From Dysgonamonadaceae bacterium (GTDB taxonomy: Bacteria; Bacteroidota; Bacteroidia; Bacteroidales; Azobacteroidaceae): DNA of 35,753 bases. The translations under genes and the position numbers were made by a program. Positions 1 through 35,753 of the stretch are shown one piece after another (position 1 is the stretch's first letter; the number at the start of each line of letters is the position of its first letter). The stretch is from positions 1-35,753 of the forward strand of contig JAISOJ010000058.1 of assembly GCA_031275735.1 (NCBI GenBank), in the 5' to 3' direction. Under the pieces are notes generated by a model, which was not told where the DNA came from, made no database searches, and worked only from the letters and a program-made list of their open reading frames with translations.

Positions 1-124
1 ATTTGTCCGCAAATATTCAATTCTACAAGAGATAATCAAGCGAAAAAGACTATCTGCAAAATACTTTAAATATGCAAGTGAAAAGTAATCTATTTTAGTC
101 GGTCAGTAGTGATTTTTAAGTTTT

Positions 125-160
125 TAGAATTTGCAAGCGTAAAGGTACGAAAAAATTCTA
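125..160. other. Inverted repeat after the GH5 gene, possible weak terminator
   Basis: An 8-bp perfect inverted repeat (TAGAATTT at 125-132, AAATTCTA at 153-160) lies directly beyond the GH5 stop codon. In the direction of GH5 transcription it could fold into a hairpin with a 20-nt loop, followed by an A-rich rather than a U-rich tail, so it is not a classical intrinsic terminator. Bases 1-124 show no convincing gene. The loop also contains TACCTTTA on the minus strand, one base off the Bacteroidetes -7 consensus. Confidence 0.3.
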
Positions 161-1855
161 TTATTTATTCATGATTGCATCAATTGCATCGGGATATAGC
201 TGCTCGCCGGTATTTCGATTGAATAGCGCCATCGTTTTATCCCCGATAAAGCCGTTATCCCAATAAAACGGAGCTATTCCCGCATTTTTTGCCGAGGCGG
301 TAACGTAGCGCAAATAATTATTGCGCGATTTGCGATTATCGGCTCTTTGTTGGTCGTTTGCCAACGAAGTTGTCCGGATATTAGCTCCATACTCGCCCAA
401 AATTACCGGAATATTTTTATCTATGAAATGGGTTTTCATTTTACCGAATTGCTCGTCGGCATATTCTTCCTGCCCATATGATGATTTTCCGGGTCCGCTA
501 AATTCTTTTCCCCACAAATATTTAAAGTTATCGCCTGTTTCGCCGCAGAAATCCCAAGGGTCGTAGTAATGTATTTCTACGGTTAAACGATTGGCGACAT
601 TGTCCGACGGCATTTTCAAATACGCGACAGCATGGTCGATGTTTGTATTGTAGGCTTGTACGATTAAATTTCTCCAGGCATTTTTACCGCCGGTAGAACG
701 AACGGCATCCACAAACGTCTGGTTATACGATAACTGAACTTGAATATTTTCATCGGTAGGATTCCCGTATCCGGCATGGACTTCGTTTGTACCGGCAAAC
801 AAAAGACGTTCGTCGTAATGGCGGAAATAGACGGCGATTTGTTCCCAAAGGACTTTTTGCTTTTTGTTCACTTCCGTTTGCGCGGCGTAAGTGGGATTTT
901 CTTCCAACCATCCGCCGTCCCAATGAATATTCAGAATGGTGTACATATGATTGTCCACACAATAATCAACCACTTCTTTGACACGAGCCAACCAAGAGTC
1001 CTTAATTTTGTAAGTAGATGGATCTTCTATATAACCATTCCAGGCGCAAGGAATACGTATGGCGTTGAATCCGGCGGCTTTAACGGCATCAATCAATTGT
1101 TTGGACGCTTTCGGATTTCCCCAGGCCGTTTCGGAAGGAACGGCTTCATTGTATGCCTCCAAGGTATTACCTATATTCCAACCGTAATTCATTTGAGCGA
1201 CTAAAGGAACAGCATCGTTAGTCATTCCGGTTTTATCTGCCGGAATAGTCATGGACGCTCCCAATTGAATTACAGTCGCCTCCTCTGTCAAGGCGTCTTG
1301 AGTAAACGTAATTTTCCCTTCTCTCGATGTAGTGCCGTTATTGGCGGCAATGGTAAAACTTTGCTTATTGTTTGCGTAGCTTCCAACGCCAATCCAAGCG
1401 GCGGAAGCTTCGACCGTAAAATCGCCGGAGGCTTGTACCTCAATCGAAATGGTTTCTCCTTCCGGTTTTACTTCAACGGATTGGGGTGAAATAGATAGAA
1501 AAGCGTTTTTTTCTTGTGTAACTGCAATTGTCTTGGATAAAGAACCGGCAATTACGGTAAGCGTCGTATTGCGTACGGAAGAGGACGTATTCGCCAAAAC
1601 CGAAACATCCGCTTTCACTGTACCGCCGCTTTCGCCTGATTCGGGAAAAACACTGCACCAGGCGTCGCTAACAGTAATTGCCCACTTCGTACCGGCTTTA
1701 ATATGAATGACTTTGGTTTCCGCAGTGTTGGCAAAATGAAGCGTTTCTACAGAAACAAGCAGTTCAGTAGCCTGTTCCGGATTTTCACCGGAACAAGCTC
1801 CAACCAACAATATTATACAGGATATGGAAAATAATCGTATCCTAAAAGACTCCAT
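161..1855 (-). CDS. BACON-GH5 endo-beta-glucanase lipoprotein (probable GH5_4, endo-xyloglucanase type)
   Basis: 564 residues. The N-terminus is a lipoprotein signal peptide with lipobox LVGAC (Cys at about 21), so the enzyme is probably anchored to the outer membrane. Two tandem beta-sandwich modules at about 31-115 and 117-200 have the look of BACON domains, with paired WxxV/WI strands and a closing VTQE-like strand. The rest, from about residue 215, is a GH5 clan-A barrel beginning with GWNIGNTLEA, which is typical of subfamily 4. The proposed acid/base is E358 in GTNEVH and the nucleophile is E488 in ILGEYGA. Family knowledge: BACON-GH5_4 lipoproteins are the surface endo-xyloglucanases of Bacteroides xyloglucan loci. 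It is the last gene of a leftward cluster, 19 bp after the binding-protein gene. The GH5 call is firm; the subfamily and substrate are inferred. Confidence 0.88.
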   Translation of the reverse strand: MESFRIRLFSISCIILLVGACSGENPEQATELLVSVETLHFANTAETKVIHIKAGTKWAITVSDAWCSVFPESGESGGTVKADVSVLANTSSSVRNTTLTVIAGSLSKTIAVTQEKNAFLSISPQSVEVKPEGETISIEVQASGDFTVEASAAWIGVGSYANNKQSFTIAANNGTTSREGKITFTQDALTEEATVIQLGASMTIPADKTGMTNDAVPLVAQMNYGWNIGNTLEAYNEAVPSETAWGNPKASKQLIDAVKAAGFNAIRIPCAWNGYIEDPSTYKIKDSWLARVKEVVDYCVDNHMYTILNIHWDGGWLEENPTYAAQTEVNKKQKVLWEQIAVYFRHYDERLLFAGTNEVHAGYGNPTDENIQVQLSYNQTFVDAVRSTGGKNAWRNLIVQAYNTNIDHAVAYLKMPSDNVANRLTVEIHYYDPWDFCGETGDNFKYLWGKEFSGPGKSSYGQEEYADEQFGKMKTHFIDKNIPVILGEYGANIRTTSLANDQQRADNRKSRNNYLRYVTASAKNAGIAPFYWDNGFIGDKTMALFNRNTGEQLYPDAIDAIMNK

Positions 1856-1874
1856 TTTACGTAATCTGTTTATT

Positions 1875-3842
1875 TTATTGTTTTACATAATGAAAAATCA
1901 AGACTTCGTCACTGGTATCTCCGGCGGCAATCGAGTTAGTGACTCTTCCCAACCAGAATCCGTTTGAATCGATATTTCCGAGGTTACTTCCACCATGAGA
2001 AACAAAATACCAATCATATTCATTTCCGGTCAAAGACTTTGGATTAGTTGAACCCAGCCAGGCGGCAACCGTGCCGGTATAATCAACCAGCGGGATGTCA
2101 ATATTCAAAATATTGTTTACCGGATCAATTGTTACCGTTCCGGTAGCCGAATAAGGCGTCCCCTCTTTCATTTGATTTAATTCTACTTTCATTGTACTTC
2201 CTTCCATAAAGAATCGCAAGGTAGCGCTTTCTGCGACCTCCCTTACATCAGCGTCCCATACCCAACCATTACTGGTATAATCATCGCCAAATGTAGAGGA
2301 AGAAGTCCACCCGCCCGAAAAGTCCGGCGGGAAACCCACCCAGTCAACAAACCAGTTCACGTCCGGAGTAAATGTTTTTCCTGCCAACGCTTTTTTCCAA
2401 TCGTTCAACGGGTCGCTTCCCGTTCCGCCGCCGCTTTGGGGTTCTAATTTCCAAACCATATATTCCGGTTTTTCAGGATCGCGCACGCCTACCCACATTC
2501 CTGTAACTTTATTCGAAGCGTTTTTTTCTATTTTCACTATACGCCATTGGTTTTCGGCAGAGGTATTCAAATTTACCCAAGAACAGATATTGAACGCAGG
2601 GGTTACGCCGGTAAAAGTATAATACCCTTTTTCATCCAAGGTGTAAGTTCCGGTTTGTTCGACGCCGTCGGGCGCAACATAAATAACCGAATGATCGTCC
2701 GAATCCAAAGTCAGAGAAAAAGCGGCGTAAGTAGCCGGTATGCTTGCATCGAATCCGGTCCAGTCGGGATAATCTGCGACTGTATTCCAGGAGTTCATCA
2801 ACGAGCCGTCCAGATTTGCCCAGTTGAATGGAGTGGTCGGAGACAATACCCATTTGATGGAAGTGGATACGATTTGGCTTACGTCATTTTGCCAATTATC
2901 GGGGAGAGCCGGTTCCGGTTCTACCGTTTCGCCCGGTGTCCAATTATCCTTATATTCTTTGGAAATAAAGTTATAAACCAGCAAGCAAGGGTCTTCGCCG
3001 GATAATGCTTTGTCGCGAAGCACGCCTAATTGCATGGAGTTTTCGGTCAACGACAGAATTTTGATGTCTCCCCAGTTGACTACTACACCGTCGCGGTTGA
3101 TATCGTGCAAGGGCGTAGCATCGACCATTTTCATCGTATGGTTGTCCACATCAATCATATAGCTACCCTGTTCCCTTCCTCGGTCGGGAATGGTCAGGTG
3201 CTCGACGGTTACGTGCGCTCCTCCTTTCAAATCAAAGGTCATTGTGCCGAAATCAGCGGCGGCAAACAGCCATGAATTGCCTTTGTAATCGGGTTGCCAA
3301 TTCCAAGAATCGCCGTCGATGGTTTGGCCTTCCGTTACGGTCAGCCAGGAATCATCGACTCCGTAAAAAAACAGGGGGCCGACAAAATAACGGGAAACGG
3401 CGTCTGCATCCAGATCTAAATACCAGGTTTTTTCTTCTCCTGCGCCGCCGGCCAATAGTATCCACAACGGGTCGCTGATAAATTCGGCATACATATTGTC
3501 GATATGGAATGTAACCGGTTCGCCGTAAACAATTCCGCCGCGAGTTTCTACCCCAAATTGTACTTCATAATCGCCGGCAAACGGAATTTTAAGCGTTACT
3601 GTTTGTTCCTGGCTTCTACCTTGCGGGTGATTCCAAAGGGGAGTATATTGACTGCCCATCAAATTTTTTAAATATACGATATTGGGGTTTGCGGCGTCGT
3701 GTTCAATCTTGAAGGCAATACCTTCTACCAGGTCTTCGGGAGCAACGTTTGCTTCTCCTATACTAATTTCATCAGGAGAGCAGGAAGTCATCCATGAGAT
3801 TCCCCAAAACAGTAAAACGAATAATTTAAATATCTTGTTCAT
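1875..3842 (-). CDS. Surface glycan-binding lipoprotein (SGBP-like) of the polysaccharide utilization locus
   Basis: 655 residues with a signal peptide and lipobox WMTSC (Cys at about 21), so an outer-membrane lipoprotein. Residues about 40-120 resemble an Ig/PKD-like fold. Three Trp-rich segments follow at about 135-310, 325-475 and 485-655, the first two opening with similar phrases (KTWYLDLD, IKWVLSP). I see no catalytic signature. Exposed aromatics (WNWQPDY, WFVDWVGF, WVWD) would suit platforms for binding sugar chains. Its position directly after SusD (25-bp gap) and before the surface GH5 is where SGBP-B proteins sit in xyloglucan and other PULs. The role is inferred from architecture and location; the domains were not matched to a named family. 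Confidence 0.72.
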   Translation of the reverse strand: MNKIFKLFVLLFWGISWMTSCSPDEISIGEANVAPEDLVEGIAFKIEHDAANPNIVYLKNLMGSQYTPLWNHPQGRSQEQTVTLKIPFAGDYEVQFGVETRGGIVYGEPVTFHIDNMYAEFISDPLWILLAGGAGEEKTWYLDLDADAVSRYFVGPLFFYGVDDSWLTVTEGQTIDGDSWNWQPDYKGNSWLFAAADFGTMTFDLKGGAHVTVEHLTIPDRGREQGSYMIDVDNHTMKMVDATPLHDINRDGVVVNWGDIKILSLTENSMQLGVLRDKALSGEDPCLLVYNFISKEYKDNWTPGETVEPEPALPDNWQNDVSQIVSTSIKWVLSPTTPFNWANLDGSLMNSWNTVADYPDWTGFDASIPATYAAFSLTLDSDDHSVIYVAPDGVEQTGTYTLDEKGYYTFTGVTPAFNICSWVNLNTSAENQWRIVKIEKNASNKVTGMWVGVRDPEKPEYMVWKLEPQSGGGTGSDPLNDWKKALAGKTFTPDVNWFVDWVGFPPDFSGGWTSSSTFGDDYTSNGWVWDADVREVAESATLRFFMEGSTMKVELNQMKEGTPYSATGTVTIDPVNNILNIDIPLVDYTGTVAAWLGSTNPKSLTGNEYDWYFVSHGGSNLGNIDSNGFWLGRVTNSIAAGDTSDEVLIFHYVKQ

Positions 3843-3867
3843 AATCTTCTATTTTTTACAGTTAATT

Positions 3868-5490
3868 TTATTCCCATCCCGGATTTTGTATTAGAACACC
3901 TTTGGAAAGGGTTATTTGAGTAGCAGGGATTTGCATAAATCCTCGTGTTTTCCTGATTTTTTCAGCGCTGATGACGACTTGATCCGCTTCGCCTCCGCTC
4001 AATACATTTTGAGTTTGAGCTATCGTAGAAGCAGTTTTATCCAAGCCTTGACGAAGTAAATCCCAGTAACGAAGTCCTTCGAATGCAAATTCAAAGCGGC
4101 GTTCTTTTTGGATGTTTTCCACGGTGGCCGGCAGGGGTGTCAATCCGGCTCTTCCACGTACCGCGTCGAAATAGGCTTGAGCATTACTCGAACCTAATTC
4201 TGCCGCCATCAGCAAAACATCGGCATATCGTATTACCACAAAGTCCTGATCTTGCGAATCCTGGAAATTTTGTTCCCCGCCTGTATCCGAAGTACCGTCG
4301 GGAAAACAAGTGGGTGTATATTTTTTATTGCTGTATCCTGTATATTCGCGTTGATCTTTGATATCATACGTTGCTTCAATTCCTTCACTTTTAATATCAA
4401 TGATGGAAGCGGTTTTCCGCTTGTCGGCATTATCAAAGGCATTTACCAGCGCCGGATTTACCGTACAGGCGCCCCAGCCTTTTCCGTAAGGCGCCCAGTT
4501 GGTGTTGCGCATTCCCATCATTACCAGCCAGCGGTTACCATCCAGGTTGCCGTTATAATCTTGCGTACTGTTGAACTTTTGTGCAAAGACGGTTTCCTTG
4601 TTTCCCATACCGGCGTATCCCGATTTATCTAAAGTATTATTTTCTTCGATGGGTACATAGCTTGATGCCGGCCAAAGGGACTTATATTCTTCAACCAATC
4701 CGAACTCTTTGCTGTCGATAACGTCCTCCAATGCAGCCAGGACTTCCGCTTTGGTTATGCCCAAGTCGTCTTTAGCATAATAGCCGGTGTAGAATAAATA
4801 AACTCTGGCCAACATTGCTTCGGCGGCATAGCGAGTTACACGACCATCGTTAGTTGCCGCATTGGATTTCGGGTAAGCGTTTGCCGGAATATTGCCGGCG
4901 GCAAATTTCAAATCTTCCACGATTAGTTTGTATACGTCCGCCGGATCCGCTTGAGGTACATTATCCGTAGTTGGAACAATAATCAGCGGGATCTTCTCGA
5001 ACAACCGCACCAAGTCGAAATAGAGGATAGCCCGCAAAAAACGGGTTTCTCCTTCGATGCGGGGACGGGCGCTTTCGTCTTTAGAAAAATCGGTTCCGTC
5101 CAATTTGCCGATTAAAGTATTGCAACGGAAAATGCCCGCATAATAATCGCCCCATGTTCCATTGAAAATATTGTTGTGCGAGGGCGATTGACTGATGTCG
5201 AAACGGTCTAAAACCTGATAATCGCGAGTATCGGCGAATCCGGTTGCTCCGAAACATTCGTCGGAGAGGACTTCCGATGTAACGTAGAAAGCCATGTTAC
5301 CATTTGAAGTTGTTCGCTGGTATCCGTCGTAACATCCGATCAAAGCCATCTCCGCATCGGCTACCGTTCGGTAGAAGTTCTTATCCAATACCTGCGTCAT
5401 TGGTACCGAATCCAGGAAGCTATCTAAACAGGAGGTCATTCCCATTCCTGCTACCCAGAGTATAATTGTATATAATTTGAATTTGTTCAT
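3868..5490 (-). CDS. SusD/RagB-family outer-membrane glycan-binding lipoprotein
   Basis: 540 residues with a lipoprotein signal (lipobox GMTSC, Cys at about 21) followed by the typical SusD opening of a short LDSFLDS stretch and a helical TPR-like N-terminal half. The C-terminal part contains the classic SusD phrases VVIRYADVLLMAAE, RGRAGL and ERRFEFAFEGLRYWDLLR, and the protein ends with a short PGWE tail. SusD lids the SusC transporter and helps bind the oligosaccharide on the cell surface. The gene follows susC after 137 bp that are largely filled by an 8-bp tandem repeat. Length and motifs are normal for the family. The sugar bound cannot be read from sequence alone. Confidence 0.95.
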   Translation of the reverse strand: MNKFKLYTIILWVAGMGMTSCLDSFLDSVPMTQVLDKNFYRTVADAEMALIGCYDGYQRTTSNGNMAFYVTSEVLSDECFGATGFADTRDYQVLDRFDISQSPSHNNIFNGTWGDYYAGIFRCNTLIGKLDGTDFSKDESARPRIEGETRFLRAILYFDLVRLFEKIPLIIVPTTDNVPQADPADVYKLIVEDLKFAAGNIPANAYPKSNAATNDGRVTRYAAEAMLARVYLFYTGYYAKDDLGITKAEVLAALEDVIDSKEFGLVEEYKSLWPASSYVPIEENNTLDKSGYAGMGNKETVFAQKFNSTQDYNGNLDGNRWLVMMGMRNTNWAPYGKGWGACTVNPALVNAFDNADKRKTASIIDIKSEGIEATYDIKDQREYTGYSNKKYTPTCFPDGTSDTGGEQNFQDSQDQDFVVIRYADVLLMAAELGSSNAQAYFDAVRGRAGLTPLPATVENIQKERRFEFAFEGLRYWDLLRQGLDKTASTIAQTQNVLSGGEADQVVISAEKIRKTRGFMQIPATQITLSKGVLIQNPGWE

Positions 5491-5533
5491 AATTGCTTTA
5501 ATTTTATATAGATTAATCTTGTTTATGTCAACT

Positions 5534-5629
5534 CGTTTACTTGTTTACTTGTTTACTCGTTTACTTGTTTACTCGTTTACTCGTTTACTCGTTTACTTGT
5601 TTACTCGTTTACTTGTTTACTCGTTTACT
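5534..5629. repeat. 12-unit tandem array of an 8-bp repeat (YGTTTACT) between susC and susD
   Basis: Twelve consecutive octamers, each CGTTTACT or TGTTTACT, run without interruption for 96 bp. Every unit differs only at its first base (C or T). The final unit abuts and supplies two bases of the susC stop codon, so the array occupies most of the susC-susD intergenic space. On the coding (minus) strand it reads as AGTAAACR units. Such perfect short tandem repeats are prone to copy-number change by slippage. Here that would change the spacing and mRNA structure ahead of susD without altering a protein. It is far too short in unit length and lacks spacers to be a CRISPR array. Confidence 0.95.
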
Positions 5630-8600
5630 AAAATTTGAGATTTACGCCGAATAAGAATGTTTGGGGTCTTGGGTAGTATCCCAAATCTACACCTGAAACC
5701 CAACCATCTGTTCCATAACCGATTTCAGGATCCATGCCGTCGTATTTAGTAAAGGTGAAAGCATTTTGGATTTGCCCATAAAGCCGTACCTGACTTAAAT
5801 ATTTACAATTGATTAATTTTGCAAAATCGTAACCCAAAGTAATATTGCTGATTTTCAAATAATCGCCGTCTTGCAGGTACAAATCGGAGAATTGCCAGTT
5901 AATGTTCGTATCCGTCACGCGAGGAATACGATTGGAAGTTCCTTCTCCCGTCCATCGTCCCAAAACAGCCGTTGTATAGTTCGACCGCTTATTCGTCTGG
6001 TTGCGATACGCTTGAACAATTTTGTTGCCGACAGCGCCGTAAGCATTCACCGAGAAGTCAAATCCCTTGTAATCCAATCCTATATTAAAACCATAGGTAA
6101 AATCCGGTATTCCGTTACCCAAGTCTGTTTTGTCGTCGGCATTGATTATACCGTCTTTTTTTATATCCACGTATTTCACATCGCCCGGTTTGACGTCCGG
6201 TTGAAGAATGCCGTTTCCGTCTGCTTTCCATGCATCAATATCGGCTTGGCTTTGAAAGATTCCGGCGGTTTTATATCCCCAAAAATATCCGATGGCGTGG
6301 CCGTCTTGTGCGCGGTAAAATTCTTCGGAATTATCGTACAACATATTAATTAGTCCATGAATTATTCCGTCGTCGGTAGGGATTTCTCCCACCACATTTT
6401 TGTTATAAGCGCCATTCACTCCTACGTGATAATTTACTTGTCCGATGCGGTCGTTCCAATTGAAAGCCATTTCTATCCCTGTATTTTTCACATTACCGCC
6501 ATTGATAACAGGTGGGTTTGCGCCGCCTGTTGCCAGAATAGGGGCCACAACCAACCAGTCTTTAGTTGTTTTGATATAAAAGTCAAGGTTGACGTCCAAA
6601 CGTTTGAAAAAACGGGCATCGAAACCGATGTCGGTTTGTTCGGAAGTTTCCCATTTTACATTCGGATTCGACAAACGGTTCGGATAAGCGCCGGGCACAT
6701 TTATTTTATTTGTGCCAAACACATAAAATGCCGCCGCATTCTCTGCATCATAAGCGGTGGAGGTATTGATCGGCGAAGTATACTGGAAATCGTCGATATT
6801 TTGATTTCCGATTTGTCCCCAGCTTGCCCGTATTTTCAGATAATCCAAAAACGATTGAGTTGCTTCCATAAAATCTTCGCTTGTCATTACCCAACCGGCC
6901 GAAAAAGACGGGAAGGCTCCTGCGCGATGTCCCTGAGCAAATTTGGAAGAACTATCGATTCGTACAGTTGTATTGAACAGGTATTTTTCCCTGTAATTAT
7001 AACCGATACGTCCGAAATAAGAAACGCGGCGATATTTATTTTCCGGACTCCCGTTTACATAGCGGGTTTCGATGATACTTGTCCCATCGTCGCTGAAATG
7101 GGCTTGTCCGGTGGTATTGTCCAGATACGCATGAGCAAAATCATCAAATTGGGCAAGCAAATTCCAGTTGGAAGCGCCTACGTAAGTTCCCTGGTAACGA
7201 ACAGCTTCCATACCCAGTAGAGCGGAGAAAGCATGTGTTTCGTTTAAGTTGAAATCGTAGCTTGCCGTATTGGTCCAGGTCATTGTATGACCTTTACTCA
7301 TGTTCTGGTTGACGGTGGTATGGTCTTCGTTGTAGGAATAAATCGAGAAACGATAAAGCGGCGTATAACTTCTGTATTCGCCGGCATAGTAATCCATTCC
7401 GAATATGGTTTTCAGTTTCAGGTTTTTCAGCGGTTGCCATTCGGCATATACATCCGCCAACAGTTTCTGGTTATCATTGGCATTGTTTGTACTGGTCATC
7501 ATCAAACCATAGGGATTACCGTCCCCATTGTACCAAGGCGAATTGCTTGTGTCATTAAACGGGCTTTCGTATAGGTTGTTATCGCTGTAAGCAGGAGAAA
7601 GCGGAGAAGTCGCGAATGCTCCCCGTAGCGTGTTATTGTACTGATTTCCTACGCTGATACCCGTATTCCGGATGTAATTGAAGTTCAAATGTTGTCCTAC
7701 TTTCAACGCATCGCCGTACAATTTATGTTCGGTGTTGATACGGAATCCATAACGTTCGTAATTGGAAACATCCCGTCCTCCTACAATACCTTCTTGATTC
7801 GTATAGTTCAATGAAAGCGCATAAACCGAAGATTCGGAGCCGCCGTTAATGTTTAGCGAATAGTTCTCTGTTTTTGCATCATCTTTGAGCATGAGGTTCA
7901 TCCAGTCCGTATCGGCCAGCCCTTCCATAGCGTCGAAATCGCTAAAAGCCGAACCGGAGTTCAAAGCCTGTTCGTTCATGATAATTTTGTACTCTTCAGC
8001 GTTCAACATTTGGGCTTTGCGAGCAGCTTTTTGAACCCCGTAATAAGCATCGAAAGAAACCTTACTTTTTCCTTTTGTACCCTGCTTGGTTGTTATTAAA
8101 ACGACTCCATTGGCCCCTTGTGCACCGTAGATTGCCGCCGAAGCAGCATCTTTCAGTACGTCAATCTGTTGAATATCAGCAGCATTCAGTACGCTGATAT
8201 CCCCTTCAATGCCATCGATGATATAGAGGGGTTCGAAACTGTGGACGGTGCCCAATCCCCGGACCACTACTTTCATCGCCGAACCCGGTTGTCCGGAGGT
8301 TGCCGCCATTTGAACGCCCGGCATTTGTCCTTGTAATGCCTGCAAGGGACTTAGCGTATTCATTTTTACCAAATCGCCGCCCTTTACCTGAACCGTTGCG
8401 CCGGTATTCAGTTTTTTCTTTTGCATGGCATATCCGATAGCGATTACTTCGTCCAAAAAGTTCAACTCTTCTTCGAGGACAATATTAAATACGCTTGTTT
8501 GTCCGACATCCAATGTCTGTGGTTTAAATCCGATAAAAGAGATTTCAATTGTTGCGTTTTCTTTTACCGTTAAAGTAAATTTCCCATTGATATCCGTCAC

Positions 8601-8798
8601 TGTTCCGTTTGTAGCGCCTTTCTCTATTACGGAAGCCCCGAAAAGCGGGTCGCCTGTAATATCCGATACAACGCCTGAAATTTGACGATTCGACTGAGCG
8701 TAAAGCCCGGTAAGCGGGAATAGGCCAATAACAAGTATCAGGCATATTCTCCGTAAGCATTTTTTTTGCTTCGATAATAGTCTCATGTTTACATCCAT
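5628..8798 (-). CDS. SusC/RagA-family TonB-dependent outer-membrane oligosaccharide transporter
   Basis: 1056 residues. It has an N-terminal signal peptide ending near GLYAQ (about 35), then a carboxypeptidase-regulatory-like beta-sandwich (about 40-115, ISGVVSDITGDPLFGASV). The SusC-type plug follows at about 120-245, with the family phrases VRGLGTV, PLYIIDG and DVLKDAASAAIYGAQGANGV. The remainder is a long beta-barrel ending in GVNLKF with a terminal Phe, as outer-membrane barrels usually do. It imports oligosaccharides using TonB-ExbBD energy together with the SusD protein encoded next. A second ATG lies four codons inside (8786). The gene follows the GH31 gene by 66 bp with no clear promoter between, which suggests cotranscription. 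Confidence 0.96.
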   Translation of the reverse strand: MDVNMRLLSKQKKCLRRICLILVIGLFPLTGLYAQSNRQISGVVSDITGDPLFGASVIEKGATNGTVTDINGKFTLTVKENATIEISFIGFKPQTLDVGQTSVFNIVLEEELNFLDEVIAIGYAMQKKKLNTGATVQVKGGDLVKMNTLSPLQALQGQMPGVQMAATSGQPGSAMKVVVRGLGTVHSFEPLYIIDGIEGDISVLNAADIQQIDVLKDAASAAIYGAQGANGVVLITTKQGTKGKSKVSFDAYYGVQKAARKAQMLNAEEYKIIMNEQALNSGSAFSDFDAMEGLADTDWMNLMLKDDAKTENYSLNINGGSESSVYALSLNYTNQEGIVGGRDVSNYERYGFRINTEHKLYGDALKVGQHLNFNYIRNTGISVGNQYNNTLRGAFATSPLSPAYSDNNLYESPFNDTSNSPWYNGDGNPYGLMMTSTNNANDNQKLLADVYAEWQPLKNLKLKTIFGMDYYAGEYRSYTPLYRFSIYSYNEDHTTVNQNMSKGHTMTWTNTASYDFNLNETHAFSALLGMEAVRYQGTYVGASNWNLLAQFDDFAHAYLDNTTGQAHFSDDGTSIIETRYVNGSPENKYRRVSYFGRIGYNYREKYLFNTTVRIDSSSKFAQGHRAGAFPSFSAGWVMTSEDFMEATQSFLDYLKIRASWGQIGNQNIDDFQYTSPINTSTAYDAENAAAFYVFGTNKINVPGAYPNRLSNPNVKWETSEQTDIGFDARFFKRLDVNLDFYIKTTKDWLVVAPILATGGANPPVINGGNVKNTGIEMAFNWNDRIGQVNYHVGVNGAYNKNVVGEIPTDDGIIHGLINMLYDNSEEFYRAQDGHAIGYFWGYKTAGIFQSQADIDAWKADGNGILQPDVKPGDVKYVDIKKDGIINADDKTDLGNGIPDFTYGFNIGLDYKGFDFSVNAYGAVGNKIVQAYRNQTNKRSNYTTAVLGRWTGEGTSNRIPRVTDTNINWQFSDLYLQDGDYLKISNITLGYDFAKLINCKYLSQVRLYGQIQNAFTFTKYDGMDPEIGYGTDGWVSGVDLGYYPRPQTFLFGVNLKF

Positions 8799-8864
8799 TT
8801 GTTAATAGTATTTAATAATTTAAAGTAAATAATTGTTAATAATTTTCAACTGTTTTATGTTTTT

Positions 8865-11693
8865 TCACGGTACTCTTACCATTATTTCTGAGCCACTGTA
8901 TTTTATTTCCGTAGTTATCATTTTTCTATCTTTGAATATCCATTCAATAATGAATTGCCTTTCTTTGGGCATACCTCGAAATTCGCCTTTACGGTCCTCG
9001 ATAATCAAATTTTTCGAAGCTTCGCCGTAAACGAATTTGATGGAAGAATAGTCGCCTTTTTCATAATTATAGTTCGTTCCTTCATCTTCATAGAGCGTAA
9101 ATTCGCCATTGGTTCCGGTATAAACTTTCAGTATAAGATCGGTTTGCGCTTCCTGCGTATGTTGAATCACATTACCGGTTGGTAAAATAGAACCTGCGCG
9201 AACATAAAGCGGCATTCGCTCATAAGGCGCATCTACTTTCAATACTTGCCCGCCTTCTACGTACTTATTGGAGGAATATTCATACCATCCCGTATTTGCA
9301 GGGAAATAAACGTCACGCGAACGCGCTTTGTATTGGTAAACGGGACAGACCATCAAATGGGGGCCTAACATGTACTGGTCGCCGATATTCATTACGTTTT
9401 GATCGCTAGTGAAATCCATCATTAATGGGCGCATAATCGTATAATCATCGAAATGAGCCATTCCTGCCAAGGTGTAGATATAAGGCATCAACCGATAACG
9501 TAATTGTGTGTAAGCGACAATCGTTTTATAAGCCGGATGATTTTCCGGTGCAATGTTCCAAACTTCACGGGCGGGGAATTGCCCATGAGTGCGATAGAGC
9601 GGTACGAACGAACCGAACTGGTGCCAGCGTACATTCAATTCCCGCCATTCATCCCGGTCGGGAGAATTTTCTTCGGCCTGTACATATCGCCTTTCCACGC
9701 AGAAACCGCCATTATCCATTGTCCAATAGGGATTGCCGGAAATAGAGAAATTCAATCCCGCCGGAATTTGCGCTTTCATGTCTTCCCACCGGGTGGCTAT
9801 ATCGCCGCTCCAAATCGCCGCCGCATATTTTTGGGAGCCGGCAAATCCGGAACGGGTCAGTAGAAATACGCGGTTTTCGTTATTTGTTTTGCGTTGGCCT
9901 TCGTAAATGCCTTTCGCATTCATCAAACCATACGCATTAAAGTATTCGGTGGAAGATCCTAAGGCCGTTGGATTCATCAAGGCTTTGCGATACGACAGGC
10001 TTGCATTGGAAAGTATGTCCGGTTCGGAAGCGTCCATCCACCAGGCGTCGAAACCTTTGTTGTATAATTTTTCGTTCATTTGCCGCCAAAATAATTCGCG
10101 GGCGCCTTCGCTGTAAGCATCGTAAAACGAACCGACGTAACCTTGTCCGATCCAGTCTTTAATACTGTCGTTTACCGCTTGCCGGTACATCCAGCCTTTT
10201 TCATCAAATTCTTTATAATGTTGCGTGGTATGATAGAATTTCGGCCATACCGAAATCATAATCCGGGCGTTCATGGCGTGCACTTCGTCCACCATGGCTT
10301 TCGGATCGGGGAATCGCAAGGCGTCAAATTCGTGACTTCCCCAGGCGTCTTCCGGCCAGTACGACCAGTCTTGCACAATGTTGTCGATCGGAATGTTCCT
10401 GCGGCGAAATTCTTTCAGGGTGTTTAGTATCTCGTCTTGTGTTTTATACCGTTCCTTACTTTGCCAAAATCCCATCGCCCATTTGGGCATTACTTGCGCT
10501 TTTCCGGTTATAGTCCGGTAATTTTTGATAAGGTCGTCCGGTTTTTCGCCTTGGATGAAGTAGTAGTTGATTTGCCGTCCTACTTCCGACCAAAGTGATA
10601 ATTGGTTTTGTTCGGAGGGTGGCAGGGGGCTTAGGGCTTTTAACCCAATATAAGAGATTCCGCCGTCGGGCTTCCATTCTATTTTGAGTTTATGTTTTTG
10701 TCTTTTTTTCAAATCGGCGGTAAACTTATAGCTGTTCGGATTCCATGCCGTACGCCAGCGTTCGGCTACTACCGGCAAATCGTCCAAATATACTTTGGTG
10801 TAACCGGCGTAATACAAAATGAATCGGAAAAGGCCGCTTTCTTCCGGCTCGATGTATCCTTCCCAAACAACCGTCGAGTTATAGAATGGAAAATCTTTCG
10901 GGAACCGGCGGATTGTTTCCAGGTTTTCGTAGTCGATAGCGTCTTCCTGGCGGGCGATAAAGATGTTGTTTGTGTCGCCGTTTATCATATAAGTCGCCGT
11001 TAATCCGTTTTCTTTTCCGTCTTTTCCGGTTAATACGAATTGATTTAATTGGGCGTAATCGCGGGGATCGCCAAATTTGGTCAGGGAGTAATTGTCCCAC
11101 AGGAGGGCGTAGTTTTTGTTGGAAACAAAAAAGGGAACGGATACTTTCGTGTTATATTGGTACAGTACTTCGCTTTTTCCTTTATAATTAAATTCGTCCG
11201 ATTGATGTTGTCCTAATCCATAGAATGCTTCGTCTCCGGGCGATTCAAATATTTGACGCAAGGTATAGGCTTGGCGCTCGTCTATTGAAACCGGTTCAAA
11301 CGATTTTCCTCCTTCTTTTTTTTCCTGGAGAATTATGTTGTCTTGCAAGTCGGTAAAGCATATTTCGCCGGTTTTTTTCGAAATCAGGGCTTTTAATGTT
11401 GCTGTTTGCAAAACGACTTGATCTTTTGCTTCTTTGATATCCCATCCTTGCGTTTTTGTATCCGGGTAAACGGCTATTAAACTTTTTTCTTCGGGGAAAT
11501 GTTTATCGGGTGTGGCTGTTACATGGATAATGTCGTCGGTAATTACTTGGAGGCGCACTTGCCGCACACCATTGGTTGTTCGATTGCTTGGACGTACTAC
11601 TACGCCGTCCGGTAATTTTTGAACGGGCGGCGAGCCGCAAGCCGTAATCAACAGATATAAACCGAACCCGATGAGAAAATTTAGTCGCTTCAT
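8865..11693 (-). CDS. GH31 alpha-glycosidase lipoprotein with PA14 insert (alpha-xylosidase type)
   Basis: 942 residues with a lipoprotein signal (lipobox LITAC, Cys at about 19). An N-terminal GH31 beta-sandwich (about 35-240) is followed by an insert at about 250-370 that reads as a PA14 domain (VWEGYIEPEESGLFRF, then YYAGYTKVYLDD). The catalytic barrel follows, then C-terminal beta domains. The nucleophile is predicted as D554 in WWMDASEPD and the acid/base as D631 in WSGDIATRWEDM. Family knowledge: GH31 enzymes with a PA14 insert include alpha-xylosidases that remove non-reducing-end xylose from xyloglucan oligosaccharides. It is the first gene of the leftward cluster and diverges from the regulator gene. 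The xylosidase call is inferred from architecture plus context; other alpha-glycosidase specificities remain possible. Confidence 0.9.
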   Translation of the reverse strand: MKRLNFLIGFGLYLLITACGSPPVQKLPDGVVVRPSNRTTNGVRQVRLQVITDDIIHVTATPDKHFPEEKSLIAVYPDTKTQGWDIKEAKDQVVLQTATLKALISKKTGEICFTDLQDNIILQEKKEGGKSFEPVSIDERQAYTLRQIFESPGDEAFYGLGQHQSDEFNYKGKSEVLYQYNTKVSVPFFVSNKNYALLWDNYSLTKFGDPRDYAQLNQFVLTGKDGKENGLTATYMINGDTNNIFIARQEDAIDYENLETIRRFPKDFPFYNSTVVWEGYIEPEESGLFRFILYYAGYTKVYLDDLPVVAERWRTAWNPNSYKFTADLKKRQKHKLKIEWKPDGGISYIGLKALSPLPPSEQNQLSLWSEVGRQINYYFIQGEKPDDLIKNYRTITGKAQVMPKWAMGFWQSKERYKTQDEILNTLKEFRRRNIPIDNIVQDWSYWPEDAWGSHEFDALRFPDPKAMVDEVHAMNARIMISVWPKFYHTTQHYKEFDEKGWMYRQAVNDSIKDWIGQGYVGSFYDAYSEGARELFWRQMNEKLYNKGFDAWWMDASEPDILSNASLSYRKALMNPTALGSSTEYFNAYGLMNAKGIYEGQRKTNNENRVFLLTRSGFAGSQKYAAAIWSGDIATRWEDMKAQIPAGLNFSISGNPYWTMDNGGFCVERRYVQAEENSPDRDEWRELNVRWHQFGSFVPLYRTHGQFPAREVWNIAPENHPAYKTIVAYTQLRYRLMPYIYTLAGMAHFDDYTIMRPLMMDFTSDQNVMNIGDQYMLGPHLMVCPVYQYKARSRDVYFPANTGWYEYSSNKYVEGGQVLKVDAPYERMPLYVRAGSILPTGNVIQHTQEAQTDLILKVYTGTNGEFTLYEDEGTNYNYEKGDYSSIKFVYGEASKNLIIEDRKGEFRGMPKERQFIIEWIFKDRKMITTEIKYSGSEIMVRVP

Positions 11694-11715
11694 GATAATA
11701 AATTAAGATTATGTG

Positions 11716-11723
11716 CAAAGGTA
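11716..11723 (-). promoter_or_regulatory. Predicted -7 element of the GH31-SusC-SusD-SGBP-GH5 promoter
   Basis: On the minus strand this reads TACCTTTG, a perfect match to the Bacteroidetes -7 consensus TAnnTTTG, placed 22 bp before the GH31 start codon. A -33 TTTG is not obvious, as is common for promoters that need an activator. The direct repeat at 11789-11823 lies about 65-105 bp upstream of it. Confidence 0.6.
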
Positions 11724-11788
11724 AATCTATTTGTCATAGTACTAAGTATAAAATGTTTCTTTCAAAGGATAGGAATGTTTCGCGGCGA

Positions 11789-11823
11789 GGGAGTTTTGTT
11801 ATCCACTGCGGGGAGTTTTGTTA
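11789..11823. promoter_or_regulatory. Direct repeat in the divergent control region, candidate operator for the hybrid regulator
   Basis: The 13-bp sequence GGGAGTTTTGTTA occurs twice without mismatch, at 11789-11801 and 11811-11823, with a centre-to-centre distance of 22 bp, about two helical turns. It sits between the predicted GH31 and regulator promoters. AraC-type DNA-binding domains, as found at the C-terminus of the adjacent hybrid two-component system, commonly bind direct repeats on one face of the helix. The repeat is seen directly; the binding role is inferred. Confidence 0.55.
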
Positions 11824-11874
11824 ACTGTTCTTATAATATGTGGGTTTTAAATATTTTTTTTACTTCTTTTTCCC

Positions 11875-11882
11875 TATTTTTG
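11875..11882 (+). promoter_or_regulatory. Predicted -7 element of the hybrid two-component system gene
   Basis: TATTTTTG matches TAnnTTTG and lies 34 bp before the regulator's ATG. The upstream stretch is a long T-rich run with no clear -33 TTTG. Confidence 0.5.
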
Positions 11883-11916
11883 CAAGTGTAAAGAATCGTT
11901 TTATATTCTTTTTATT

Positions 11917-14900
11917 ATGAAATTGTTACGCTTTATATTCCTTATTTTTTCACTGATTGCCAACTTGTTATCTGCCGTCGCTTATAATTTTTCGCGCTTA
12001 GATAACACGAATGGGCTTTCCAACAATCAGGTTGAGTATATTTATAAGGATAGCCGGGGATTTATGTGGTTCGCAACTAATTACGGCTTGAATCGTTACG
12101 ACGGGTATGATTTTGTTTTATATAAGTCTATTCTGGGCGATAGCGCGAGTATTCCTTATAATGCCGTCAGGGATATACGGGAAGATGTGCATGGGAATTT
12201 ATGGTTCAAAGGAAATCCTTACTATACTGTTTATGATTATCGTACCGAGCGATTTATTCGAAATATATCTCTTCTGCTTCAACCGATGGGCTTGCCGGCT
12301 GATCCGACGCTTGTGGAGTTTAATAAGGAAAAGGATTATTATCTTTATTATCCGGATGATGGTATTTATTTTTACAGTGTTAAGGAGCGGGAATGTAAAC
12401 GTTACCAACAAAATTCCGGCTCTAATTCGTTAAGTGGCGGTAATATATTAGGGATCAAACCGGACGGGGATTATTGCTGGGCACTTTTTGAAAATGGTTT
12501 GTTGGAGCGTTTTAATCTGAAATCTGGACAAGTTGATTTTCGTTCGGATTATGTCTGCAAAAATAAAGAGTCTGCTGTCATTGCTAAGAATATCTTTATC
12601 GATTCGGATGGTAATCCTTGGATTTATCCCGGATTTTCGGATAAAGGCGTGCTTTTTTTGGATATGAAAACGCAAAAATGGACAGTGATTGACCGGAAGT
12701 TCCATCCCAATGTTCATTCCGACTTTGTACGTAGCGTATGTGAAGACAAAGAGGGCAGGATATGGATTGCAACCGATCATGGCGGGGTCAATATTTTTGA
12801 TAAGAAGACCAATCATATTCATGTATTGAAACATAATCCTCAAAATCCTAATTCTATCAGCCAAAATTCTACTATCAGCATTTATTGCGACGATATTGGT
12901 ACGGTATGGATCGGAACATACAAAAACGGGGTGTCGTATTATCATCCGCAGATGTTTAAGTTTGAAAAACCGCCTGTTGCTTTTTTCAATGATCAGTCGT
13001 TGGAGATAAAGGATTGTAATGCTTTGCTTGAAGACGGGAACGGTAATTTGTGGATCGGAACGAATGGCGAAGGGTTGATTCGTTATAATAAGCATACGCA
13101 ATCGTTTCAGGTTTTCAAGCATAATCCGAATGATCCGAATAGTATTTCGTCCAATATCATTATTTCTCTCTTGGAGGATCATGAAGGAAAGATGTGGTTC
13201 GGCACGTTTTTCGGCGGCCTGAATCGGTTGGAAGGAAACCGGTTTGTGCGTTACCTGCCCGACCCGAATAACAGCAATTCGCTCTCAAATAAAAGCGTTT
13301 ACAAACTGATTGAGGATCAAAATCATAATATATGGATTGCGACATTGGGCGGCGGGATTAATCAACTTGATCCGAGCCGCAAAAAATTCAAGCATTTTAC
13401 TATGTCGAACAGCCAGCAGAATTATATTCTTTCTATGTTTACGAAAGATTCCCGGAGCATTTATTTATGTACGGCTTCCGGAGTGAATATACTGGATACG
13501 GAAACGTGCAGGATTCGCCCTTGTTTCAGTAATAATGAAGAAATGGAGGCATTGACTGCCGGAACTGTTTGCAATGCGATTATTGATAGAAACGGACAGT
13601 TATGGTTGGCTACCGACAACGGTATCGTTATTTATAATTCGGAAAAAGATAAGGCTTCTTGTTTGCTTTCTGCCGACGGGCTGCCCGGCGAGCAGGTCAG
13701 TTCTCTTGTCGAAGATGAGGAGGGGAAGATATGGGCGGGAACGCGCAACGGATTGTGCTGTATCACGCCTGTAAAGCAAGACGGGAAAGTCGTTTATTCC
13801 ATCGTTTCGTTTGACGAGAAAGACGGATTATTGAGTCCTATTTGTAACCCTAACGCCATTTTTAAAACTAAAGACGGACATATTTATATTGGGTGTACGA
13901 AAGGTTATGCATACTTTGATCCGCTTTCTATTCCGTTCAATTCTCATGTTCCTCAATCTCGTTTTACGACTTTGGAAATCGGAAATCAAATCATTCGTCC
14001 GACAGAAAAATACCAGAATAAGGTAATTTTAGATCAATCTATTACTTGCTTGGATCAATTGGAATTGGATTATAATAAGAATAGTTTTAGTATTCATTTT
14101 TCGGCATTTAACTTTATTCATCCCGAAAAGAATAAATACCGGTACCGGTTGGAGGGTTTTGACCAGGAGTGGATGAATACAAAAAAGGGACAAAATTCCG
14201 CTTCTTATTCCAACCTGAATCCGGGGAATTATCGATTGATTGTTTATTCTTGCAATAACGACGATTTATGGGCGGAAGAGCCGATTGTGCTTCCGATCGT
14301 CATTCATCCGCCTTTTTGGCTTTCTTGGTGGGCTTACTCGATTTACTCGTTTTTAATTCTCGGATTTCTTTTCTTTGTCATGCGATTTCTTTTGAAACGG
14401 CAACGAGCTAAGTTTGAGCATACGAAGCGCATCATAGAGGCTCGTCAGCTACATGAAATCGATGAAATGAAATTCCGCTTTTTCACCAACATTAGTCATG
14501 AATTTCGTACGCCGCTTACGTTAATTATCAATCCGATTGAAAAGTTGTTGCATGAGGCGCATACAAGTGAAGAAAAGAACCTGTTGGGAATTATCCAAAA
14601 TAATGCGTTGAGCTTGTTGGAATTGGTTAATCAATTATTGGATTTCCGCCGGTTGGATGTGCAAAAAGAGCAATTAAATATTTCGATGGGCGATATCGTG
14701 GCTTATATTAAGGATATTTGTTATTCGTTTAGCGATTGGGCTAATAAAAAGAATATTAATCTGACGTTTACTACCGCCATCCTGGAGTTGCAAATGGAGT
14801 TTGATAAGGAAAAAATACGGAAAATTATTCGTAATCTGCTTTCTAATGCATTCAAGTTCACGTCTTCGGGAGGAAAGATCGATATCAATTTGTCGTTGGT

Positions 14901-16029
14901 TTATCAGGTTAGTTCGAATGATCGCCTTTTAAAAATCGTAGTTTCCGATACGGGAATCGGTATTTCGAATCAGCATAAAGACCGGATTTTTGAGCGTTTT
15001 TACCGAATCGAAAATCCCGGTTTGTCTTCTCAATCGGGTACCGGAGTCGGCTTGCATCTGGTGAGTGAATACGTCAAGCTGCACAAAGGGGAAGTATCGG
15101 TGGAAAGTCAGGAAGGCAAAGGTTCTACATTCACGGTTACTTTTCCGGTAAACGAATATGTTCACGAGGAGGTAATTGTTCAAAATCATGGCGAGATAAA
15201 TAAACAAGATGAAAAACCGCTTCTCCCTGTGTATAAAACGGAAGAGGGCGACAGGAATGATGGCCTGAGCAAGCCTTTGTTGCTGGTAGCCGACGATAAC
15301 GATGACTTCCGGAATTTTATAGCGATCTTGTTTAAACAGTCGTTCCGGATCATCACTGCTGCCGACGGAGTTGCCGCATACGATTTGGTGCTGAATCATC
15401 TGCCTGATTTGATTATCAGTGATATCATGATGCCTAAAATGGATGGATTGGAATTTTGCCGTCTTGTTAAGGATGATATTCGTACTTCGCACATTCCGGT
15501 TATTCTTCTGACTGCCAAAGCGTCGGATGAAAGTAAAGTTTCGGGACTTGAAGCCGGCGCCGATGATTACATTGCTAAACCGTTCAATATGGAGATGCTG
15601 AAATTGAAGGTTTCGCAATTGATCGAGCATCAAAGAAAAATACACGAAAAATTCAGAAACCGGATCGACATTTCTCCTTCCGAGGTATCTATCATGCCGA
15701 TGGACGAGAAGTTTGTGAAAAAAGCCGTATGTATTGTGGAAAATAATATTTGTAATCCCGACTTTTCGGTCGAAGATTTAAGCCGCGAAGTGGGAATGAG
15801 CCGCGTGTATTTTTATAAAAAGATATTGTCGCTCACAGCTAAGACGCCATCTGAGTTTATTCGCTTTATCCGCCTGAAACGAGTGGCCGGATTACTGGAG
15901 AAAAGCCAGCTGTATGTCAATGAAGTGGCATTCCAAACAGGATTTAATGATCTGAAATTGTTCCGTAAGTATTTCAAAGATGAATTTGGAGTTACACCGA
16001 CGGAATATAAAAAACGGTTTGAAAATTAA
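11917..16029 (+). CDS. Hybrid two-component system (HTCS) sensor-regulator of the polysaccharide utilization locus
   Basis: 1370 residues combining sensor kinase and transcription factor. A signal peptide (1-22) is followed by a periplasmic sensor of repeated beta-propeller blades, visible as recurring D.xGxxWxGT/AT phrases to about 690. A Y_Y_Y-type domain lies at about 735-795 and one membrane helix at about 798-823. The kinase core has the phospho-acceptor H861 in NISHEFRTPLT, then an ATPase domain with NLLSNAFKFT, DTGIGIS and GTGVGLHLV. A receiver domain carries D1169 in SDIMMPKMDG. The C-terminal about 100 residues are an AraC-type helix-turn-helix domain. HTCS proteins sense a periplasmic oligosaccharide and activate their cognate PUL. 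All key catalytic residues are present. Confidence 0.96.
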   Translation: MKLLRFIFLIFSLIANLLSAVAYNFSRLDNTNGLSNNQVEYIYKDSRGFMWFATNYGLNRYDGYDFVLYKSILGDSASIPYNAVRDIREDVHGNLWFKGNPYYTVYDYRTERFIRNISLLLQPMGLPADPTLVEFNKEKDYYLYYPDDGIYFYSVKERECKRYQQNSGSNSLSGGNILGIKPDGDYCWALFENGLLERFNLKSGQVDFRSDYVCKNKESAVIAKNIFIDSDGNPWIYPGFSDKGVLFLDMKTQKWTVIDRKFHPNVHSDFVRSVCEDKEGRIWIATDHGGVNIFDKKTNHIHVLKHNPQNPNSISQNSTISIYCDDIGTVWIGTYKNGVSYYHPQMFKFEKPPVAFFNDQSLEIKDCNALLEDGNGNLWIGTNGEGLIRYNKHTQSFQVFKHNPNDPNSISSNIIISLLEDHEGKMWFGTFFGGLNRLEGNRFVRYLPDPNNSNSLSNKSVYKLIEDQNHNIWIATLGGGINQLDPSRKKFKHFTMSNSQQNYILSMFTKDSRSIYLCTASGVNILDTETCRIRPCFSNNEEMEALTAGTVCNAIIDRNGQLWLATDNGIVIYNSEKDKASCLLSADGLPGEQVSSLVEDEEGKIWAGTRNGLCCITPVKQDGKVVYSIVSFDEKDGLLSPICNPNAIFKTKDGHIYIGCTKGYAYFDPLSIPFNSHVPQSRFTTLEIGNQIIRPTEKYQNKVILDQSITCLDQLELDYNKNSFSIHFSAFNFIHPEKNKYRYRLEGFDQEWMNTKKGQNSASYSNLNPGNYRLIVYSCNNDDLWAEEPIVLPIVIHPPFWLSWWAYSIYSFLILGFLFFVMRFLLKRQRAKFEHTKRIIEARQLHEIDEMKFRFFTNISHEFRTPLTLIINPIEKLLHEAHTSEEKNLLGIIQNNALSLLELVNQLLDFRRLDVQKEQLNISMGDIVAYIKDICYSFSDWANKKNINLTFTTAILELQMEFDKEKIRKIIRNLLSNAFKFTSSGGKIDINLSLVYQVSSNDRLLKIVVSDTGIGISNQHKDRIFERFYRIENPGLSSQSGTGVGLHLVSEYVKLHKGEVSVESQEGKGSTFTVTFPVNEYVHEEVIVQNHGEINKQDEKPLLPVYKTEEGDRNDGLSKPLLLVADDNDDFRNFIAILFKQSFRIITAADGVAAYDLVLNHLPDLIISDIMMPKMDGLEFCRLVKDDIRTSHIPVILLTAKASDESKVSGLEAGADDYIAKPFNMEMLKLKVSQLIEHQRKIHEKFRNRIDISPSEVSIMPMDEKFVKKAVCIVENNICNPDFSVEDLSREVGMSRVYFYKKILSLTAKTPSEFIRFIRLKRVAGLLEKSQLYVNEVAFQTGFNDLKLFRKYFKDEFGVTPTEYKKRFEN

Positions 16030-16079
16030 TATTTATATATTCATGAAACAATCATCTTTAACAAACACACAAGAGCATG

Positions 16080-16129
16080 AAAATGAGTATTCGTTTACTC
16101 GTCAACTTGTTAACTCGTTAACTCATTTT
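16080..16129. repeat. Degenerate 8-bp repeat flanked by a 9-bp inverted repeat, upstream of the GH2 gene
   Basis: Within the 103-bp gap between the HTCS stop and the GH2 start there are four octamers related to those at 5534-5629: CGTTTACT, CGTCAACT, TGTTAACT and CGTTAACT. The run is bracketed by a perfect inverted repeat, AAAATGAGT (16080-16088) and ACTCATTTT (16121-16129), giving a potential hairpin that ends 3 bp before the GH2 ATG. Relative to transcription the octamers here run in the opposite orientation to the susC-susD array. Confidence 0.75.
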
Positions 16130-16132
16130 CGT

Positions 16133-18655
16133 ATGAAACGAAAAACATTTTTATTCTATTTAAGTTTATCCTTTGTAGCGTTCTTCGTACAGGCGTGTAC
16201 CCCGGATAAAACAGAAAGACAAATCAGCGACTTTACGGAAGGTTGGAAATTTTTTTTGGGCGACGATCCTTCTGCAAAAAATAAACAGTATAACGATTCT
16301 CAATGGAGAACGCTAAATTTGCCCCACGACTGGAGCATAGAAGCGGATTTTTCGGCCGATAATCCGGCTTCGCCCGGTAGTGGCGCGTTACCGGGAGGCA
16401 TAGCTTGGTACAGGAAGGAATTTATGATAGATAAATCACTTGAAAACAAGAATATATATATCGACTTCGACGGTATATACAGGAACAGTCAAGTCTGGAT
16501 CAACGGTCAATTGTTGGGAGAACGCCCCTACGGATATATATCGTTTCGCTACGAACTTACGCCTTATATAAAAAAAGATGGGAAAAATGTAATTGCCGTA
16601 CGCGTAGATAATTCGAAGCAACCAAACTCCCGCTGGTACTCAGGCTCCGGAATATACCGCAATGTATGGTTGGTAGCGGTTAATCCGGTTCACATTGACC
16701 ATTGGGGCCTCTACGTTACGACAACCGAAGTTTCGAAACAATCCGCCAATGTACGAGTAGCCGCTACACTGAAAAACAATACCGGTGCAAAGGCAGATGT
16801 TGAACTGTTAACCACGCTTATCGACGCTACCGGCAAACACATTGCGCAGGCAAGCAACACAATCACTATCACACCTCGCAATACCGAAAAAGTAACACAA
16901 ACCCTTGTCGTGAAAAACCCTCAACTCTGGTCAATCCAAAATCCATATATTTATAAGGTATGGACGCTGGTAAAACAAGACGGGAAAGTAATAGACGATT
17001 ATGAAACCCCGACAGGCATACGCTATTTTTCTTTCGATAGCGGCAACGGATTTTTCCTGAACGGCGAGCCTGTAAAAATAAAAGGCGTATGCAATCACCA
17101 CGATTTAGGATGTCTGGGCGCTGCCGTAAACAAGCGCGCCATAGAACGTCAGTTGGAAATACTGAAAGACATGGGATGCAATGCCATTCGCACATCCCAT
17201 AACCCTCCTGCTCCCGAATTACTGGATTTATGCGACAAAATGGGGTTTCTTGTCATGGATGAAACATTCGATATGTGGCGTAAAAAGAAAACGCCTTTCG
17301 ATTACAGCGCCGATTTCCCTGAATGGCACGAAAGAGATTTAACCGACCTTATCCTGAGAGACCGCAACCATCCCTCCATATTTATATGGAGTATAGGAAA
17401 TGAAGTGCTGGAACAATGGTCGGATATAAATGCCGACACGCTGGATATGCAACAAGCAAACATGCTCTTGAACTTTGCCTATACACTGAGCAAAAAAGAT
17501 GAAAATACCCAAAACCTGCACGTTAACTCGGTTTTGACCATGAAAATGGCCGATAGGGTAAGAGAATTAGACCCCTCGCGTCCGGTTACCACAGGAAACA
17601 ACGAAGTAAATCCCGCCAACCACATCTTCCGGTCGGGAGCAATGGACGTAATCGGCTTCAATTACCATGAACACGCCTGGAACAAATCCAGTTTCCGGCA
17701 ACAGTTTCCCAACCGGAGCCTTTTAATCACCGAGTCTACGTCTGCCCTCATGTCGCGCGGCTTCTACCTGACGCCGTCGGACAGCGTGTATATCCGACCT
17801 CAAAGGTGGGATATCCCGTTCGATCATCCGGTACATCAATGCTCGGCCTACGACAATTGCCATGTGCCGTGGGGCAGTACGCATGAACAATCGTGGCGCA
17901 TAGTCAAAAACAACGACCATATCGCAGGAATGTTTATATGGACGGGGTTTGATTACCTGGGAGAACCAACTCCTTTCTGGTGGCCGTCGCGCAGTTCTTA
18001 TTTCGGGATTATCGACCTGGCCGGATTCCCCAAAGACGCATATTATATGTATCAAAGCGAATGGAGCGACAAAGACGTGCTTCATGTTTTCCCGCACTGG
18101 AATTGGAACGAAGGGGATACTGTCGATATTTGGGTATATTACAATCATGCCGACGAAGCGGAACTTTTCCTGAACGGTAAGTCTTTGGGACGCAAATCTA
18201 AACCGGAAAACGTATTTCATGTTTACTGGCGAATACCTTATCAAAAAGGCGCATTAAAAACCATATCTTATCGAAATGGTAAAGAAATATTGACAAAAGA
18301 AATAAAGACCGCCGGCGAACCCGCCTCCATAAGGCTGACAGCCGATAGACAAACTATAGCGGCCGACGGCAAAGACTTGTCTTTTGTTACGGTAGAAGCA
18401 TTAGATGCTGAAGGTAACGTCGTCCCAACGGCTAATGAGTTCATTCAATTTTATGTAGAAGGAGAAGGAACAATTGCCGGAACAGACAACGGCGACCCGA
18501 CCGATCCCAATTCATTGAAAAAACCTGCTCGAAAAATGTTTAATGGAAAAGCATTGGCAGTGATTCAATCATCTAATAAAGCCGGCATAGTAAAATTGAA
18601 GGCAAAATTGGAAAAACTAAAAAGTGCGAGTATTGAAATTAAGACAAAAAAATAA
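16133..18655 (+). CDS. GH2 beta-galactosidase-type exo-glycosidase lipoprotein
   Basis: 840 residues from the ATG at 16133. That start is chosen because it opens a proper lipoprotein signal (MKRKTFLFY, lipobox FVQAC, Cys at about 22); an upstream in-frame ATG at 15980 would lie inside the HTCS gene. Order: a GH2 sugar-binding sandwich with PHDW and YRKEF; an immunoglobulin-like domain; a clan-A barrel with acid/base E424 in WSIGNEV and nucleophile E534 in LLITES; and C-terminal domains including one with AELFLNGKSLG and an Ig-like tail. Many Bacteroidetes GH2 enzymes of this build are beta-galactosidases. In a xyloglucan-type locus it would strip galactose from side chains. Beta-glucuronidase or mannosidase specificity cannot be excluded from sequence alone. 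Confidence 0.9.
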   Translation: MKRKTFLFYLSLSFVAFFVQACTPDKTERQISDFTEGWKFFLGDDPSAKNKQYNDSQWRTLNLPHDWSIEADFSADNPASPGSGALPGGIAWYRKEFMIDKSLENKNIYIDFDGIYRNSQVWINGQLLGERPYGYISFRYELTPYIKKDGKNVIAVRVDNSKQPNSRWYSGSGIYRNVWLVAVNPVHIDHWGLYVTTTEVSKQSANVRVAATLKNNTGAKADVELLTTLIDATGKHIAQASNTITITPRNTEKVTQTLVVKNPQLWSIQNPYIYKVWTLVKQDGKVIDDYETPTGIRYFSFDSGNGFFLNGEPVKIKGVCNHHDLGCLGAAVNKRAIERQLEILKDMGCNAIRTSHNPPAPELLDLCDKMGFLVMDETFDMWRKKKTPFDYSADFPEWHERDLTDLILRDRNHPSIFIWSIGNEVLEQWSDINADTLDMQQANMLLNFAYTLSKKDENTQNLHVNSVLTMKMADRVRELDPSRPVTTGNNEVNPANHIFRSGAMDVIGFNYHEHAWNKSSFRQQFPNRSLLITESTSALMSRGFYLTPSDSVYIRPQRWDIPFDHPVHQCSAYDNCHVPWGSTHEQSWRIVKNNDHIAGMFIWTGFDYLGEPTPFWWPSRSSYFGIIDLAGFPKDAYYMYQSEWSDKDVLHVFPHWNWNEGDTVDIWVYYNHADEAELFLNGKSLGRKSKPENVFHVYWRIPYQKGALKTISYRNGKEILTKEIKTAGEPASIRLTADRQTIAADGKDLSFVTVEALDAEGNVVPTANEFIQFYVEGEGTIAGTDNGDPTDPNSLKKPARKMFNGKALAVIQSSNKAGIVKLKAKLEKLKSASIEIKTKK

Positions 18656-18689
18656 TTATTTCCGGAGTCGCAGTTTTTCATTACAAATG

Positions 18690-18721
18690 TTTGTATGTCT
18701 GAAAATTTTCATGTATGTTTG
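18690..18721 (+). promoter_or_regulatory. Predicted promoter of the cytochrome-oxidoreductase-isomerase operon
   Basis: TTTG at 18690-18693 and TATGTTTG at 18714-18721 are separated by 20 bp, matching both halves of the Bacteroidetes -33/-7 promoter with suitable spacing. It lies about 80 bp before the cytochrome-fusion gene and 35 bp after the GH2 stop, so the following three genes can be transcribed independently of the glycan locus. Confidence 0.5.
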
Positions 18722-18803
18722 TCTTTTGCTTTGCAAAAAAATACATATGCCTATATATGAGTTACACAAATAATACTCTTTATCTAAGGGAACTGTTCTG
18801 CCA

Positions 18804-20363
18804 ATGAAAAACGTAACGTCATCTAAATTGAAAGAAAAATTAAAGAAAAGAAAAATTTTAAAATATAAATCTTTCTATTTTTTTCTAGGGATATTCATAG
18901 GTATCTGTATGGTTATTTCCATTTACCAGACCTCGATCTATTTCTCGTCAGACGAATCGTGTATGATTTGCCATGTTCATCCGCATGTAACGGAGAGTTG
19001 GAAATTATCCAAACATGTCAATAACAACAGCGGAACCAAAGTCCACTGTGTGGATTGCCATCTTCCTCCCCAAAACCATACATGGAACTATTATTTGACT
19101 AAAACACGATTGGGATTTAAAGATATATGGGGATATCTCACTAAAGACAGCGCCGATTTTGACTGGAATCGAAAGTCGGAAATTGATTACGCTGTGACTT
19201 ATATCCCGAATGAATCGTGCAAAGAATGTCACGCCAATCTTTTTCCCGAAAAAATCTCCGATGAAGCTATTACCGCCCACTTGTATTACGAAGAAAATGA
19301 AAAAAAATTAAATCTCCAATGTATCAGTTGCCATTTGGACGCAGGCCATTTCAATCCTAATTACAAACACGAAAAAATGACCAACCTTCCGGTACGATAC
19401 GCTGCGGATACTTCATTGTATTTCAAAACGGCTACGCCGGTAAGAGTTTTTGAAAATTTTACCGAACATATACCCGGTTCGATGGTATCGTTTGAAATGA
19501 TTGCTGTTCCCGGCGGTACTTTCCGTATGGGTAGCCCCGTAGACGAACCGTTTCGGAAAGAAGATGAAGGTCCTGTCCGTACGGTAACACTTAGTCCGTT
19601 CTTCATGTCTGAAGTAGAGGTCACTTGGGATATGTATTGGACATTCTACGTAAAAACGATGAGTGAAGGCCGGACGCCTCCGGCTAATGTTTTTGCCAAC
19701 AATAGCCGCCCGGATGTTGATGCAATTTCCGGCCCTACCCCACCCTTCGGTTTTCCCGACCAAGGCTGGGGCGGAGGCAACCGCCCTGCTATCACGATGA
19801 CGCATTACGCGGCAGAAACTTTTTGTCAATGGTTATCGTTGGTAACAGGAAAGAAATACCGCTTGCCTACCGAAGCCGAATGGGAATATGCCGCACGCTC
19901 CGGCTCCGAAACGCCCTATTTTTTCGAAGGTAATCCTAAGAATTTTTCCAACAAAGGTTTTTGGCGTAAATTTTTCAAAGCAGACAGTAATACTATATCT
20001 TCATTTATTATTTATGCAAACAATAGTAAAAGTCGTACGCAGGAACCCGGTGCAGTTAAAGCAAATCCTTTGGGTCTAAAAAACATGTTGGGAAATGTAA
20101 TGGAATATTGTGCCGACAAATACGATCCGCAGGCTTACCGTAAAACGAACGAAAACGCGACGAATCCTTTGGTTACGGAAGGAACCGAATGGGTTGTTCG
20201 AGGAGGACACTACGCTTCCGATGCTGCCGACGTACGATGTGCCGCCCGCGATTATACAAAACACGACGCTTGGTTGAAAACCGATCCGCAACAGCCTAAA
20301 AGTATCTGGTGGTACTCGGACGTCCGTGGTATTGGATTCAGAATCGTATGCGAAAAGGAATAA
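18804..20363 (+). CDS. Membrane-anchored tetraheme NapC/NrfH-like cytochrome c fused to an SUMF1/FGE-like domain
   Basis: 519 residues. A basic N-terminus and one membrane helix (about 22-45) lead into four CxxCH heme c motifs at C53, C82, C139 and C173 (CMICH, CVDCH, CKECH, CISCH), in the style of NapC/NrfH quinol dehydrogenases. From about 225 to the end lies a formylglycine-generating-enzyme-like domain with GGTFRMGS, RLPTEAEWEYAAR, LGNVMEYCAD, RGGHY and GIGFRIV. The two catalytic cysteines of true FGE, normally between RGG and RCAAR, are missing: the stretch here is RGGHYASDAADVRCAAR. Sulfatase maturation is therefore unlikely, and a binding or structural role fits better, as in gliding proteins of the same fold. 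It heads an operon with two Tat-exported proteins and may pass electrons between them and menaquinone. The fusion is seen directly; the electron partner is inferred. Confidence 0.9.
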   Translation: MKNVTSSKLKEKLKKRKILKYKSFYFFLGIFIGICMVISIYQTSIYFSSDESCMICHVHPHVTESWKLSKHVNNNSGTKVHCVDCHLPPQNHTWNYYLTKTRLGFKDIWGYLTKDSADFDWNRKSEIDYAVTYIPNESCKECHANLFPEKISDEAITAHLYYEENEKKLNLQCISCHLDAGHFNPNYKHEKMTNLPVRYAADTSLYFKTATPVRVFENFTEHIPGSMVSFEMIAVPGGTFRMGSPVDEPFRKEDEGPVRTVTLSPFFMSEVEVTWDMYWTFYVKTMSEGRTPPANVFANNSRPDVDAISGPTPPFGFPDQGWGGGNRPAITMTHYAAETFCQWLSLVTGKKYRLPTEAEWEYAARSGSETPYFFEGNPKNFSNKGFWRKFFKADSNTISSFIIYANNSKSRTQEPGAVKANPLGLKNMLGNVMEYCADKYDPQAYRKTNENATNPLVTEGTEWVVRGGHYASDAADVRCAARDYTKHDAWLKTDPQQPKSIWWYSDVRGIGFRIVCEKE

Positions 20364-20405
20364 AATGAAAAACAAATGTATTATAAATTATTAAATACTA
20401 TTTTT

Positions 20406-21779
20406 ATGAAAAATAAAAACAATATCAGCAGACGAACTTTTCTAAAAAATTCCGCATTGGCCGGCGCTTTAGGTACCGTAGGAGCAAGCAGTCCTGCCTT
20501 ATTAAGCGCATGTAGCGGAAATTCCAAATCTAAAGTAAAGCCATTGAAAGAACCGGGTACCTATTATATTCCGGATTTAATGGATATAGCTCAGGACGGA
20601 CGCGAATTAAAAGCAGGTATTATTGGTTGCGGCGGACGTGGTTCGGGCGCTGCTTTTGATTTTCTAAACGCAGGTAATGGATTGACAATAACTGCATTGG
20701 GCGACACGTTCAAAGAACGTGCGGATGCTTTAGCCGATCAATTGAAAAACGACAAAGGAATTGATGTTCCTGAAGAGAGACGGTTTGTCGGATTGGAAGC
20801 TTACAAACAAGTGATTGATAGCGGTATAGATGTTGTTATCATTGCAACTCCGCCTTTCTTCCGTCCGATGCAATTCAAATACGCCGTCGAAAAAGGAAAA
20901 CACTCATTCCTTGAAAAACCCATTTGTGTAGATCCGATAGGCTATCGCTCGATTATGGCCACAGCCAAACAAGCGGCTGCCAAAAATCTTTGCATAGTTA
21001 CGGGTACACAACGCCATCATCAACGCAATTATGTGGAGTCGTACAAGAAAATCATGGAAGGCCTCATCGGTGAAATTACAGGAGGCTCTGTTTACTGGAA
21101 TCAGTCCATGCTTTGGTACAGAACGCGCGAAAAGAAATGGACGGAAGCCGAATGGATGATCAAAGATTGGGTGAACTGGAAATGGTTGTCGGGAGACCAT
21201 ATCGTTGAACAACATGTACATAACATTGATGTTTTCACTTGGTTCAGCGGATTGAAACCGGCAAGCGCTGTGGGTTTCGGTTCCCGTCAACGCCGGATTA
21301 CCGGCGATCAATACGACAATTTCAGCGTCGATTTTCTTATGGAAAATGGTATTCACCTGCATAGTATGTGCCGCCAAATTAACGGCTGCGCCAGTAATGT
21401 CAGTGAATTTATCCAAGGTACAAGAGGTTCTTGGTCGACTGCAAACGGCGAAACGGTCATCAAAGACCTTGCCGGTCAAATCGTATGGAAATACGATAGC
21501 GAAGCCGAAAAAATAAACTTCAAGCAAACGAACCCGTACGTTTTGGAACATGTGAATTGGATCAATCACATCCGTAGTAACCGGCCGATTGACCAGGCTT
21601 CGGAACTTGCGATTTCCAATATGGCCGGCATTATGGGGCGCGAATCGGCTTATACCGGCGCTGAAACAACTTGGGAACAAATGACAGCTTCTGCACTGGA
21701 TTATACTCCGGCAGATTTAAATTGGGGTAAGATGAATATGAGTACATTTACCGTTCCGATTCCGGGAACTAAAGAATAA
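20406..21779 (+). CDS. Tat-exported Gfo/Idh/MocA-family NAD(P)-dependent oxidoreductase, probable lipoprotein
   Basis: 457 residues from the ATG at 20406. This start puts the twin-arginine motif (ISRRTFLKN) near the N-terminus; another in-frame ATG lies ten codons upstream at 20376. The Tat signal ends at a lipobox-like LLSAC, implying a folded, cofactor-loaded lipoprotein outside the cytoplasm. The Rossmann fold shows AGIIGCGGRGSG (about 70-82), the family signature EKP in FLEKPICVD, and a catalytic-region motif HIVEQHVHNID with the expected His. Relatives oxidise or reduce sugar hydroxyls with tightly bound NAD(P). Exported Bacteroidetes members have been linked to glycoside 3-oxidation. 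The partners are the cytochrome fusion upstream (42-bp gap) and the isomerase downstream (5-bp gap). The substrate is unknown. Confidence 0.9.
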   Translation: MKNKNNISRRTFLKNSALAGALGTVGASSPALLSACSGNSKSKVKPLKEPGTYYIPDLMDIAQDGRELKAGIIGCGGRGSGAAFDFLNAGNGLTITALGDTFKERADALADQLKNDKGIDVPEERRFVGLEAYKQVIDSGIDVVIIATPPFFRPMQFKYAVEKGKHSFLEKPICVDPIGYRSIMATAKQAAAKNLCIVTGTQRHHQRNYVESYKKIMEGLIGEITGGSVYWNQSMLWYRTREKKWTEAEWMIKDWVNWKWLSGDHIVEQHVHNIDVFTWFSGLKPASAVGFGSRQRRITGDQYDNFSVDFLMENGIHLHSMCRQINGCASNVSEFIQGTRGSWSTANGETVIKDLAGQIVWKYDSEAEKINFKQTNPYVLEHVNWINHIRSNRPIDQASELAISNMAGIMGRESAYTGAETTWEQMTASALDYTPADLNWGKMNMSTFTVPIPGTKE

Positions 21780-21784
21780 TAATT

Positions 21785-22714
21785 ATGACGTTCAACAGAA
21801 GAAATTTTTTGAAAACATCTTTAGGAGGCGCGGCGTTTGCCGCCTTAGGAGGCGCTTCTATTGTATCCTGTTCTTCAACAGCTAAAGACAAACCGGATGA
21901 AGCTACAAAAGGAAATGTGGCCGAACTAAAGCTTTCTTTCCAGGAAGGTATCGCTCCGGGTGAAAACTTGAACGAAAAATTCGATTACATGGAAAATTTA
22001 GGCATTGTCGGTTTTGAACCGGGAGGAAACGGTCTTGCCGGACGCGTGAATGAAATTAAACAATCGCTCAAAGGACGCAGTATAAAGGTGAGCGCTATTT
22101 GCGCCGGGTTCAGAGGCTTTATTCTTTCGACCGACGAATCGGTGCGTAACGAATTTTTCAATTCAATGAAAGAAATTATCGCCGCTGCCGGAGAACTAGG
22201 CTCGGTAGGAGTTATCATGGTGCCCGCTTTTAATTCGCAAACGCCGGCATATCCGCACACACAGGAAACCCGTAATTTTCTCTGCGAGCAACTGAATACC
22301 TTGGGAAATTATGCTTCCGCACAAGGAACAACCATCATTCTTGAACCTTTGAACAGGCAAGAAGCTTTTTATTTGCGTATGGTAGCCGACGCCGCATCTA
22401 TTTGCCGAGATATTAATAATCCCAGCGTGCGTTGCATGGGCGACTTATGGCATATGACAGGGGAAGAAACATCCGACGCCGGCGCTTTACTTTCGGCGGG
22501 AGAATATCTGCAACATATTCATATCGCTAGCCGTAAACGCCGCAGTATGCCCGGCGAAGATGGGGAAGCGGATAATTACATCGCAGCTTTCAGTACATTG
22601 AAGCAACTCAATTACGACAAGTATGTATCTTATGAATGTGGGTGTCAAGGAGACCGGAGAATCGTTCTTCCGGAATCAGTAAAATTATTGCAAGAACAGT
22701 GGGCAAAAGCCTGA
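21785..22714 (+). CDS. Tat-exported sugar isomerase/epimerase-like TIM-barrel protein, probable lipoprotein
   Basis: 309 residues. A twin-arginine signal (FNRRNFLKTS) ends at a lipobox-like SIVSC (Cys at about 29), so the enzyme probably works outside the cytoplasm on a membrane. The rest is a xylose-isomerase-like (AP endonuclease 2 family) barrel. All four likely metal ligands are in family order: Glu in ILEPLNR, Asp in MGDLWHM, His in HIHIAS and Glu in SYECGCQ. Members isomerise or epimerise sugars, and some relatives cleave keto-glycosides by elimination. Five bases separate it from the oxidoreductase, so the two are surely cotranscribed. A sequential reaction, oxidation then isomerisation or lyase cleavage, is inferred. 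It is close to the usual family length plus an export signal. Confidence 0.88.
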   Translation: MTFNRRNFLKTSLGGAAFAALGGASIVSCSSTAKDKPDEATKGNVAELKLSFQEGIAPGENLNEKFDYMENLGIVGFEPGGNGLAGRVNEIKQSLKGRSIKVSAICAGFRGFILSTDESVRNEFFNSMKEIIAAAGELGSVGVIMVPAFNSQTPAYPHTQETRNFLCEQLNTLGNYASAQGTTIILEPLNRQEAFYLRMVADAASICRDINNPSVRCMGDLWHMTGEETSDAGALLSAGEYLQHIHIASRKRRSMPGEDGEADNYIAAFSTLKQLNYDKYVSYECGCQGDRRIVLPESVKLLQEQWAKA

Positions 22715-22727
22715 AAATTACCCTCAA

Positions 22728-22791
22728 ATGTTTCGAACGAAGAAAAAATCAAGTTTGACTGGCAAACAGATTTTCGCTCCGCTCGAAACAT
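22728..22791. terminator. Long imperfect hairpin between convergent genes
   Basis: TGTTTCGAACGAAG (from 22729) pairs with CTCCGCTCGAAACA (to 22790) at 12 of 14 positions. The interior adds nested pairs AAAATC/GATTTT and GTTTG/CAAAC around a short loop, giving one extended stem. It lies 14 bp after the isomerase stop codon and before the convergent CoA-transferase gene's 3' end. It has no strong U-tract, so the efficiency is uncertain. Confidence 0.6.
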
Positions 22792-22838
22792 GTACAATTC
22801 AAATATTTGTATTATAAAATAATACGCATTGATAAAAG

Positions 22839-24329
22839 TTAATAGTTGTCAAAATTTACATTTCGCATATCGCCCGTTTTGTTAAACGTATTGTGAAACG
22901 ACAGCGCAGCGGCAATATGTTGAGGAGTATGTCCTTTTTGTCCTAATTGGAGGTACTTTCGGAGGATATCTTTATATTCGGGAGCCACGCAATTGGCAAT
23001 TATTGTTTCTGCCCGTTGAATAGGAGAAAGTCCCCGTAAGTCGGCAACACCCTGTTCCGTAACCAAAATCTTCACCGAATGTTCACTATGATCCAAATGG
23101 GAAACCATCGGGACAATCGAACTGATTTTTCCGTTCTTGGCTGTCGAAGGAGCCGTAAAAATAGAAAGATAAGCATTGCGGCAAAAATCGCCCGAACCTC
23201 CGATACCATTCATCATTTTTGTACCAACTATATGAGTGGAATTGATATTTCCAAAAATATCAGCTTCTAAAGCTGTATTGATGGAAATCAGACCTAGGCG
23301 GCGAACTATTTCAGGGTTATTGGAAATTTCTTGAGGACGAAGCACCATTTTTTGCTTGAAGAAATCCAAATTATCGTACACGTTTTCCAATGCCGGCGTG
23401 CTTAAAGTTAATGAACAACCGCTAGCGAATGAAACACGTCCGGCTTGCATCAAGTCAATTACCGAATCCTGAATAACTTCCGTATAAATGCAGAAAGTAG
23501 GAATATCTTTGTTCGAACCCATAGCGCCTAATACGGCATTAGCCACATTGCCTACACCCGATTGTACCGGAAGAAAAGAAGCGGGGATTCGCCCTGCTTT
23601 AATTTCCGACGACAAAAAATTAGCTACATTTTCACCGATTTGATTAGTTAGATCGTCTGCCGGAGTGAAAGCGCCCACCTCATTAGGAAGGTTGGTTTCA
23701 ACAATACCGACTATCTTGGCAGGATCTACCTGAATATAAGGCACACCTATCCGTTCTTTCGGAGAATAAAGAGGAATTTCCCTACGGAAGGGAGGATCGG
23801 CCGGTTCATAAATGTCGTGCATCCCCGCCAATGTTTTCGGATGATAATGATTTAATTCAATAAAAATCATATCTGCTAAACGGGCTATAGTAGGAGAAAT
23901 ACCTACGGCAGATGTAAGGTACACTTTACCGTCGTCCGTTACATCGCATGCCTCTAAAATAGCAATACGGGGTCGGGGAAGAAATCCATACCTCAGGTAT
24001 TGTTGCAGTTCCGAAAGATGGAGATCAAAATAGGAGGCATCGTGCGAATTCAACGCATTCCTCAAATCTTGGTTCGATTGATAAGGGGAACGAAATTTAA
24101 TTGCATGTGCACGCGCTAAGACGCCGTCAATAGAATCGCCGGTCGAGGCGCCTGTAAACATACCTACTTTGAAAGGATTCCCCTTTGCATGTTCTTTTTC
24201 AGCTCTTTCTGCCAATGCAATAGTAATCGCTTTCGGACATCCGGCGGCGGTAAAACCGCTAAAACCAAGCACGTCATCGTTGTTTACCAAAGCGGCAAGT
24301 TCTTCAGCTGACATTTTTTTATAAGTCAT
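22839..24329 (-). CDS. Acetyl-CoA hydrolase/succinate CoA-transferase family protein
   Basis: 496 residues from the ATG at 24329. Upstream in-frame codons to 24374 encode a short hydrophobic extension that overlaps the predicted promoter, so the internal start MTYKK is preferred and gives the usual family length. The catalytic glutamate of class I CoA-transferases is visible in IYTEVIQD. The CoA-binding glycine-rich stretches GVGNVANA and GIGGSGDF, and FSGFTAAG near the N-terminus, are also present. The enzyme moves CoA between short acids such as acetate, succinate and propionate, a normal step in Bacteroidales fermentation. It is a single-gene unit on the minus strand, convergent with the oxidoreductase operon. 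Sequence alone does not separate hydrolase from transferase activity, though the family is mostly transferase. Confidence 0.92.
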   Translation of the reverse strand: MTYKKMSAEELAALVNNDDVLGFSGFTAAGCPKAITIALAERAEKEHAKGNPFKVGMFTGASTGDSIDGVLARAHAIKFRSPYQSNQDLRNALNSHDASYFDLHLSELQQYLRYGFLPRPRIAILEACDVTDDGKVYLTSAVGISPTIARLADMIFIELNHYHPKTLAGMHDIYEPADPPFRREIPLYSPKERIGVPYIQVDPAKIVGIVETNLPNEVGAFTPADDLTNQIGENVANFLSSEIKAGRIPASFLPVQSGVGNVANAVLGAMGSNKDIPTFCIYTEVIQDSVIDLMQAGRVSFASGCSLTLSTPALENVYDNLDFFKQKMVLRPQEISNNPEIVRRLGLISINTALEADIFGNINSTHIVGTKMMNGIGGSGDFCRNAYLSIFTAPSTAKNGKISSIVPMVSHLDHSEHSVKILVTEQGVADLRGLSPIQRAETIIANCVAPEYKDILRKYLQLGQKGHTPQHIAAALSFHNTFNKTGDMRNVNFDNY

Positions 24330-24371
24330 GACTAAAATAATTGAAATTAAACTATTTTTAAATAATAGGCG

Positions 24372-24379
24372 CAAAGGTA
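24372..24379 (-). promoter_or_regulatory. Predicted -7 element of the CoA-transferase gene
   Basis: The minus strand reads TACCTTTG, a perfect TAnnTTTG match, 42 bp before the chosen start at 24329. It partly overlaps the first codons of the longer possible reading frame, which argues for the shorter protein. Confidence 0.5.
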
Positions 24380-24474
24380 TAATTTTTAAGTCAATGTTAT
24401 AGTTAAAAACACATTCTTTTTATTAACCGAAAACTTGTTTGTAATAACTCTAAGATCCGCAAGCAACATTATAT

Positions 24475-24504
24475 CTCGGTGTAACTTTGTGTCTTCTTTG
24501 TGGT
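24475..24504. repeat. Degenerate 10-bp repeat, CTTTGTG-rich
   Basis: Three adjacent imperfect units, CTCGGTGTAA, CTTTGTGTCT and TCTTTGTGGT, occupy the gap between the type IX cargo gene's stop and the CoA-transferase promoter. Function is unknown. It may be a member of a dispersed intergenic repeat family. Confidence 0.4.
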
Positions 24505-24527
24505 TTTTCCTGTAATTGACAACACCC

Positions 24528-25412
24528 TTATTTCGTTAAAATCATCTGTTTCGTATCAACCAGCCTGTTATCCACATAGAGGGAATAATAATAGATACCG
24601 GCAGACAAAGCTCCGCCTTCTATTGTGATGCTGTCTGTTCCGCCGGAGTTGGGAAGCGGTATTTGCCGGATAATCTTTCCCGCCGTATTGCTTATTACAA
24701 TCTGCGCCGATCGACCGGTTTGCGGCAAAATATAACGAATAACGGTAGATTGATTGAAAGGATTGGGATAGTTCTGAAACAATTCTGCCTCCGAACCGGA
24801 AATATGGGTACTGGTTTCAAAAAAACTTGCCGGCAAGTTTTCTCCCGCAAGGAAAATAATCCATTTCCAGTCCGCCGGATCTCCAGCACCTACGCTTGGC
24901 GTGTACAAAAACAATTTTACCCGTTGCCGCGGATTTGCTGCCAGCATTTGTCGTACATCGACTATACCCTGAACAACGCTCCATGGCAAAGTATAATCAT
25001 AATCTTTTTCCTCTGGGTTAAAAATATTTTCGAATCCGTTGGAGGGTATAATATAATCCTCCGTCAGAACATATTCAAATTCATCCGCATTTAGCCATGT
25101 AGCTGGATAAATAATATCTCCGCATCCCCCCCAAACGATGTCGCCATGAAACAACAATTCATCTAATTCCGAGAAATATACTTTTATCCAGCCAAAATCG
25201 CCGGGTTCTTCATACTCGGTTCTTAGCGTAAATGTTTCCGGCAATTGCATAAATTCCGGTTTGTGCCCACCTTCAAATTGATTGGTTGTATAATCGACTT
25301 TCAATAACAATACTTCCGGAGCATTTACAGGCGAAGCTTCCGGTTTTATTTCTGCCCCGCTAGCAGAAAAGAAAATCAATCCGGCTAATAATACAATAGC
25401 TATTGTTCTCAT
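24528..25412 (-). CDS. Secreted protein of unknown function with type IX secretion C-terminal sorting domain
   Basis: 294 residues. A Sec signal peptide (cleavage near ASGAE, about 20) is followed by an unrecognised domain of about 190 residues rich in acidic and aromatic residues (for example FGWIKVYF and WKWIIFL). The last 80 or so residues form a type A sorting domain: YPNPFNQSTVIRY, then SNTAGKIIRQIPL and LSAGIYYYSLYVDNRLVDTKQMILTK-like strands. Type IX cargo is moved across the outer membrane and released or attached to the surface. The start at 25412 gives a standard signal peptide. No catalytic motif is visible. It is monocistronic and divergent from comF. Confidence 0.8.
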   Translation of the reverse strand: MRTIAIVLLAGLIFFSASGAEIKPEASPVNAPEVLLLKVDYTTNQFEGGHKPEFMQLPETFTLRTEYEEPGDFGWIKVYFSELDELLFHGDIVWGGCGDIIYPATWLNADEFEYVLTEDYIIPSNGFENIFNPEEKDYDYTLPWSVVQGIVDVRQMLAANPRQRVKLFLYTPSVGAGDPADWKWIIFLAGENLPASFFETSTHISGSEAELFQNYPNPFNQSTVIRYILPQTGRSAQIVISNTAGKIIRQIPLPNSGGTDSITIEGGALSAGIYYYSLYVDNRLVDTKQMILTK

Positions 25413-25499
25413 GGCATTGATGATTTTATTTTATTTCATTACTAACTGACAAAAATAATAATTTTTTTTTGACAAAACAAAAAAACATTGAAAATTAAT

Positions 25500-25507
25500 T
25501 AACTTTG
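25500..25507 (+). promoter_or_regulatory. Predicted -7 element upstream of comF
   Basis: TAACTTTG matches TAnnTTTG. It lies 107 bp before the first possible comF ATG in the 202-bp divergent gap with the type IX cargo gene. The rest of that gap is AT-rich with no other recognisable element, apart from a small ATACGG/CCGTAT hairpin at about 25578-25595. Confidence 0.35.
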
Positions 25508-25614
25508 TAGCAAAAATATCTTAATATTTGGAAACGATACAATGTCTGTACTGTAAAGGGCAATGATTTAGTAAAGATACGGTATGCTCCGTATTAAAAA
25601 ATGCCCCAGGGATA

Positions 25615-26412
25615 ATGTTATCGGAATGTACATTGAAACTTATTATTACAGAACCGGCACCTATGGAAACAATTAATTCAGCCCTGCGTAGACATTACCT
25701 AAACGCCTATAATTGGGGGAAATTTTTTATCACTTTAACAAAGAGTTTTCTATCGTTATTTTATCCCAAACTTTGCGTAATTTGCGGAGAACCCTTAGTT
25801 GAAGGAGAAGATTTTTTTTGTTTACATTGCTTTCTGAATCTGCCTAAAACCAACTATCATTTAACTAAGGATAACTTGGCTTTTGATCGATTTTTAGGGA
25901 AAGTTCCGATAGAGAAAGCGGCTTCTTACCTCTATTACAACAAAGCGGGAATGGGACAAAAATTAGTAGCCGAAATAAAATACCGGGGAAATATTTATTT
26001 AGGAAAATGGTTGGGGCAATATGTGGCAAAAGATTTTCAAAAAAGCGGTTTCTTCGAAGGGATAGATTACTTGATACCGGTTCCGCTTCATCCCCAAAAA
26101 TACAAAAAACGCGGCTTCAATCAATCGGAAATCATAGCCCAAGGTATTACCGATGTCAGTCATATTCCTTTGGAAACAAGGAATCTATATCGAACAAAAG
26201 CCAATACCAGCCAAACTCGGAAAGGCGTCTATGAACGTTGGTTGAATACGACCGGTAATTTTAAGATAAAAGACAAACAATTATTTGCAGGAAAACATGT
26301 GCTTTTGATTGACGACGTTTTGACCACCGGATCGACCTTGGAAGCCTGTATTATTTGCCTTTTGGAAACACCCGGTATTAAAATCAGCTTGCTAACTATT
26401 GCTATTGCCTAA
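25615..26412 (+). CDS. comF: ComF-family phosphoribosyltransferase-like protein
   Basis: 265 residues. A zinc-ribbon with two CxxC pairs (LCVICGEP and FFCLHCF, about 54-75) precedes a phosphoribosyltransferase-fold domain. That domain carries PVPLHPQKYKKRGFNQSE and the PRPP-binding loop LLIDDVLTTGST (about 229-240). ComF proteins are needed for DNA uptake in naturally competent bacteria, where they act at the cytoplasmic face of the uptake machinery; outside those organisms their role is unclear. An alternative start at 25663 (METINS) would shorten the N-terminus by 16 residues and cannot be excluded. The gene stands alone, with the purD promoter downstream. Confidence 0.9.
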   Translation: MLSECTLKLIITEPAPMETINSALRRHYLNAYNWGKFFITLTKSFLSLFYPKLCVICGEPLVEGEDFFCLHCFLNLPKTNYHLTKDNLAFDRFLGKVPIEKAASYLYYNKAGMGQKLVAEIKYRGNIYLGKWLGQYVAKDFQKSGFFEGIDYLIPVPLHPQKYKKRGFNQSEIIAQGITDVSHIPLETRNLYRTKANTSQTRKGVYERWLNTTGNFKIKDKQLFAGKHVLLIDDVLTTGSTLEACIICLLETPGIKISLLTIAIA

Positions 26413-26545
26413 GACAACGGGCCAAATTGTAAAAGGAATCCCGTTTCGCTTGTTAATGATATTCTCTTAATTTATTCTTGTGCAAAAAGATGATTTTTTT
26501 TGATTAATAGAATAACGGATACTTTAATAGTTATTTTTTTATTCT

Positions 26546-26553
26546 TACCTTTG
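26546..26553 (+). promoter_or_regulatory. Predicted -7 element of purD
   Basis: TACCTTTG is a perfect TAnnTTTG match 54 bp before the purD ATG. No -33 TTTG at the right spacing and no purine riboswitch-like fold were recognised in the 195-bp comF-purD gap. Confidence 0.5.
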
Positions 26554-26607
26554 ACGAGCCGTAAAAATCATTCGAAAAATCACTTTGAAAAATAAAACAA
26601 TATTGAT

Positions 26608-27879
26608 ATGAACATTTTATTATTAGGTTCGGGAGGCAGAGAACATGCTTTGGCTTGGAAAATCCGTCAAAGCCCTAATACGGAACGCTTATATATCGCT
26701 CCGGGTAATGCAGGTACTATCGGCGAGGGCGTCAATGTCCCCATAGTAGCTGCCGATTTTCCGGCTTTGAAACAGTTTGTTTTACAACATGCGGTTGATA
26801 TGGTTGTTGTCGGACCGGAAGAACCGCTAGTGAAAGGCATTTATGATTTTTTCAGAGACGATCCCGAATTGAATGTCGTTCCGGTTGTCGGACCATCAAA
26901 AGCCGGTGCTCAATTAGAAGGGAGTAAAGATTTTGCCAAAGCGTTTATGAAACGTCATGCAATTCCCACGGCCGCATATATGAGCATTAACAAAGAAAAT
27001 ATCAGTCGGGGAATTGAGTTCTTACAATTATTGAAACCGCCTTACGTGCTCAAAGCCGATGGGTTGGCTGCCGGCAAAGGCGTGTTGATTATCCAAGATT
27101 TGGACGATGCTAAAACCGAATTGGAACGCATGTTGAACGGTAGTTTCGGTAAAGCCGGCGAAGTGGTGGTAATTGAAGAATTTCTTACAGGTATCGAATG
27201 TTCGGTTTTCGTGATGACCGATGGAAATTCATATAAAATCCTTCCCGAAGCTAAAGATTATAAACGAATCGGCGAAGGCGATACCGGTTTGAACACGGGA
27301 GGTATGGGCGCCGTATCTCCGGTTTCTTTTGCAGATGAATCATTCATGAAGAAAGTGGAAGAACGCATCGTCATACCGACTATTGAAGGATTAAAGAAGG
27401 AAAATATCGATTACAAAGGGTTTATTTTCATCGGCTTGATGAATGTTAACGGGAATCCGTGGGTTATTGAATACAATTGCCGGATGGGCGACCCGGAAAC
27501 GGAAGTTGTCATGCTGCGTATCCAATCTGATTTTATCGACCTTTTGAAAGGAATCGCTGAAGGAAATTTATCAGAAAAATCTCTCGTTTTCGACACTCGC
27601 TATGCGACAACTGTTATGCTGGTGTCGGAAGGATATCCGGGCAATTACGGAAAAGGAAAAGCGATTGAGGGCCTGAATGAAATCTCCGGCAGTATTATTT
27701 TTCATGCCGGAACTGCCGAAAAAGAAGGAAAAATTGTCACTAATGGAGGACGAGTCATGGCAATCAGTTCGTATGGGGAAAATAAAGATGAAGCTTTGAA
27801 ACTGTCGTACCGAAACGCTGAAATTATTCGATTCGAAGGCAAATACTACCGCAAAGACATTGGTTTTGATTTGGAATGA
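26608..27879 (+). CDS. purD: Phosphoribosylamine-glycine ligase (GARS)
   Basis: 423 residues, the normal length. It catalyses the ATP-dependent joining of phosphoribosylamine and glycine, the second step of de novo purine synthesis, in the cytoplasm. The N-terminal fold begins [19 protein letters not shown]. The ATP-grasp core shows [28 protein letters not shown] and the metal-binding region [12 protein letters not shown]. The C-terminal lid begins near [10 protein letters not shown]. The stop codon overlaps the start of the following membrane-protein gene (ATGA), so the two are translationally coupled. Confidence 0.97.
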
Positions 27880-28808
27880 ATATCAGGAGAATACATAGCT
27901 TTTTTGTACCCGGGCGTATCCCTTTGATACTACTCGTTTTAATTTTCATCTTATTCCGGTTTCTAAATTCCGAAAACAAAAATGATCTTGAACTTTGGGG
28001 TCTGATTGCTATGCAAATAGGTATTGTTTCTCTGTTGTTATATTTGAACCAGACATTTATCATTGTCCGTAATCATACGCTACTTCCGGCTTTTTTCTAT
28101 TTACTTTTTACAGGAATCAATCCGATGTATCACTATACCTGGATTAGTGGAATAGTTTCGCTGAGCGTGTTGCTTTTTTTCATTCTCCTATTCACTGCTT
28201 CTCTGCAATCGTACCCACAGGGAAACGCTTTCAATATGGCTTTTATATTAACCCTTACTAGTTTTGTCTGGCAACCTTTATTATTCTTTTTTCCCCTTTT
28301 GTGGTTTGGTTTATCCAATTTCCACGGATTGAATTTCCGTTCTTTTTTTGCCAGCATTACCGGATTTGTAGTGATTTACCTGTTTATTTTTACCGGAAGT
28401 ATTTATTGGGACGATAGTCTGGCTATTTTTATAGAAAAACTTCCTGACTTTCAGTCGCTTTTCCAATTTCGATTTTTAAAAGAACTTACCCAACAGGAAT
28501 ATATTACGATAGGAACGCTTTTCATCCTTTTTATTATGGCAGGAATCAATATTTTTGTCTGGAACATATCGGAAAATACAAAGACAATTATTTCATTAAG
28601 TTTCTTATATATAATTACATTCCTTATTTTTATTGTTTTGCTTTTACAAACGCAATGGAAAAACGAATGGTTTTCGATCCTATGCATACCTTTATCGTTA
28701 CTTGTTTCCCACTTGTTTTCAAAGCCACACCGACGAATAATAATCTGGATAATGCTGCTAACGATTATATTTTTCTTAGCAATGCCTTTATTGCCTTTAT
28801 TCGAATAA
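27876..28808 (+). CDS. Polytopic membrane protein of unknown function (possibly DUF6427 family)
   Basis: 310 residues, almost wholly hydrophobic, with about eight to ten predicted membrane helices beginning after [14 protein letters not shown]. No catalytic or transport signature is visible. It overlaps purD by four bases (ATGA), implying coupled translation. The length, the FFxPGRIP-like opening and the purine-gene neighbourhood recall a Bacteroidetes membrane family annotated DUF6427, but I am recalling this rather than proving it. A strong hairpin lies 5 bp after the stop codon. Confidence 0.8.
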
Positions 28809-28812
28809 AAGG

Positions 28813-28859
28813 CGCAGAACAGGGCATGGTATGTAATTAGTACCATGCCCTGTTCTGCG
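28813..28859. terminator. Perfect 19-bp hairpin between convergent genes, bidirectional terminator
   Basis: The left arm at 28813-28831 and the right arm at 28841-28859 are perfect reverse complements around a 9-nt loop (TGTAATTAG). The core arm is CAGAACAGGGCATGG. It sits exactly between the membrane-protein stop (28808) and the alanine dehydrogenase stop (28871). Reading leftward it is followed by CTTTTATT, favouring termination of the dehydrogenase mRNA. Confidence 0.88.
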
Positions 28860-28870
28860 AGTATAGCCTT

Positions 28871-29956
28871 TCAAATGCCAAACGTTTCTGCTACGGCTTT
28901 ATTGACTACTTTTCCGTATACAATATTCAATCCGGCTTTCAAATCGGCGTATCTTTCACATGCCTTTTCCCATCCGAGATCTGCTAAATATAAGGCATAA
29001 GGAAGCGTTGCGTTCGTCAAAGCAGCCGTCGAAGTCATAGGAACGGCTCCCGGGATGTTTGCTACGCAATAGTGAAGAATTTCATCCACTTCGTAAACGG
29101 GATTCGTGTGTGTAGTCGGACGAGATGTTTCGAAACAACCGCCTTGGTCAATAGCTACATCCACTAAAACGGAAGATTTCGGAATGAGTTGCAGCATTTT
29201 CCGCGTAATCAGATGAGGCGCTTTTGCTCCCGGAATCAAAACCGCTCCGATCACCAAATCCACATTGGGAAGAAATTGTTCGATGAGATACTGGCTCGAC
29301 ATTAAGGTATCTACATTAGCCGGCATGATTTCGTTCAAATAACGTAAACGAGGCAGTGAAACATCCATAATCGTTACATGAGCGCCTAATCCGGCAGCCA
29401 TGAAAGCGGCTTGTGTTCCCACTATTCCTCCTCCTAAAATCAATACGTTCGCCGGTTTTACTCCCGGAACGCCACCCAACAGGATACCCTTTCCACCTTG
29501 AGGCTTTTCTAAGTATTTAGCGCCTTCCTGCACAGACATTCTTCCGGCTACTTCCGACATGGGAATTAATAAAGGTAATGAATGGTCGGGTTTTTCAACC
29601 GTTTCATAAGCCAAACAAACAGCATTACTTTTTATCATGGCTTCTGTCAATCCTTTATCTGCAGCAAAATGGAAATAGGTAAATACCAGTTGATTGGGAC
29701 GAATCAAATGATACTCACTTTCAATCGGTTCTTTGACTTTCATAATCATTTCGGCAACAGAAAAAATTTCTTCCGCCGACGGAAGAATCCGTGCGCCGAC
29801 ACTTTCATACGATTCATCACTAAATCCGCTGTTTACGCCGGCTTGAGTTTGAATGTAAACTTCATGTCCGTGTTGAGTAAGGGCATGAGCGCCGCCGGGC
29901 GTTAATGAAACACGGTTTTCATTGTTTTTAATTTCTTTTGGAATACCAATTTTCAT
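28871..29956 (-). CDS. ald: Alanine dehydrogenase
   Basis: 361 residues, close to the family norm of about 370. It interconverts L-alanine and pyruvate plus ammonia using NAD. The N-terminal signature MKIGIPKEIKNNENRVSLTP and MKVKEP are present. The NAD-binding loop is NVLILGGGIVGTQAA (about 168-182), and the conserved phrases SEVAGRMSVQEGA and DVAIDQGGC lie at their expected places. The C-terminal NIPGAVPMTSTAALTNATLP is characteristic of the family. It is a single-gene unit, divergent from dnaE, with a matching -7 element upstream. Confidence 0.96.
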   Translation of the reverse strand: MKIGIPKEIKNNENRVSLTPGGAHALTQHGHEVYIQTQAGVNSGFSDESYESVGARILPSAEEIFSVAEMIMKVKEPIESEYHLIRPNQLVFTYFHFAADKGLTEAMIKSNAVCLAYETVEKPDHSLPLLIPMSEVAGRMSVQEGAKYLEKPQGGKGILLGGVPGVKPANVLILGGGIVGTQAAFMAAGLGAHVTIMDVSLPRLRYLNEIMPANVDTLMSSQYLIEQFLPNVDLVIGAVLIPGAKAPHLITRKMLQLIPKSSVLVDVAIDQGGCFETSRPTTHTNPVYEVDEILHYCVANIPGAVPMTSTAALTNATLPYALYLADLGWEKACERYADLKAGLNIVYGKVVNKAVAETFGI

Positions 29957-29982
29957 AAAATTTTATACTTAAAAAAACTGTG

Positions 29983-29990
29983 CAAAAGTA
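29983..29990 (-). promoter_or_regulatory. Predicted -7 element of ald
   Basis: The minus strand reads TACTTTTG, matching TAnnTTTG, 26 bp before the ald ATG. The remaining divergent gap up to dnaE (29991-30255) is AT-rich. I see only a weak TACCTTTA at 30223-30230 that might serve dnaE. Confidence 0.5.
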
Positions 29991-30255
29991 TAACATCTTC
30001 TCCAATTATAAAACAAAATTAAGTTAATTTAATAGCATTTTGACAATGATTGCGGGAGACATGACAAAAAATACCCCTTACTTATATAATCGCTACATAA
30101 CTTTCGGTCGGCGTCTATGCTATGGGAATTTTGCTGCTTTGATTCACAATTGGTTTATTTTGATTTTCAATTTCTGTTGATAACTTTTTTCAAATATTTC
30201 CTTTTAGGCTGCTTGATTTTTGTACCTTTATCCCCCAAAATATGGCGTAATAAAA

Positions 30256-33200
30256 ATGGAAAAAAATCTTAATCATTCAGGACTTAATCCTTTTGTACAC
30301 CTACATGTTCACTCGTATTATTCACAGTTGGACGGTATGTCGTCGATAACAGGACTGGTAGAAAAAGCCATTCAATGCGGCATGAAAGCGTTAGCGCTTA
30401 CCGATCACGGTAATATGTACGGAATTAAGGAATTTTACGATTATGTAAAGAAAAAAAATAAAGACCTACCTGAAGAACAGAAAATCAAGCCGATTTTGGG
30501 AATAGAAACTTATTGTGCCCGCCGCACCCGTTTCGATAAAGTAGTGAAAGAAGATGGAAGCGGCTGGCACTTAATCCTTTTGGCTAAAAATAAAAAAGGC
30601 TATCAAAATCTCTGTAAATTGGTTTCAACTTCATGGATCGACGGTTTTTACTACCGACCACGTATCGACAAAAATGTCTTGGAACAATATAGTGAAGGAC
30701 TGATTGTTACTTCTGCTTGTTTGGCGGGTGAAATTCCGCGTAAAATAGCAGACAGAGATATTCAAGGGGCGGAAGAGGCAATCCTTTGGTTTAAAAAGAT
30801 ATTCGGCGACGACTTCTATTTGGAAATACAACGTCACAAAACGGATAAACCCGGTGGCGACCAAACTACTTATAATCGCCAAGTAGAAGTCAACACCGTA
30901 ATCCTCGAATTGGCTAAAAAAACCAATACCAAGGTTATCGCCACTAATGACGTCCATTTTTTAGAAGAAGAACACGCCGAAGCGCACGACCGGTTAATCT
31001 GTTTGGGAACCGGTAAGGATTTAGACGACCCCAACCGCATGCATTATACTAAGCAGGAATGGTTTAAGACTACGGAGGAGATGAATGCGATTTTTTCCGA
31101 TCTTCCCGAAACTTTGTCTAATACATTGGAACTGGCTACTAAAGTAGAATCATACAATATCAATTCTACTCCTCTTATGCCCGTTTTTCCTATTCCCGAA
31201 TCGTTCGGAACAGAAGAAAGTTATAGAATCCGTTTCCCGGAAGAGACTTTGAAAAACGAATTTAACAAAGAAGATAAAACCCGTTTCGATAAATTGGGAG
31301 GATACGATAAGGTAGTCCGTATTAAATTGGAAGGCGATTATCTACAGAAATTAACTTTGCAAAAAGCGAAAGTACGTTATGGCGATCCCATCCCTCCGGA
31401 TATTATGGAACGAATCGAATTTGAGCTGGAAACCATGAAAACGATGGGGTTCCCTGGTTATTTCCTTATTGTTCAAGATTTCATACAAGCCGCCAAAAAT
31501 TTGGGCGTATCTGTGGGGCCGGGACGAGGTTCGGCAGCAGGTTCGGCGGTCGCTTACTGCTTGGGAATTACTGATATCGACCCGCTAAAATACGATCTGC
31601 TTTTTGAACGATTTCTGAATCCCGACCGCATTTCTATGCCCGATATTGATATCGATTTTGACGATGACGGACGGGCGGATGTTCTCCGTTGGGTAACAGA
31701 AAAATACGGAAAAGAAAAAGTCGCCCATATTGTGACTTACGGAACAATGGCTACTAAATCGTCTATCAAAGATGTAGCGCGCGTACAAAAATTACCGTTG
31801 GCGGAAGCCGATCGTTTGACAAAATTGATTCCCGATCGTCTGCCAGAAGATAAATCGGGCAATTCTCCTAAGATTACGATTAAAAATTGCATCCAATATG
31901 TTCCCGAATTACGAAAAGCTCGTTATTCCACTGATCAGAATCTTTCGGATACGTTGAAATACGCGGAAATGCTCGAGGGAACAGTTCGCCAAACGGGCGT
32001 TCACGCTTGTGGTGTTATTATCGGCGCTGAAGATTTGACTCATTTTGTTCCTTTAGCAACAGCTAAAGAAAAGGGAACCGATGAAGAGCTTTTGGTTACT
32101 CAATACGAAGGTTCGGTGATAGAAGACGTGGGCCTGGTAAAAATGGATTTTTTAGGATTGAAAACGCTTTCAATCATTAAAGAAGCTATTGCCAATATTA
32201 AAAAATCGAAAGGCGAAGAAATTAATATTGAAAGGATTGCTCTTGACGACCACAAAACGTACGAGCTTTATAGTAAAGGACAAACGGTCGGAACTTTCCA
32301 GTTTGAATCGCCTGGAATGCAAAAATACTTACGCGAACTACAGCCAACCAAGTTCGAAGATCTCATTGCAATGAATGCCCTGTATCGTCCGGGACCAATG
32401 GCTTATATTCCCGATTTCATCGCCCGAAAACATGGAGAAAAAGAAATCGTTTACGATTTTCCCGAAATGGAGCTAAGATTGAAAGAAACGTATGGAATTA
32501 CGGTTTATCAAGAACAAGTCATGCTTTTGAGTCGCGACTTAGCAGGGTTTACTCGCGGTCAATCAGACGAACTACGAAAAGCAATGGGGAAAAAACTCAA
32601 AGATAAAATGGAAGCTCTGCACGAAAAATTTATCGAAGGAGCTGTTAACAAAGGGTTTGGTCCTGTCGAAAAATTAGAAAAAATTTGGAGCGACTGGGCT
32701 GAATTTGCCAAGTATGCGTTCAACAAATCACATGCTACTTGTTATTCTCAGATCGCTTATCAAACCGCTTATTTGAAAGCTCATTATCCGGCCGAGTTTA
32801 TGGCGGCGAACTTAACCCGAAATAAAGATGACATTGGTGAAATTACTAAATTCATGGATGAATGCCGGAACATTGGTATTACTGTATTAGGACCGGATGT
32901 GAATGAATCGGATCTCAATTTTACGGTGAATAAACAAGGAAACATCCGTTTTGGGCTAGGAGGCGTTAAAGGTGTCGGTACCGGCGCGGTAGACGCAATT
33001 ATCAAAGAACGAGAAAAAAACGGCGTTTTCAAAAGCATTTTCGATTTTGTAGAAAGAGTGAATCTTGCCGCATGTAATAAGAAAAACTTGGAGGCTCTTT
33101 GTTTGTCGGGAGCTTTCGATAATTTTACCGAAGCTACCCGAGAACAATATTTTGCTACGAATAGCAAAAGCGAAGTGTTTTTGGAGACCTTGATTCGTTA

Positions 33201-33954
33201 CGGAAATAAATTTCAACAAGATAAAAGTTCGGTTCAAAATTCTTTATTTGGTGGAATGGATTCTTTTGAAATTGCTAAGCCGGAAGTTCCCCAAACACTT
33301 CCTTGGAGTAATATCGAGCGTTTGAATAAGGAAAAAGAACTAATAGGTATTTACCTTTCTTCGCATCCGTTGGACGACTATTACGTCTTCTTAAAATATG
33401 TATGCAATTTAAGAATGAGCGATTTTGAAAAAGCCAAATTAACGCATGTAAACGTACCGGTTTCTTTGGGAGGTATTATAACCAACATTAGGGAAGGTTA
33501 TACTAAAAACAATAGCCAATATGCCGTTATTAAAATAGAGGATTTTACCGGAAGCGGGGAAATTGCTTTGTTCAGTGATGATTTTGCTAATTACGCCAAA
33601 TATTGTCGTCCCAATATGTACTTGTTTATTAAAGGAACGTTTATGCCTCGCCAATACAATAAATCCATAGTGGATTTTAAGATTACCTCTATTCAACAAT
33701 TGCCTGATGTAAAGGAAAAAAGCATCTTGAGCCTTACGATTTCGCTTCCTTTATTGAAATTGGATAAAAAACTCATTGCGGATTTATCGTCTCTGATAAA
33801 AAACAATTCCGGCAATACTTCGTTATATTTCAAAATAGAGGATCAAGAAAAACAGATTTTCGTAACTTTAGTAACGGATAATCAAAAAATCCTGTTGGAC
33901 AAAAACATAGTGCAATATTTGGAAACAAATGATATTGAATTCATAATTAAGTAA
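30256..33954 (+). CDS. dnaE: DNA polymerase III alpha subunit (replicative polymerase)
   Basis: 1232 residues from the ATG at 30256. A longer frame would begin at TTG (30220) and add residues not typical of the family, so the ATG is preferred. The N-terminal PHP domain shows HLHVHS (15-20) and LTDHGNMYGI. The polymerase palm carries PDIDIDFDDDGR with catalytic Asp463 and Asp465, preceded by VGPGRGSAAGSAVAYCLG. The fingers region follows, then a helix-hairpin-helix region (GLGGVKGVGTGAVDAI) and an OB-fold near VPVSLGGIITNIRE. It copies the chromosome as part of the holoenzyme. The trxA gene follows after 28 bp, so cotranscription is possible. Confidence 0.97.
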   Translation: MEKNLNHSGLNPFVHLHVHSYYSQLDGMSSITGLVEKAIQCGMKALALTDHGNMYGIKEFYDYVKKKNKDLPEEQKIKPILGIETYCARRTRFDKVVKEDGSGWHLILLAKNKKGYQNLCKLVSTSWIDGFYYRPRIDKNVLEQYSEGLIVTSACLAGEIPRKIADRDIQGAEEAILWFKKIFGDDFYLEIQRHKTDKPGGDQTTYNRQVEVNTVILELAKKTNTKVIATNDVHFLEEEHAEAHDRLICLGTGKDLDDPNRMHYTKQEWFKTTEEMNAIFSDLPETLSNTLELATKVESYNINSTPLMPVFPIPESFGTEESYRIRFPEETLKNEFNKEDKTRFDKLGGYDKVVRIKLEGDYLQKLTLQKAKVRYGDPIPPDIMERIEFELETMKTMGFPGYFLIVQDFIQAAKNLGVSVGPGRGSAAGSAVAYCLGITDIDPLKYDLLFERFLNPDRISMPDIDIDFDDDGRADVLRWVTEKYGKEKVAHIVTYGTMATKSSIKDVARVQKLPLAEADRLTKLIPDRLPEDKSGNSPKITIKNCIQYVPELRKARYSTDQNLSDTLKYAEMLEGTVRQTGVHACGVIIGAEDLTHFVPLATAKEKGTDEELLVTQYEGSVIEDVGLVKMDFLGLKTLSIIKEAIANIKKSKGEEINIERIALDDHKTYELYSKGQTVGTFQFESPGMQKYLRELQPTKFEDLIAMNALYRPGPMAYIPDFIARKHGEKEIVYDFPEMELRLKETYGITVYQEQVMLLSRDLAGFTRGQSDELRKAMGKKLKDKMEALHEKFIEGAVNKGFGPVEKLEKIWSDWAEFAKYAFNKSHATCYSQIAYQTAYLKAHYPAEFMAANLTRNKDDIGEITKFMDECRNIGITVLGPDVNESDLNFTVNKQGNIRFGLGGVKGVGTGAVDAIIKEREKNGVFKSIFDFVERVNLAACNKKNLEALCLSGAFDNFTEATREQYFATNSKSEVFLETLIRYGNKFQQDKSSVQNSLFGGMDSFEIAKPEVPQTLPWSNIERLNKEKELIGIYLSSHPLDDYYVFLKYVCNLRMSDFEKAKLTHVNVPVSLGGIITNIREGYTKNNSQYAVIKIEDFTGSGEIALFSDDFANYAKYCRPNMYLFIKGTFMPRQYNKSIVDFKITSIQQLPDVKEKSILSLTISLPLLKLDKKLIADLSSLIKNNSGNTSLYFKIEDQEKQIFVTLVTDNQKILLDKNIVQYLETNDIEFIIK

Positions 33955-33982
33955 TATTTTCAACTAATAAAAAGTAAGAATC

Positions 33983-34297
33983 ATGGCAAATGTAATAACA
34001 GATGCTAATTTTAATGAATTAGTAAAAGGCGATAAGCCGGTAGTAGTGGATTTTTGGGCAGAATGGTGCGGACCTTGCCGGATGATTAGTCCATTTGTGG
34101 AAGAATTAGCTAAAGAATACGAAGGAAAAGTATTTATCGGAAAAATGAATGTTGACGAGAATGAAGAAATACCGGCAGAATTCGGCATTCGCAATATTCC
34201 CTCTATTTTGTTTTTTAAAGAGGGCAAACTAGTAGATAAAGTCATAGGCGCAGCATCTAAAGACGCTTTAGAAGAAAAAATAAAAGCGTTGCTGTGA
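33983..34297 (+). CDS. trxA: Thioredoxin
   Basis: 104 residues with the full thioredoxin fold. The redox-active WCGPC motif has C29 and C32, Asp23 is the buried acid before it ([10 protein letters not shown]), and the cis-proline lies in [10 protein letters not shown]. It has no signal peptide, so it is a cytoplasmic disulfide reductant. It lies 28 bp after dnaE and is followed by an intrinsic terminator. Confidence 0.96.
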
Positions 34298-34323
34298 AAT
34301 AAACAGAAGTTATTTATAAAGCC

Positions 34324-34356
34324 GCATCGTTGAGGAAACAATTTACGATGCTTTTT
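34324..34356 (+). terminator. Intrinsic terminator after trxA
   Basis: A stem of GCATCGT pairing with ACGATGC (34324-34351) is followed directly by TTTTT (34352-34356). It lies between trxA and the convergent rsmA, 27 bp after the trxA stop. Confidence 0.8.
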
Positions 34357-34361
34357 CTTAC

Positions 34362-35171
34362 TTATTGAGAAGCGATCAATTTTGTTAAATCTATAAATTC
34401 TTCCACCGAAAGTTGTTCGGGACGTTTATCAAATACGGGGAGCGCGAGTGACACGTTTTCTTTGCCCATAAGTTGTTTCAGTGAATTTCGCATCGTTTTC
34501 CGACGTTGGTTAAATGCTGTTTTTACGATCGTAGCGAACAATGTTTCGCCGCAATCTAACTGTGTTCTTGAATTGCGGGTCATACGAATAACTGCCGACC
34601 GTACTTTGGGTGGCGGGTCGAATGCTTCAGGTTCTACCGTAAACAAATATTCGATATCGTACCAAACACTCAACAAGACGGTAATGATGCCATATGCTTT
34701 TTTACCAGGCTTGGAAGACAAGCGTTCGGCCACTTCTTTTTGAAGCATCCCCGCGCAACAAGGAATCCTGTCTTTATAATCCAATACTTTGAAAAATATT
34801 TGGGTGGAAATATTATAAGGATAATTTCCTATTACACAAAATGGACCGGTAAACCATTTGCTCAAATCCAATTTCAGGAAATCCGCTTCGATGATTTTTC
34901 CATTCAATTCGGGATAATGTGTTTTCAGGTATTTTACCGATTCTTTGTCCAATTCGACAACCATTAAATTTGGTTTATCTTTCAGCAAAAATTGAGTAAG
35001 TATACCGGTTCCCGGGCCTATTTCCAAAACCGGTAATTCGGGAAAATGCGAAAGCGTACCTGCGATTTTTGCAGCAATTGATTCTTCTTTTAAAAAATGT
35101 TGACCTAAAGTTTTTTTAGGACGAATAGCACGATGGTACATAATTGATGATATTTGATGTTTGTTTTCCAT
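34362..35171 (-). CDS. rsmA: 16S rRNA (adenine1518-N6/adenine1519-N6) dimethyltransferase
   Basis: 269 residues, normal for the family. It dimethylates two adjacent adenines in the 3' terminal hairpin of 16S rRNA during small-subunit assembly. The signature opening RPKKTLGQHFL, the SAM-binding motif VLEIGPGTGILTQFL, the catalytic GNYPYNIS motif and NQRRKTMRNSL near the C-terminus are all present. A second ATG at 35141 (MYHRAIRP) lies ten codons in and is an equally plausible start. It follows the DNA methylase gene by 24 bp on the same strand. Confidence 0.96.
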   Translation of the reverse strand: MENKHQISSIMYHRAIRPKKTLGQHFLKEESIAAKIAGTLSHFPELPVLEIGPGTGILTQFLLKDKPNLMVVELDKESVKYLKTHYPELNGKIIEADFLKLDLSKWFTGPFCVIGNYPYNISTQIFFKVLDYKDRIPCCAGMLQKEVAERLSSKPGKKAYGIITVLLSVWYDIEYLFTVEPEAFDPPPKVRSAVIRMTRNSRTQLDCGETLFATIVKTAFNQRRKTMRNSLKQLMGKENVSLALPVFDKRPEQLSVEEFIDLTKLIASQ

Positions 35172-35195
35172 TTCGGTCTTTCAGTAAAAAAGAAG

Positions 35196-35753
35196 CTAGC
35201 GGGTTTGCCATTGCCACCATGAAAAATTGTCTGAAATAATAATTTCCGTTTTTTCCAGATGATGGGTCGTTTTCATTGAAATTGTTTTGTAGGGAAGATG
35301 ATAAGATTCGGCCAGCTTTTGTATTTCAGGCGTATTGTCGTAAGTCAGCATGAATTTACCTTTTAATTTGGACGCCAGGGCAAAAAGTTGTTCGTGGTCT
35401 ATGTCCGAATGGTTATAAAGCCTTTTGCCGGCAATGGTGTAAGGAGGATCAATAAAAAAGCAGGTTTCTTTACTGTCTTTGTTTTGCTCTAAAATATCAA
35501 AGGCGTCTCCGGTTATAAACCGGATTTTCTGCTTTAGGTAGCCGATGGCAATAATCCTGTCGTGTAATGTTTTGGGATACCAGCGCGAAGCTATTCCCTT
35601 TCCGTTTTCTCCATTTTTGATCATGCCGGCTCCGCGGGCAAGGATGCCGCCGTGGAAAATGCGATTTTTGAGAATCGTACAAAATGCCACATCCTGTATC
35701 TGTTTGTCGGGCTTGTCCAGCTCTGCCTTTATGTTGTCGACAGTCAGGTTGTA
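35196..35753 (-). CDS. Dam-type (D12 class) N6-adenine DNA methyltransferase, partial
   Basis: The C-terminal 185 or so codons are present. The frame stays open through the window edge, so the N-terminus, including the usual glycine-rich SAM motif, lies outside. The catalytic motif DPPY is seen in FIDPPYTIAGKRLY. The surrounding ITGDAFDIL and KFMLTYDNTPEI match D12-class adenine methylases. Internal GTG or ATG codons at about 35690 could mimic a start but are not needed. The host context (24 bp upstream of rsmA) does not tell whether it is an orphan regulator or part of a restriction or phage island. No restriction endonuclease gene is visible. Confidence 0.85.
   Translation of the reverse strand, partial: YNLTVDNIKAELDKPDKQIQDVAFCTILKNRIFHGGILARGAGMIKNGENGKGIASRWYPKTLHDRIIAIGYLKQKIRFITGDAFDILEQNKDSKETCFFIDPPYTIAGKRLYNHSDIDHEQLFALASKLKGKFMLTYDNTPEIQKLAESYHLPYKTISMKTTHHLEKTEIIISDNFSWWQWQTR

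Follow-up and report, generated by a model that had tools for sequence, protein, structure and literature searches.

The window analysed here, a 35,753-nucleotide stretch of contig JAISOJ010000058.1 from a Dysgonamonadaceae bacterium, carries between positions 18804 and 22714 on the + strand three ORFs encoding a cytochrome–FGE fusion, a Gfo/Idh lipoprotein and a TIM-barrel lipoprotein. The gap between fusion and Gfo measures 12 bp (42 bp from a later ATG at 20406) and that between Gfo and barrel 5 bp; with three same-strand ORFs, short gaps and a Pfam match for each gene, the compact operon proposed in an earlier, sequence-only reading of this DNA is real. Upstream, a TTTG-N20-TATGTTTG element (18690..18721, + strand) resembling a Bacteroidetes-type promoter lies 82 bp ahead of the cytochrome start as a pattern match; it is weak by itself because the pattern occurs five times in the window against a mean of 1.8 in shuffles, and a sigma-70 scan of the window stays at chance level. 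Downstream, a hairpin without a T tract (22728..22791, + strand) has −26 kcal/mol for the folded stretch and z −4.3, and is absent from the list of a terminator scan that itself performs at chance level. The gene upstream of the operon (15980..18655, + strand) encodes the GH2 beta-galactosidase GalB (936.6 bits against a cut-off of 900), a possible functional neighbour.

The first gene (18804..20363, + strand; 519 aa) joins a NapC/NirT/NrfH-type tetraheme cytochrome to an FGE/SUMF1-like domain, as Pfam and its relatives indicate. Its cytochrome part matches Cytochrom_NNT (PF03264) above the cut-off (7e-24, 84.9 bits against 24.1) and falls below that of the NrfH equivalog TIGR03153 (62.2 against 134.2 bits). 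A single N-terminal membrane helix is predicted at about residues 22–47 (18867..18944, + strand), where a low-confidence model places a helix at residues 10–47, and four CxxCH heme sites follow at residues 53–57, 82–86, 139–143 and 173–177 (18960..19334, + strand), all kept in 86/86 fused relatives. The PF03264 match, the one N-terminal helix and the four CxxCH sites are shared with the NrfH/NapC/CymA tetraheme quinol dehydrogenases, whereas the window cytochrome is fused to an FGE-like domain and has CHxH at heme 1 where NrfH and NapC have CHxM. When the cytochrome part is compared by itself with the PDB, all matches stay at chance level (best E 0.13), and the structure model of the cytochrome–FGE protein is poor (pLDDT 65.9, with loop 287–331 below 50) and is therefore left out of geometry arguments.

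The C-terminal part of the fusion, residues 231–484 (19494..20255, + strand), matches the FGE-sulfatase family (PF03781) at 6.5e-40, the domain it shares with the formylglycine-generating enzyme/PvdO/EgtB superfamily. In all four printed FGE alignments reaching that point, Ser472 faces the first FGE cysteine, which we take to be an active-site residue; Cys occurs there in 0/120 clade members. The alignments leave the second FGE Cys unplaced, and window residues 473–478 hold no Cys. The domain is therefore FGE-like and not an FGE: the cytochrome fusion to a PF03781 domain described earlier stands, its assignment to FGE proper does not, and a role as sulfatase maturase is rejected for want of the cysteine. 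Among solved chains PvdO is the best match, yet the domain lies far below the PvdO, EgtB and SenA cut-offs, and it differs from that superfamily further in a clade-specific loop and in its constant Gfo companion.

The second gene is an ORF at 20376–21779 (+ strand, 467 aa), although comparison with relatives favours a start at the ATG at 20406; from there to 21779 (+ strand) it encodes a Gfo/Idh/MocA oxidoreductase with a Tat-type lipoprotein signal, matching GFO_IDH_MocA (PF01408) and a C-terminal (C3) domain above cut-off. The twin arginines R9 and R10 and the lipobox Cys C36 are invariant across an alignment of 37 rows; the EKP lysine K171, H272 and D100 are also invariant. Inositol dehydrogenases lead both the Foldseek and the sequence-profile lists, while a second-look fold aligner places NAD-dependent glycoside-oxidising enzymes near the top. 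The third gene (21785..22714, + strand; 309 aa) encodes a Tat-type lipoprotein with Pfam matches to AP_endonuc_2 and TAT_signal; it is a close relative of the solved structure 3kws, and its expected metal ligands E187, D220, H246 and E284, together with its twin arginines and lipobox Cys, are invariant in 25 rows. The barrel named by the sequence-only reading is borne out, though instead of isomerising its substrate the enzyme may act as an eliminase, a hydratase or an epimerase. Tat-type export of Gfo and barrel is predicted from the invariant twin arginines and lipobox cysteines; TatC was not found in the 76%-complete genome of this organism, which tempers the earlier claim of Tat export, and is present in 81/97 relatives and 20/25 fusion genomes.

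The co-occurrence search suggested by the sequence-only reading reveals that the trio is conserved across genomes, so that the first condition which that reading named as refuting it does not apply: Gfo adjoins the fusion in 73/80 named loci and the barrel does so in 68/80, with seven of the 80 carrying the cytochrome without a Gfo beside it. Among 97 genomes, Gfo is present in 25/25 that have the fusion and in 3/72 others, and the barrel is missing at E <= 1e-40 from five of the 25; all co-occurrence p values are computed without regard to shared ancestry. In a phylum sample of 392 genomes, Gfo occurs in 37/37 genomes having the FGE-like domain, and 33 further genomes have Gfo without an FGE match. 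The domain stands alone and heme-free in 34 of the 37, within 1.5 kb of Gfo in 29 of these 34, and the tree contains one fused lineage. Because the phylum samples were taken at E <= 1e-60, with at most three (FGE) or four (Gfo) candidates scored per genome, they may overlook more divergent or additional copies. Given the heme-free majority, the cytochrome is not essential to the Gfo/FGE-like pair, and the wider partner of Gfo is the FGE-like domain and not, as had been supposed, the cytochrome. This pairing is new here. Among the titles and abstract starts listed by a literature search in a library with few subscription papers, none concerned the pair or the fusion. Sugar-utilisation genes are found among the neighbours of the loci, and in Parabacteroides a RIC-like protein comes after the trio. 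The 3-keto-disaccharide hydrolase family (PF06439) has five matches in this organism's own genome and is present in 24/25 fusion genomes, G022 being without it.

Stand-alone genomes additionally connect the pair to flavin transfer. In 20 of the 34 stand-alone genomes, which are not independent, an ApbE (FMN-transferase) match lies no more than 3 kb from the gene for the FGE-like protein or for Gfo, where 0.25 would be expected at random; in one of the 20 (G263) the evidence is a fragment that contains a stop codon. Near the fusion, ApbE occurs at 6/86 loci. The clade-specific loop DAISGPTPP (residues 306–314; 19719..19745, + strand) has within it DAISGPT, which shares the spacing of the ApbE flavinylation motif D-x-x-[ST]-G-A-[ST] with Pro instead of Ala. 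The strict motif is lacking from the window loop and occurs in 1/120 FGE-like proteins (L159, DAISGAT), in 0/159 members of the Gfo cluster and in 0/86 of the barrel cluster, while a looser D-x-x-[ST]-x-P-[ST] fits 111/120. Seven of the other nine have Ala at the fourth position, and two of these seven still have ApbE in the locus (L169, ELIARPS; L172, DAVARPS), so that the motif argument is weakened. The loop pattern is absent from five FGE homologs outside the clade. One tentative and distinctly doubtful interpretation is that the FGE-like domain is a redox module with carried or docked covalent FMN, supplied by linked ApbE, that would turn hydride from Gfo-bound NADH into single electrons and was once fused to a tetraheme quinone cytochrome. 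The ApbE linkage, the clade-only loop, the Ser/Thr at the would-be site (residue 312) in 120/120 clade members and the DAISGAT of L159 argue for it; Pro for Ala in 118/120, Gly in only 1/34 stand-alone members, the scarcity of ApbE at fused loci and the non-independence of the genomes count against it. Proximity of ApbE likens the pair to ApbE-flavinylated extracytosolic redox systems, from which the rarity of the strict motif sets it apart. A survey of flavinylation, PMC8238504, nowhere uses the words FGE, formylglycine, Gfo, NapC or NrfH in its main text, and that of PMC11334425 lacks sulfatase, Gfo and NapC.

Going further than what is observed, namely how the genes are built, their signals and heme motifs, their conservation and pairing, and the single fused lineage, we propose an extracytoplasmic glycoside redox module in which electrons would pass between Gfo-bound NAD(H), the FGE-like domain and the quinone-linked cytochrome, and we give this proposal about an even chance of being right. 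As its family suggests, the Tat-exported, lipid-anchored Gfo would hold NAD(H) on the protein and attack a glycoside or oligosaccharide by oxidising one of its ring hydroxyls, with C3 the likeliest position. The TIM-barrel lipoprotein may then act on the keto-sugar by epimerisation, elimination or hydration, and bond cleavage would be finished by 3-keto-disaccharide hydrolases whose genes lie elsewhere. Judging from co-occurrence, the FGE-like domain would be the dedicated partner of Gfo, through docking or electron exchange; in the fusion, by analogy with the cytochrome family, the Gfo cofactor would exchange electrons with the menaquinone pool, sugar to quinone being the likeliest direction. 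Since heme accepts single electrons and not hydride, NADH could reduce it only by way of an additional carrier. The sugar or glycoside pathway outside the cytoplasm put forward by the sequence-only reading draws support from the fold kinship with glycoside oxidisers and from the hydrolase family, against the inositol dehydrogenases that lead two lists. Further points against the proposed module are the heme-free majority among FGE-positive genomes, the genomes with Gfo but no FGE match, the loci where the cytochrome has no adjoining Gfo, the fusion genomes lacking the barrel, the TatC result and the low BT_2158 score.

Several known systems come close to this scheme. In Agrobacterium, the first oxidation is made by GlycDH, a GMC flavoenzyme, without a Gfo and tetraheme–FGE partner; the shared theme is glycoside 3-oxidation with TIM-barrel enzymes. 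According to PMC10628242, its GlycDH/AtOGE/AtHYD/Gfo operon carries out oxidation, elimination, hydration and reduction in a 3-oxidation route for glycosides, and its TIM-barrel 'sugar phosphate isomerases' are an eliminase and a putative hydratase. Disaccharide use by gut Bacteroidales depends on an exported Gfo/Idh, as described in PMC11300592 for the periplasmic glycoside 3-dehydrogenase pathway of the B. thetaiotaomicron BT2158 type; that paper's main text lacks the words cytochrome and FGE. That pathway shares with the present one an exported Gfo/Idh and, in the fusion genomes, the 3-keto-disaccharide hydrolase family, whereas the window Gfo scores far below the BT_2158 glycoside 3-dehydrogenase equivalog NF058561 (26.9 bits, where the cut-off is 750).

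Electron flow is where the alternatives diverge. In Zymomonas glucose-fructose oxidoreductase (GFOR), bound nicotinamide is recycled by a second sugar and no cytochrome is needed; the earlier premise of a dedicated electron outlet for exported NAD-dependent enzymes is therefore too strong. A redox-neutral Gfo, recycling NAD(H) through a second sugar or a keto-glycoside cycle, with the FGE-like domain as structural or substrate-binding partner and the cytochrome otherwise used, is unlikely but deserves weight; the single heme/FGE-like fusion kept with Gfo in all 25 fusion genomes argues against it, and the ApbE genes close to heme-free pairs point to a redox role. Quinol oxidation is the usual activity of NapC/NrfH proteins, and flow in that sense would therefore run opposite to our best explanation. 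We consider it rather improbable that the cytochrome oxidises menaquinol and that Gfo serves as an extracytoplasmic reductase of keto-sugars or other carbonyls: the PF03264 match fits this direction, which PMC12285233 describes for NrfH relatives, while sugar-utilisation neighbours, 3keto-disac_hyd in the same genomes and the fold kinship of Gfo with glycoside-oxidising enzymes favour oxidation.

Two further explanations assign the chemistry elsewhere. That the FGE-like part is a catalytic FGE or nonheme-metal domain, modifying or oxidising a substrate with electrons fed by the cytochrome, would agree with its FGE-sulfatase match and with PvdO as its nearest solved chain, but the Ser at the first active-site position, the absence of Cys there throughout the clade and the widely missed PvdO, EgtB and SenA cut-offs make it highly improbable. 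Least probable is a stress or detoxification role, in which the cytochrome and a RIC-like protein would handle NO or a similar stress with the sugar enzymes as passengers. Proteins of one merged cluster, RIC-like and LuxR-type together, do occur in 51/86 fused loci, and the RIC model matches at 9e-14, although its 51.7 bits fall short of the 204.7 cut-off; however, in the window no such gene lies downstream of the trio, none is listed next to the five Dysgonomonas-titled loci with ApbE, and Gfo is the commoner companion, at 78/86 fused loci.

The proposed glycoside redox module touches on how the protein-held nicotinamide of exported enzymes is recycled outside the cytoplasm, a question made directly testable by a phylum-wide, constant companion of exported Gfo that has once been fused to a quinone-type cytochrome. 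If the proposal is true, the as yet unassigned FGE-like family would gain a likely redox role, and commensals such as Parabacteroides may tie glycoside breakdown to respiration and not only to fermentation. Collectively, the conserved Gfo/FGE-like pair suggests that Bacteroidota, including gut species, possess a little-studied attack on sugars outside the cell that is linked to respiration.

The three genes lie on the forward strand of the window (18804-22714), with small gaps between them. The first encodes, from N- to C-terminus, one N-terminal helix, four CxxCH sites, a NapC/NirT-type region (PF03264, 7e-24) and an FGE/SUMF1-like domain (PF03781, 6.5e-40), while Pfam identifies the second as a Gfo/Idh/MocA oxidoreductase (Gfo) and the third as a barrel of the AP_endonuc_2 family that also matches TAT_signal. 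A Bacteroidetes-type promoter-like element (18690-18721) and a stable hairpin (22728-22791, z -4.3) accompany these closely packed genes. The three-gene operon of the sequence-only reading is confirmed. GalB (GH2) and a hybrid two-component regulator lie 5' of the trio on the same strand, followed further 5' on the opposite strand by GH31 (with PA14), SusC/D-type genes and BACON-GH5; this adjoining region (161-18655) resembles a xyloglucan-type utilisation locus.

Both enzymes carry conserved export signals. The twin arginines R9 and R10 and the lipobox cysteine C36 of Gfo are invariant in 37 aligned rows, as are R5, R6 and C29 of the barrel in 25 rows, a strong sign that both are Tat-type lipoproteins. 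The Tat export proposed earlier is supported by the signals themselves, although no TatC match was found in the window's own genome, which is 76% complete. TatC is present in 81 of 97 relatives' genomes, including 20 of the 25 with the fusion; the remaining five are 74 to 87% complete.

The trio is conserved across genomes. A contig scan yielded 147 relatives, of which the 80 best were retained; the titles of these loci include Parabacteroides, Tannerella, Dysgonomonas, Massilibacteroides and uncultured MAGs. Gfo adjoins the fusion in 73 of the 80 and the barrel in 68. The other 12 loci comprise four in which the contig stops before or inside the barrel (L084, L090, L101, L111), one with Gfo but no barrel (L088) and seven with neither gene adjoining the cytochrome. 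In the MAG loci L039, L041, L042, L046, L047, L067 and L035, the cytochrome-FGE gene sits amid unrelated genes with no adjoining Gfo. Across the 97 relatives, a full-length fusion occurs in 25 genomes (G002 holds a 60-residue piece), and Gfo is present in all 25 at E <= 1e-60 and in only three others, of which G002 and G018 have partial copies and G044 is 53% complete (Fisher p 3e-20, without correction for relatedness). In G008, G009, G033 and G035, Gfo lies on a different contig from the fusion, both being kept in the genome. The barrel, at E <= 1e-40, occurs in 20/25 fusion genomes versus 1/72 others. The constant core is therefore the cytochrome-FGE protein plus Gfo, with the barrel as a frequent companion. 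The earlier interpretation, an exported sugar or glycoside oxidation pathway served by a dedicated cytochrome, is supported in part, through this conservation and the twin-Arg/lipobox export signs.

Copy number and neighbourhood vary. G005 (L009, G005:C51) carries the fusion, a second Gfo, the first Gfo and the barrel consecutively; in G038 (C4 and C2) the fusion is present twice, each time paired with a separate Gfo, and G082 has one fusion and seven Gfo matches. Many Parabacteroides/Tannerella-type loci (L057:11936-12631, L080:12632-13210 and similar) encode, next after the trio, a RIC-like protein (TIGR03652, 9e-14, under the cut-off) together with a LuxR-type regulator; 51/86 fused loci contain this merged cluster. 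In nine of the 86, from Dysgonomonas and others (L038:6259-8586, the copy scanned with Pfam, and eight more), a gene for CcsBA-like cytochrome c assembly lies 3' of the trio.

For the Gfo model (pLDDT 84.7), the top ranks in a second-look alignment go to an unassigned oxidoreductase, oxidoreductive sulfoquinovosidases, DgpA and levoglucosan dehydrogenase, with GFOR a little below; ties and identities of 14-22% preclude a precise call. Inositol dehydrogenases lead both Foldseek's own order and a sequence profile, with DgpA listed as well. The barrel is close kin of solved 3kws (2.9e-139) and more distantly related to 3-keto-D-glucoside 4-epimerase (1e-28); PMC10628242 describes Agrobacterium barrels that are annotated as sugar phosphate isomerases but act as a 3-keto-glycoside eliminase and, putatively, as a hydratase. 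The 3-keto-disaccharide hydrolase family occurs in 24/25 fusion genomes versus 31/72 others, and among the matches listed it lies no more than 1 kb from a copy of Gfo in G038, G041, G076 and G004. B. thetaiotaomicron BT2158 is described as a periplasmic glycoside 3-dehydrogenase (PMC11300592), but the window Gfo falls outside its family. C3 oxidation is therefore the best guess for what Gfo may catalyse.

The FGE-like domain is not borne out as FGE proper. In the listed alignments to solved FGE chains, Ser472 of the window fusion sits opposite the cysteine known as the first FGE active-site Cys, and no cysteine occupies this position in any of 120 clade members (86 fused, 34 stand-alone). A maturase role is rejected on this replacement, and the domain would best be seen as a partner domain. 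All 86 fused members have four CxxCH sites and all 34 stand-alone members none.

The pairing with Gfo extends across the phylum, judged from named relatives to be Bacteroidota. Of 392 genomes, 37 are positive in a fusion profile search (E <= 1e-60), and the cytochrome part is matched in only three (G000, G432, G433); the other 34 encode a stand-alone protein spanning the FGE-like domain (open frames 320-428 aa long). All 37 fall within the 70 Gfo genomes (p 9e-33, uncorrected for relatedness), leaving 33 with Gfo and no FGE match. In 29/34 stand-alone genomes no more than 1.5 kb separates the two genes, and the FGE-like gene usually comes first. In a 64-row tree (34 stand-alone; 26 fused, of which the 86 fused loci supply 22 and the relatives' fusion search four; four outside homologs), fused sequences form one group (support 100/99) and stand-alone sequences another (96/96); therefore, as the tree reads, hemes were gained, or lost, one time in this sample. 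Stand-alone pairs at L158, L163, L164, L166, L169 and L173 have in their vicinity a gene of the gluconate 2-dehydrogenase subunit 3 type, together with barrels and a further Gfo, and a GMC-type gene is also present at three of these loci, a setting similar to the Agrobacterium-type 3-oxidation operon (one member per cluster scanned). The stand-alone genes of L135 and L136 are set elsewhere, beside YceI-like (by eye), CxxCH-bearing and Tat-type neighbours, with no adjoining Tat-type Gfo.

NADH donates hydride and heme accepts single electrons, and a flavin is usually the bridge. An ApbE (FAD:protein FMN transferase) match lies within 3 kb of the FGE-like or Gfo gene in 20/34 stand-alone genomes, against 0.25 expected if their 70 ApbE matches were placed at random; one of the 20 rests on a stop-containing fragment, and several of the 34 genomes are near kin. 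ApbE accompanies 6/86 fused loci, of which five bear Dysgonomonas titles and the sixth is titled Prevotella sp. 10(H). A loop pattern of the clade, absent from five outside homologs, has Ser or Thr as seventh residue in 120/120 members and shares its Ser/Thr spacing with the ApbE flavinylation motif D-x-x-[ST]-G-A-[ST] described in PMC12052999. The strict motif occurs in 1/120 (L159, DAISGAT); the window loop reads DAISGPT, Arg replaces Gly in 27/34 stand-alone loops, and seven members have Ala at the fourth position. The FGE-like domain as an ApbE target is thus a lead rather than an assigned membership. What is new is a phylum-wide Gfo/FGE-like pair, which carries the tetraheme fusion in one lineage and is linked to ApbE in the lineage that lacks hemes.
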